Origin: a virus
DNA length: 49,192 bases
Reading direction: 5' to 3' (one strand)
Virus record (IMG/VR): IMGVR_UViG_3300030451_001059
Location: 1 to 49,192 of that record
Made by a program: the position numbers and the translations under genes. The notes under the pieces were generated by a model. The model saw only the letters and a program-made list of their open reading frames with translations. It made no database searches and had not been told where the DNA came from. Positions 1 to 49,192 of this stretch are shown in pieces; within the stretch, counting starts at the first letter, position 1, and each line of letters opens with the position of its first letter.

Positions 1-690
1 AATATCCTGAACTTGTTCAGTGGTTAGTTGAGTATTGGTATCTGTGGCAGCAAGTGTTAGTGTTCCTGCCGCATCATCATAAGTTTTGGTTATGTTAGCA
101 CCTGCTACGATTACACCTGCCACAAAGTCCTCGACTTGCTCTTGAGTTAGTTGGGTATTCGTGTCTGTGGAAACGAAGTTTAGTTTACCGTTAGTGTCAT
201 CATAGGTAACGGCTATGTTAGTTTCAGTGCCACCATCTACCATTCCACCTACGATATCCTGTACCTGTTCTGTGGAAAGTTGAGTGTTAGTATCAGTTCC
301 TGTAATGGTTACTGCACCTGTTGAACTATCAATCGAGATGTTGCTTCCAGCGACAATCGAAGTAACACCTGCGTTGGTTAGTGTGACATCACCTGATGTC
401 CCTCCGCCCGATAATCCAGTACCTGCAATCACTCTAGTTATGTCTCCAACTTCCGTAGTGAAACCCTGTGCTGCTATGTAATCGAATACAGCATCACCAG
501 TGACTAGGTTAGCATTACCGTCAGCAACTGAGCCACTTGTTGCGGCTATCGTGGAGTCGAATGACAAAGTTCCATCGTCATTGATTGTGATTGTCTTAGT
601 AGAATTATCAGCACCAGTGAATTCTATCTTTGGCTTTGCAGTCTGTCCTGTGTTTGGTGTAATTAGAATGTCCTTGTCCGAGTTAGCCAT
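1..690 (-). CDS. Tail fibre-like repeat protein, partial (C-terminus beyond the window)
   Basis: This is an open frame of 230 codons that starts at ATG 690 and runs off the left edge without a stop. The start overlaps the TGA of the upstream fibre gene by one base (TGATG), so the two are translationally coupled. The protein is rich in Thr, Ser, Asn, Asp and Gly with almost no charged helical stretches, as in beta-rich fibre shafts. From residue 132 it holds a repeat beginning TDTNTQL, followed by a Glu-Gln-Val helix-like segment and a Val-Thr-Tyr-Asp-Asp strand. Copies start at residues 132, 175 and 216, a period of 41-43 residues. A diverged copy sits in the neighbouring 2091-residue fibre. 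A role as a distal fibre or adhesin is inferred from composition, repeats and position after the baseplate genes. Confidence 0.8.
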   Translation of the reverse strand, partial: MANSDKDILITPNTGQTAKPKIEFTGADNSTKTITINDDGTLSFDSTIAATSGSVADGNANLVTGDAVFDYIAAQGFTTEVGDITRVIAGTGLSGGGTSGDVTLTNAGVTSIVAGSNISIDSSTGAVTITGTDTNTQLSTEQVQDIVGGMVDGGTETNIAVTYDDTNGKLNFVSTDTNTQLTQEQVEDFVAGVIVAGANITKTYDDAAGTLTLAATDTNTQLTTEQVQDI

Positions 691-3600
691 CAGTATTCAA
701 CCTCCATCTTTCCAACATCCTTCCTCTCACCATGAATCAGATAGAAACAGTCAATGCCCTCATCTGCTGCATTAGCCACGAACACTTGGTTGTCTTCTAT
801 CTTTTCTACATAGAGCATTTGGAAGTCGCCATTAGCAGTCAATTGAACACTGATTGTATCTTCATCAACTAACTCTGTCCAATATTCAGGTAGTTGTATT
901 ACGTTTCCTTCTAGTCTGCCTCTGTGATATACACCATGTTCCGGCCCTTCAAGAGAACCATGTTGCAGTGTCTTTCCTTCTTGTGTAGGATGTGGAATAA
1001 CGAAAGACTTAGTTTGTGCAGCAAATGAGCCTTCTACTTGTAGTTTGTATCCGGGGCTTGCAGTGCCAATACCAACACGGTTGTTTGTGCTGTCTATCTT
1101 GAAGGTGTTAGTATCTACTGTTACATCTCCCGATACAGTTAGAGAGGATAGTGTTCCAACGCTTGTGATTCCTGACTGTGCTGCATTTACATTCAGTGTG
1201 TCTCCACTTAGAGTCAACCCTGTTCCAGCAGTTAGGTTAGTATCATCTGAGATGTCTATTGGGTCAACTGTGATTGCTTGTCCACTAATGCTCAGATAGT
1301 TTCCACTACCAGTTAGTGTGACATTCGTTGAGTTATCTGTGCCAGCAGCATCAACACCTAATGCACTTCTAGCCGCAGATGCTGAAGTAGCCCCAGTTCC
1401 TCCCAGTGAGATAGGCACAGTTCCAGCAGTGATAGCCTGTCCTGAGATACTGAGATAGTTGTTTGACACAGATGCAAGAGTCACATCTGTTGAGTTATCA
1501 GTCCCTGCGACATCCACATTTAAGTTGGTTCTAGCATTGGATTGCTGTGTTCCACTAAGTCCCTGTGAAGCCGTATCAACTCTCAATCTGTTTCCTAGAG
1601 CAGTTGTTACAGTATTGGAGAAGTTAGTGTCATCGTTTATCGCTGCTGCTAGTTCATTCAATGTGTTCAAGGTAGCAGGAGCAGAATCTATTAGACTCAC
1701 TACTTGGTTATCCACATAAGTCTTGATTGATTGTTGAGTAGCGAGATGTGTATCGGAGTTTGAGTTCAAGTTATCTTCATCAAGAACTGGAACTACAAAG
1801 TCAAGTGTACCATCCCCATCTTGATATGTTACTGTAATGAATGTCTCAGTATTGCCTGTGACCATTCCACCAACGAAGTCCTCAATCTCCTCTTGTGTTC
1901 TCTTTACCTCTGTCTCGGTAGCAGTGTTGATATGTGTTACATGACCATTAGCATCAACGGTAATGTCCTGTATGTATGTTCTTCCACTGTTGTTGCTACT
2001 GTTTGCTGCTGATATGTCAGGATGCCCTGAAGCATCAACTGCAACTACTGTGTAAGTTCCTGCACCAGTTCTTTTCAGTAGTCCGTTAGATGTGAAGTCA
2101 GAATCCATCACTGCTCCTGCTGCCGCTACATTTGTTGCATCAGTTACATCAGCACCATTCTCTACATTCAACATGTTTCTAGCAATAGCAGCACTAACTG
2201 ACCCTACATTCCCTGTTCCACTGTCACTCCTAGCAATGAATGCAGGGCCAGTTAATGTTGGTAGTTTGTCAAATGCGACAGCATTGCTTGCTATCATCGA
2301 TGTTGTTACTTTATCATCACCAATTGATGTGACACCTGAACCTGTCATAGTGATGTCACCTGACATTGCATAGTTGTGGAAGTCACCACCATCTCCAATC
2401 AGGATATGCGTTTGGGTTGCTACTACGTTGTCATCAAATACGCTTATCTTAGCAGGAGTAACCGTATCATCAGCAATCTTAGGGGTGGTGACTGCTCCAT
2501 CTGCTATTCTCACTGTTATTACAGCATCATCTGCTAGTCTAGTGCTTGAAACAGCACCTGCCGCTATCTTAGCACCAGTGACAGCACCATCTGCTATCTT
2601 GGCAGTCTGAACAGCATTGTTTACTATCTTGGCAGTTGATATTGAGTTTGCTGCCATCATAGTTTGAGTTACGCTTCCTGTACCGCCATTTGTAATCAGA
2701 GTTCCACTTTCGTTTGGTAGGAAGATTTGCCTATCTGCTGTGGGGTCAATTATCGTTAGTGTGGTTTCAGCGTCATTATCAGTAGCACCCTCAAAGACGA
2801 AGGCATTCTGAACATCTACCTTAGTTTGATTCACTGTTGTAGTTGTTCCATCAACAAAGAGATTGCCCCTAACCCTAACAGTAGTGTCATTACCAGCATC
2901 ACCAATGAGTAGAGTATCATCCTGATTGAGAAGTCCAAGAGCAGCGACAACATTCGCTTTGTCAGTGACATCTGCTGAAGCCTCGATTGCTGCGAGTTTA
3001 TCAAACTGGTCGTCAGTCATCAGACCATGAGTAGATGTTGTTGCATCAGGTATTGTTGTCGTTAGAGTATTACCATCCGTTTTTGCTAGAGATAATGTGT
3101 TTCCACTGAAAGAAACACCATTTATCAACGGCTGTGACAAATCCATTATTATTCTCTCATTGATTCTACTGACACTGATATTGTTACTACCTTCAAAGTT
3201 TACAGAAGTGAAACTTCCATCAGTTCCTGTTAGTTTCAATCTCTTTGTGTTAGTGCTTCCATCCTCAACAGAGAAGGTATATTGTGTGTCATTTGCATCG
3301 AATGAAGTTAAATCAACATACGCTTTCACAGCCTTAGCAGATGGGATAGTATCATGGTTGCTACTTACAGAAGTGATATCTGTATCTAGAGCAGTTATTC
3401 CAGCAAGGTCTGCGATAGTAGCAGATGTAGTTAGGTAGTTACCAGCCGCTTGCTTTGCATTTAGTTGAGTCTGTATAGAAGATGTCACTCCATCTAGATA
3501 ATTAATCTCAGCAGCAGATACTCCCGTCACCCCATCTAGGATGTTTATTTCCGCAGCAGATGCAGTGATACTTAGGTCACTAAGGCTCTCTATCTTAGAA

Positions 3601-6600
3601 CTCAATGCAGTTGTCAATCCTGTGACTTTACTTTGTGCGATAGCCAACAGTTTGTCATTCTCAATAGAACCAGCGAGTTGTGCGTTGCTTATACCACCGG
3701 ATTTTACTGTGACTGCTCCGCTACTAACGTCAAAGTCAGCACTAGCAAATGATGCAACGCCCTTGTTCGATGCAGTGGCTTCTTCTGCATCTATTGTGAG
3801 AGTGCCACCACTGTCGTTGTATGTGGTTGTGATTCCCTCTCCATCTACAATTAGAGCATTGACCCTATCATCCACTCTCTCATCCGTGTAGTACAGATTT
3901 GCACCCTCGGCTACATTGGCGGTAGTTAGAGTGATACTTCCACCTAGAGCAACGGTGCTACCATTTACTGTGACAGATGAATTAGTAAGTTTGCTGTTTG
4001 CTATACTTCCGGCTAGTTGAGCGTTAGTGACTGAGATGTTACTGACATTAGTTGCGAAGTTAGCACCTGCTGTTGCACCTGTCTCTATTCCTGCTAACTT
4101 AGTATTCAAGGCAGATGTGAAGTTGACATCTGACTGTGTATCAGCAGATAGAACACCTGTAACTGCGTTAATTGTTAGGTTGCTACCTACCTTTATTCCA
4201 CCAAGGGTAGATGCCGAAGCATTGGGTAGATTGAAGTTATTGGCATTTGCCTCTATCCCATCTAACTTGGACTTCAATGTGTTTGTGAAGTTGTTCTGTG
4301 TTAGTCCACCATCACCAACACTGTATGTTGTATCAGTGACTGTTTCTGTTGCTGATGTCAGATTGGTTATGTGTCCATTTGAATCCAAGGTTATTGACTG
4401 AATGTAGGTTCTACTTCCTGAGTTGTCAACGCTGCTGGCTGCACCGGAAATCGTGGGGTGTGCTGTGAGGAATCCACTGTTTGAGTTGTCATAGTTAGCC
4501 AAGTCTCCATCTACGTTCAGTGTGTCACCGCTCAATGAAATGCGACTTCCTGCGACTAGATTGGTATCATCTGATATGTCAATCTCACCAACTGTAATCT
4601 GTTGACCATTCAGAGTTAGATAATCCCTGCTTCCTGCTAATGTGACATTTGTTGAATTGTCTGTTCCACTGACATCTACTTGCAGGAGACTCCTAGCAGC
4701 AGACGCTGAGAGAGTTTCAACAGAGCCAGCGTTACTACTGCTCCTACCAAGTACAACTCCTGAGTCTACGTTCTGTATCTTGTCAAAGGTGACAGCATCA
4801 TCTGCTATCCTTGCGGTGGCAAACGTGCCACTCGTAATCTTGCTTGTAGCGAGGCTAGGAATACGAGCATCTGCAAATGTCCCACTAGTTATCTTGCTTG
4901 CTGCTAAGTTTGGAACGTCTGACGCTGCTATCTGAGCAAACACATTCGACAGGTTGATTTTCTTCAACCCACTACCAGTGTCACTATACATCAGGAAATC
5001 ATTTGTCTTGTGTATCCCATTCTCAGTGCTTAGTTCAGCGATGTCTACATTCACTGTTGCACCTGAGTTAGACAATCCTGAGCCGAAGGTTAGACTCGCT
5101 TGCTTTCCTGCTAAGTCTGAAGTCAAGTTTGTTATTTTGGATTGAGCAATGCTTCCTGCTAGTTTTGCATTCGTAACTGCACCATCAACTATGACAGCAG
5201 TGCCTACTGCATTGTTTGCCATAAGAGCAGCCGTGATTTGGTCATCGTCAATATGAGCAGTTAGAATTGCATCGTCAGCAATCTTAGCGGAGGTCACAGC
5301 GTCATTTGCTAGTTTAGCAGTAGTGACATCGGAATCTGCAATCTTACCAGTTGTTACACTTAGGTTTGCTAGTTGTGTAGTGCCTACTGATGCACTTTGT
5401 ATTTCAGTTGCACCGACTGTATTTGCACCAATCGCAGTGGATAGCGTGACGTTTCCTGAACCATCGAAAGAAACAGCACTAGCGGTTACATCGCCTGATA
5501 GTGCAAAGTTTCTAGCATTTGCTAGAGCAGTAGCAGAGGATACAGTTCCCGTTAGATTACCAATGAATGTTCCTGCAACGAATGTCTCAGAGCCAACTGT
5601 CCATCTTCCTGCACTTTCATCCCAAAATAGTGTCTTGTTGGTTTGGTTTCCTCTCTCTACTTCTATACCAGCGTCTTGTGATGGTGTGCCTGTCTCATCT
5701 GAGTTTAGAGTGATTATGCTATCTCCTATGTTGACAGTGTTTGAGTTGACTGTTGTTGTGCTTCCTGAAATGGTTAGATTACCACCAACAGTCAGATTAC
5801 CCACACTAATATTGTCATTCGTATCACCAAGGCTGAAATCTCCTAGACTCACACTGTCCAAAGCAGTCGTTACATTGTCTGTATCTGTGACATCTGCACC
5901 CGCTTCAATACCAAGCATGGTCACTAGATTGGCAGGGGTTATCTCCTCTATGTTTCCAGCACCGGAGGAGTCCCTTCCTAGTATTCGATTTGTAGCAGAT
6001 ACGTTCTGCATCTTGGCGTATGTGATTGCATCATTAGCCACATCTGCTGTTGCGATTGTTCCATCTGCTATCATGGCTGATGTGACTTGCACCTCTTCGA
6101 CTGTTCCAGTGGAAGCCTTTCCTAAGACTCGGTTTGCTGTGCCAATGTCTTGTATCTTATCGTAGGTCACTGCATCACTTGCAATCTTAGCAGTTGTCAC
6201 GTTGTTATTTGCAATCTTATTAGTCGTGACAGCATTGGTTGCTAACTTCTCCTCTGCAACTGCTCCGTTGGTTATCTTAGCAGTAGTCACTGCATTGTCT
6301 GCTAAGTTAGTATCATCTAGACTAGTGAGTTCACTGGTTAGTGCCAATGTTCCAGTGCTAGATGGTAGTGTAATAGTAGCAGAGCCTTTGGTCAGTGTTC
6401 CATCATTGTTGATTCGCATTGTCTCAGAACCACTGTTGATTGCGGAGAACTGTCGAGTTGATTGTGGGTAGAATAGGAACTGATGGTCTCTATCCGTAGC
6501 ATCGTTTGCATCTCCTGTATCTACCTTTATCACGATTAGTGGTATGTCTCCACCTTTCAATTCTGCAACAGTAGCAGCACCTGCTGTTTGCTTTCCAGTG

Positions 6601-6965
6601 ACTTCACCGAATCTCCATTTCAATGTGTTAGCAGTTTCACCGCTTTCTGTTCCATCACAAACGACAATCAAACCATACCAGTCATTTGTGTTTGCACTTA
6701 TTTGAGCAGTAGTGGTTGTTAATGTAGCACCTGATACGCTTACTAACTTACCATCTCTCAGAACCTTACCTGCTGCGACTTGAAACGAAGTAGTTGTTCC
6801 ACCATCAACTTGTGTTAATCCGAATCCATCTACCCCTCTGTTCTCACCAGTGGCAGCGTGTAGTGCCTTGATGATTCCTGAGTGTATGTTGTCTGTTCCA
6901 TCCTTCAGTTGTGTGCTAGATGGGTTGGTTGCTAGTGTTGAAATTATACCCGGATTTGTCGTCAT
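690..6965 (-). CDS. Giant tail fibre protein (2091 aa)
   Basis: This is a very long fibre built of low-complexity repeats. Short units of the type AVTTAKIADG occur in blocks near residues 215-275, 540-620, 680-740 and 1440-1505; such units are typical of trimeric phage tail-fibre shafts. Longer modules are duplicated inside the protein, for example a segment with DISDDTNL and SLSGDTLNV, and one with RTYIQ followed by D-NGH. The last ~110 residues (about 1980-2091) are a distinct folded domain: SFVIPHPTQEGKTLQHG, SLEGPEHGVYHRGRLEG, an E-Y-W-T-E-L segment and YLIHGERKD. I recognise this domain from the C-termini of fibre or structural proteins of marine T4-like cyanophages. The gene starts at ATG 6965 in a TAATG overlap with the gene before it. 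It probably mediates host contact; the receptor is unknown. Confidence 0.88.
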   Translation of the reverse strand: MTTNPGIISTLATNPSSTQLKDGTDNIHSGIIKALHAATGENRGVDGFGLTQVDGGTTTSFQVAAGKVLRDGKLVSVSGATLTTTTAQISANTNDWYGLIVVCDGTESGETANTLKWRFGEVTGKQTAGAATVAELKGGDIPLIVIKVDTGDANDATDRDHQFLFYPQSTRQFSAINSGSETMRINNDGTLTKGSATITLPSSTGTLALTSELTSLDDTNLADNAVTTAKITNGAVAEEKLATNAVTTNKIANNNVTTAKIASDAVTYDKIQDIGTANRVLGKASTGTVEEVQVTSAMIADGTIATADVANDAITYAKMQNVSATNRILGRDSSGAGNIEEITPANLVTMLGIEAGADVTDTDNVTTALDSVSLGDFSLGDTNDNISVGNLTVGGNLTISGSTTTVNSNTVNIGDSIITLNSDETGTPSQDAGIEVERGNQTNKTLFWDESAGRWTVGSETFVAGTFIGNLTGTVSSATALANARNFALSGDVTASAVSFDGSGNVTLSTAIGANTVGATEIQSASVGTTQLANLSVTTGKIADSDVTTAKLANDAVTSAKIADDAILTAHIDDDQITAALMANNAVGTAVIVDGAVTNAKLAGSIAQSKITNLTSDLAGKQASLTFGSGLSNSGATVNVDIAELSTENGIHKTNDFLMYSDTGSGLKKINLSNVFAQIAASDVPNLAASKITSGTFADARIPSLATSKITSGTFATARIADDAVTFDKIQNVDSGVVLGRSSSNAGSVETLSASAARSLLQVDVSGTDNSTNVTLAGSRDYLTLNGQQITVGEIDISDDTNLVAGSRISLSGDTLNVDGDLANYDNSNSGFLTAHPTISGAASSVDNSGSRTYIQSITLDSNGHITNLTSATETVTDTTYSVGDGGLTQNNFTNTLKSKLDGIEANANNFNLPNASASTLGGIKVGSNLTINAVTGVLSADTQSDVNFTSALNTKLAGIETGATAGANFATNVSNISVTNAQLAGSIANSKLTNSSVTVNGSTVALGGSITLTTANVAEGANLYYTDERVDDRVNALIVDGEGITTTYNDSGGTLTIDAEEATASNKGVASFASADFDVSSGAVTVKSGGISNAQLAGSIENDKLLAIAQSKVTGLTTALSSKIESLSDLSITASAAEINILDGVTGVSAAEINYLDGVTSSIQTQLNAKQAAGNYLTTSATIADLAGITALDTDITSVSSNHDTIPSAKAVKAYVDLTSFDANDTQYTFSVEDGSTNTKRLKLTGTDGSFTSVNFEGSNNISVSRINERIIMDLSQPLINGVSFSGNTLSLAKTDGNTLTTTIPDATTSTHGLMTDDQFDKLAAIEASADVTDKANVVAALGLLNQDDTLLIGDAGNDTTVRVRGNLFVDGTTTTVNQTKVDVQNAFVFEGATDNDAETTLTIIDPTADRQIFLPNESGTLITNGGTGSVTQTMMAANSISTAKIVNNAVQTAKIADGAVTGAKIAAGAVSSTRLADDAVITVRIADGAVTTPKIADDTVTPAKISVFDDNVVATQTHILIGDGGDFHNYAMSGDITMTGSGVTSIGDDKVTTSMIASNAVAFDKLPTLTGPAFIARSDSGTGNVGSVSAAIARNMLNVENGADVTDATNVAAAGAVMDSDFTSNGLLKRTGAGTYTVVAVDASGHPDISAANSSNNSGRTYIQDITVDANGHVTHINTATETEVKRTQEEIEDFVGGMVTGNTETFITVTYQDGDGTLDFVVPVLDEDNLNSNSDTHLATQQSIKTYVDNQVVSLIDSAPATLNTLNELAAAINDDTNFSNTVTTALGNRLRVDTASQGLSGTQQSNARTNLNVDVAGTDNSTDVTLASVSNNYLSISGQAITAGTVPISLGGTGATSASAARSALGVDAAGTDNSTNVTLTGSGNYLSISGQAITVDPIDISDDTNLTAGTGLTLSGDTLNVNAAQSGITSVGTLSSLTVSGDVTVDTNTFKIDSTNNRVGIGTASPGYKLQVEGSFAAQTKSFVIPHPTQEGKTLQHGSLEGPEHGVYHRGRLEGNVIQLPEYWTELVDEDTISVQLTANGDFQMLYVEKIEDNQVFVANAADEGIDCFYLIHGERKDVGKMEVEY

Positions 6966-7321
6966 TAGTTACCCACCTCTACTCGTATTGTAAACGAAAC
7001 CGTATCTCCACTGGCTACAACACCAGTATTCGTGAAAGTGACTCGGCTCAATAACGTGCCGTTTCCGTTTGTTGTTCCTGTGACAAAGATGCCTATTTCA
7101 GAAGCACCCGAAGGAGGAATCTGCGCTCCTGTGAAATCGACATTGTATATCAGAGTAGAACCCACTACTGTTGGAGTCTGACCAGTCTTCTGAAAGAAGA
7201 AGTTGTTCAATCCTGTTTGGCTTGCTGATGTGCTATCTCCACCATCTCCTATGGCAATAACATTGTATTGTCCCGCTATTAGTGTCGCTACTGCATTTGC
7301 TCCTTCGTTTACTACTGTCAT
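6965..7321 (-). CDS. Small baseplate- or fibre-associated beta protein (118 aa)
   Basis: The product is small, Gly/Thr/Val rich and has no recognisable enzyme motif. It has an N-terminal segment (VVNEGANAVATLIAGQYNVI) and a C-terminal strand pattern ending SFTIRVEVGN, consistent with a beta-sandwich. ATG 7321 is preferred over an in-frame TTG two codons earlier because a GAGGATT-like ribosome binding site lies upstream at suitable spacing. It lies between the giant hub protein and the giant fibre, and its stop overlaps the fibre start (TAATG). A role as a fibre-attachment or baseplate accessory protein is plausible from position only. I do not recognise the family. Confidence 0.7.
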   Translation of the reverse strand: MTVVNEGANAVATLIAGQYNVIAIGDGGDSTSASQTGLNNFFFQKTGQTPTVVGSTLIYNVDFTGAQIPPSGASEIGIFVTGTTNGNGTLLSRVTFTNTGVVASGDTVSFTIRVEVGN

Positions 7322-7323
7322 CT

Positions 7324-10300
7324 TCAATCCTCACTTGTGTAATATCCTATAACCTGTCCTGCTGTTGTCTCAAATCCTAATGTCTCACCAAATCCAAACA
7401 GGTCATCGAAGCCCATGTTGGCTGTCTCACCTGTTCCTGTGATTGTGTACTGTACTAATGTAGTCTTTAACGATATAGAGTCGGTTATCGTTTTTCCAGT
7501 GGAAACCTGTTGTGAGTTCCTACTGAACAACGTGGAACTTGAAGCACTCTGTTGTGTGCCAATTTCGGATAGCCTTTCTGCTATCGTCTTGTCGAATGTG
7601 CCTACTGTCATGGTCAGTGTCGGTGTTAGAACGTTCTCTATCTCAAATATGATGTAGTCATTGGGGGGAATGTCATATTGTGGGAAGTCTAGGAAAACAA
7701 CGTCTCCTGCCTCTAGTGTTTCAAGTCCTTTCTTCTCAACATTCAATGTTATCTTTCTAGCATCGGATGAGTGGAGTTCTAGAAGTTCAATCGCTTTCAC
7801 CTTAGCATCTGTAATGCTTCTGATGTTAGCATCAACGAATTTAATGTGAGTTCCAGCGTCATCACTAGCAACACTTGTCTTGATTCTATCACCGATAACA
7901 GTGACTTTATTGGCTTTTGCAAAAAGAGAACTATTCTTCTTTACAGAGAAGACTCTATGACTTCGATAGGAAATTGCCTGTTTTCTCAACAAGGGTGCAG
8001 AGTTTAAGTCACGAAATACCACTTTTTTGTTATTGACACGAAAATCTAAGTTCTTCTTTCCTGCTAATTTGTTTAACATTTGGAAAGCAGATGTCTGAAC
8101 GAAATTATCGGTAGACACGAATGTTTTCTTGTTGAACTTAATTATCTCATCATTAACAAGAGGAACGAACCATAAATCGACATCTGTATCAGTAGTATCT
8201 ACATCATTAACAGTGATAGTAGTTCCACTAGGGTCAGAAGCAACAACTCCAATTGGATATCCTTCATGTGTGAATATAGTGTCTCCTGCTACAATGTTCT
8301 CTACTGTGGCCTTGCAAGTAATGACATTGTTGGAGACAGAACTCACGATATTTCCAGTGAACTCTGCTTGGGTTTGAACCATATCAACATCGAGACCCGC
8401 TTCCTTTATGATACGCTCAATTTCTGTCTCTATCTCTTCACCGATAATCATACTAGTGCCAATGTGACATTTGGATATCTTGTCCAAGTCAGGTTTTCTA
8501 GACAACTCCAAGTCAATCACTTCACCAAACGATACAACTCCGTTTCCAGTGAGAGTTCCTTCGTATGTCAATTTGAATTCGTCTCTCCTGATGGATGTAG
8601 GGATATCTTTACTGGTATTCGATACTGTTATTGTCTTTCTCTCTGAGTTAGTTCCATCTGTGATGAAGCAATCAAACGTATCTCCATCTGAGAATGGTAG
8701 ATTAGCGAAGGACTGTGCTACCGAAGAAGGAACTATTCTCTGAGTGCCACTAGGGGCTGTATCTAAGTTCATCAGAACGTATGCACTGAATACTCCCTCA
8801 TTGATGTAGTTCTTAGCATGGGTTGTCTCTCCTATCGCTCCCGTTAGGAAGTTAGATGATGTCTCACTGTAATCTAATCCAGTAGAGTGAAGCCTGTTCA
8901 ACACTATCTCCTTTGGTGTGTTCTTGAATGTCGTTTCTGCTAGTCTCATTATTCGGTATCGTGGCCCTAAGCCTACTCTGAAACTACCTGATGTTTGTTC
9001 AAGTGGCAAGGCTGCATCAACAGTAATCGTATGAACGACTGAGGTGGCACTACTCTGTGTTTGATTCGTTGTGTGGCTGAGTATCTTAGCAAGGTAGCCT
9101 ATGTTTCCTCCTGATGACTGTAAGAAAGCATTTGGGTGAATATCATTGTATGCTGAATTCAATCCGCTTATATTACCAAGATTGATGTCAGCACTGTCCT
9201 CCTGTTGCCTTTCCGCAACTAGATAGTAGCCAGTTAGGTTAGGAACGAAGTTCAGCCAAGCGTGGTCAGATTGATTTGTGTTGCTTGTCGTGTTTAATGT
9301 TATAGTAATAACCTTGTTAGTTAGTCCTGAGTCTATTGATACAGCAGTTGAACTCACATCCAAGACGGGTTTTATCATCATCTGCGCTCTGTATAATCCT
9401 CCTGTATTACTGCCATCAGAAGGTGTCATAGCCTTGTGATGTGTTTTTCTCGTTGTTGTAAGTGCATCTCCTTCCATGTCAGACAGGAAGTATTGCGCCC
9501 CTGCATCAACAAAATTCTCACTGCCAATGAACTGTGATACTCCGGCTCTAGCATGAGTACCTGATAATGCGAAGGCTTTCTGATTCGTATTGTCCTTGAA
9601 AATCATGGTGTTAGGAGAATGTTGGTCTAGGTCAGTACCAGCACTGTATGAACCAAACGCAGTAACTTCATCATTAGACCCTAACAAAGCACTGGTTTGA
9701 AACATATCTCCGGGAATACTTGGCCCTTCATTGCTGACCTGCCTTATGTTTCTGAAAACACCTATGCAGTTATCGTACACATGGTCATCTCCCTCCAACC
9801 CATAACGCTGAAGTTCATCACCTGCTGATGCATTCATATCCCCATGAACTAGCCCTGCAATAACCCTTGATGAGTTCATGTAGACTCTTGATGTTGGAGC
9901 AGTAATACCGTTGGCGGTATGCCACATAGTAGGTCTGTGATACGGGCTTTGACCACAGACATCTGAATTGACACTACCAATGTTGCTATTTGTTCTACTC
10001 TCAAATGGTAATGGTAGGAAGATGCTAGGAGGATTGAACTCATCTCCTCCCGAATCCTCAAGCAAGGCATACTCAAATACGCTACCTTCGGTGCTTAGGT
10101 TTGGTCGGGCTAAATACACACTAGTAAAGTCAATGTTAGGCACATCTACTGTGTTGCCACCGACAGAGATGGAATGTGTCTTTTGGAATCCCTCATCATC
10201 GAACTTACCTATTTTCATAGACATTGGTTGGTAGTCCCTTATCAGGTAGCATGTGGTGTTCAGGTCTGCTGTGCTTCCTGTCACATTCACTAACGCTGAT

Positions 10301-13300
10301 TGGTTTGAGCCACTCGTCATGTTCGTGATGGTGGCATTTACTACAAACACCATGTCTCCTGTATCTCTTCTAAAGAAAGCATCACCTGCCGATAGAGAGA
10401 GTGTGCCTCCACCACTGAAGGTTATCGACCTGTTACTACCACTGCTTCCTATGGTGACTGAGGGATTCTGCGTGTTGTTGAAAGCAATATCCAGTTGTGT
10501 GAATATCTGATAGCCTGAGATATCAACAAGAGAATCGGTTGGAGAGGGCAATGAGTCAGGGTCAACCGGATTGAAGTGCCAGTCGAATGTTGCCTCTATT
10601 AGTCTCGCTATTCCAAATCTCTTAATCTGATTCGTGGTCTTGTTTGCAGATTTGATGCTAACTCTCTCAAAGTTGTTGTCCCTCTTGTCTGCCATCAACG
10701 TCTTTCCTGTGTATCCTGAATGGGATACCTGAGTGGATGACTTCGACCCTTCTGACTCCACTAGACAAGCAAAGTCCTCAAAGTTCAATGTTGAGTTTCC
10801 AATGTTGTTGTATCTCAACTTGGAGTATGGAAACAGGTCTCCCGTAACAAGCAACTCGTAGTTCTGTGCTTTTGGAGCGTGGTATTTTATCTTGCCAATG
10901 TCTTCCTTCCTAGCACTGTTGTCTGCCACTGCTCCCTCTCTGTTCACTATATGCTTCGGTAGTTTGCTCCCTGTCGATAGACCTGCAAAGACACTGCCAG
11001 TAGAGTATCTCAATACATAGTCATCATCAATCATATTGCTTCCCAACACAGGAGTAGTGCTTGTAGAGTAGGCAGGTTTGGCAAAGTCGTAATCTGTATA
11101 TGATATCGGACTGCCACTAGTTCCTAGAACGGCAACCTGCTCACCTATTCCTTGTGTAGAAGTCAAATCAGTAACTACTCCGTTTCCCTTTATCGGGTAT
11201 GCGACTGAGTATCCTGTTATCGCTTGAGGAAAATCAGCATTGGTGTATATTCCAGCATCCGATTTGGTTAACGCACCCTCACTCAACTTCTGCAAGTCCC
11301 AATACCTGTATGTCTCTCTAGGAGTGTAGATATCGTCTAATCCTATGAGGTCTAAAGTGCCTGTACTGCCAATCTGTGTATCTGCTCTATGAATGAACCC
11401 ACCTGAATTCACGTTGTTGTTAATCAAGTAGAGTGAGCGTACATTTGTCCTACTCTCGCTTGTATTGTCTTCTAGTCTTCCCATTACAATAGGACAAATC
11501 GGGGCTATTGACATGATGAAGCCTCCATCATCCTTGGATATTGTCTCAACAACATCAAACATCTCCGAGGCATATGTCATCTTGTTAATCTTGGTTGTCG
11601 ATACTCCTGTCTCCTTTGACAACTGTATGGCGAAAGACGAGTCTGCATCCAACGTGCTTGTGTTCAGAGAGTTGATGCTTATTGGGTTGGAGATGTTGTA
11701 TCCTAATGTTCTGTCTTCTGCAAACGAAGCAGTATTCGATGTTGATTCTAACTTGGTTCTAGTGCCTGTTCTATCGAACGAGAACGAGTCAGAGAAGACT
11801 AACCCCTTGTCACTCACTCTTGAAAAGTCAGTAGCGGAGTTAGTTATCGATGGGTTACTACCAATAGCCTTCTTACCTGAGAAGTATGTTGCTTCAGCAT
11901 GAGGGTCATAGTAGAAGATTGTCGTGCTACCTGAAATGTTTACTAGAGGCTTGTGTGTTAGAGTTGTAGCAGTTTCCGTTGCCGATGCTACCTCTCCAAT
12001 GAAAATCATGTTGTCTGCTTCAGTGGTGCTTCTAGTGAACAACAGGGTTCTTGCTAAGGCAGTTGTATCCCAATCAGTTATTGAGTCATGGTTGAGAACC
12101 TTGCCACTCACACTGTTGACAACCATCGTTGCGGTATTTGTTGCGGGAACAATAGGATTCAATGTGCTGTATGCCATATCCTCGGAGAATAACAGATTCT
12201 TGTCTATCAGGGTGTTTAGTAGAGAAGCATTGCTGTCCCTTCCCTCTACAACCAGCGTTGAAAGCCCATTCTCGGCATTTGTTTCAGTGAGTTCCACAAT
12301 ACCGTCAAACACTTCTTCTTGGAGACTATACCCATCATTGTAATAGTAGAATCTAGGAACGCTGGTATTCTGATAGAACTTCCTACTAGCATCTTGGAAC
12401 TTCACATACTCCATGTCCTTATCGATGTAGTCCACATGATTCTGATGACCACTTAGAGATGTGAATACCACTTTGCTATCAAAGAACTTAGACTGCTCTT
12501 TGGGTATGGTTGTTCCTGATACAGTTAACCTATTGCCATCAGCATAAACGACCTGTGTATCTGAATCGAAGTTCTCTGTATTCAACACGCCAGTCCAATG
12601 AGCAATCTCCACATCTGCGTTATCGAACTCATGCACAGTTGCAGCAACAGTGAAGGAAGTAGCATTGAGCGTCTTGTTCGCCTTCACAGTGACATCCTGT
12701 GTTCCTGAAGACTTGCTTTGTACTGCATTTATCACATAGTAGTAGCCGTCTACCTTGATGATGGAATCACTAGCGAGTTTCGTAGAGAGAGCATAATCGT
12801 GCGTATCTAACATATCTGTGAATCGAATCTCATTTGCGCCATCTACCTTAGATGCCTTGAATGGAAGAGGCTTGAATGATACCTTGTCACTGAAGGCCGT
12901 TTTCATTGCTTTCAATGTCTGCCCTTGTCTTATCTTGAAAGGCAACATTCCTGAGTTGTTCATAGCCATAGTCTTGAACATCTTGCTCATCTTATTCTGA
13001 GGACTATTGACTATCACATCAGTAGTAAGTGGAATCACATCATTCCTACGGGGTCTAGGGTCTGCTGTTATGTATCTTGAAGGGCCAGTACGATTACCAT
13101 CAAGGGTCGCTGATGTCGCTGATGTGCTATCAGAGGTGTGTCTCTTCATGTTTGGAAATGCCTTGTGCCAAAAGATAGGGTTGAAGTTGCCATCACTATC
13201 GTCAGTTGCCCTTAGATTATCCACAAGAGTCGCATCTAGTTTCCCTCTACCGATATTAGATATCACTCCCTTTTGCTTTTCCTCTGTTCGGAATACTATA

Positions 13301-14475
13301 TTCTGTATTCCCTTTCCGTATGTTAAAAGAAAGGCAGATGACCCACTTCTCCATGCAGTTGATGCTTGTCTAGCGAAATCCAACTCAATAGAGTTATCAC
13401 TAGTGTTGATTGTTTTTACATTACCAACAAAACTATCATCTGAGTCATTGAACAACGACATGCCTTGGAATACTATATTCATAAAATTAGGATAACTGCC
13501 TGTATTCACAAATAGTTTCTTCGATGAACTACCCTCCTCAAACGCTGAATAAGCAGCACTACTGCTTGTGAAACCAACATCAGTGCCACCTGACCCACCA
13601 GCATTCGGATTATAGTCATACCATCGTAGTCTAGTGACAGTGTATTTCTCCATGTAATCCAATTGGTCATCCTGCTCCAACCTTTCATTGTAGAAGTAGA
13701 ACGTTGGTCTATCGACCCTGTTTAGCACATCATAGTTGTCTGTCGAAGCCTGATTGTCACCACGAAGACCATAACTCACAGCCATGACATCAGTATCTGT
13801 CTTTGCTGGCCCTTTGAATATCTCAAAGTTAGTTCCCTTTGGGACTGGTGCATGATACTTAGGGCTAAACTCCAAACCATCACCAACCTCATCAAATGTT
13901 GATATTCTAGTTATCTTAGCGAAATGGGGTCTTGCAGTATCTGATTGTGTGGAAGAATCGTATATCTCAGGGTTTAGGAGAATGAAGTAATCATAGTTCT
14001 CTATGTCCAACGCAACAACATCAGTAGCAGGATGGTCGATAACGGAATCACCCAATGAGGTATCTGCATATACAAACTTTCTATTTGTCTCACCTGTGCT
14101 AATACTAGTATCGTATGCCTTTACCTTGAAAGGAGGTGTTGTTTCCTTAGTTGTGGCGTAGTTAGCAATAGTCTTATTATTAGGGAGAAGCCTATTTCCT
14201 ATTTGGTCAGCCTTGTCATTTGATATAGAGCCTCCATGAGACCCCTTTCTAATCTCGGTGAATATGACAGATGCAACTACATCAGACGTAGCAGTGCCAG
14301 TTCCGGTAGTCTCAGACTCAACATATGTCGCTTTCAATACAGGATTAACTGATACATCCTTGAATGCTGTTCCCGAAGAGAACTCAGTAGTCATACTGGC
14401 ATATGCTTCATTGGCATCAGTCTCATTGACTCCTGATTTCAAGGGATAGAGAATAGTTCCGTTTGTCTTCGCCAT
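7324..14475 (-). CDS. Giant baseplate hub / tail-tip protein (2383 aa)
   Basis: ATG 14475 has a GGTGAT ribosome binding site 5 bases upstream; an in-frame TTG two codons earlier is less likely. Residues 1 to about 1980 are a long beta-rich region (Ser, Thr, Asn, Asp) with no enzyme motif I recognise. From about residue 1990 to 2340 the composition changes to a tail-hub pattern: two helical segments, then a segment with ANKVTVIGD, a helix with DAKVKAIELLELH, a strand with KITLNVEKKG and then LEAGDVVFLDFPQ and DYIIFEIEN. This arrangement is characteristic of phage tail hub proteins (gp27 / gene D-like). I infer a fusion of a hub domain to a very long N-terminal adhesive or structural arm. It sits between the LamG-type tail protein and the fibres. 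Confidence 0.8.
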   Translation of the reverse strand: MAKTNGTILYPLKSGVNETDANEAYASMTTEFSSGTAFKDVSVNPVLKATYVESETTGTGTATSDVVASVIFTEIRKGSHGGSISNDKADQIGNRLLPNNKTIANYATTKETTPPFKVKAYDTSISTGETNRKFVYADTSLGDSVIDHPATDVVALDIENYDYFILLNPEIYDSSTQSDTARPHFAKITRISTFDEVGDGLEFSPKYHAPVPKGTNFEIFKGPAKTDTDVMAVSYGLRGDNQASTDNYDVLNRVDRPTFYFYNERLEQDDQLDYMEKYTVTRLRWYDYNPNAGGSGGTDVGFTSSSAAYSAFEEGSSSKKLFVNTGSYPNFMNIVFQGMSLFNDSDDSFVGNVKTINTSDNSIELDFARQASTAWRSGSSAFLLTYGKGIQNIVFRTEEKQKGVISNIGRGKLDATLVDNLRATDDSDGNFNPIFWHKAFPNMKRHTSDSTSATSATLDGNRTGPSRYITADPRPRRNDVIPLTTDVIVNSPQNKMSKMFKTMAMNNSGMLPFKIRQGQTLKAMKTAFSDKVSFKPLPFKASKVDGANEIRFTDMLDTHDYALSTKLASDSIIKVDGYYYVINAVQSKSSGTQDVTVKANKTLNATSFTVAATVHEFDNADVEIAHWTGVLNTENFDSDTQVVYADGNRLTVSGTTIPKEQSKFFDSKVVFTSLSGHQNHVDYIDKDMEYVKFQDASRKFYQNTSVPRFYYYNDGYSLQEEVFDGIVELTETNAENGLSTLVVEGRDSNASLLNTLIDKNLLFSEDMAYSTLNPIVPATNTATMVVNSVSGKVLNHDSITDWDTTALARTLLFTRSTTEADNMIFIGEVASATETATTLTHKPLVNISGSTTIFYYDPHAEATYFSGKKAIGSNPSITNSATDFSRVSDKGLVFSDSFSFDRTGTRTKLESTSNTASFAEDRTLGYNISNPISINSLNTSTLDADSSFAIQLSKETGVSTTKINKMTYASEMFDVVETISKDDGGFIMSIAPICPIVMGRLEDNTSESRTNVRSLYLINNNVNSGGFIHRADTQIGSTGTLDLIGLDDIYTPRETYRYWDLQKLSEGALTKSDAGIYTNADFPQAITGYSVAYPIKGNGVVTDLTSTQGIGEQVAVLGTSGSPISYTDYDFAKPAYSTSTTPVLGSNMIDDDYVLRYSTGSVFAGLSTGSKLPKHIVNREGAVADNSARKEDIGKIKYHAPKAQNYELLVTGDLFPYSKLRYNNIGNSTLNFEDFACLVESEGSKSSTQVSHSGYTGKTLMADKRDNNFERVSIKSANKTTNQIKRFGIARLIEATFDWHFNPVDPDSLPSPTDSLVDISGYQIFTQLDIAFNNTQNPSVTIGSSGSNRSITFSGGGTLSLSAGDAFFRRDTGDMVFVVNATITNMTSGSNQSALVNVTGSTADLNTTCYLIRDYQPMSMKIGKFDDEGFQKTHSISVGGNTVDVPNIDFTSVYLARPNLSTEGSVFEYALLEDSGGDEFNPPSIFLPLPFESRTNSNIGSVNSDVCGQSPYHRPTMWHTANGITAPTSRVYMNSSRVIAGLVHGDMNASAGDELQRYGLEGDDHVYDNCIGVFRNIRQVSNEGPSIPGDMFQTSALLGSNDEVTAFGSYSAGTDLDQHSPNTMIFKDNTNQKAFALSGTHARAGVSQFIGSENFVDAGAQYFLSDMEGDALTTTRKTHHKAMTPSDGSNTGGLYRAQMMIKPVLDVSSTAVSIDSGLTNKVITITLNTTSNTNQSDHAWLNFVPNLTGYYLVAERQQEDSADINLGNISGLNSAYNDIHPNAFLQSSGGNIGYLAKILSHTTNQTQSSATSVVHTITVDAALPLEQTSGSFRVGLGPRYRIMRLAETTFKNTPKEIVLNRLHSTGLDYSETSSNFLTGAIGETTHAKNYINEGVFSAYVLMNLDTAPSGTQRIVPSSVAQSFANLPFSDGDTFDCFITDGTNSERKTITVSNTSKDIPTSIRRDEFKLTYEGTLTGNGVVSFGEVIDLELSRKPDLDKISKCHIGTSMIIGEEIETEIERIIKEAGLDVDMVQTQAEFTGNIVSSVSNNVITCKATVENIVAGDTIFTHEGYPIGVVASDPSGTTITVNDVDTTDTDVDLWFVPLVNDEIIKFNKKTFVSTDNFVQTSAFQMLNKLAGKKNLDFRVNNKKVVFRDLNSAPLLRKQAISYRSHRVFSVKKNSSLFAKANKVTVIGDRIKTSVASDDAGTHIKFVDANIRSITDAKVKAIELLELHSSDARKITLNVEKKGLETLEAGDVVFLDFPQYDIPPNDYIIFEIENVLTPTLTMTVGTFDKTIAERLSEIGTQQSASSSTLFSRNSQQVSTGKTITDSISLKTTLVQYTITGTGETANMGFDDLFGFGETLGFETTAGQVIGYYTSED

Positions 14476-14477
14476 TA

Positions 14478-17045
14478 TCAATCACCAAAGGAGTAGTAGA
14501 ACAGAGTATCACTGTAATTAGGAGTAAGAGTCGTGATGGTAGGGCAAGGAGTAGCAGACTTGTGAAATGCAATCTCATAGAGTTCTCCCATGAATTGAGT
14601 AGCCTTCCTAGCAGTAGCAGATAGAGTTCCATTCTGTCCTATGAAGCAGTCACCCGGACTCGTATCCAATCTGAACTTACCGATGTTCACCTTCGCTCTC
14701 TTCACTGGTTGATTATTCAGATACAAGGTGATGGTATTCCCATCAAAGGACATACCAACCTTACTTGGTTGCTCCAAATACAGAGCCTCCTTCTGTTGGT
14801 CTCTGTATATCGTTCCTGTAACTGTTGTAGCAGGAGCAGATGCAAGTGTAATCGTGTTTCCGCTTACTGAAGAAACAGTGCCTATGAGTGTCCCGACATT
14901 GTTGTATATCTCATTACCAGCACCTATTCCATCTGCTTCACCTGACCCTACATTGATGTCATTGACATTGGTGGTGAATGCTCCTATTGATAATCCCGAA
15001 TTTATTCCTGTATTGCTAATTGCTTGGTCTCCTGCTGATGCGGCTACTATTGTTAGCACACTACCATTTCTAGTTACTGTGAGAGAGCCATCGTGTCCCG
15101 TAGTTCCATTTATCGCACTTCTTAAATTTTCAGCAGTCGTTTGCGTGTCGTTGGTAGTACCAGTTACATTTGTAAAGAAGACAACATCATTGCTTCCTTC
15201 TGTTGCAGTAGAACCATTAGTCTCATTGTTCTCTCCCTTAGTTGGTTTGTACTTCTTGACGAGACCAGCACTATCCTCTAAAGTGATGAATGCAGTTGGT
15301 GTACTTGCAGCAGAGTAGTTGGAAAACTGATTGGTGCTTACTGAAATAATACTAGAATAGCCACTTACTCTTGCTAACGTTTGACTTGATTGGACTGCTC
15401 CGCTTGGAGAAGTCACTGTGACCACGCTCCCACTGGCTGATGCCTGATTTCCCGCAAAGCCAGTTCCTGTGAATGCAGCATTGATTGCCTCTGCTAAATA
15501 AGTAGCAGTGACACCCTCACTGCCTCCTATCAGAACCTTATGAACAGGACTAACGCTTGTCGTACTGTTAGTATCCAATGCTCCATTTGTGAAAGAACCA
15601 CTAAAGAACTTGAAGTATTTAGCAGCCGTTAAAGTACCATTTGAGTTTCGCAATCTGACTGTCATGTAGTAGTTCACATTACTAGCACTCGTAGCGTCCG
15701 TACCTCCTGAGAAGGTACTAGCAGTTAGTTTATCACTATTCGCAATGGTCGAACCAATAACAGGGCCAGTGTTAGGCGTGGTACTATGGTTTCCTGCTGC
15801 ACCTTCGGCATCCTGCACTAAGGAAATAGTTCCTGTTGTCCCACTAGTGTTGGATGTTGTAGCACTGATATCCAACCCCGAACTTGGATTGCTCCCAGTG
15901 CCATTTACGTCATTGATAGCCTTGAATAACATCAATCTAAAATTCGCACCATTGACGGTGGTACTATTGATTATAACCCTACCACTCTGAGGAACAAAGA
16001 CATCTACTTGAGTATCACTTGAACCATAGCCATTTTCAGTCAATTGTGATTGCAACAAAAACCCATTTGTAATGCTCGATAAATCACTATATGTGTATAT
16101 TCTTGCAGCAGTTCCCTGCATTTCACTGGGCCACCCACCTGAAGAAGAATTATCTGTCATAAAGAATCTGTATGTTTTATTGGAACTAGAACCTGTGCCT
16201 GTTTGCCTGTTTCTGAGAATGATGGCATTGTTGTTACTAGCAGACGTACTCGATGTTATTGGAGTAGCACTCCAACTATTACTGAATGTTATTGACCCCG
16301 TTGCCTTTGTACCGCTAGAAGCAGCAACGTCTAGATGAGAAGAACCGGGAACATTAGTTACAGTAAATGTAGCAGTACCCTGTACTTCAGCAGTGTTTGT
16401 GAAACTAGCCAAGTCTCCTGTTATCGAAGTTGTCGCAGTAGGAAGAGAGCCAGTCGCACTACTGGTTATTTTCGTCTTGTCTGTTGTTATACCACTGTAA
16501 AGACCATCAGGGTCATAGTATCCAGTCAGTGATTTCTTAGATACGAATACTGGCTCACTAGCAACCGTGTGGCTTATCGGAGTACCTATTGAGTCTGTGA
16601 GTTCAACAACCAACTTGTACTCTGCTGGTTGATTGAAGTTGGAGGATGTTGTATTCTGCAAGTAGAACTTCAGATAGTCGTTGCAGAATATCATCATCTT
16701 GTGTGTTCCTCTACCTGCTCCGAAGTAACTGACACTCTCATAATTGGATGTAGTATCTGCTTGGTCGTCTAGTGATAGGTTTGGACTAGGAGGAGTCTTT
16801 GTGCTATCGAGCCTTCCTTGCCCTGATGTTCTATGACCGACTCCATTTACATCATAGGGAGTTACTATCGCTTCAATGCTGAATGGCCCTCCATAATCCC
16901 ATAGAGGATGTCTTGACTCGTCTATCGTGTTGCTTCCAGTCAAGTCGTTGCTGTTGTAGTCATCATACTCTATCTTCAGGTGTCCATCGCACATCACAGG
17001 AAATACCAATGCCCTTGTATCTCCTACATGTGCTGTTGTTGCCAT
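14478..17045 (-). CDS. Tail adhesin with LamG/ConA-like domain split by a repeat insert (855 aa)
   Basis: The N-terminal ~190 residues include PFSIEAIVTPYDVNG, a strand pattern typical of the start of a concanavalin/LamG fold. The C-terminal part (about 745-850) has SFDGNTITLYLNNQPV, IGQNG and FMGELYEIAFHKSA, the usual second half of the same fold. Between them lie about 550 Ser/Thr/Gly-rich residues with at least three related modules. Each has a Leu-x-x-Ala-Ile-Asn helix followed by strands of the VVTVTSPSG or VLTIVAASAGD type, near residues 350-415, 510-560 and 640-690. Such modules are common in marine phage tail proteins. The protein probably binds host-surface glycans, by analogy with LamG proteins. 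It ends 2 bases before the hub gene starts. Confidence 0.75.
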   Translation of the reverse strand: MATTAHVGDTRALVFPVMCDGHLKIEYDDYNSNDLTGSNTIDESRHPLWDYGGPFSIEAIVTPYDVNGVGHRTSGQGRLDSTKTPPSPNLSLDDQADTTSNYESVSYFGAGRGTHKMMIFCNDYLKFYLQNTTSSNFNQPAEYKLVVELTDSIGTPISHTVASEPVFVSKKSLTGYYDPDGLYSGITTDKTKITSSATGSLPTATTSITGDLASFTNTAEVQGTATFTVTNVPGSSHLDVAASSGTKATGSITFSNSWSATPITSSTSASNNNAIILRNRQTGTGSSSNKTYRFFMTDNSSSGGWPSEMQGTAARIYTYSDLSSITNGFLLQSQLTENGYGSSDTQVDVFVPQSGRVIINSTTVNGANFRLMLFKAINDVNGTGSNPSSGLDISATTSNTSGTTGTISLVQDAEGAAGNHSTTPNTGPVIGSTIANSDKLTASTFSGGTDATSASNVNYYMTVRLRNSNGTLTAAKYFKFFSGSFTNGALDTNSTTSVSPVHKVLIGGSEGVTATYLAEAINAAFTGTGFAGNQASASGSVVTVTSPSGAVQSSQTLARVSGYSSIISVSTNQFSNYSAASTPTAFITLEDSAGLVKKYKPTKGENNETNGSTATEGSNDVVFFTNVTGTTNDTQTTAENLRSAINGTTGHDGSLTVTRNGSVLTIVAASAGDQAISNTGINSGLSIGAFTTNVNDINVGSGEADGIGAGNEIYNNVGTLIGTVSSVSGNTITLASAPATTVTGTIYRDQQKEALYLEQPSKVGMSFDGNTITLYLNNQPVKRAKVNIGKFRLDTSPGDCFIGQNGTLSATARKATQFMGELYEIAFHKSATPCPTITTLTPNYSDTLFYYSFGD

Positions 17046-17053
17046 TCATTCAC

Positions 17054-17827
17054 CTACATGTTGTTGATTGGGTTTTCTGCTAGAACCTTAGCAACCTCAA
17101 ACTCCAAGGTGAATGGTACAGCGTTTGCTTGCTCACCTGAGAAGGTGGTGTTGAAGGAACGTATGAATCCTGACATTCCTGTTATCTCATCAACCTCTGA
17201 AACATCCGAGAATGCTGAGAGGGGAGAGATGTCAATCAAATCAGAAACTCCTGTTGTCGAGTCTATGAAATCATTTGCCGCTCTCTTGAATCTCTCATCG
17301 TATCTTCTATTCTCATAGGTGAATGGAATGAGTGGTAAATCTGTTATGTCTTTGGTCTCTGTTCCTATCAATCCACTACCGGGGTTGTGACTCTCATGGT
17401 ACTCAAAATTAGTATCGATTCTGCTAGGCATCAGAATGATGAGTTTGTTCATAGACTGGTCATCCTGTGCTGCACTGCTATCAACATAGGAATGTATCAG
17501 TTGAGCCATCTCAAATGGAGTTAGTATCCTCTCTTTAGCAGATGCACTTCCCTCTCCTGTGTCTTTGGATATCCTTTGATTCAGGAGCGTTCCTGTGAGG
17601 CTTATCGCCTTGTTCGCTATACCCATATCAAAAGCAAGAGTCTCTGACTTTCCAGTTGCCATAGAAGCAAAGGGAACTGGTAGAGTGGGAACTGTCTTGC
17701 TTGTGTTGATTCCTATCTCCGTCACAAACAGTGGTATTCTATTCACTGCTCTGTCTCCGCCTATCTCATTCCTTCTTTGTAGTTCTAGAAAAACGCTGAA
17801 GTTGTTGTAACTGTCACTTGTTGCCAT
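17054..17827 (-). CDS. Probable distal tail / baseplate protein (257 aa)
   Basis: The gene directly follows the tape measure gene; its ATG overlaps the tape measure stop (TAATG). That slot in siphovirus-like maps usually holds the distal tail protein or a baseplate wedge component. The sequence starts MATSDSYNNFSVFLELQRRN and ends in a strand segment, VPFTLEFEVAKVLAENPINN, which fits a beta-structured ring protein. It has no signal peptide, membrane segment or catalytic motif. Assignment rests on gene order and general character rather than on a diagnostic motif. Confidence 0.65.
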   Translation of the reverse strand: MATSDSYNNFSVFLELQRRNEIGGDRAVNRIPLFVTEIGINTSKTVPTLPVPFASMATGKSETLAFDMGIANKAISLTGTLLNQRISKDTGEGSASAKERILTPFEMAQLIHSYVDSSAAQDDQSMNKLIILMPSRIDTNFEYHESHNPGSGLIGTETKDITDLPLIPFTYENRRYDERFKRAANDFIDSTTGVSDLIDISPLSAFSDVSEVDEITGMSGFIRSFNTTFSGEQANAVPFTLEFEVAKVLAENPINNM

Positions 17828-19809
17828 TAGAATTTCACCACCGATGTTGATGTCCTATTCATTCTTGAGTTTATTTCTCTCGCCACCTTGTTTGCGATGT
17901 CTCGTATCTCAGTATCAGAAGCACCGACTCTTCCTGTGACTTGCACTGTTATGTGGTTAGTAACTGAAGAGGCAATTGCTTTGGAGGCACTGTTAGAATG
18001 TACTTGCGCTCCTCTTGGTAGTTGCACTAGTTCAGGTCCACGTTCACCAACAACAGCAAGACCACCTTGACTTATCTTTCCGCCTTCTGCTAATCCAATG
18101 AAGTTCTTAGCACTACTGAATGCACCCTTGATTTTATCTTTGGCTTTTCCTCTGACATCCAACGCTTCCTTGAATTTATCACCGATATACTCAGCAATCT
18201 TTGCTGGTAATCCCATTATGTATTCAGGAATACCCATGATGAAGTCCTTTATTCCAAACAGGACATCTGCTATTTGGTCAGAGTATTCATACAGTATGTC
18301 TGCTGCTTTCATTATTACTAGAGCAATTCCAGCAATTAATAGAGCAATCCAGCCACCACCAAAGAACACAGCGAGGAAAGCCACTGCTGCCACTATCTTT
18401 GCAATTATGCCTATTACTTTCAATGACGCTCCTACTATTGCTGCTCTGACACTACCGAATCTATCAATGGCAACATCGTAAAACCGCTTGTAAAGTTCTG
18501 AGATGTATGTCCCAATGCCAACAAGAACTGCTCCCAATGTAGCAACTAGTAAACCACCTAGTATCTTGAGTCCTGCTAATAGTAAACTCCCTACACCCTC
18601 AACGATACCAACTAAATCACCTTCGTTAAACGCCTTCATTATTTCCTGTATTGCAGACTTTGCATCACCTAGTCCTTGTGATACAATCGCCATCCCTATT
18701 GCAAAGACTTCTTTCAGTGCAGCGAAACCTGTTGCTAGTTCGTCTTTTGTCTCATCGAATACGCTCTTCAACAGAGTGAGACCTAGCATTAAGATTAGGA
18801 GATACCCTGCTGCCATTGCCATGTATCTGACAATGGAGAGTATTCCCTTTGATAGTCTGACCATTTGTTTTGCTATGTTTGTGATTGGCGTGGCAGCGAA
18901 CTTGAAGAAACCAGCAGTCTTTCGCATGGCTTTCTTTCTCATCTTTCTGCTGTCCTCTGCCAACTTAACTAGTTCGTTGAACTCTTGTATCTGCTCTTTA
19001 CTAGCAAACTTGTTTCCAATCTTGCCCGGCTTTCCCTTTTCAGCCATCTTTACAGAGTCTTTATCGCTCTCGCTGCGACCCATTGCCTCGAATCTCTTAG
19101 CAATCTCCTCTTCGCTGATTCCAAAGAAACCCTCCTTAGCATCAGTAGCAGCCTCTGCGATATTGCTTAGTTTAGTATTGGCGATTCCCTTTGTGCTACC
19201 AAAGACACTCTTCATCTTCTGCTCTAACCCACTAACCATCTTGAATGTCAATGAATTGGCAATCAATCCTTCTTTTCTTCTTCTTGCTGTTTTCGTTGCA
19301 ATCTTCTCTAACTTCTCCATGTCCTTAGTCTGTCTGCTCATCAGATGGGACATTTCCTTGAGAGCCTTGTTTGAGTCTTGATACTGAAAGAGAAGCCCAC
19401 TGAATATCACTGATTGTCCTTTCAATTTCTCTATTGCGGCTTCTCTAGCCTTTCCAGTGCTACTCTCAGCCGCTTCTATGTTGGCCTGTATTTCTTGTAT
19501 CTCTTTGGATTGGTTTGCAATTTCCGCATACACCTTGAGTTGTTTTACTTCCTCTAGTCTTCTTCTCTCTGTGGAACTAGCCATCTCATTGAGAAGTTGA
19601 ACAGTAGCCTTGACTCGATTCTGAACTCTCCAAAGTCCTGTTCCCGATATGAATCGAGAGAATATCTCCCAATTCTTTGAACCTAAAACTGCATTTGTCT
19701 TACTGAGCGTTGATTGTAGGTTTCTCATGTTTTTTGCGCCATCGATAATGGCTCGGTCAATACCCTCAAACTCTGACCTGAGTTCCTTGATATCATCCTC
19801 AACTGCCAT
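17827..19809 (-). CDS. Tail tape measure protein (660 aa)
   Basis: The N-terminal half is helical and coiled-coil-like, rich in Lys, Glu and Ala. The middle (about residues 315-520) has several hydrophobic stretches, including YLLILMLGLTLL, GLLVATLGAVLVGIG and IVAAVAFLAVF, as usual for tape measure proteins that reach the cell membrane during genome delivery. Near residues 590-620 is the classic tape measure motif (AEGGKI, LAVVGERGPELVQLP, GAQV). The gene follows the frameshifted tail chaperone, the canonical order. ATG 19809 is chosen over an in-frame TTG at 19815 because a GTGATTGG sequence precedes it. At 660 residues it would measure a tail of roughly 100 nm by the usual 1.5 angstrom per residue rule. 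Confidence 0.92.
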   Translation of the reverse strand: MAVEDDIKELRSEFEGIDRAIIDGAKNMRNLQSTLSKTNAVLGSKNWEIFSRFISGTGLWRVQNRVKATVQLLNEMASSTERRRLEEVKQLKVYAEIANQSKEIQEIQANIEAAESSTGKAREAAIEKLKGQSVIFSGLLFQYQDSNKALKEMSHLMSRQTKDMEKLEKIATKTARRRKEGLIANSLTFKMVSGLEQKMKSVFGSTKGIANTKLSNIAEAATDAKEGFFGISEEEIAKRFEAMGRSESDKDSVKMAEKGKPGKIGNKFASKEQIQEFNELVKLAEDSRKMRKKAMRKTAGFFKFAATPITNIAKQMVRLSKGILSIVRYMAMAAGYLLILMLGLTLLKSVFDETKDELATGFAALKEVFAIGMAIVSQGLGDAKSAIQEIMKAFNEGDLVGIVEGVGSLLLAGLKILGGLLVATLGAVLVGIGTYISELYKRFYDVAIDRFGSVRAAIVGASLKVIGIIAKIVAAVAFLAVFFGGGWIALLIAGIALVIMKAADILYEYSDQIADVLFGIKDFIMGIPEYIMGLPAKIAEYIGDKFKEALDVRGKAKDKIKGAFSSAKNFIGLAEGGKISQGGLAVVGERGPELVQLPRGAQVHSNSASKAIASSVTNHITVQVTGRVGASDTEIRDIANKVAREINSRMNRTSTSVVKF

Positions 19810-19815
19810 TACCAA

Positions 19816-20384
19816 TCACTTCTTTGTTCCTTCTTTCAACGCCTCCGATTCCAGTCTCTTCACTTCGCCATGTATTTCTAACATTTCCTTTACTACCGAT
19901 ACTGGTGTATCATAAGCCTCCAAAGGGTTGATGGAGAAAGTAGTGCAGTAAGTGTATAGCATAATCTTCATTGCCACCTCACTGCTTACACTTCCACCTT
20001 TCAGACCTCTTCGGATTAGTTTTCGTTTCCCGTATCATCCCCCATGACATCCATGAAGGGATTGGGGAGTATTTCTTTTAGTTGTGAACCAATATAGGGA
20101 TTGAGTCTAATTAAGTCAGTAGCAGACAGTTGAGGCTCGGTCTTCTCTACGAAGTTCTCAACCATGTATCTATACATCTTGTTTAGATTGATGCCCATAG
20201 TTTGACCCTGAGCATCCATGTCCATAACAGACGATAACGCCTGTTCTACCTGTAACCAAGTTGGTTCTTTAATCCAAACTTGGAGGTATTCATCAGAGTC
20301 AGGGGCTACCCTAACCTGATGGCATTCGGTTGCTGTTCTTGCGAACAGCCTAGTCTTATCGCTTACAATTTTTCTTTCTGTCAT
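19816..20384 (-). CDS. Tail assembly chaperone, long form by -1 frameshift (GT-type fusion)
   Basis: This is the extended product of the gene at 20016-20384. A -1 slip on GGGAAAC (20031-20025) lets ribosomes leave the short frame three codons before its TAA and continue in an open frame of 69 codons to TGA 19818-19816, giving about 189 residues. The extension begins RKLIRRGLKGGSVSSEV and contains NPLEAYDTPVSVVKEMLEIH, a helical sequence resembling the T-part of such fusions. In lambda the G and GT proteins coat the tape measure protein during tail assembly, and GT recruits the tube protein. The gene order here is identical: tube, G/GT, tape measure. The 69-codon frame also has an internal ATG with a GAGGTG site, so independent initiation cannot be excluded. 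Confidence 0.78.
20016..20384 (-). CDS. Tail assembly chaperone, short form (G-type, 122 aa)
   Basis: The product is small, soluble and acidic, with ~120 residues, and lies between the tail tube and tape measure genes. It has a helical core (TWLQVEQALSSVMDMDAQ, MYRYMVENFVEKTEP) and an acidic end (DVMGDDTGNEN), which fits tail chaperones. ATG 20384 is chosen because an AGGTGG site lies 8 bases upstream; an in-frame GTG at 20396 would place the site inside the gene. The last codons contain the slippery heptamer that gives the long form. As in lambda, most translation should end at TAA 20018-20016 and a small share should continue into the extension. Confidence 0.8.
   Translation of the reverse strand: MTERKIVSDKTRLFARTATECHQVRVAPDSDEYLQVWIKEPTWLQVEQALSSVMDMDAQGQTMGINLNKMYRYMVENFVEKTEPQLSATDLIRLNPYIGSQLKEILPNPFMDVMGDDTGNEN
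20025..20031 (-). promoter_or_regulatory. -1 programmed frameshift slippery site GGGAAAC
   Basis: Read on the minus strand in the chaperone frame, the bases are G GGA AAC, a perfect X-XXY-YYZ heptamer. It lies 7 bases before the zero-frame stop. The -1 frame is open from upstream of the site to 19818. Lambda uses GGGAAAG at the same place in its G/T genes. I did not find a clear downstream pseudoknot by eye. Confidence 0.8.
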
Positions 20385-20407
20385 TTTTCTTTCCACCTAA
20401 CTAATAT

Positions 20408-20443
20408 ACCAACAAACAAACGTGTTGGTGGAATCGAAAAAAA
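20408..20443 (-). terminator. T-run and small hairpin between tail tube and chaperone genes
   Basis: The 77-base gap after the tail tube stop holds a run of seven T on the minus strand (20443-20437). It is followed by a hairpin with 7-bp arms ACCAACA / TGTTGGT (20429-20423 and 20414-20408) and an 8-base loop. An oligo-T run is the usual archaeal intrinsic terminator, and partial termination would make more tube protein than chaperone. The hairpin lies after the T-run rather than before it, so this is not a bacterial-type terminator. The function is inferred. Confidence 0.4.
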
Positions 20444-20473
20444 GGATAGCGTTACCTAACTTGGTCACGCCTC

Positions 20474-22015
20474 CTAATTACCTGTTGCACTACCGCCAAG
20501 AGTCATTATCGCCCACTTACCTGTATAGGTAGCAGTCGTCAGAGTCCTTGCTGTTATAGATGCCTCTACTTCTACTGGCCCTTTGTCTTCAGGGAAAGGC
20601 ACTGTAACTGAGTTGATTAGATAATCAGCGAGTTGAATGTCTATCTCTTCACCTGAGTCTTTGGTGAACTTCAATCTCAAAGCACCAGTTGATTCGTTAT
20701 CGTTTCTCAATTCATCCCACAGTTTCGTATCTGTTATGAGCATGGTCAGAGTCAATTCGTATGTTCTCTGTCCGGGTAGATGTGCAGATGCAATCTGCCT
20801 GTTGTAGTTGCCAATGAACCTCTGTGGCAGTAGGTTGTTGTTGATGACAAGAGAACCACCTTTCACCTTACCCAAGGACTGACCGAACAATGTGATGTCT
20901 CCATCAGAGAATAGGAATGGGTAGTTGTCTGTTAGAGTGGAACTGTAATTGACCATTCCCCTTCCATTCTCAGCATCGCTTAGAGCAGTCAAGGATGCGT
21001 TTCCACCAAGAGGAACATAGTTAGCAGGAGGGTCGAAAGCCCTTCTTGAAACTAAATCCATTGAACACTTTAGTTCCTGACCCTCTTCAAAGTTCAGAGT
21101 GAGAGTATTTACCTGACATCCTGTGAAGATTCTAGAGTACATGTTCTCGTTAGGGGATAGGGAATCTAGAGCAGTGGTGTTAGTGTGTCCTGCTTTCCTG
21201 TATACCACATCAAGAGCGAAAGATGGAAGAACGTCATCATCTGCTTCACTGAAAGTGTAGTTGAACATGTCTGAGCCATTGTATACTTGCAAGTTGCTGA
21301 TAGCCAAGTCAGAACCACCACTGTCTATCTCTGGATAGTTGTTGTGTTCGTAAGACCTGAGTATCCTGTTTGCTGATGCATTGACAGCGATTGCGTTCTC
21401 TCCGTTTGAAGTGGATAGAGTAGCGTGTGTCCCTGAAAGGGTGTAGGATAATTTGCCTAGTGCGTAGTAAAGCCAAGAGCCGTTGTTGAGAGAGATATCC
21501 AATGAGCCTCCGCTTACTGTCTCCGCTCCCTTGTACTGATAGTCGAAGTTCCTACCACCTGCGGCAGCAAGGTTGAGTTGCTTCATCTCCACCTCTACGC
21601 TTGGTGGTGTGAATGTATTGACTAGTCCTAGCCAACTATCAGAGTGTATTCTAGGATTAGTACCGCCATCTCTAGAAGCGTATAGAGGTGCGCCAAACGA
21701 AAGTATAGTTGCATCCATAGTTCCCGAAGTTACTGCACTGCCGTTGGAGTCAACTGGTGCGGAATCTATGACTATCGTTGTTGCAGTGTTGTCTACGATA
21801 GTTCGGTATGAGGTTGCATCGTTTGAGGCCAATGCTCCAATCTTCACAGTGCAACCGATATACAAATCAGGGACTAAATGAACTAGGGTTTGCTGACCGC
21901 TTGATAGTGTTAGAGTTGTACTGCTTGAAAGAACAGCATCCTGAAAATACAAGTCCAATTCAGGACTCATCCCTACTTGTGCATTTGCGCCTACGAATAC
22001 TTCATTACTTGCCAT
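20474..22015 (-). CDS. Major tail (tube) protein (513 aa)
   Basis: This beta-rich protein of 513 residues lies directly upstream of the tail chaperone pair, the standard place for the tube subunit. The C-terminal half has a tube-like pattern: GQSLGKVKGGSLVINNNLLP, RTYELTLTMLITDTKLWDEL, then LRLKFTKDSGEEIDIQLAD and PVEVEASITARTL. The N-terminal region (VGANAQVGMSPELDLYFQDA) and a middle Ser/Thr/Gly-rich part suggest an added surface domain, since simple siphovirus tube proteins are often 150-300 residues. It is followed by a 77-base gap with a T-run, consistent with high expression. A long tail is implied by this gene plus the tape measure; no sheath gene is visible, so a siphovirus-like tail is favoured. 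Confidence 0.85.
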   Translation of the reverse strand: MASNEVFVGANAQVGMSPELDLYFQDAVLSSSTTLTLSSGQQTLVHLVPDLYIGCTVKIGALASNDATSYRTIVDNTATTIVIDSAPVDSNGSAVTSGTMDATILSFGAPLYASRDGGTNPRIHSDSWLGLVNTFTPPSVEVEMKQLNLAAAGGRNFDYQYKGAETVSGGSLDISLNNGSWLYYALGKLSYTLSGTHATLSTSNGENAIAVNASANRILRSYEHNNYPEIDSGGSDLAISNLQVYNGSDMFNYTFSEADDDVLPSFALDVVYRKAGHTNTTALDSLSPNENMYSRIFTGCQVNTLTLNFEEGQELKCSMDLVSRRAFDPPANYVPLGGNASLTALSDAENGRGMVNYSSTLTDNYPFLFSDGDITLFGQSLGKVKGGSLVINNNLLPQRFIGNYNRQIASAHLPGQRTYELTLTMLITDTKLWDELRNDNESTGALRLKFTKDSGEEIDIQLADYLINSVTVPFPEDKGPVEVEASITARTLTTATYTGKWAIMTLGGSATGN

Positions 22016-22026
22016 TTTCTAATCCC

Positions 22027-22557
22027 TCATGTTGCCCTAGCAAACCTCTTCATCTCGACTCCAATCTTATATCCCAATAGTCTTTTCCCTCTATCATTAG
22101 CCTCATTTCTAGATGTTAATCTTACTAAATCTGCATCTCCCAAAGCCGCCGAAGTGTTATCGGCGGGTGTTGCATAGACAGTTGGCCTAAAAGCATTGTT
22201 TTCAAAGATGTATCTGACTATCTTGTAAAGAGCCTCTAGTCTATCTCTAGAAAACGTGTTACTAGTCATGTCTCTTCGATGCAGAACTCTTAGATGAAGA
22301 GTGAATGAAAAGTCCTCATTTCTAGCAGCATAATCTATGGTTGGATAGGATGTAGCAGAACTATCCTCAAAGACGATGATAACAGATTCTGAATCTATGT
22401 CTACCCTTCTTCCCTCTTGAGGTTCTATCGAACGTATGTCAATGAACTTAGGAGTGGCATTGTGACTGGCAGATATCGTACCAGCACTGACCAAAGCCGC
22501 CGCCGATGATGACCAGTTATCTTGCAGAAGCCTGATGATTAATGTTACTTCATCCAT
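22027..22557 (-). CDS. Probable tail completion / terminator protein (176 aa)
   Basis: This 176-residue protein sits just upstream of the tail tube gene. It has a helical start (MDEVTLIIRLLQDNWSSS), then strands (VIIVFEDSSA, FSFTLHLRVLHRR), a helix (RDRLEALYKIVRYIFENN) and a final strand (LLGYKIGVEMKRFA). This alpha-beta order resembles the tail terminator or completion proteins that cap the tube and join it to the head. The start codon overlaps the end of the preceding small gene by 13 bases in another frame. The functional call comes from fold-like pattern plus position. Confidence 0.68.
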   Translation of the reverse strand: MDEVTLIIRLLQDNWSSSAAALVSAGTISASHNATPKFIDIRSIEPQEGRRVDIDSESVIIVFEDSSATSYPTIDYAARNEDFSFTLHLRVLHRRDMTSNTFSRDRLEALYKIVRYIFENNAFRPTVYATPADNTSAALGDADLVRLTSRNEANDRGKRLLGYKIGVEMKRFARAT

Positions 22558-22739
22558 ATTTTCAACTTCTCCTTAAGTTCCTTATCATACGCCTTAGTAA
22601 ACGCATCTCTAGCATTCCTCATAACCATCTCATCGGAGAAACTAACATCGAATCCTATGATATCCTCCATGTCTTTCAGAAGTTCATTCCTTTCTTGTTC
22701 CTTCTTTAGAATCTCAAGAAACTTCTGTTCTGCACTCAT
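22545..22739 (-). CDS. Small helical connector-region protein (64 aa)
   Basis: I chose ATG 22739, which gives a product beginning MSAEQKFLEILKKEQER; an upstream in-frame start would overlap the adaptor gene by 35 bases. A GTGAT site lies 4 bases before this ATG. The product is highly charged and helical. Its start carries FLEILKK, reminiscent of the Trp-centred peptides in the head cassette but without Trp, so I treat it only as a possible relative. It lies between the adaptor and tail completion genes, where small head-tail joining proteins are common. I do not recognise a family. Confidence 0.65.
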   Translation of the reverse strand: MSAEQKFLEILKKEQERNELLKDMEDIIGFDVSFSDEMVMRNARDAFTKAYDKELKEKLKIWMK

Positions 22740-22746
22740 AGTATCA

Positions 22747-23823
22747 CTAATCAATGAAATGTATGATATCCTTCTTTCCATTTAGTATCTTATTAGCCTC
22801 TTCAAGAAGTATATCGTGCTTAGTTTTCAGGTCTATGTTAGAGCCTGTCTCAGCAATGAGTATTGAGTTGTCATCATGTCTTATGACCTCGGCTGCAACT
22901 AGTTTTGTGGCAGCGTCATGTATTGTAGCAGGTACTCTCTTTTCTCCACTAACATATGTGACACGAACAGAATGTGAATGTAGGAATGGGTAGTTCTTCA
23001 AGAAGAATATCTTGCCATCTTTGTCAATTGTCCAATAGTCTCCCAACCTCTTTTGATTTTGATTATCTGTAAACTGAGTTACTGTGCCAACTGTTGATGA
23101 TATCGTACAAGCAGAACCATCCTCTCCCATCAAGAGTGAGGAAATTACAACTGTGTCTCCTGCTTCGCTGTCCGTTGTGGCATAGAAGAAATCAGACACA
23201 TTCACAGTAGGCGCACCATTTGCAGTGACAGTCTTGGCAGAAGTCTCACCAGTAAACTTCGCAGTCTTGTGTGGGAAGACCTCATTGATTGCATCTGCTA
23301 TTTGACTAGCAGTTGTCTTTGGGCCATAGTTGTCGAAGAAATCAGTTCCCTTCGTAATATTGAATGTGTATGCTCCTACACCTAGAGCAATAACCCAAGA
23401 GCCTCCTGTGGGACTCGATGGGACTTTTATCTTAGCAGAGGCAGATGCCAAGTCAACATACTCAGTTCCCTGCCATACCTCTAGCCTTACAATCTTCTGA
23501 ACATCAGGTCTCTCTAGTTGAACAAAGCCAATGTAATCCTTGAATCTATTTACTGGATAAGCACCCATCTTGAAAGCCTCAAAGCCATGAAACTCATGAT
23601 GGTAGATTACTGGTCGGTAAGAATGTCCTACGACATCATCTACTCTCTCCTCTGCTTTCTTGATTAGGTTTCCAACCTCTGCGATAGAAGGAGTAGTAGA
23701 TGAACTGAATGCTGCTATCTGCAATAACTGTGACACATCACTATGCGTAGTATAGAATCCTCTTCCTTGCGAGTAGTTTGGATTGATATTCGTAAAGTCA
23801 CTTGGGGATGATAGTTTTGACAT
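22747..23823 (-). CDS. Head-tail connector / adaptor protein (358 aa)
   Basis: The N-terminal part (residues ~40-90) has VGNLIKKAEERVDDVVGHSYRP. The C-terminal part has HSVRVTYVSGEKRVPATIHDAATKLVAAEVIRHDD followed by a final helix. Together these give the helical bundle pattern of HK97 gp6-like head-tail adaptors, in which the VTYVSG...VP..I..A...L segment is characteristic. Between them is an insert (about 130-260) with strands and a TASQIADAINEVFPHKTA helix, resembling the modules in the LamG tail protein. It lies between head genes and tail genes as expected for a portal-side ring. The insert probably decorates the neck; that is inference. Confidence 0.72.
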   Translation of the reverse strand: MSKLSSPSDFTNINPNYSQGRGFYTTHSDVSQLLQIAAFSSSTTPSIAEVGNLIKKAEERVDDVVGHSYRPVIYHHEFHGFEAFKMGAYPVNRFKDYIGFVQLERPDVQKIVRLEVWQGTEYVDLASASAKIKVPSSPTGGSWVIALGVGAYTFNITKGTDFFDNYGPKTTASQIADAINEVFPHKTAKFTGETSAKTVTANGAPTVNVSDFFYATTDSEAGDTVVISSLLMGEDGSACTISSTVGTVTQFTDNQNQKRLGDYWTIDKDGKIFFLKNYPFLHSHSVRVTYVSGEKRVPATIHDAATKLVAAEVIRHDDNSILIAETGSNIDLKTKHDILLEEANKILNGKKDIIHFID

Positions 23824-23827
23824 TTAT

Positions 23828-25201
23828 TCAACTCCTGAATTTCCGGGTCTTAGCCATGAAGGTCTTAACCCCCCTGACTATATCAGATATGCCCTCCACC
23901 TTATCTCTTTCAGTGATAGCGAAAGCACCTTCTTCTGCTAATCTTAATTCCCCTGTCTTGTCTAGTATCAAACCATAGTCAAGAACATCTTGTTTCTCTT
24001 CTGCGGATATAGTTCCCTTTAGGATGGATTGATATCCACTCACAGATATAACAAAGGTCATCTTTCCCACATCTAAGTCTAGATAGTTTCTAGTGAGTTC
24101 GGAAACAGTTGGCTCACGCCCTGCACCTCTCATCTTCTTATCCCTGTCTCTAGTTCTTCTTGCTTTCATGAAGTTTGACCTCTCTAAGATTTCCTTAGCG
24201 ATTTTATCTTCTTGTTCTTTGGTGAGTTTTATGAAGGAAAGCAGATACTTTGCGGCTTTCTCTCTTTCAGTCTTTACCTTGGCATCATACTCTCTATCGC
24301 CAAGTGTGTATTTAGAAGGTATGACTTTGTTTCTTTCACCATCGAATCTCATAGTAATATTCATCTTAGGGGGGTTTATGCCTAATAGGGTATTCATTCT
24401 AGTGGAATTTAGCGTAGCGGTTTCTTTCTCTTTGTTAGGAACTAACCTCAAATGGTCACTGTCGAAATCATCAAACCCATCATCCTTCAATAGTGCTTTC
24501 AGATATGCCTCCAAATCCCATGTATAGAATATCTTGCCTTTCGTTGATGCATCACTCTCGTTTTTATCTAGGTATTTCCCAATCTTACTTTCATCGAAGA
24601 GACTCTTATCTTTATCAACAGTCTCCATTACCTTAGATGGTTTGCCTGTTTTAGAACTCCCTTCATACGTCTGACCCAAGTAGGCAGGAAGCAGTAATTG
24701 CTGGAATGTAACGTCCTTCTCTCTTATATTAGTAGCAACAGGAGAAGGTTTTCCCTCTATGCTTCGTTTGTATTCCTCATATGCCTCGTCCGTTTTGAAA
24801 TCATCTCTTGTCATTGAGCCTCCACCAAACAACTCAAACATTGCAGAGCCTTTCTTTCCCGGTAGATTATCCTCTAATTCATCAACAGTTTTAGCCACAG
24901 GAAGGGATAGTGCTTTCTCCACAAGTTCCCCTATGTATTTTTTATACTGTGCAAACTCTTCCTCTGTTTTGAAATCCTCTTTTGTAAGAGACATCAATAT
25001 TCTAAAGTCTCTCCTGACTGTTTGCCGTGTGAATCTTCTACTGTTTTTCATTTGACTCTGAAGCATCTTTAGAACTAATGTCCTTAGAATAACAGAAGCA
25101 TCAGTAGTGGGGGTAACAGTCGCAGCCTTGACATCTGCTTCGGTCAGAGTAAATGTATCTTCTAAGTCGCTATCATTACTGCTGTCGATAGTCAAACTCA
25201 T
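23828..25201 (-). CDS. Unknown charged virion-region protein with internal repeat (457 aa)
   Basis: I do not recognise a family. The protein is strongly charged and mixed helical. A short motif is repeated: LTKEDFKTEEEFAQYKKYI at residues 72-90 and MTRDDFKTDEAYEEYKRSI at about 130-148, showing an internal duplication. The C-terminal half has basic helices (SNFMKARRTRDRDKKMRGAG) and strands (KMTFVISVSGYQSILKGT). It lies immediately upstream of the head-tail adaptor with a 4-base gap, so it is probably a neck or head structural protein. There is no signal peptide, membrane helix or catalytic motif. Confidence 0.75.
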   Translation of the reverse strand: MSLTIDSSNDSDLEDTFTLTEADVKAATVTPTTDASVILRTLVLKMLQSQMKNSRRFTRQTVRRDFRILMSLTKEDFKTEEEFAQYKKYIGELVEKALSLPVAKTVDELEDNLPGKKGSAMFELFGGGSMTRDDFKTDEAYEEYKRSIEGKPSPVATNIREKDVTFQQLLLPAYLGQTYEGSSKTGKPSKVMETVDKDKSLFDESKIGKYLDKNESDASTKGKIFYTWDLEAYLKALLKDDGFDDFDSDHLRLVPNKEKETATLNSTRMNTLLGINPPKMNITMRFDGERNKVIPSKYTLGDREYDAKVKTEREKAAKYLLSFIKLTKEQEDKIAKEILERSNFMKARRTRDRDKKMRGAGREPTVSELTRNYLDLDVGKMTFVISVSGYQSILKGTISAEEKQDVLDYGLILDKTGELRLAEEGAFAITERDKVEGISDIVRGVKTFMAKTRKFRS

Positions 25202-25215
25202 ACATTAAATTCCAC

Positions 25216-25902
25216 CTATGCCAACCACTTCGCCCAAGCAACCCCTTTACTCAAAGCACCAGCCAGTCCAAGACCACTAGTTGGTGGGGTGTATGATGGT
25301 TGACCAGTATTGGGGTCTATCCAATACGGGTTATTGTATTGGTCATATCCAGCAGGTGGAATAGGATATCCTGATTGATTGTTGAAAGCCATTTGCTGTT
25401 GCATCATCTGCTGGTTCATTCCTCCCATAGCAGGTACGCCCTGTATGTTAGTAGGTGCGCCCTGTTGTGGCATACTACCCATCTGTGTTTCTTGTGATGG
25501 TGAAGCAAAGCCTTGTGACTCTAGATACTGTTGCTTTGCCATTCTTCTCTGCATGATGACTTCCGAGTTAACAGCAGACGATAGTAGATTCACAATATCC
25601 AAGTCTATGTTCTCTTGCGTGATGGTGGTAAACTCCGATAGTGAGTCGGGGTGTATTTCCAAGTCACCATTGGTGTTGGAAACGAATTTCATTTTGACTA
25701 GCATCTGACTGACAACTCTAGTCACTACGTCTTCCAGCATTTTCTCAAATGAAGTTAGAAACTGTTCTCCATGATACTGAAAGAATTCTTCCACATGATT
25801 CTCTTGCAAAGTTAAGAGATTGTTAGTCATTTTAAAGTTGGCTTGCCCCATTGTATTAATCTGAGAAGACAAAGCCGAGTTGCTCGTTCCGAATACACCC
25901 AT
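25216..25902 (-). CDS. Virion-region protein with Gln/Met/Pro-rich tail (228 aa)
   Basis: The first ~125 residues are helical (QINTMGQANFKMTNNLLTL, EKMLEDVVTRVVSQMLVKM). Residues ~135-210 are a low-complexity segment rich in Gln, Met, Pro, Gly, Asn and Tyr (for example MNQQMMQQQMAFNNQ). The C-terminus is a short hydrophobic stretch (LGLAGALSKGVAWAKWLA) that could be a membrane or capsid anchor. ATG 25902 overlaps the previous stop (TGATG) and is preferred over the GTG one codon earlier. No family is recognised. Its position between the zinc-finger protein and the neck genes suggests a virion component. Confidence 0.7.
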   Translation of the reverse strand: MGVFGTSNSALSSQINTMGQANFKMTNNLLTLQENHVEEFFQYHGEQFLTSFEKMLEDVVTRVVSQMLVKMKFVSNTNGDLEIHPDSLSEFTTITQENIDLDIVNLLSSAVNSEVIMQRRMAKQQYLESQGFASPSQETQMGSMPQQGAPTNIQGVPAMGGMNQQMMQQQMAFNNQSGYPIPPAGYDQYNNPYWIDPNTGQPSYTPPTSGLGLAGALSKGVAWAKWLA

Positions 25903-26582
25903 CACTCGCCACCTTCCTGTGTCTCAATCTTAACGCCTTCGGTCAATAAAGATTTAATCTTAGCAGACATGGCAGTATTCTGTATCATCAGAGCATAGAG
26001 TTGCTCTTCCTTCGATGAGTTCTCACTAACTGGTGGCTCTACTGTCCATCCTAGAGATGTAAGAGAATTAATATCCTCTTGCTTCAGTTGTGTTATCGGC
26101 CCTGACTTTACTAGGTTTACTGGATTGAGACTCCTAGCAGAAGGGATATAAGCACTGAATGAAAGCCCATGTTCCTCTGCTAGTATTTGCTGTTCTAGCA
26201 TCTCATACTGCATGTGTATCGCTGCATGTTTCTCACAGTATGTTCCTCTCATTGGATATCCCTTGCGAACCTTGTGCAGTGGAAGCGGTGGTCTTCTAGT
26301 GTCGTCTGCTGTCCAAAATTTCTGTGTTCCACATATGACACATCTATCCTTGTAGTTGTACTTGAAGGAGTAAGGTATCTTGAGGAAAGTTTTCTTCTCA
26401 GGTTTCAACACCTTCACTATTTCTTTCAACTGCTTCTTTGGTTTCAATGCCTTATACTCATAAGCCATTATTGGCCCTGCTGCTCTTGCAGCAGTCAACC
26501 TATCCATGAATGGATTAGGGCCAGCATTCACTGTTGCGTTCGTTGCTCCTATCAAACTAGGGGGGTTAAATTGCATGGACAT
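25902..26582 (-). CDS. Zinc-finger virion-region protein (226 aa)
   Basis: A single zinc-binding site is visible: Cys81 and Cys84 in RCVICG, then Cys116 and His119 in YCEKHA, with basic residues between. The rest is a Pro/Ala-rich start, a Lys-rich stretch (ALKPKKQLKEIVKVLKPEKK) and helical C-terminal segments. A ribosome binding site, GGAG, lies about 9 bases before ATG 26582. It follows the GTPase gene after a ~60-base gap. Zinc-binding structural proteins recur in this genome (see the portal), a feature common in archaeal proteins. Whether it binds DNA, RNA or protein cannot be told from sequence. Confidence 0.72.
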   Translation of the reverse strand: MSMQFNPPSLIGATNATVNAGPNPFMDRLTAARAAGPIMAYEYKALKPKKQLKEIVKVLKPEKKTFLKIPYSFKYNYKDRCVICGTQKFWTADDTRRPPLPLHKVRKGYPMRGTYCEKHAAIHMQYEMLEQQILAEEHGLSFSAYIPSARSLNPVNLVKSGPITQLKQEDINSLTSLGWTVEPPVSENSSKEEQLYALMIQNTAMSAKIKSLLTEGVKIETQEGGE

Positions 26583-26643
26583 TTTCTATTTCTCCTACCA
26601 ATCTAGGTCTACCCTGCGGTAAGACCTGACTAATCTGACGCAT
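26566..26643 (-). CDS. Possible 25-residue leader ORF
   Basis: ATG 26643 overlaps the GTPase stop codon (TGATG) and opens a 25-codon frame that ends at TAA 26568-26566, inside the next gene. The coupled start resembles other junctions here. There is no separate strong ribosome binding site and the peptide has no recognisable feature. It may only carry ribosomes to the zinc-finger gene, or be chance. Confidence 0.25.
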   Translation of the reverse strand: MRQISQVLPQGRPRLVGEIENVHAI

Positions 26644-27314
26644 CAGTAGTCTTTTATCATTGTTAATATTCCACGATAAACCATTTCAGAGTCTGACTTA
26701 GCACTCACTATGTACTTATGACAAGGTATTCCAGTTTCATTCAACTTCTGCAATCCCGGTTTGAAAGATTCAAAAATAGGATGATTCTCTATTTTTCCAT
26801 CATAGGGATACTTGTCTTTCCATAAGTCATACTTGTTTGCCCAAAGACCGACAGCCAAGGGATAGTCGTGGTCTTGCTTCTTCTTCTTTCTACCACCAAT
26901 TGTCCAATACGGATTGCAGATAGTATCAACTAGAAATGTCCAAGATAACTGCTGCTCTATGTCATAGTGCTTGCTTAGATGTCTGTCATCGAACATGAAG
27001 ATGATGTATTTTACATGCCTTCCTCGCATGTCTCTAACCCATTCTTCCCAATAGACAGTCTGCCCACCTATGTCAGCAGTCTTTACAGTATGAGCATCTC
27101 CATCTAATTTGACGAATTTGCGAGTAGCCCTGTGTCTGCCTACTGTACGTTTCTGTATTTCAGGCACTTCTCCTCTAGTCATCAGTTGTTTATGCAGTGT
27201 AGTCTTACCTGCTTGACTTGCACCATAGATGCCGAAATTGATAGCGTGAAGCCGATTATATAACTTGTTCATTGCTTCTACAATCAGTATTGCAAAACCT
27301 GCCATTACCGACAC
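26643..27314 (-). CDS. Arf/Ras-like small GTPase (223 aa)
   Basis: All main G motifs are visible. G1 (P-loop) is GASQAGKTT at residues 31-39. G3 is DIGGQ at 81-85, the form typical of Arf/SR-beta type GTPases, with Gln at the catalytic place. G4 is NKYD at 160-163, preceded by LWA. G5 is SAK at 204-206. A Thr at 57 or 64 could be the G2 switch residue. The first ~22 residues (AGFAILIVEAMNKLYNRL) are hydrophobic to amphipathic, like the membrane-binding helix of Arf proteins. A basic loop (GRKKKKQ, 140-147) is an insertion. It follows two small membrane proteins. GTG 27314 has GAGGTGAT 3 bases upstream; ATG 27305 is the alternative. The role in the virus is unknown; membrane-linked assembly, entry or host subversion are possibilities. 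Confidence 0.85.
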   Translation of the reverse strand: MSVMAGFAILIVEAMNKLYNRLHAINFGIYGASQAGKTTLHKQLMTRGEVPEIQKRTVGRHRATRKFVKLDGDAHTVKTADIGGQTVYWEEWVRDMRGRHVKYIIFMFDDRHLSKHYDIEQQLSWTFLVDTICNPYWTIGGRKKKKQDHDYPLAVGLWANKYDLWKDKYPYDGKIENHPIFESFKPGLQKLNETGIPCHKYIVSAKSDSEMVYRGILTMIKDY

Positions 27315-27368
27315 ACTATCACCTCGTCAGTGAGTCGGATGTCGCAGAGCATTAAAATGGTTGAGAAG

Positions 27369-27590
27369 TCAATGACCGCCCCAAAGAGAAGTTAGTATGT
27401 GCCATCCACCTGAGAATAGGTTAACCCCAAACACTGCTACTGCATGTCCTAAGAAGAAACTTGCAATAGATGCGAATGTTCCCCAAAGCCAAAACCTTGC
27501 TCTTAGAAACCACACATCAGCAGAGTGCGCTCTTTGAAGGTCATAGGCTAGAGTAGATTCATCCATCCCAAATAGGATTTCACTTACCAT
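27369..27590 (-). CDS. Small membrane protein (73 aa)
   Basis: The N-terminal ~30 residues are polar. A long hydrophobic stretch at about 33-60 (FWLWGTFASIASFFLGHAVA and onward) can form one or two membrane segments, and the protein ends SLWGGH. It lies between another membrane protein and the GTPase, with a 5-base gap to the former. Holins are often of this size, but no lysin gene is seen next to it, so holin is only one option. It could also be a virion membrane component or a partner of the GTPase. Confidence 0.7.
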   Translation of the reverse strand: MVSEILFGMDESTLAYDLQRAHSADVWFLRARFWLWGTFASIASFFLGHAVAVFGVNLFSGGWHILTSLWGGH

Positions 27591-27595
27591 TTAAA

Positions 27596-28021
27596 TCACT
27601 CATTGAAACCTGTTAGGAAAGTTGGACTGACCGTTTGCACTTCTTGAGCGGTTGGTTGCATTACTGGTAGATTTTGGTCTCCGTATGCTGTCGTGCCAAA
27701 CTGCTGCTGGAAGCCTCTGAAGGATTCTCTTACCCTCTTTCGGTTTTCCTCATCTCTTGCCTTTCTGTTCCAATAAGCATTGATTTGTCGCTGAAGTAGG
27801 AAGTCCTCTATGTAATCATTAATCATCAAATCGAATAGTGCTTTCAGTATCACTATCCCTCCTACGGTTAGAACCCCGAATATCATAGCCACTGGGTAAG
27901 GACCATAGGCACTCACAAAGGTAGAACCGTATTGCGAGAAGAAGTAAACATTGACACCGCTAACTGCTCCAACGAATAGAACAGTCATTATTAGTCTAGT
28001 ATCTGTATCTATACTTGGCAT
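27596..28021 (-). CDS. Membrane protein with two N-terminal transmembrane helices (141 aa)
   Basis: ATG 28021 is chosen because a perfect GAGGTGAT ribosome binding site lies 5 bases upstream; an earlier in-frame start would swallow that site. Two hydrophobic helices are visible at about residues 9-28 (LIMTVLFVGAVSGVNVYFF) and 40-64 (VAMIFGVLTVGGIVILKALF). They are followed by a basic amphipathic segment (QINAYWNRKARDEENRKRVR) and a Gln/Pro-rich end. No signal peptide cleavage site is obvious. It is one of two adjacent membrane genes before the GTPase. The function is unknown. Confidence 0.72.
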   Translation of the reverse strand: MPSIDTDTRLIMTVLFVGAVSGVNVYFFSQYGSTFVSAYGPYPVAMIFGVLTVGGIVILKALFDLMINDYIEDFLLQRQINAYWNRKARDEENRKRVRESFRGFQQQFGTTAYGDQNLPVMQPTAQEVQTVSPTFLTGFNE

Positions 28022-28031
28022 GGTAATCACC

Positions 28032-28328
28032 TCAAGCAAAGTTTACAGAAACAGTTCCTGTGCCAGTAATCTGAACATATATTCCATTGGCTACAAGAAC
28101 GCCATGTAGGTCTTGCTCGATGGTTTGAGCAGTGCCTCCTGCATGTAGAACTAGTCGGGCAACCTCCTTCTTGCCTGATGTTGATGAGTCGTTACTGTCC
28201 CAAATCTTGACAGTCATTACAGCGTTAGCCGTTGATGTGGCATGAACGCTCATTATCTTGCAGTGATGCTTTACTGCGACAGTGCTTGTAGATAGAACTC
28301 CTGTGCTGTTGCAGGTAGGTGATGACAT
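28032..28328 (-). CDS. Small beta-rich virion-type protein (98 aa)
   Basis: The start is taken at ATG 28328, in a TGATG overlap with the SAP-protein stop; a GTG one codon earlier is possible. The protein is compact and strand-rich (VMTVKIWDSND, VARLVLHAG, GIYVQITGTGTVSVNFA). Such small proteins near the capsid gene in marine phages are often head fibre or decoration subunits. No motif proves this. It has no membrane segment. Confidence 0.65.
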   Translation of the reverse strand: MSSPTCNSTGVLSTSTVAVKHHCKIMSVHATSTANAVMTVKIWDSNDSSTSGKKEVARLVLHAGGTAQTIEQDLHGVLVANGIYVQITGTGTVSVNFA

Positions 28329-28822
28329 CACTCTGCCTCCGACATTCTCTCCACTAGGTCGGCTTTCTTGCCATCAGTAGATAGTCCCTTTTCCTCAAGC
28401 ATTTCTTTTAGTTGCTTCACTGTATATTGTGAGTAGTCAACAGCCTCTTCTTCAACCTCTTCAGGCTCTTCTGCTGCTGGCTCTTCTGCTGCTGGCTCTT
28501 CCTCTACGGGAGTATCCTTAATCAGATTTGGAATGAAAGACTTCTTCTCAGAGGGGAATAGTGCAGCCTTTACTGCCTTTGCATCTCCCTCAAGGTCGAA
28601 CTCTTTCTTGAGTAGGTTTAGGAGATACTCGTTGAGTCCGAGTATATCACCTGAGTCTGTTGAATCTAACTCAACAGTTAATCCGCTATCTCCTAGCATT
28701 CCTATTGCTATTCCTAACGGAACTTTTGTTTCTTCTTGCGCTGTTAATGCGTATGTTTGACCGCCTCTTCTCAAGATGAGAGGGCCAGTTGGTCTATGTC
28801 TAACTAACTTTACTTTTGCCAT
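28328..28822 (-). CDS. SAP-domain protein with acidic linker (164 aa)
   Basis: ATG 28822 is preferred because AGGTGA lies 6 bases upstream; an upstream in-frame GTG overlaps that site. Residues 1-100 form a mixed domain (VRHRPTGPLILRRGGQTYAL, then helices). Residues ~106-129 are an acidic Glu/Pro/Ala linker. Residues ~130-161 (YTVKQLKEMLEEKGLSTDGK then KADLVERM) match the SAP/HeH helix-extension-helix fold, which binds DNA or serves in termination and repair proteins. In phages such C-terminal SAP/HeH tails are seen on head-completion and other virion proteins. It lies two genes after the capsid gene, so a neck or internal-head role with DNA contact is plausible. Confidence 0.78.
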   Translation of the reverse strand: MAKVKLVRHRPTGPLILRRGGQTYALTAQEETKVPLGIAIGMLGDSGLTVELDSTDSGDILGLNEYLLNLLKKEFDLEGDAKAVKAALFPSEKKSFIPNLIKDTPVEEEPAAEEPAAEEPEEVEEEAVDYSQYTVKQLKEMLEEKGLSTDGKKADLVERMSEAE

Positions 28823-28843
28823 TTTATTCACCTTTTTATTGTG

Positions 28844-28883
28844 GTAGTAACCCCTGCCCCGTATTAGGGGCAGAGGCCACTAC
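28844..28883 (-). promoter_or_regulatory. Strong intergenic hairpin after the decoration gene
   Basis: In the 89-base gap between the putative decoration protein and the SAP protein there is a hairpin. The arms CCCCTGCCCC (28851-28860) and GGGGCAGAGG (28867-28876) pair with one mismatch around a 6-base loop. An outer 5-bp stem GTAGT/ACTAC (28844-28848 with 28879-28883) extends it across a 2x2 internal loop. No T-run follows it on the minus strand, so it is not a standard terminator. mRNA-end protection or attenuation between the highly expressed capsid genes and later genes is my inference. Confidence 0.55.
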
Positions 28884-28911
28884 TTTACGTTATCACTTAA
28901 TCATTGTCATT

Positions 28912-29247
28912 TCAGAGATTACCATAGACACGGACTCTTACCATGCCTTCATCTCCTGTACCTGATTGTTGTGCAGAGCCAGTAGACAGGATAAGTTTGG
29001 CACTTGTTCCTGACTCGTATGCTCCTGCGGTACTGATGACGGCTCTTGCACTGTGTCCAATCTCTTCTACACCAGTTACAAGAACACAGTGTAGGGAAGA
29101 CAGACCCAACTCAGCAGCAGTCAGGGTTATTCCACCCTGAACGTATGCAGTTATGTTGACTATTGCATCAACAACATACTCGTCACCTGCGACCTTTGGG
29201 GCAGTTACGCCCTTATGGTCAGCAACTAGAGTAACAGCGTGTGTCAA
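28912..29247 (-). CDS. Probable capsid decoration protein (111 aa)
   Basis: This small, neutral, strand-rich protein directly follows the major capsid gene (ITAYVQGGITLTAAELGLSS, HCVLVTGVEEIGHSARAVIS, GMVRVRVYGNL). The start is an unusual TTG at 29247. It is supported by a perfect GAGGTGAT ribosome binding site 5 bases upstream (29253-29260), which overlaps the capsid stop codon, and there is no better start. Proteins of this size and place often form trimeric decoration spikes on HK97-type capsids. The functional call is by position and character. Confidence 0.72.
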   Translation of the reverse strand: MTHAVTLVADHKGVTAPKVAGDEYVVDAIVNITAYVQGGITLTAAELGLSSLHCVLVTGVEEIGHSARAVISTAGAYESGTSAKLILSTGSAQQSGTGDEGMVRVRVYGNL

Positions 29248-29258
29248 CTCTAATCACC

Positions 29259-30620
29259 TCAAGCACTCTTGATGTTGGTTATCTTTCCTTGTCCCTTGAA
29301 GAACGAACATCCGGTTTCACCCATCGTTCGGTACATTCCTTGGTTTCCAAGTTTGCCAACACCGAATGGGTTTCCACTAGTGATACCATCCTCGAAATAC
29401 TGAGTAGGCTTCATAACCGATAGCCACAGATGGTCTGTGTCTAGGATGAGTATGTCACTCAACTCGTTGGTTGTGTTGCTACCAGTAGATGGCATGTCCT
29501 TGGTTGGGATGATTGGGATGTCGTAGTATGTTGCAACTCTGAATCCAACTTCCTGTCCCTTAACTCCACGAACTCCGTTGTGGGTTGGAACAATCTCCTT
29601 CCTGTCCATGAACCTCTCTTGGCTTTGTAGCAAGTCAGCAATGTGCTGAACTGTGTCGTATCCAGTTAGGATAACCTTCGGGTTTCCGCCGTTCTGCCTG
29701 ATTCTCCTAATCATGTCATTAAGCATGGTTAGAGTTAGAACTCTAGCATCGCCAGCAGCATATCCTGAACCGAAGTCAACCTCTGCGTCCAAGAAGGAAG
29801 CAGTTCCAGTTGCAGCGTTGCTGGATATAGAGACAGTTCGGGAAGTTCCGAACAGCCTTACAACATCAGCGACAACTGCGGAGTTGTCTCCGTTGTTAGC
29901 ACCAGTGTCCAATAGGTTTGCGTTATACATAGCAGCAATCTCACCAGCAGAGGAAACTATCTTCATTAGAGATGTGTAGTTTCGCTCGATGGTTGTTGCA
30001 GTTCCGTCATCATACCTCTCAAGAGGCATGACTAGCATCTTGCTCTGAGTCTCTGCGTGTAGTTTACCCATGTCCTCTCTAACGATTGCACGAATGTCAC
30101 CAACACCGTCATCAATAGCAGCAAGTTCCATACCAAGTTCCGAGAACTCAAACAAGTGAGCAATCGTCTTTGGACTGACGTATAGTTTCTCATACTGAGG
30201 TGCAATTGGTGGGATATCGTTTCCAGTTCCTAGAGTTGCGTTCTCACCAACACCACCAATCTTGTCTGCTCTTGGTGTGTCTGAACCTTCAGCACCAGTT
30301 CCGATTCCGAATGCAGAACCTGAGCCACCCTGCGCTCTGCTCTTTAGGACTCTCCATCCACTGGATGTGTAGGGTCTCTTTGCAAGCATAGCAAGAGGGT
30401 TAACCTCTTGGTTTAGCATAGACCATACTTTCTGTCCGTAGAGAACATTGTATAGGTCTCCCAATCCACTAGCAGCAGAAAACGGGTTGCTTGCTGCATC
30501 GTGGGGCGTTCCGAAACCACCGACAACACCAGCAGCCTTTAGCAGAGCATTGCCCTGTGCGCCAGCATAGCCGTAGGTGGCTGCTTCTAAGTCTTTTACT
30601 GTGTTAATATATCCACTCAT
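29259..30620 (-). CDS. Major capsid protein, HK97 fold (453 aa)
   Basis: The gene follows the protease/scaffold gene by one base and has a good AAGGTGA site 7 bases before ATG 30620. The sequence has an N-terminal region rich in Ala/Gly, then NPLAMLAKRPYTSSGWRVLK, an E-loop-like Gly-rich stretch (residues ~95-135), a long spine-helix-like segment (VREDMGKLHAETQSKMLVM) and a C-terminal A-domain pattern (RVLTLTMLNDMIRRIRQNGG, VILTGYDTVQHIADLLQ, IPIIPTKDMP, ILILDTDHLWL). The KRPYTSSGWRV type sequence is one I associate with capsid proteins of uncultured marine archaeal viruses, but I could not verify that by search. The protein assembles the icosahedral head on the nested scaffold. Confidence 0.92.
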   Translation of the reverse strand: MSGYINTVKDLEAATYGYAGAQGNALLKAAGVVGGFGTPHDAASNPFSAASGLGDLYNVLYGQKVWSMLNQEVNPLAMLAKRPYTSSGWRVLKSRAQGGSGSAFGIGTGAEGSDTPRADKIGGVGENATLGTGNDIPPIAPQYEKLYVSPKTIAHLFEFSELGMELAAIDDGVGDIRAIVREDMGKLHAETQSKMLVMPLERYDDGTATTIERNYTSLMKIVSSAGEIAAMYNANLLDTGANNGDNSAVVADVVRLFGTSRTVSISSNAATGTASFLDAEVDFGSGYAAGDARVLTLTMLNDMIRRIRQNGGNPKVILTGYDTVQHIADLLQSQERFMDRKEIVPTHNGVRGVKGQEVGFRVATYYDIPIIPTKDMPSTGSNTTNELSDILILDTDHLWLSVMKPTQYFEDGITSGNPFGVGKLGNQGMYRTMGETGCSFFKGQGKITNIKSA

Positions 30621-30621
30621 T

Positions 30622-31323
30622 TTAGTTCACCTTCCTTGCGAGGTTGTGTATGTCTCCCCATGACATCTCAGCAACTGCATCAGCAGTTGTTGGGAATCCT
30701 TCAGGTAGAGAGAAAGCGACTTCTGTTGCTTTCCTTATCTCATCATCCTTTGCAGTAAGGGACTTGCGTAGTTCTGCAAACTCCTCTTTGAGAGCGGCTA
30801 CTTCTGACGAAGCATCGTACTCTGCTCTCTCTGCGGCTGATTTCTTGACTTCAAGTTCAGCAGCGAATCTCTCAGCGAATTGCTTCGATAGGTTATCGTA
30901 AGCCATTGCCTCTAGTTGCTCTGCCTTGTAAGCCTCGTAAGCCTTCTCTACGTTCTCGGCACTGAGGTCGAGAGTTGTGAAGTCAGAACCCTCAAGACCC
31001 TTAGAGACTGATAGGGCAGCAGGAGCAGCCTTTGGCCTTCCGCCACTTACTACTTCCTCTCCGGCCTCATAGTCTCTAGTTGAGTCTTCATCAAGAGCCT
31101 TCTCTTCCATATCCATGCTCTCAACTTCGTCTTCCTTCATAGACATTTTATCATCCATGTCCATGCTCTCAACTTCTTCCTTTTCGGTCATCATTTTTTC
31201 GTCTTCTTTCATTTCCATTGTCTCCAATTCATCTTCTTTTGCGACTGTTTCACCAGTGACCTCACGAACCTGCGTTAGCAGACCATTGAGTTCTTCCAGT
31301 GCTTTCGTCAATTTTTCCGTCAT
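30622..31323 (-). CDS. Nested scaffold protein from an internal start (233 aa)
   Basis: Inside the protease gene, in the same frame, ATG 31323 (Met180 of the fusion) is preceded by a perfect AAAGGAGGT ribosome binding site (31338-31330) with 6 bases of spacing, stronger than the site of the full-length gene. Translation from here would give a free scaffold of 233 residues: N-terminal helix MTEKLTKALEELNGLLTQV, an acidic Met-rich middle, coiled coil and the C-terminal MSWGDIHNLARKVN. Phage lambda makes its scaffold Nu3 from an in-frame internal start of protease gene C, so the design is known. It allows many scaffold copies per protease. Confidence 0.72.
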   Translation of the reverse strand: MTEKLTKALEELNGLLTQVREVTGETVAKEDELETMEMKEDEKMMTEKEEVESMDMDDKMSMKEDEVESMDMEEKALDEDSTRDYEAGEEVVSGGRPKAAPAALSVSKGLEGSDFTTLDLSAENVEKAYEAYKAEQLEAMAYDNLSKQFAERFAAELEVKKSAAERAEYDASSEVAALKEEFAELRKSLTAKDDEIRKATEVAFSLPEGFPTTADAVAEMSWGDIHNLARKVN

Positions 31324-31860
31324 TTCTTTACCTCCTTTCGCTTTCAAAATGTCGAATTTCGCTTCAGGGTTTATTCCTTTTTCACATATAGTAACTTCAT
31401 GCAACTCCAAGTTGTCAATCTCGTTGTATTCCCCGTATTCCTCCGATTTCCTTTCTCTCTTTGATATCGCTTGTCCACCGATACTGAAGGAACGTAATGT
31501 GCCTTTTCTGATTCCTCTGTTTATTTCCTTTGCCTTCTCTATGTCATCTCTCATCTTGATAACCACATAGAATCCGACACCATCTACACCTGTCTTGTGT
31601 AATGTACCATTGGAATCACGGTATTGCTCTATCACCTCTCCTACCTGAACGTTGGAATGATTTGACATGACGTTTCTGTAAGACTTCTCACTCATGAAAT
31701 CTTTAACGGCTTTTTCTAATGCTTCTAGTGTAATCAAGTCATTCTGCTTATCTACTATTTCGATGGATGCATATCCTCCGATTACTAGATTATCTGACTT
31801 GAGAATAGTGAAATCACTAGAACTCTCCTGTCTAATCAATACCTCCTGTTCAGCAAACAC
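30622..31860 (-). CDS. Prohead protease-scaffold fusion (412 aa)
   Basis: Residues 1 to ~175 are an HK97-type prohead protease (S78-like). The probable catalytic His68 lies in MSNHSNVQVGEV and the probable catalytic Ser124 or Ser126 in TLRSFSIGG. They are followed by LHEVTICEKGINPEAKFDILK, the usual end of this domain. Residues 180-412 are a scaffold: coiled-coil, very rich in Glu, Met, Asp and Lys, with a repeat (EEVESMDMDDKMSMKEDEVE and onward). The last residues are AEMSWGDIHNLARKVN, similar to the Trp-centred peptides of the head cassette. The start is GTG 31860 with AGGTG upstream, which is enclosed in a hairpin. The gene precedes the capsid gene, the canonical order. The protease should cleave scaffold and perhaps tagged cargo during maturation. 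Confidence 0.88.
   Translation of the reverse strand: MFAEQEVLIRQESSSDFTILKSDNLVIGGYASIEIVDKQNDLITLEALEKAVKDFMSEKSYRNVMSNHSNVQVGEVIEQYRDSNGTLHKTGVDGVGFYVVIKMRDDIEKAKEINRGIRKGTLRSFSIGGQAISKRERKSEEYGEYNEIDNLELHEVTICEKGINPEAKFDILKAKGGKEMTEKLTKALEELNGLLTQVREVTGETVAKEDELETMEMKEDEKMMTEKEEVESMDMDDKMSMKEDEVESMDMEEKALDEDSTRDYEAGEEVVSGGRPKAAPAALSVSKGLEGSDFTTLDLSAENVEKAYEAYKAEQLEAMAYDNLSKQFAERFAAELEVKKSAAERAEYDASSEVAALKEEFAELRKSLTAKDDEIRKATEVAFSLPEGFPTTADAVAEMSWGDIHNLARKVN
31330..31338 (-). promoter_or_regulatory. Internal ribosome binding site AAAGGAGGT
   Basis: Nine bases complementary to the 3' end of 16S rRNA lie inside the coding sequence, encoding Lys-Gly-Gly of the protease-scaffold joint. They are 6 bases upstream of in-frame ATG 31323. 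The position exactly at the domain border supports use as a separate scaffold start. Confidence 0.7.
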
Positions 31861-31866
31861 TCACTG

Positions 31867-31897
31867 CACCTAAACTTCTTACTATATGAAGTAGGTG
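31867..31897 (-). promoter_or_regulatory. Hairpin enclosing the ribosome binding site of the protease gene
   Basis: On the minus strand CACCTACTTC (31897-31888) can pair with GAAGT and AGGTG (31878-31874 and 31871-31867), leaving a 2-base bulge and a 9-base loop. AGGTG is the ribosome binding site of the protease GTG start at 31860. The hairpin fills nearly all of the 38-base gap after the ligase gene. It could lower or regulate protease translation relative to the nested scaffold. The loop side contains CATATAG, which could alternatively be part of a weak TATA-like element. Confidence 0.45.
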
Positions 31898-31898
31898 G

Positions 31899-34463
31899 TT
31901 ATTCAGGTAGTTCTAAATTGCTATACTTGTCCTTTGTGATATCGATGATTCCCTCATCAGATGTATCGTCCAACATGTCTTGTTTCTTGCCTGTGAATAC
32001 AATCCAAGACTTTTTCTCATCTAGGGGAACAACCCTGAAGTGTATTCTAGTTTGGAACTTGTCTCCTTCCATTCTATATTCATGATACCCATCTCGTTGA
32101 ACGCCGAAGATAAGTTCTCCACTGTCTATTATCTTCGTGCTGTCTATCTTCTCAGATACTTTCGCTGGATACTTGCCGGACTTACCGAATAAGTCAAAGA
32201 TGTCTTCAGGCTTTTCTAAGTCTATTAACCAAGCCATTCTGTCTTTGTCTGTTTGGATGACAAAATCCAAGTTACCGTCTTCACGTTGGCGAACTTCAAA
32301 CTCTCCTGCTAGTTCACCATCTTCGTCCTTCTCTATATTCTCAGGAGATACATCAAACCTGTTAGGTGAAAGGAACACGAATGCATCTTGATTCTTCATC
32401 CAAGATAGTAGATTCTTTGGCTTGCCCTCAAAGATTTCATCATAGGCATCCTCTTCTGTTACTCTGAGTTTCTCTTCTAGTTCATCAAACTCCATTGCTT
32501 TCTGATTGTCCTCTATTATCTTCCTAATTGCTACTCTTAGTTTTGATTTCCTAGACTTCATTAGTTTCTCTAGTTGTTCCTTCCATACATCCATGTTATG
32601 CAATGCATTCTTCTGCATCAATTGGTCTCCATCGAAACCATAAACAGTGAATCCATCTAACTCATGCTTGCAGATTATCTCTGCTTCTCCATGAACATAA
32701 TCAGTCACAATATACTTCTTGATTCTCTTTTTGTCTTTCTTCTCTTGTTGCAACTCTGCTATCACAGTTAATGGATTAGCCAAATCAGATGGCTTGATGA
32801 ATGGATGCTTTGGCATCAATGCCTTCTTTGTCTTGGTTGCCAATTGCTCTAGAGTCTCTAGTTTGTCAGACTCATCCACTTCAGGTAACTCTATCACTTT
32901 AGCAGAATAGAGACTGAATCCCTTTCCTTTCTTGGTGACTTCATCCACCTTTACACGAATGATGCTTCCAACATCAACCTCGACTTTGGTATTCAATGCC
33001 TTACCAACAGGAAGGTAGTTCTTGTCATCAAGTTCCATTGTTTTCATTTCCCTAGTCTGTTCAGCAGTGAGAGGACCAATACCCATTGTATAGGAATGTA
33101 GGCCACTCTTCGTTTTCTTGTCCTCTAGAACTATCACATCTAGGTCAACGAACTTCTTCCACTTAATCCACTTCGGGTTCTTCTTCCTACCCATGTAGTA
33201 AGTTGATTCTATGTCCTTGATTACAACGCCCTCTGAGGTTGGCATCTCCATTATCTTCTCTGCATACTCCCCGACTTCCTTCATGGAGTCAGCGATTCTA
33301 GTATCTTTCTTGGATGGGAAAGCAAGTTCTTCAGAAGAATGCTGTGAGTATTGATAGAACATTATGTTGATTCTCTCTCTTAGAGGCTCATCCATCAAAT
33401 CCTTTCCTTCGTGTTTCATCACATCAAACACATGCGCCCTTAGTTTAGTATCGGGTATCTTCTTCTTGAACACATGAGTAATCACACTTGCTCTATGTAG
33501 TGCCTCATCTCCTTGAAAGAGAAGCAGTTCTCCATCCAGTATGCAATCTCCTATCCCTTTCTTATTCATCTTCTCGACTATTTCAGGACACTTATCAGTG
33601 ATGTCCTTCTCGTTGTATGAGTATACCTTGATGTTATCTCCCATCTTGTGAATCTGTATTCTCATTCCGTCATACTTCTCTTGAACAACATACTCACCGC
33701 TCAATCCCTTGATGTCCTTCATATCATCGAGTTCAAATATTCGATACATTGGTTTGTTCGGTATTATGAAATCAATGTCCTCCTTCTCCTCTTCTGACTT
33801 TGCAATGTCAACCTCTACTAGAGAGTCCCACTTTTCCTCTGAGTAACTCTCATCATATACCTTCTCTAGTAACTCTCTTGCTTCCTTGAACTTACCCTTT
33901 ACTCTTTTAGAGTCCTTGTCGTCACCATAATGCTCTATTATGTATAGGGGAATGTCTTTGTCTTCTAAGTCTAGACCCATGTATCCTTGAGTTATCTCAT
34001 CGGGCTTTAGGTCATTCTCTTGCCATGCCTTCTTTGGTATTGGGTTTGAATGGCTTCGCAATGCATAATGGATGAATGCTGCGAATGTTGCCTTGTCTTC
34101 TAGAAGAACCTCTAGAACCTTGTCTCCTAGTTGCTCAGAGAATGGGTCAGATGCTCCCTTCGACTCGAATCTCATTCTCTTTACATCTTCATAGACTCTT
34201 CTAGCAAGAAGGCTCTCAGCATCGAATACCTTGTCATCGAAGAGTTCCTTCTCTGTTATACTGTCTTTCAGTTCTGAGGCGAACTCTCCTAAGCCATCAT
34301 ATTCCTCACGAATAGACTTCACAGTTGACTTCCACTTCTTACCGTATTCCTTCGGATTCTCCTTTGCAGATAGGTATGCATAACGCACCCTCTCAAAGAA
34401 ATCTAGAACTCTTTTTGATAGAGCCTTAGTTTCCTTCTCAAAGGATACGCCTGATGTTGTCAT
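31899..34463 (-). CDS. ATP-dependent DNA ligase with extra N- and C-terminal domains (854 aa)
   Basis: All nucleotidyltransferase motifs are visible. Motif I is EKYDGMRIQ with adenylated Lys263. Motif III is LDGELL (Glu312), motif IIIa HVFDVM (346-347), motif IV EGVVIK (411-416) and motif V KWIKWKK (431-437). An OB-fold follows (about 440-540, GSIIRVKVDEVTKKG). The core resembles archaeal and eukaryotic ATP-dependent ligases. The N-terminal ~235 residues are charged and do not show an obvious ligase DNA-binding domain. The C-terminal ~290 residues (a winged-helix-like part, then GELIFGVQRDGYHEYRMEG and TRIHFRVVP...SWIVFTGKK) are additional. The reaction is ATP-dependent nick sealing. Unusually it lies between virion genes, just before the protease, so it may act on packaged DNA or be virion-borne; that is inference. 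Confidence 0.9.
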   Translation of the reverse strand: MTTSGVSFEKETKALSKRVLDFFERVRYAYLSAKENPKEYGKKWKSTVKSIREEYDGLGEFASELKDSITEKELFDDKVFDAESLLARRVYEDVKRMRFESKGASDPFSEQLGDKVLEVLLEDKATFAAFIHYALRSHSNPIPKKAWQENDLKPDEITQGYMGLDLEDKDIPLYIIEHYGDDKDSKRVKGKFKEARELLEKVYDESYSEEKWDSLVEVDIAKSEEEKEDIDFIIPNKPMYRIFELDDMKDIKGLSGEYVVQEKYDGMRIQIHKMGDNIKVYSYNEKDITDKCPEIVEKMNKKGIGDCILDGELLLFQGDEALHRASVITHVFKKKIPDTKLRAHVFDVMKHEGKDLMDEPLRERINIMFYQYSQHSSEELAFPSKKDTRIADSMKEVGEYAEKIMEMPTSEGVVIKDIESTYYMGRKKNPKWIKWKKFVDLDVIVLEDKKTKSGLHSYTMGIGPLTAEQTREMKTMELDDKNYLPVGKALNTKVEVDVGSIIRVKVDEVTKKGKGFSLYSAKVIELPEVDESDKLETLEQLATKTKKALMPKHPFIKPSDLANPLTVIAELQQEKKDKKRIKKYIVTDYVHGEAEIICKHELDGFTVYGFDGDQLMQKNALHNMDVWKEQLEKLMKSRKSKLRVAIRKIIEDNQKAMEFDELEEKLRVTEEDAYDEIFEGKPKNLLSWMKNQDAFVFLSPNRFDVSPENIEKDEDGELAGEFEVRQREDGNLDFVIQTDKDRMAWLIDLEKPEDIFDLFGKSGKYPAKVSEKIDSTKIIDSGELIFGVQRDGYHEYRMEGDKFQTRIHFRVVPLDEKKSWIVFTGKKQDMLDDTSDEGIIDITKDKYSNLELPE

Positions 34464-34469
34464 CCACCA

Positions 34470-34955
34470 TCAAAACCTTCGTGCTTCAGGACTTCTCTCA
34501 ATATCTTTAGAAGGAAGACCACTTGTTGTTAACATACTGAGTTTATCGACTTCTCTTTTCAAATCGTTACCAATTCTAGTTGCCTTGTCTCCACTAGCCT
34601 CTCTTAATTTGGCTGCAAGTTCGGTTATTCTGTTCATTGATACGTTCATCGCACCACTTGTTACATCTCTTGTTTGTTGCTCTGCCATCACTTTCAGCAA
34701 GTCATCAACAGCAGCCAAGATGGATTTCTTCATAGTTCCATCATTGGTCTTATCCTCCTTGCCATCGATGTTGCTCAACTGAGGCATCTTCTCCTCAGAA
34801 GGGTTCTTCTTGGGTTTCTTGACTTTCATCTCTTCTCCCATGACATCCTCATCAAGTTCTAATGTGCCAAGATGCTCTGCCTCTTGTAGAATTTCTTTGG
34901 CTTTCAGTATTGCTAGTTCAACTATTTTCTCTTCTTTCGTAACTCTCTCAGGCAT
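34470..34955 (-). CDS. Unknown helical head-cassette protein (161 aa)
   Basis: The sequence is helical and highly charged (TKEEKIVELAILKAKEILQE, then an acidic-basic linker MKVKKPKKNPSEEK, then helices with NRITELAAKLREASGDKATR). It has no recognised family, membrane segment or Trp-centred peptide. It lies 6 bases before the ligase gene and 5 bases after a coiled-coil gene, within the cassette between portal and capsid genes. It is probably a minor head or core protein by context. Confidence 0.68.
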   Translation of the reverse strand: MPERVTKEEKIVELAILKAKEILQEAEHLGTLELDEDVMGEEMKVKKPKKNPSEEKMPQLSNIDGKEDKTNDGTMKKSILAAVDDLLKVMAEQQTRDVTSGAMNVSMNRITELAAKLREASGDKATRIGNDLKREVDKLSMLTTSGLPSKDIERSPEARRF

Positions 34956-34960
34956 TCATC

Positions 34961-35185
34961 TCACCCCATTTTCTCCGTCATCTTGCGAATCTCATCCCAA
35001 GACATTTGACCACCATCAGGGACTTGTGTATTGCCCATTGCTGGTGTTGGAGTCTCACGAACAACGAAACCTGACTTCATCAGTATGTTGTCTTTGTTGT
35101 ATACCGCTTGTTCCAAGGCATTCACCTTGTTCACAAGTTCTTTCATTAATAGTAACATTTCATCTTTTTCTTCTTTTTTGCTCAT
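34961..35185 (-). CDS. Small coiled-coil protein with C-terminal Trp motif (74 aa)
   Basis: The N-terminal half is a coiled coil (DEMLLLMKELVNKVNALEQAV). A Pro/Thr linker follows. The last 14 residues are MSWDEIRKMTEKMG (61-74), which align with the scaffold C-terminus MSWGDIHNLARKVN and with the N-terminal peptides MSWFDTIK and MSWFETLK of neighbours. The start overlaps the previous gene (ATGA, 35182-35185). A small scaffold-like or core protein is a reasonable inference: coiled coil for oligomerisation and C-terminal peptide for capsid contact. Confidence 0.7.
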   Translation of the reverse strand: MSKKEEKDEMLLLMKELVNKVNALEQAVYNKDNILMKSGFVVRETPTPAMGNTQVPDGGQMSWDEIRKMTEKMG

Positions 35186-35364
35186 CTGCTTTCCCTCGCT
35201 TTTCTGTTTCTCTCTCGTATCATAGCCAGTAGTTCTGCTTCTTTATCCTCAGTCCTCTTGGCCGCTTCTTTGTCTTGTCCGGTGGAGGCCGTTGTTGTAA
35301 CTCTTGCCATCTCATCTGACTTCTCTGTGCCACAACTTCCCTTTAGTGTTTCAAACCAACTCAT
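35182..35364 (-). CDS. Tagged small head-cassette protein (60 aa)
   Basis: The protein starts MSWFETLKGSCG, one of the clearest copies of the Trp-centred peptide. A charged helix rich in Ala, Glu, Lys and Arg follows (DKEAAKRTEDKEAELLAMIR) with a basic end. A GGTGAT site lies 6 bases before ATG 35364, inside the preceding 24-codon gene. Both ends overlap neighbours by ATGA. No family is recognised. The short length suggests a small internal head protein delivered by its N-terminal peptide. Confidence 0.7.
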   Translation of the reverse strand: MSWFETLKGSCGTEKSDEMARVTTTASTGQDKEAAKRTEDKEAELLAMIRERNRKARESR

Positions 35365-35435
35365 TCTAAATCACCTAGCATTGGAAGACTCATACCCTTA
35401 TGCCACTCTACATCTTCAACGATTCTGAGTTTCAT
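35361..35435 (-). CDS. Tiny gene of 24 codons
   Basis: The peptide begins MKLRIVEDVEWHKGMSLPML and ends GDLE. It fits exactly between two tagged genes: its ATG overlaps the stop of the gene before it (ATGA) and its TGA overlaps the ATG of the gene after it (ATGA). A GGAGGAG ribosome binding site lies upstream. This precise chaining is the main evidence that it is translated. The function is unknown; it may be a true micro-protein or a coupling device. Confidence 0.55.
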   Translation of the reverse strand: MKLRIVEDVEWHKGMSLPMLGDLE

Positions 35436-35761
35436 TTCTTCTCCTCCTTCTCTCCCTTTGGATACGCTACACTTCTGATTTGGTCATACAGCGTTTGATA
35501 GTCTTTGCGAAGTTCGGCAGCACTTGCAAGTATGTCTAGGTTCTTCTCACGGAACGACTTCATCTTCTTGGTAAGCAGTTTGTCATTTTTCACTAGGTCG
35601 AGGTCTTCCATCTCTTTGATGACTTCCTCTAACTTAGTCATCTCCTGTCCCATATACTCAGTTGGCTGAGTTGACTGAAGAAGTTTCTTTATCTTCTTCT
35701 TCTGTTTAGGCTCTAGTTTCTCTAGAAACTCGGAGGCTTTCAGTATCTCCTGCCATGTCAT
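35432..35761 (-). CDS. Tagged helical head-cassette protein (109 aa)
   Basis: The protein starts MTWQEILKASEFLEK, a copy of the Trp-centred peptide with Gln in place of Phe. It is followed by a Lys-rich region (EPKQKKKIKKLLQ) and long charged helices likely to form a coiled coil (MTKLEEVIKEMEDLDLVKND, FREKNLDILASAAELRKDY). It has no membrane segment or known domain. The ATG is at 35761, about 20 bases after the previous gene. It is probably an internal head or core protein, inferred from tag and context. Confidence 0.72.
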   Translation of the reverse strand: MTWQEILKASEFLEKLEPKQKKKIKKLLQSTQPTEYMGQEMTKLEEVIKEMEDLDLVKNDKLLTKKMKSFREKNLDILASAAELRKDYQTLYDQIRSVAYPKGEKEEKK

Positions 35762-35782
35762 GTGGTTGTCTCCTGTGTATGC

Positions 35783-36901
35783 TCAGTTAATTTTAATTGC
35801 CCTTAATTCATCCTCTCCAACAATAAATTCAAAGTTTCCAACTGTTACTTTAACAAGTTGTATCATCTTCTTTCTAGTGTTGTCAAACACATTTGCTTTG
35901 TCTGAGTCTTCTTCCATGTTTCTCAAATCCAAAACATGTTGAAGCATCTCCTCAATCTTATCGATTATCTGAGAGACAGTCTTTGCCACACTTCGGAAGT
36001 TATCAAACACGCTACTTTCTCCTAGATATGAGAACCCTCCCGTAATATCTTCTTCATCGTCTTGGGGTTTGTATTCCCAAGTTTTATCTTTGGCATCAAT
36101 AGTAGACTCCGATTTGGAAAGCGTTTTTTCTTGCTCTTCCTTGAGCCTATCTAGAGTCAGAACAAGTTGTCTGAATTGAGATAATAGTACGCTAGGGTTT
36201 GTCCCTAGTTCATCTACATCTATGCTTTGAGTGTCTCTTAGCATTTCCTTTATTTTCCTAAACGCACTGTCTGACATTTTCTGTCCAGTCAACACACTTC
36301 TCTTGATACCAGCAGCATCTTCAAAGAATGACCTTAGAACCTCAAGAGATTGTCTGCCGTTGTATTCTCTCTCTACTTTCGAGAGGTCTATTGATACTCC
36401 ACTTATATCGCCCGATATTTCTATCCCCAAGTCTTTTGCATCATCAAAGAATAACTTGAGCAACTCAGGGTCTGCTTCTTGGGTGATTATACTCTGATAG
36501 AAGTTGTCTATCTTATTCTTACTTGTACTTCTAGGAATTAGATATGACTTACTGAACTCTCTGATAGTTCCTCTCATAGAGGGGTCTGACACATCATTCG
36601 TTTTGCTGTATCTCTCTAGAATCTCTTTCCACATTGAGATTGTTGTTGCAGATTCTAATTTGCGTTTCTTGTCTGCTTCTGCCAGTTCCTCTCCTTCTTT
36701 GGCCTCACGTTCTTTCTTCCTTCTCTCTTCATCAACCAGTTCTGTTCCGGTCTTGCCTTCTTTTTCCGAAGGGTCTATTCTTCTTTCATTTCCAGCAGGA
36801 CCAACAAACTCAGGTGCTTCTGTAACAGCACCCTCCTCCTCATCATCATCTTCCTTCTTAATACGCAAGATATCCATGAAATCCTGCGCCAAGATAATCA
36901 T
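35783..36901 (-). CDS. Unknown helical head-cassette protein with tag-like N-terminus (372 aa)
   Basis: ATG 36901 is chosen because it overlaps the previous stop (ATGA); a GTG two codons earlier also exists. The N-terminus reads MIILAQDFMDILRIKKEDDD: FMDILRIK resembles the Trp-centred peptides with Phe instead of Trp. An acidic low-complexity stretch follows, then long charged helices. The C-terminal ~90 residues form a more ordered part (FDNFRSVAKTVSQIIDKIEE, MIQLVKVTVGNFEFIVGEDE). No family is recognised. It is the largest unknown protein of the cassette and could be a core or minor scaffold component. Confidence 0.68.
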   Translation of the reverse strand: MIILAQDFMDILRIKKEDDDEEEGAVTEAPEFVGPAGNERRIDPSEKEGKTGTELVDEERRKKEREAKEGEELAEADKKRKLESATTISMWKEILERYSKTNDVSDPSMRGTIREFSKSYLIPRSTSKNKIDNFYQSIITQEADPELLKLFFDDAKDLGIEISGDISGVSIDLSKVEREYNGRQSLEVLRSFFEDAAGIKRSVLTGQKMSDSAFRKIKEMLRDTQSIDVDELGTNPSVLLSQFRQLVLTLDRLKEEQEKTLSKSESTIDAKDKTWEYKPQDDEEDITGGFSYLGESSVFDNFRSVAKTVSQIIDKIEEMLQHVLDLRNMEEDSDKANVFDNTRKKMIQLVKVTVGNFEFIVGEDELRAIKIN

Positions 36902-37128
36902 CCCCACGGATTGTTGGGTGTTTTCGCTCTCTTTCTCTTAGGTAGTAGAACTGCATCAGGAACATCTGCTGTATCAGGTCTCTCCTTCTTCACGGCATTA
37001 GGGTCGATACCACCCACAGAGAAGTCCCTGTTCTTCGTCACACTTCTACTGTGGTGAGCGTATTGCTCTGCTCTTGCTTTTGCTAGTTCTCTTTCCAGTT
37101 CTCTTACTCCTTTCTTTTCTTCTGTCAT
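36898..37128 (-). CDS. Small basic protein (76 aa)
   Basis: The protein has a charged N-terminal helix (EEKKGVRELERELAKARAEQ), a His/Ser/Arg stretch, then a Pro/Lys-rich unstructured end (PKRKRAKTPNNPWG). The start and stop both overlap neighbours by ATGA. It carries no Trp-centred peptide at the start, though a Trp is the penultimate residue. No family is recognised. By size, charge and place it may be a DNA-associated internal head protein. Confidence 0.62.
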   Translation of the reverse strand: MTEEKKGVRELERELAKARAEQYAHHSRSVTKNRDFSVGGIDPNAVKKERPDTADVPDAVLLPKRKRAKTPNNPWG

Positions 37129-37373
37129 TTCTTTTCCTCCCTTAGTTGTCTCAAATCCTTTTCATCGATGTCTCCATCTTTGTCTTTATCGAGTTTCTTC
37201 TGACCACCGTATAGCGTCTTTTCCATTTCTTCTGCAATAGCAGGGTCAACAGGATGTTCCCTTGCCTCATGCATGTCTTTAGCAGGTTTTATTCCACCTT
37301 CTTCTGCATCCATTTCCATACCAGCATCAGGCATCTCCATATCAGTTTGCTTAATTATGTTCCACCATTCCAT
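37125..37373 (-). CDS. Tagged protein with an EF-hand-like calcium loop (82 aa)
   Basis: The N-terminus is MEWWNIIKQTD, a copy of the Trp-centred peptide. Residues 62-73 read DKDKDGDIDEKD, matching the EF-hand loop pattern: Asp at positions 1, 3, 5, Gly at 6, Ile at 8, Asp at 9, and Asp rather than the usual Glu at 12. The middle is acidic and Met-rich. A GGTGAT site lies 4 bases before ATG 37373. Ca2+ binding is likely from the loop, but a single loop often needs a partner or works like dockerin-type sites. The role may be structural or calcium sensing during assembly or entry. Confidence 0.72.
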   Translation of the reverse strand: MEWWNIIKQTDMEMPDAGMEMDAEEGGIKPAKDMHEAREHPVDPAIAEEMEKTLYGGQKKLDKDKDGDIDEKDLRQLREEKK

Positions 37374-37377
37374 TTTA

Positions 37378-37800
37378 TCACCATTTTACTTTGTTCGCCC
37401 AATACGCAGCAGAGGTCTTCCCACGCTTGATGTTCTTAGCATGACGAGCCTTGAACGAGGCTTGCTTCTTTTTTCTCTTTCCCTTTGGATTCTTCTCGGT
37501 TACTGTATCTGCACCTTGTTGTCCAAAGCGAATAGTCTTGACTTTCTTACCATCTCTGACAACCACTACATGTGATTTAGTAGGATGCTTAGGAGTTCTC
37601 TTTGGTTTACTGAAACCACTCACACCTGCTCTTTTCAAAGCAGGGTGTTTCTCCCTCTTTAGTGTATCAAACCAATCCATAGATTTCTTGTATCCTGAAG
37701 CATAAGCGGCGGCTGCTTGTTTCTCCGCATCCTTGCGGTTGCGATAGACCTTGCCCTTCTTGCCCCACTTGTATCCTCCTTTGACTTTACGAATCGGCAT
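37378..37800 (-). CDS. Basic two-module phage protein with an internal Trp-centred peptide (140 aa)
   Basis: Residues 1-39 (MPIRKVKGGYKWGKKGKVYR and AYASGYKK) match a short basic module seen in many phages. Residues 41-48 are MDWFDTLK, a Trp-centred peptide. Residues 60-140 are a second basic module (KPKRTPKHPTKSHVVVV, KTIRFGQQG, SFKARHAKNI and AAYWANKVKW) that is also widespread in phages. The protein looks like a fusion of an untagged and a tagged module. ATG 37800 is preferred over GTG 37809 because MPIRKVKGGY is the module's natural start. The very high Lys content suggests DNA or capsid-interior binding. Confidence 0.75.
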   Translation of the reverse strand: MPIRKVKGGYKWGKKGKVYRNRKDAEKQAAAAYASGYKKSMDWFDTLKREKHPALKRAGVSGFSKPKRTPKHPTKSHVVVVRDGKKVKTIRFGQQGADTVTEKNPKGKRKKKQASFKARHAKNIKRGKTSAAYWANKVKW

Positions 37801-37805
37801 GATAA

Positions 37806-38078
37806 TCACTTCTGAGAGAACTTCCTTCCTGTTGGGACATGTTGCTGTCCTTTCTTACGACCCTTCCTTTTCTTTCTGTCTTGATAGTCCAATGTCTTCT
37901 TTGGGGTTCTTTTGTATGTGGCCTTTGGCATGTATCTTCCCTTTGTTTTGGAAGGTGCTTTCTTACCCTTCTCCTTTGCACGATGTTGCTCTTGGCTTCC
38001 CCACTCCTCATCTGTCCAAGTAGCCAAGTCCTGTTGTGTCTTCTTCTTGGCTTTGAGAGTTGCAAACCAATCAGTCAC
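37806..38078 (-). CDS. Tagged Lys-rich protein (90 aa)
   Basis: The start is GTG 38078, overlapping the end of the PAP2 gene; a longer frame would run much further into that gene. The product begins MTDWFATLKAKKKTQQD, carrying the Trp-centred peptide. It continues TWTDEEWGS and a basic region (KGRYMPKATYKRTPKKTL, RKKRKGRKKGQQH). The WTDEEWG...GRYMPKA pattern resembles a small domain common in marine and other phages (DUF5872-like, from memory). About a third of residues are Lys or Arg. DNA binding inside the head is likely but not proven. Confidence 0.72.
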   Translation of the reverse strand: MTDWFATLKAKKKTQQDLATWTDEEWGSQEQHRAKEKGKKAPSKTKGRYMPKATYKRTPKKTLDYQDRKKRKGRKKGQQHVPTGRKFSQK

Positions 38079-38871
38079 GGTAGCCACCACCTGCTTTCTT
38101 GTATCTCTGAGCAAGCAACTGTGCCTTTCTCGCTGACCACTTACCAGCAGGGCCACCTTTGCTACCTGCTTTGATTCTCTGAAACATCCTCTTTCTCATA
38201 CCGGGCTTTGTGTAGTTTCCTGCTTGATTTACTTTGGACTTGCTTTTCCTTTTCTTGTGCAGGATGTCTTGCCACTTCTCAATCTTAGATTCAGATAGAT
38301 ATGCATCAGCAATCAGAAGCCCTGCTTTCTTTCCGACCTCTATATCGCTTGGATAGTGATTCCCCATTTTCACCCTAGAGAGTGATATCTTCTCTGCCAT
38401 CTTGTTCAACTCCTCTTGCTTGTCGGGATACTGCTTTCCTAGAATTCTTGCTAAAGCATAAGCCTCTATCGCATGACCGCTTGGGAAAGATGGGCTGTCA
38501 TCCGTATCGGTTGTGGATTCTATCTCATCGGAAATCTCGTAAGGTCTTGGTCTGCCGTACTTGACTTTCAGTTTGATGGTGTGGATATCGATATCCTCAA
38601 TCAAATCCTCCCTGTCTTCTTTCTCCTCACCGACAATCTTCAACATCATCTCGTTGTTGTTTTGGTCTAGGTCTTCCATCTCATCCTCGTCAATCTTATT
38701 GTCCTTCATCATGGCGAGAACTTTTGGCAGTTCCTCTTCGTTATCAGGATGCTCGTATTCAGGGAAGTCTACCTTGAAGGATGGCTCAGACTCAAACAGC
38801 CTTCTCTTTTCCTCGGATAGATTCTCAGGAGTGAACTTTGATTCTTCCTTGATTGTGTCAAACCAACTCAC
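38071..38871 (-). CDS. Tagged soluble PAP2-type phosphatase with basic tail (266 aa)
   Basis: The three PAP2 motifs are present. The first is K-x6-R-P at 102-110 (KVKYGRPRP). The second is PSGH at 130-133. The third is SR-x5-H-x3-D at 165-176 (SRVKMGNHYPSD). These residues form the acid phosphatase / haloperoxidase active site. No membrane helices are seen, unlike typical PAP2 lipid phosphatases. The N-terminus is MSWFDTIKEES, the Trp-centred peptide. A second copy, KWQDILHKK (199-207), precedes a basic tail ending GKWSARKAQLLAQRYKKAGG, a module common in phage proteins. So two tagged units seem fused. The start is GTG 38871. The substrate is unknown; a virion-delivered phosphatase is an inference. 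Confidence 0.85.
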   Translation of the reverse strand: MSWFDTIKEESKFTPENLSEEKRRLFESEPSFKVDFPEYEHPDNEEELPKVLAMMKDNKIDEDEMEDLDQNNNEMMLKIVGEEKEDREDLIEDIDIHTIKLKVKYGRPRPYEISDEIESTTDTDDSPSFPSGHAIEAYALARILGKQYPDKQEELNKMAEKISLSRVKMGNHYPSDIEVGKKAGLLIADAYLSESKIEKWQDILHKKRKSKSKVNQAGNYTKPGMRKRMFQRIKAGSKGGPAGKWSARKAQLLAQRYKKAGGGYRD

Positions 38872-38972
38872 TTCTTTCCCTCCAAGTATTTCCTTATTCT
38901 TTCATCTGTTTCTGCATTGAGTTTGTCTATCTCTTCCTTCCACTTCCTGACAAACTCAAGTATGTCGCTCAA
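38868..38972 (-). CDS. Tiny gene of 34 codons after the portal gene
   Basis: TTG 38972 overlaps the portal stop (TTGA), and the stop TGA overlaps the GTG start of the PAP2 gene (GTGA). A GAGGAG ribosome binding site lies about 6 bases before the TTG. The predicted peptide begins MSDILEFVRKWKEEIDKLNA and continues as a charged helix. The perfect fit between two genes and the helical, codon-like sequence support translation. SDILEFVRK is weakly like the Trp-centred peptide. The function is unknown. Confidence 0.58.
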   Translation of the reverse strand: MSDILEFVRKWKEEIDKLNAETDERIRKYLEGKK

Positions 38973-40600
38973 CCTACTCTCCTCTCTGTCCGTGAATCAA
39001 CATTCTGATTACCTGCTTCTGCTGGTAATCCTGTGAATCTCTTATCAGGGCCAGTTTCCATAGATGGTTTGTTTCTAGTTTCCCCACCGCCTTGACCACC
39101 CATCAAAGCCTGTTCTTGTAATTGTCCTAATTGACTTGCATCGATATCCGTTCCTGCGTATGGGTCAGTCTCAACCTCTTCTTCTGCTCCTTCCTGTGGT
39201 GGTGCTTCGGGCTTAGGGTCAGGCTTCTTGAAAGTGAATCTGCCTTCGTCATCCATGTCAACCTCAAAGCCGAGGTTCTTGATTGACGCTGCTACGTTAA
39301 CTTCAATCTCCCTCTTTCGTAGTTTAGCAATCTCATCTTCTTCTTCAGAAGGCGGTAGTTTCAACTGCCAATCTGTGATTCCAAACTCCTTTGTCATGAA
39401 TGGGAAGACATACTCATTCCAAATCGTCTGTGCCATCTCGACTGCTCTATTGGTTACGAGTATCTGCATACCCTCGTTGTTGAGACCACCACTGGCAGAG
39501 TTGTCTGCCATGAAGATTTTACTTACTCCATAGAAGGCAGCGATTCTATCTCTCAAGTCTTCCTTGACTTGTATGTAGTCCATTTCCTTGAGGCTGTCCA
39601 TGAACTTGACCCATTCAACTGCACCTGTTTTCCCTTCGCCTTCTATTCCCATAACTGGAATGAAGTGAGGGTCTTGCTCCATCTTCTCCTTGACACCACG
39701 CCAAAAGGACTTCATCGATTCCATGTTTCTAGTTTGCACTGCTAGTATTCCTCTTGGCATTCTAGCCTTGGTGTATGATGAGTTCACATAGTTCTCCATA
39801 GCGATGAGCGTGGTGATGTGATTCCACAGAGTCATTATCGGAGACTGGCCGTAGAGTCTTGATGGTGCATACTTGCTGAAGTGTAGAACTTCTCCATCAA
39901 TGAAATACTGCTCCTTTCCATTTGCCCTATTGACGTAATGAACAGGATGTAACTCAGAACCACACATCTCACAGGAGTCAGTCATTGACTTGCTGATGAA
40001 GTTTCGATGGTTCAAACAGGTGAATCCCTCATTTCCTCTTTCACCATTCTCATCAGCATATATGTGCATACTAACAGGGTCTCCACGATAGACTTCCTTT
40101 ATTCGATGCATACGAATATCGCCGTTTCCATCTACGAAATACTCCTTGACCATCACCATGTATGCATCATCCATGATGTTCAAGTCATCTTCCATCTCCT
40201 TCAGAACATCAACGAACATCTGCTCGCCTTTGTTTACATAGCCATCTAGTAGTCTCTTGATGTATTTCAATTGGTCTCTATCAGGCTTTATCAGATTCTG
40301 ACTACCACAATCTACACACTCTGTCACGGCTTGTTTGTGTTCTCTTCCACAGTCACCACATCTAGCAGTAAACTTCTCTTCCCAAATGTATCCTCTTCTG
40401 AATATCTCATTCTTTAGTTGAGTGATACAAGTTCTAGCAATCACAGATTGGTATGTGACATGATAGATTATTGGGGCTGTGATGAGATAGGATGTGTCTT
40501 TCTCCTGAATACCCGGATTGTATATCGTTCTGTCTTGTGGCTTCGGTGTTGTCCTGCGTGTTAATCGCTGAAACAACGAGGGTCTTTTTTCTTCTACCAT
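38969..40600 (-). CDS. Portal protein with two zinc-binding motifs (543 aa)
   Basis: The sequence follows the HK97/SPP1-type portal pattern: a start with loader-like SLFQRLTRR, a middle with YFIDGEVLHFSKYAPSRLYGQSPIMTLWNHITTLIAMENY, then MPRGILAVQ, a crown/clip part (DRIAAFYGVSKIFMADNSASG, NNEGMQILVTNRAVEMAQTI) and an unstructured Pro/Gln/Gly-rich end. Two zinc sites are inserted: Cys81, 84, 95, 98 (CGDCG and CVDCG) and Cys195, His198, Cys210, Cys213. The gene lies after terminase and before the head genes, as expected. The portal is the dodecameric DNA gate of the head. Zinc ribbons in a portal are unusual and may stabilise the ring or contact DNA or terminase. Confidence 0.88.
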   Translation of the reverse strand: MVEEKRPSLFQRLTRRTTPKPQDRTIYNPGIQEKDTSYLITAPIIYHVTYQSVIARTCITQLKNEIFRRGYIWEEKFTARCGDCGREHKQAVTECVDCGSQNLIKPDRDQLKYIKRLLDGYVNKGEQMFVDVLKEMEDDLNIMDDAYMVMVKEYFVDGNGDIRMHRIKEVYRGDPVSMHIYADENGERGNEGFTCLNHRNFISKSMTDSCEMCGSELHPVHYVNRANGKEQYFIDGEVLHFSKYAPSRLYGQSPIMTLWNHITTLIAMENYVNSSYTKARMPRGILAVQTRNMESMKSFWRGVKEKMEQDPHFIPVMGIEGEGKTGAVEWVKFMDSLKEMDYIQVKEDLRDRIAAFYGVSKIFMADNSASGGLNNEGMQILVTNRAVEMAQTIWNEYVFPFMTKEFGITDWQLKLPPSEEEDEIAKLRKREIEVNVAASIKNLGFEVDMDDEGRFTFKKPDPKPEAPPQEGAEEEVETDPYAGTDIDASQLGQLQEQALMGGQGGGETRNKPSMETGPDKRFTGLPAEAGNQNVDSRTERRVG

Positions 40601-40601
40601 T

Positions 40602-41939
40602 TTATTCTACCTCGTTCTTTACTATGGATTCTAACTTGTCCATTTCTTTTGTCTTGTCATTCTCGTAATACTTCGCAACAGTATCGATATCAATGTTGTA
40701 TTTTGCGAAGTCGTAGTTCTTATCGTCTTTATGATTCTCATACTTCATGAGTTTGAAGAGTTCTTCCTTGCGAGCGTTATACCAAGATGCCTTCTTGTGG
40801 CTCTTCTTCATACGAAGCAACTCGACCAGTATCTCTGCGTTCTTCTTCTTGAGTTTGAAATAGGGCATACACTTGCTTAGTATTTCAGTAACGTCATTGC
40901 GAGAGTAGAAGTTCAATCTGTTGATTGGCTTGGTGTCCTGTGGTGATTTTTGGTCTAGGTGTAGCCTACCACAGCCTAGTGACTTATGCATCTCTAGCAT
41001 GAAGGCTTTACCTCTGTCTCCGGTTGCTACCAAACCTATTCTTGGATTGTGATTCTTATCCATTGTTATGTATCCATCCGAGTCGATGAATGCAGCAGTG
41101 TAGGCATATATGTCCTTCTTTATCTCATCACTCATCTTGTATAATGCACCATCTACGACTGTCACATTAGCAGAACGTGCCATCTTGGATATCATAGCAG
41201 GAGATGTTTTCTTGAACAAGTTGGTTGGTAGTCTTTCGTGGACTTGTCTTGCTGAGATTCCTTGTTCCTCACTGACTAGTCTTACTATGTGTTTCTTGAT
41301 TAGTTCCTTTGGCCCGATGTTAACTACATACTTCTTGATTTTACTGTTGACTTCTTTCTTGGTGCTTGCCATTTCTTTAGTCAACCTAGCATACTCTTCA
41401 CCATATGCCATACCATCCCTGTCTAGTCTTGCCTCCCAATATTTGCATAGGGTATCTACTATCTCTCTACGAGTATCTTCATCGTGGATAAGAGACAGTT
41501 TGATTATGTTCTCTTCTGAAAGAGTCAAGTCCTTCAATGCAGGTTTGTATTTCTTAATCCAATATATCTTGTTGACATTCTCATCTAGATGTGATGAATA
41601 TGCATTGATTAGATTGTCTATTGATTTTGTCACGGCTATCTTCGGTTCTCCCTTTAGCGTTCTTCGATAAGTTCTGAGTTCCTTTATCATATCAGGAATG
41701 TCCTTACCTTCTATCTCATACTTTTTCAGATGGGTTCTCATTTCCTTCCTTGCCTTTGAGAGACCAATGTTGTATTCCTCTGAGAATCTCTTGATAACTT
41801 CAGAGTGACTAGTCAGTGGCTGCTCATCCAACCATTGACTTTTGAGAGATTCTGTGAGTTCTTTCTGTCTCTCTTGGAGTTCTGCTTCTTGGTCAGCGAG
41901 TTCTGCTGCTTCCCTGAGTTTGTCTCCCTTTTCGCTCAT
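40602..41939 (-). CDS. Helix-turn-helix protein fused to a LAGLIDADG-like domain (445 aa)
   Basis: Residues 1-210 are helical and charged. Residues ~212-268 look like a winged helix (VRLVSEEQGISARQVHERLP, SKMARSANVTVVDGALYKM). From residue 278 a LAGLIDADG-like homing endonuclease unit follows: AYTAAFIDSDGYITMD, in which Asp288 is at the catalytic place, then LVATGDRGKAFMLEMHKSLG and ILVELLRMKKSHKK. The gene fills the slot between terminase and portal. AGGTGA lies upstream of ATG 41939. It could be a terminase partner (small-subunit-like DNA recognition) with a captured endonuclease, a nicking enzyme for packaging, or a free-standing homing enzyme. Only the domain calls are direct. Confidence 0.78.
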   Translation of the reverse strand: MSEKGDKLREAAELADQEAELQERQKELTESLKSQWLDEQPLTSHSEVIKRFSEEYNIGLSKARKEMRTHLKKYEIEGKDIPDMIKELRTYRRTLKGEPKIAVTKSIDNLINAYSSHLDENVNKIYWIKKYKPALKDLTLSEENIIKLSLIHDEDTRREIVDTLCKYWEARLDRDGMAYGEEYARLTKEMASTKKEVNSKIKKYVVNIGPKELIKKHIVRLVSEEQGISARQVHERLPTNLFKKTSPAMISKMARSANVTVVDGALYKMSDEIKKDIYAYTAAFIDSDGYITMDKNHNPRIGLVATGDRGKAFMLEMHKSLGCGRLHLDQKSPQDTKPINRLNFYSRNDVTEILSKCMPYFKLKKKNAEILVELLRMKKSHKKASWYNARKEELFKLMKYENHKDDKNYDFAKYNIDIDTVAKYYENDKTKEMDKLESIVKNEVE

Positions 41940-41948
41940 ACTTTCACC

Positions 41949-43385
41949 TCAAAAGTTGATACCCATGACACCGGATACACTACGCCGAGTAGTAGTAGGT
42001 TCATCAAAGATGTCCAAGTCATCAAGTAAAACAAACTGTCCTCCCGTTCCTTGTGAAGCAGCGTTAGCAAGTGCCAAACTCATAACCAAATCGTCATGTG
42101 CGCCAACTCCCTCGAACTTCCCTGATGCTGTTATTGAGAACATGGATAACTCCTCAATCAACGCACCAGTCAGTCTTCTACTTGCACTGTCACCATACGG
42201 CATGATTATCTTCTGATTCTCGATATTCATCTGAAGATTTAGAATTATCTCTTGCTTCTTCTTCCTCGTTGTGTTGAAGTCCCTGACATTCAAATCTGTC
42301 ATGTTCTTGAGTTCCTGTGTGAATGCCTTTGCGAATGTGTTGGTCTCAAACAGAATCTCTTCCGGCTCGAAGACCTTACCAATCAAGCGAATCTTCTCTA
42401 TGTTCTCCCTGAACTCTATGTTCTTCGCCCTGTCTACATGTACGATTGCCTTGTTCTTATTCTCATCTACCTCTAGAACTGTGATAACATTGTAGTCTCC
42501 ATCAGTCGAGATAGCAGGGTCAACTCCGACATAGTATTTGTATCCCTTATCCTTTCTATTTCCTAGTTTCAAAACATAATCCTTGCTCTTGCACTTCTCT
42601 ATGAACTCAGGATTGAATAGAGCAGTTCCAGTAGAAATTGGAACACATAGGTATTCTCTTGTAAACTTTAGAGAACCTATCTCAGCCTTTCTTTGCATAA
42701 GTGCATCGTAGTCCCAACGCTCAGGCCAAAGAGGTTCATTCAATGCATTGAGACATGGGTATTTCGTGACAGTATATGCCTCGTTCTCTTCCAATTGTGC
42801 AAAGATGTCTGTGTAGGTGAACGGTGTTCCAATCATTCTGAGTTTGGAAGTATGATGCAGAGTCGGAATCATGTCACCGAAGAACCAGTCAGTAACTCTC
42901 TGAATACCAGCGAGACTGAACTCCTTCAAGGGGTCGTCAATGATAATCTCCTGTGGGTGAAGACCACGAATCTGAGAACCAACGGAACGCTCTAGAATCG
43001 CATTGCCGTTGGTAAGTTGAATGTTCCCAATTGCCCATCCACGACTAGGCTTGAATTGTTTCAACGCTGGATGGTTGAAGTATCTATCAATCTCCCTCAT
43101 GTGAACAAGTGTCTGCTTTTGATTCGATGATATGTATAGCATCTGAAAGGGAGGCTCTTGGAAAATTAGATTCCATACAACCCAACAATGCATGAAGACT
43201 GACTTTCCGTGGTCTCTGCTACAAACGATAACTGTCCTGTCTGTCTTCTCCATAGACTCTAGCCACTCTTTCATGTATTCGGGATACATCATCCCTAGTA
43301 CATTCTTGAAGAAATATGGAAAGGATGTCTTAGACAACTCCATGTCCATAGAAGACATGAAATCTAGATTTTGCATGTCAGTCAT
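41949..43385 (-). CDS. terL: Terminase large subunit (478 aa)
   Basis: The ATPase motifs are clear: Walker A CSRDHGKS at residues 55-62, Walker B EIIIDD at 146-151, and a coupling-type segment RMIGTPFTYTD near 183-193. The C-terminal RNase H-like nuclease has Asp289 in YVGVDPA, Glu347 in EEILFETN and Asp431/432 in GAHDDLVMSLALA. The protein packages DNA into the prohead through the portal and cuts concatemers. The start overlaps the previous gene by ATGA. The length is normal for the family. No small subunit is recognised beside it; the preceding 251-residue protein or the following HTH protein are candidates. Confidence 0.95.
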   Translation of the reverse strand: MTDMQNLDFMSSMDMELSKTSFPYFFKNVLGMMYPEYMKEWLESMEKTDRTVIVCSRDHGKSVFMHCWVVWNLIFQEPPFQMLYISSNQKQTLVHMREIDRYFNHPALKQFKPSRGWAIGNIQLTNGNAILERSVGSQIRGLHPQEIIIDDPLKEFSLAGIQRVTDWFFGDMIPTLHHTSKLRMIGTPFTYTDIFAQLEENEAYTVTKYPCLNALNEPLWPERWDYDALMQRKAEIGSLKFTREYLCVPISTGTALFNPEFIEKCKSKDYVLKLGNRKDKGYKYYVGVDPAISTDGDYNVITVLEVDENKNKAIVHVDRAKNIEFRENIEKIRLIGKVFEPEEILFETNTFAKAFTQELKNMTDLNVRDFNTTRKKKQEIILNLQMNIENQKIIMPYGDSASRRLTGALIEELSMFSITASGKFEGVGAHDDLVMSLALANAASQGTGGQFVLLDDLDIFDEPTTTRRSVSGVMGINF

Positions 43386-44137
43386 TGCGAGCCTCCGAAT
43401 ATGTTTGTGGGTCGGTCTCTTCTGCCTTTACCTCTCTGTGTAAGTCTGCCTAGCCTTTTCAACCGATTTTTTATCTCATCAATGCGGTTGAAGTTCTTCT
43501 CTTTTTGTTGAGGGGTAATTTTTCTGTTTTTGTTCTTCTTGTAAAGTTTCTCTAGTTCCCTGTTTAGTTTTCTACTCTCTTCAAGTGCATCTGCTACATT
43601 GGTTTGGCTTTTTTCTGCCATGACCTCACGGAGTCTCCTTTTGTCATCCTCTCCCCAAATCGGCAGTAGTGCTTGAAATGGTGATGAGAATACTCTCTTC
43701 AGTCTAGCGACATCGCTTGTAGAATAAACACTATCAAACAATATCACTGAATCTGTGTTTCCCAAGTCTTTTGGCTTTGCAGGTCTATTGAACTTTGAGG
43801 GACGCATAGATGAAGTATAGGTGTCTTCAGGTTTAAGCCTTCTAAACGATACGACATAATCTGAATTGAATGGGTCTGAGAATGCTATGTGTAATCTTCC
43901 AACTGCCCCTTTATTTCCTATGGCCTGTGCAATTCCTTTCAGGTTTCCTTCTATTTTATCTCCTTGAAATTTCTTTTTTGCTGAGTATTCAAAATGTGGT
44001 CTAGTAGTAGCGACATTTCTCAAGTTGTGGAAGAAATCTTTCTTTTCTCTTATCGCATCGTCATAGGACTCCGCATCTTTCTCAGGAGGTACGCCGAAGT
44101 CCTCTCCTCCTAGTTTGAGTATGTCAAACCAAGTCAA
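43382..44137 (-). CDS. Tagged protein upstream of terminase (251 aa)
   Basis: The protein starts at TTG 44137, directly after the GNAT-like gene stop, and reads MTWFDILKLGGEDFG, the best match to the Trp-centred consensus. The middle (residues ~65-150) is a mixed domain (GAVGRLHIAFSDPFNSDYVV, DSVILFDSVYSTSDVARLK). The C-terminal ~90 residues are a basic coiled coil (ESRKLNRELEKLYKKNKNRK, RIDEIKNRLKRLGRLTQRGK). It ends overlapping terminase by ATGA. It may be a packaged basic protein or a terminase partner. No family is recognised. Confidence 0.72.
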   Translation of the reverse strand: MTWFDILKLGGEDFGVPPEKDAESYDDAIREKKDFFHNLRNVATTRPHFEYSAKKKFQGDKIEGNLKGIAQAIGNKGAVGRLHIAFSDPFNSDYVVSFRRLKPEDTYTSSMRPSKFNRPAKPKDLGNTDSVILFDSVYSTSDVARLKRVFSSPFQALLPIWGEDDKRRLREVMAEKSQTNVADALEESRKLNRELEKLYKKNKNRKITPQQKEKNFNRIDEIKNRLKRLGRLTQRGKGRRDRPTNIFGGSQ

Positions 44138-44623
44138 TCAGATTAGCCCCCTAGTTAGGATGAATCTCCAACCCAAGTTCTTCTTGATTCCCCAATCATC
44201 TCCATACCTCTGTCGAAACTTATCGACTAATTCTTCAGGTATTCCCATCAAGTCCTCAGTTTGAAACTTTAGATTTCTATGTAAATTGACCCATGTTTGC
44301 TGTGGTATCTTCGTAGACCGAAGACCTAGAATCTTAGGCTTACCTGCTAACTTGTCCATTCTATACTGCAAGAGTGCCTTCCAATTTCCACCGCCTTTCG
44401 GTGCATTTCTGTCTCTCGCCTTCAGACCACCTAAGATTCCGTAGTCTCCTTTGTCACTATAACCAGCAACACCAACGACCTCACCATCGTTTGTTCTGAC
44501 AACCCAATTATCCAAGTCATACCAAGAAGGAGCGTTTCTCACAAATGGGTCATCAGGGTTGTCCCTGTTCCACATGAAGAAGGCATCATCCTTCGATACT
44601 TCCTTGATTTGTATGTCTGCCAT
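44138..44623 (-). CDS. GNAT-like acetyltransferase (161 aa)
   Basis: ATG 44623 is chosen because GGTGAGG lies just upstream; an upstream in-frame start would overlap the preceding gene by about 80 bases. The core pattern fits the GNAT fold: WVVRTNDGEVVGVAGYSDKG forms the central strands, and GLKARDRNAPKGGGNWKALL resembles the acetyl-CoA-binding loop and helix. A strand (PKILGLRSTKI) and WVNLHRNLKFQTE follow, as in many GNAT proteins near the end of the fold. The acceptor is unknown. Phage GNATs can modify virion or host proteins. The match is moderate, because the pyrophosphate loop is not a perfect R-x-x-G-x-G/A. Confidence 0.6.
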   Translation of the reverse strand: MADIQIKEVSKDDAFFMWNRDNPDDPFVRNAPSWYDLDNWVVRTNDGEVVGVAGYSDKGDYGILGGLKARDRNAPKGGGNWKALLQYRMDKLAGKPKILGLRSTKIPQQTWVNLHRNLKFQTEDLMGIPEELVDKFRQRYGDDWGIKKNLGWRFILTRGLI

Positions 44624-44627
44624 TTCC

Positions 44628-47504
44628 TCACCTAAAGTTCGCTTTGAGGAAATAGACCCCCTCTTGTGGAATACCGTACTTCGTGCCGATGCTTTGCATA
44701 GAGTCAATCTCTTTCACTACTTTCTCTATTTCCATAGCAGTCATATCCACCTTGTACTTGTCGTTCATAATATCAATCGCCTCTGACACAGCATCGTAGT
44801 TTTCTATGTTTGATATGCCGTAATAGATAGGCTTGCCCATCATCTTCCTAATTTCATCATGTGCCTTCAGGAGAAGTGACTGTTCAGCAGACTTGGTTAT
44901 CTTCAGGTCTACCTCTGCCTGTTGTATGTTTCCAATTAGTGCTTCTGACCCCTTCACCTTGTCTTTGTATTCGGGTTTGTTGACTATTAGGTGATTGAGT
45001 ATGGACTCGAACGGGTATAGTTTCTTTGATTCATATTCCTCAGACCACTCATTTGTCATTTTCTTAGTGCCTCCAATGCCGAATTGCATTGGCTTTAATT
45101 TAGCATCATCGAAAATATTGTGCAGGAAATTACCAAACTCAGTGTTTGTCATCTCTGTTAGTTCACCCTGAAATATGTCATCTACCATGTCAGCCAAGTT
45201 TTTTGTTACCTTCATTAACTCATTCTGCTTTGACCCCACATTCAATCCAACCAATACTCTTGTGAAGTCTCGTATCTCTTCGATTTGTGATAGACTCAGT
45301 TTGAAGTCTGTGCTTTCCATTCTAAGAACATGCATGAATGGACTGTCTTCCCTTGTTGTTTCTTGGGCTATGTTTTCAATTGGCCGACTTCCCACTTTGA
45401 CGATATAACCTAGTTTCTCATCCGAAGGCTTGAACTTGCTTCCGCTTGGGTCAATGAAGAAGTCAACAATACTGTCTATGAGGTTCTCAAACTTATCACT
45501 CATATCGAGCGTCTTCAATTCTCTAAGGTGGGTGTTCCCTGCTCCTGCTCTAGCAAATGTGACTCTAGGTGAACGTGCTTCTCTGATGGTTTTACCCTCA
45601 TCGTCCTTCCTTTCCCTCTGACCAAGACCTACACTGCTGCCCTTGGAACTCCTCTCAAAGTCAGACCCATACTCAATGAACTCGTTAACTAGTTTCAGAT
45701 ACTCGGCTATTCTCTCATGCACTTTGTCATCTTCTTCCCCACCCTGTATCTCCTTCATCAATGGAAGATACAAATTATCGAGAGAACCGACCTCCATCCT
45801 CTCAAGGTCTTTCATGTATCTATCTAGGGCAGGTATCAAATCGCTTCGCTCTATTAGAACGAAACCAGTTTTCAATCTTCTCTTTATTTCGTTAAGTTGC
45901 TTCTTCACCAACGTTCCTGCGAGTAACTCATCTGCCTTTCCTGTCTTTATCGCATAGGCGTAAAGTGGGTCTACCTTGGTATTCATGAGATTGTTGATTT
46001 TATCCTTCAACTCTTCTTCTTGGTCTTGAGCCTCCAATGATTGAACTAGTTCGCCATACCTACTGACATCATCCCTGTACTCTTCCTCTTGCACAATGAA
46101 ATTCTGCTTTGGGTATCTATTGATGTCCTTCAAGAAATTCTTGAATAGAATCACTGATTTGCTTTCTATGTTATCTATGTCCTCAATCTCTATTCTATCA
46201 TAGAGGCTAATATAGTTCAAGTCATTAGTTTTGACAGCCTTGAATTCTCCGAAGAGTTTCTTCAACTCGCTTGAGTATTCTGTTTTGCTATCCAATTTGT
46301 CAATTGCATCCTTGAACTCATCGTGTGATTTTTGGAACTCATCAAACTTGTCATTGATACCACTCCAATAATCGTAAATCTCCTTTCTCCTTTTGATATC
46401 CTTGGTGTCTACTCTGCCTATTATCTGAGAGCCTCGCAGTTCAGAGATTCGATATTGGCCCTCTCCCCTCTCTTTCTTGTCATCCAACTGCTTCAACATA
46501 TTCTTGAATGGAAGCATGACAGGCATCAGGTATTCAGGTATCTCATTATCTAGGACTCGTATTGCAGTATCGACCTTAATCTCAAAATCGAACCCTAGTG
46601 ATATGTTCTTCTGAACATAGTTGTTCCACGCCCTATTCGTTCTACCGACCTTATTCTTTGGTGGGTATCTATCGAAGTAGAACTTGACAATCCTCTCATC
46701 CAAATTCTCTCCTCTAAGTTTGAACATGCCTAGTATTTCCAATAGTTGTCGGTCTTTCTTTACCTCATTCACTATTTCAGACCCACTCAACCTAACTCTA
46801 TCCGCTTCAGTTCCCTCTCTTACAATGTCGAGGCTTCTTGCAATCAACTCCTGAAGCATTTCTTTCCTTTTCTTTGCTCTCAGCAGATTTTCAAAATTCT
46901 TGAATTTCTTCTCTATCTCCTGTTGGACATCTGCTGCTATCGCTGCTGTCTTCTTTCTTGTTCCATCTGCGTTTAGAGAGAGTCTTCCTTGTAGGGACTT
47001 TCCTCGCATGATGGCTATATCGCTTGCTTCTCTTGAGTTTGATTTTTGCTGAAGGAAGACATAGAGAGCATCATCGGGGAACTGCTTCATGTCCCTGAGT
47101 TTTAGTTTCTCGGTGACTTTTCCTTTAGGTGCAGGGGCTTCTCCTATCTCCTCCTTGAGCCTAGCAATCGCTTCCTCTTTGTTGAACTTAGCAGGTACTG
47201 GCTCTTCTACCTCAACTTCTTTTTCTTCATACTCTCTAGTCTCAGGGTTATACTCTTCTCTCTTGACTTTCTTTTTCTTTTGAGTGTATTTCTCAACTCC
47301 CCTTCTCTTCAGTTCTGCTATGACTTCATTATACGTCATCTCATCAGGATTCAGTCGCTCTGCAACTGTCGAGTCGGTGGTCTTAGGCTTACCTTCCTCA
47401 TCGAAGTGTTCAGCATTCAAACGATTCATGTAGGCATTAAGTCCATCCTCGCCGTCTTCCATCAGAAAGGTGAAGGCTCGATTGTAATCCACTTGTGGTT
47501 TCAT
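44628..47504 (-). CDS. Large unknown charged helical protein (958 aa)
   Basis: ATG 47504 overlaps the stop of the previous gene (ATGA). The protein is long, strongly charged and mostly helical. It has a Lys/Glu low-complexity stretch near residues 75-105 (KKKKVKREEYNPETREYEEK), a Pro/Ala linker, and long helical regions. It has no signal peptide, membrane helix, P-loop or nuclease motif that I can see. It starts MKPQVDYNRAFTFLMEDGED. Together with the next gene upstream it forms a pair of large proteins before the packaging genes. Large helical proteins in phage structural blocks may be internal core or ejection proteins, but this is inference. Confidence 0.75.
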   Translation of the reverse strand: MKPQVDYNRAFTFLMEDGEDGLNAYMNRLNAEHFDEEGKPKTTDSTVAERLNPDEMTYNEVIAELKRRGVEKYTQKKKKVKREEYNPETREYEEKEVEVEEPVPAKFNKEEAIARLKEEIGEAPAPKGKVTEKLKLRDMKQFPDDALYVFLQQKSNSREASDIAIMRGKSLQGRLSLNADGTRKKTAAIAADVQQEIEKKFKNFENLLRAKKRKEMLQELIARSLDIVREGTEADRVRLSGSEIVNEVKKDRQLLEILGMFKLRGENLDERIVKFYFDRYPPKNKVGRTNRAWNNYVQKNISLGFDFEIKVDTAIRVLDNEIPEYLMPVMLPFKNMLKQLDDKKERGEGQYRISELRGSQIIGRVDTKDIKRRKEIYDYWSGINDKFDEFQKSHDEFKDAIDKLDSKTEYSSELKKLFGEFKAVKTNDLNYISLYDRIEIEDIDNIESKSVILFKNFLKDINRYPKQNFIVQEEEYRDDVSRYGELVQSLEAQDQEEELKDKINNLMNTKVDPLYAYAIKTGKADELLAGTLVKKQLNEIKRRLKTGFVLIERSDLIPALDRYMKDLERMEVGSLDNLYLPLMKEIQGGEEDDKVHERIAEYLKLVNEFIEYGSDFERSSKGSSVGLGQRERKDDEGKTIREARSPRVTFARAGAGNTHLRELKTLDMSDKFENLIDSIVDFFIDPSGSKFKPSDEKLGYIVKVGSRPIENIAQETTREDSPFMHVLRMESTDFKLSLSQIEEIRDFTRVLVGLNVGSKQNELMKVTKNLADMVDDIFQGELTEMTNTEFGNFLHNIFDDAKLKPMQFGIGGTKKMTNEWSEEYESKKLYPFESILNHLIVNKPEYKDKVKGSEALIGNIQQAEVDLKITKSAEQSLLLKAHDEIRKMMGKPIYYGISNIENYDAVSEAIDIMNDKYKVDMTAMEIEKVVKEIDSMQSIGTKYGIPQEGVYFLKANFR

Positions 47505-49192
47505 TCTCTAACCCCCTGTGATATCTGAATCCAAATCGCAGGTTCTACAAACCCACCTTCGGGACTAGGTATCTTGATTCCCATCGCCTTCCCCTCTGCA
47601 CTTATGTCTTTCATCCTATCTCTGACACCATCGAGGAAAGCCTTCCTTATCTTGGGATACTGCTCAATCACCCTTTCCTTGAACTCCTCGGATGTTATTT
47701 CTCCGTCTGCTAAATCATACTCGTCTTCTTGTATGTCTCCTGCATTATACAATAGGCCCAACTTATCCAATGTGGTGACTATGTGAGTTAGTGTCCCATC
47801 TTTTTCGTCAGGAGTCATTGAATTATCTACTGCATCTCCACGAATGACATCCTCAAGAACAGACCAAGCATCTACCTTCTCACTCTCAAAGTATGTGAGT
47901 TTGGCCTTATCTGCTGATAGTGCTTGCATTGTATTGTCTGAACGCCTTAGTCTCATATTGTTAAGAGCCTCAATGACCTTATCGATGTCTCCGACCTCTT
48001 CCTCAACAGCATCCATGTTCTCAAACTTATCATTGATTCCTAGTTTCTTTATTGCTGCGTTGAAGTTCTTTGCGGAGTCATCCTCTAGTGCTTCGACTAA
48101 CTCATCCCTTATCTCTTCAGTCATGGGGTTTCCTTCGTCATCGGACATTGCTTCCTCGAATTCTGCATTGGCATCTTCGTCTGCTCTTATATCTGCGAAC
48201 ATCTGCCTCTTTGCTCTGTTCCCCTTCCTTGAGATGTCCTGCCATTTCTTCGGGGATGTGTCAGATGTGATTTTTATTCTCTCTTCCCTTTGTTCAGGAG
48301 TCTCGTTCTTCCTACCATAGAATGCCTCAATGTCTTCTTTGTACTTGTCATAGATTACACTGATGTTCGGACCACTGACGACTTCGTTGATTATTTTCTT
48401 CAATCCTCTGTCTTCTACGAGATTACGCTTCTTGTAACTCGTTGGTATTGCTGACTGATTCATTGCTTCGTTGTTGAGTATGAACTCCAATGAAGGAGAT
48501 ATTGCCCTAGTTGCAAATAGGTATTTTGCAACTCCAAGAGGGCCGGGGTTAGTGCCTTCGTAGATGAATGGCAACTTCTTGTTTACGTTGGCGACACTCA
48601 TTATCTTCTTGATGTAGTCAACAACTATGCCATCGCTAATGCTTGTCCTAATCTCTACTTGAGGGACTCCACCTATCTTCAGGATTTTCTTTATCTTCGC
48701 TATCTCAGGATACTTGTCCTCGGAGTCAGATAGCAATGCTCTTCTCAGGCTCTTGTTAGTCTGTATGAAGTTCCTTGCTCTTTGATTTCTAGCATCTAAT
48801 TTTCCAGCATACTTCTTCTTTCCTCTACCTTCTAGGACTTCTAGAAGTTCATCATATTTTTTGTTCTCTATGAAACTCTTGATGTCCCTGTTTAGGTTTC
48901 CTCTGATGTTAGTCGCACTGGTTTTCTTCGGTGTTACGGTACTCAGCCTTTCGATGATAGCATCAACGTTAGGGAAGATATCGGTATCCCTCAACTTGAA
49001 ATCTGTTCCTCCAATGTTTACGGTTTCTCCTTGGAGAAGTCTCCTTGCTTTCTGAGCGGTTTGAACTTGGGAGGAACTTAATTCATCTTTCGTATACTCT
49101 TCCCAACTGTCTTCGTTCGAGGCTGCTTGCCAAATCTTGAATGTCGGTGTGTTTGGTTTCACTGGAAAGTCCTTGACCTCTTGCTTACCGAA
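47501..49192 (-). CDS. Large unknown charged protein, N-terminus beyond the window
   Basis: The reading frame is open to the right edge: codons before the GTG at 49162 continue without a stop (FGKQEVKDFP and onward), so the true start is probably outside. At least 563 residues are visible. They are charged and helical (RGNLNRDIKSFIENKKYDEL, ADIRADEDANAEFEEAMSDD), with a segment PTFKIWQAASNEDSWEEYTK near the visible start. No catalytic motif, membrane helix or known domain is recognised. It is coupled by ATGA to the following 958-residue gene, so the two likely act together. Confidence 0.7.
   Translation of the reverse strand, partial: FGKQEVKDFPVKPNTPTFKIWQAASNEDSWEEYTKDELSSSQVQTAQKARRLLQGETVNIGGTDFKLRDTDIFPNVDAIIERLSTVTPKKTSATNIRGNLNRDIKSFIENKKYDELLEVLEGRGKKKYAGKLDARNQRARNFIQTNKSLRRALLSDSEDKYPEIAKIKKILKIGGVPQVEIRTSISDGIVVDYIKKIMSVANVNKKLPFIYEGTNPGPLGVAKYLFATRAISPSLEFILNNEAMNQSAIPTSYKKRNLVEDRGLKKIINEVVSGPNISVIYDKYKEDIEAFYGRKNETPEQREERIKITSDTSPKKWQDISRKGNRAKRQMFADIRADEDANAEFEEAMSDDEGNPMTEEIRDELVEALEDDSAKNFNAAIKKLGINDKFENMDAVEEEVGDIDKVIEALNNMRLRRSDNTMQALSADKAKLTYFESEKVDAWSVLEDVIRGDAVDNSMTPDEKDGTLTHIVTTLDKLGLLYNAGDIQEDEYDLADGEITSEEFKERVIEQYPKIRKAFLDGVRDRMKDISAEGKAMGIKIPSPEGGFVEPAIWIQISQGVRE

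Follow-up and report, generated by a model that had tools for sequence, protein, structure and literature searches.

Does a tailed virus carry a genuine small GTPase among its virion genes, and if it does, what might a GTP switch contribute there? The question arises from the window studied here, a 49,192-nucleotide stretch of viral DNA (IMG/VR record IMGVR_UViG_3300030451_001059, positions 1 to 49,192), for which an initial annotation made from the letters alone proposed an Arf-like GTPase beside two membrane proteins. It is virtually certain that the window encodes a small GTPase that is conserved and belongs to a fixed gene cassette; the purpose of that cassette can be argued with graded confidence from its composition, its position, and its distribution among related viruses.

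The small GTPase

The 223-amino acid GTPase is encoded at 26643-27314 on the minus strand, with a GTG start codon preceded by the Shine-Dalgarno-like sequence GAGGTGAT, a good ribosome-binding site. The motifs follow one another in the order described by the initial annotation: G1 is GASQAGKTT (residues 31-39), G3 is DIGGQ (residues 81-85), G4 is NKYD (residues 160-163), and G5 is SAK (residues 204-206). The hydrophobic or amphipathic N-terminus also noted there corresponds to a helix of residues 3-22 in the AlphaFold model, which has a pLDDT of 75 and a pTM of 0.75, with switch I poorly modelled.

Profile matches for the single sequence fall below curated cut-offs, yet nearly all of them are GTPases. 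The NCBIfam small_GTP profile (TIGR00231) gives E=2.5e-6, under its curated cut-off, and the sub-threshold Pfam matches are Roc (5e-5), MMR_HSR1 (1e-3), Arf (6e-3), and SRPRB (0.02); the score for Arf (PF00025) is 16.5 bits against a cut-off of 22.3, and that for SRPRB (PF09439) is 14.7 bits against 25. A phmmer search of the PDB places Arl8-type proteins first (E about 0.05), while in a search with a viral profile built from two clades the first matches are 8oun, a “GTP-binding protein,” at E 0.0013 and 5ck3, an SRP-receptor-type chain, at E 0.002. Within the clade of the window (clade 1), 27 of 29 members match SRPRB weakly. The fold search returned 1241 PDB matches at E<=1e-3; Rab, Ras, Arl8, and G-alpha lead the list, and its top entries are small GTPases with a probability of 1.00 and TM-scores of 0.4-0.55 by query length. 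The modelled fold is that of a GTPase, contrary to the non-GTPase P-loop identity that the initial annotation had named as refuting. By motifs and modelled fold, the window protein is an intact small GTPase of the Ras superfamily (TRAFAC), predicted to bind and hydrolyze GTP.

The evidence on the term “Arf-like” is divided. The DxGGQ form of G3, a tryptophan seven residues after its glutamine, and the profile matches to 8oun and 5ck3 agree with it; the missed Pfam cut-off for Arf, the lead of Rab and Ras among the fold matches, and the replacement of the glutamine in about one third of homologues do not. Rarity in tailed viruses had been suggested as well and was upheld: a search of 50,697 phage records found no match to the family, no PHROG corresponds to it, and the named viral proteins among the best 50 fold matches listed from BFVD belong to giant viruses of eukaryotes.

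Virus type and host

The window encodes a major capsid protein (MCP) of the SU10/HVTV-1 type (29259-30620, minus strand), nearest to those of HVTV-1 and HCTV. A SAP-domain protein (28328-28831, minus) lies between the MCP and the cassette; the first conserved neck gene past the cassette encodes an adaptor/neck-type protein like gp125 of HVTV-1 (22747-23823, minus), and a tail tube protein (PF18906) like gp128 of HVTV-1 is found at 20474-22015 (minus). Portal, TerL, head protease, and tape measure proteins are also encoded. The GTPase sits in the virion gene strand between the MCP and the neck and tail genes, and its assignment to a virion gene block was correct.

In a 102.7-kb relative (G001), the replication genes form a block oriented opposite to the virion block and include a PolB split over two ORFs, an ERCC4 nuclease, RFC, an ATP ligase, a TFB-type Zn ribbon, and RNR. 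Magroviruses of Poseidoniales are reported to have the same gene plan (PMC10160649, PMC10768690). Group A magroviruses have an ATP ligase beside the head protease (PMC7318539), and the same adjacency is present in the window, which itself is without the replication part. Going by the layouts described in these papers, the window is probably a magrovirus-type archaeal tailed virus of group A. A second clade of relatives (clade 2), whose GTPase is 33% identical to that of the window, has an HMG-CoA-lyase-like gene as reported for group B/Aoguangviridae; its gene content suggests a resemblance to group B magroviruses. On gene content, marine Poseidoniales archaea are the probable hosts. One homologous locus (L457, IMGVR_UViG_2788499960_000001) has an IMG number unlike those of metagenomes; it is perhaps from a single-cell or assembled genome and could give a host link.

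Several other features of these genomes deserve mention. The ligase-domain protein of the window virion block (31899-34463, minus) has 854 amino acids and an intact EKYDG motif, although the replication block of G001 encodes another, complete ATP ligase. A variable slot adjoining the portal gene is occupied in the window by a PAP2-superfamily protein of the lipid phosphatase type (38071-38871, minus), which has no match in G001 and a partial match elsewhere in another relative, G003. Past the tape-measure region, two giant ORFs (690-6965 and 7324-14481, minus) presumably encode tail-tip or fibre proteins, of 2091 and 2385 amino acids. Rfam and tRNA scans of the window were empty, and a promoter scan found fewer sites than in shuffled sequences.

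A five-gene cassette

Two small membrane proteins precede the GTPase in the direction of transcription, as the initial annotation had stated, and the proposed three-gene set proves to be a conserved set of five. The first protein, MP1 (27596-28021, minus), has two transmembrane segments and a charged C-terminal tail; its start is placed at 28021, where the conserved family sequence MPSIDTDTR begins, while the longest ORF begins at 28039. The second, MP2 (27369-27590, minus), has 73 amino acids, a conserved soluble N-terminal stretch, and one transmembrane segment (38-56), and it directly precedes the GTPase in 89/89 clade-1 loci. After the GTPase comes a Zn-finger-like protein of 226 amino acids (25902-26582, minus) with a CxxC...CxxH pattern, in which C81, C116, and H119 are invariant in both clades; it is a candidate regulator or effector of the GTPase. 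The last member is a Gln/Met/Pro-rich protein of 229 amino acids (25216-25905, minus) with a conserved C-terminal helix-like segment.

From MP1 to the Gln-rich protein, the members are in place in 86, 89, 89, 88, and 85 of 89 clade-1 loci and in 79, 81, 81, 81, and 81 of 81 clade-2 loci, the missing counts in both clades including loci cut by contig ends. In a third set of homologues, all four partners are present in 77 of 80 loci. Between clades 1 and 2, profile comparison indicates homology of the Zn-finger-like proteins (89% probability) and of the Gln-rich proteins (74% probability), with mismatched controls at or below 7%. For MP1 and MP2, no homology between the clades is detectable by profile; position and transmembrane topology (two segments, then one) are all that they have in common. 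The clade-1 cassette lies 3 kb downstream of the MCP, between the head-decoration and adaptor genes, while that of clade 2 is about 21 kb upstream of the MCP and the clade-2 interval from MCP to adaptor is without it. The place of the cassette changes and its content does not, so that it behaves like one machine.

The Zn-finger-like protein has a low-confidence model (pTM 0.47) and no significant PDB match, and for these reasons a GAP-like fold is not claimed for it. In the subclade of locus L438 (606-1490, minus) it lacks the second cysteine (CVIDGA), so metal binding may not be universal. Insertions into the cassette are few; one of them, in a clade-2 locus (L172, 8737-8937), is a small AbrB-like ORF of 66 amino acids that separates the GTPase gene from that of the Zn-finger-like protein.

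Conservation and variation of the GTPase family

Scans of IMG/VR confirmed 125 relatives with the window GTPase as query, 170 with a relative of 33% identity, and 143 with a third query, the last set overlapping the second. The marine viral contigs yielded 205 distinct homologues; 204 of them keep G1, 204 keep G3 together with WxxW, and all 205 keep G4. The loss of G motifs that the initial annotation had named as evidence against a GTPase did not occur. The P-loop Lys/Thr, a G3 of the form DxGG or DxAG, and NKxD are essentially invariant. In the first two sets, all 142 distinct proteins have the tryptophan at switch-II Gln+7, an Arf/G-alpha position. The median dN/dS of 0.063 indicates strong purifying selection; this value and the 205 conserved homologues rule out a chance or degenerate P-loop ORF.

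Other positions vary. For G5, clade 1 has SAK and clade 2 has ATR; residue 2 is serine in clade 1, varies within clade 2, and is not glycine. At the position equivalent to Gln61 (residue 85 of the window protein), 132 of 204 homologues have Q, 64 have E, 7 have D, and 1 has H, and this toggling, with at least ten changes between Q and other residues on the tree, is unusual in an otherwise invariant active site. The switching from Gln to Glu or Asp at the catalytic position suggests that hydrolysis may depend on a residue supplied by a partner or may be slow. Ras Q61E has been reported to hydrolyze GTP, and glutamate at this position need not abolish hydrolysis.

A core gene of two lineages

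Presence was examined starting from the MCP and not from the GTPase. Of the clade-1 (group-A-like) MCP loci with sufficient flank, at least 4.5 kb downstream of the MCP, 56 of 56 have the GTPase. It was found in 12 of 18 MCP-found clade-2 contigs, which are 12 of the 12 that contain the expected site; the apparent absence in the other six, group-B-like contigs is explained by each ending before that site, some 21 kb upstream of the MCP. A 102-kb genome without a GTPase match (G041) is ambiguous, as its contig also ends before the expected site. The GTPase is absent from the complete genomes of HVTV-1 and the methanogen virus vir335. Between distant clade-1 genomes, identity is 78-79% for the GTPase, 75% for the MCP, and 83-85% for TerL. 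Two large magrovirus-type lineages have the GTPase as a core gene of their virion block, and it is about as conserved as the MCP.

Recent capture of a host gene, or hitch-hiking, is ruled out, since all testable relatives in two deep lineages have the GTPase and the cassette is fixed. Nor did a genome scan indicate a cellular source: it matched only a Maricaulis MAG, and the three contigs concerned look like mis-binned virus contigs. This bacterial MAG, “Maricaulis sp. IN14,” appears to be contaminated with archaeal-virus contigs, and its contigs C57, C77, and C111 (loci L082, L091, L092, and L093) have magrovirus-type cassettes from both clades.

Comparison with known systems

The closest functional parallel is ArvA (OapA) of Haloferax volcanii, a vesiculating small GTPase encoded next to a Zn-ribbon protein, which drives vesicle formation (PMC10927574). 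Deletion of ArvA lowered vesicle output and overexpression raised it, while loss of the Zn-ribbon partner raised output, leading the authors to suggest that the partner is a GAP (PMC10927574). The viral protein resembles ArvA in its archaeal setting, single-domain architecture, weak Arf-family profile similarity, operon partner of the Zn-ribbon or Zn-finger-like kind, and proposed membrane role. However, ArvA is a cellular gene and the viral GTPase a viral core gene. By Pfam, the viral cassette has neither DUF2073 (ArvB) nor DUF2072 (ArvC), so that the Zn-finger-like gene is not identified as ArvC, and it has two transmembrane proteins and a Gln-rich protein instead. It is plausible, by analogy, that the viral GTPase works like ArvA.

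Similarity to Arf/Arl and SRbeta proteins extends to DxGGQ, the Q+7 tryptophan, an N-terminal helix before the G domain, and best sequence matches to Arl8 and an SRP-receptor-type chain; the viral family differs in its sub-threshold Arf and SRPRB scores, its variable glutamine, the lack of Gly2, and fold matches led by Rab and Ras. Giant viruses of eukaryotes also encode Ras-fold GTPases, the best viral structural matches in BFVD, but their Rab, Ran, and Ras genes are sporadic and host-like, about 10-22% identical, found in unrelated viruses, and not part of a core virion-block cassette. An MglA-type system is not indicated, as Pfam gave no Roadblock (MglB) match in the ten genes of 25216-31860. 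The virus shares an SU10-type MCP and the ligase-protease adjacency with Magrovirales (Apasviridae and Aoguangviridae) and with HVTV-1 of the Druskaviridae, and a relative shares the split PolB, ERCC4, RFC, and TFB-type protein; HVTV-1 is nevertheless without the GTPase despite a related MCP, adaptor, and tube. The magrovirus literature examined nowhere mentions a GTPase. No description of a small GTPase in archaeal tailed viruses was found in the papers covered, although a passing annotation may exist elsewhere. We take the domain itself to be a familiar one, and its viral family and five-gene arrangement to be new.

Possible function

A link to membranes, suspected in the initial annotation, is likely. 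The reading that we favour, although we would put it at somewhat less than an even chance, is a membrane-anchored, GTP-dependent switch that acts as Arf, SRbeta, or the haloarchaeal ArvA do and recruits viral partners to the host membrane for late assembly or egress. The N-terminal helix, together with MP1 and MP2, would hold the GTPase at the host membrane; the GTP state would recruit the Zn-finger-like and Gln-rich proteins as effector or regulator, and hydrolysis would release them. The cycle would serve a late step at the membrane, most probably its remodelling for egress or the assembly of virions tethered to it. This proposal is favoured by the intact motifs and fold, strong purifying selection, MCP-level identity, and presence in 56/56 and 12/12 testable genomes. 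It is also favoured by a five-gene order kept in three locus sets although the block moves relative to the MCP, by the matching transmembrane topology in both clades and the hydrophobic N-terminal helix, by homologous Zn-finger-like and Gln-rich partners, by location in the virion gene strand, and by the precedent of ArvA beside its Zn-ribbon protein (PMC10927574). It is weakened by partners that are not ArvB or ArvC by Pfam, by undetectable homology of MP1 and MP2 between clades, by fold matches that do not favour Arf over Rab or Ras, by replacement of the glutamine in about one third of homologues, and by a host assignment drawn from gene content. A bolder version is a virus-encoded Arf-type machine made up of the GTPase, the two membrane proteins, the Zn-finger-like protein as regulator, and the Gln-rich protein as coat or effector, which would bud off or reshape the archaeal membrane in assembly or release; this we regard as possible but doubtful.

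The placement in the virion block also counts against a membrane-anchored switch for late steps, since it fits a structural or entry role equally. The cassette proteins might be carried in the particle, with the GTPase and the membrane-active proteins acting at the host membrane during genome entry. In favour of this, capsid-decoration genes flank the clade-1 cassette on one side and neck genes on the other, the particle could carry small membrane proteins encoded there, and HVTV-1 has one transmembrane protein (gp124) at the corresponding place. However, the clade-2 cassette is about 21 kb from the MCP, HVTV-1 manages without a GTPase with related capsid, adaptor, and tube proteins, and a cytosolic GTP switch would be an odd structural part, and we consider an entry device unlikely.

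Similarly improbable is mimicry of a host GTPase involved in SRbeta-like targeting, polarity, or vesicle control, to which the profile similarity to 8oun and the SRP-receptor-type chain and the weak SRPRB matches of clade 1 might point. Such a mimic would serve to redirect protein insertion or to block a host process such as superinfection. An accessory gene directed at the host would be expected to come and go, whereas fixed linkage to four virion-block genes and capsid-like conservation would be unusual for one. A scaffold that binds nucleotide for assembly or stability with little turnover and no switch cycling would accommodate the frequent changes at the Gln61 equivalent and the variable G5, but is very unlikely given the essentially invariant P-loop Lys/Thr, DxGG or DxAG, and NKxD, and given that glutamate in place of Gln61 need not abolish hydrolysis.

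Implications

Under the favoured reading of a membrane-anchored switch, the cassette would let a tailed virus work on a membrane late in infection in a manner not described before; if the Arf-type machine were true, it would be a route driven by a GTPase such as is not known from tailed viruses. To our knowledge, how archaeal tailed viruses leave their cells is largely unknown. Magroviruses are reportedly widespread in the surface ocean, and a core, strongly conserved GTPase cassette is a concrete candidate for a membrane step in assembly or egress. The recurrent change of the catalytic Gln to Glu or Asp is a natural experiment on GTPase mechanism, and any account of where in the archaea membrane remodelling by GTPases began now has a viral branch to consider.
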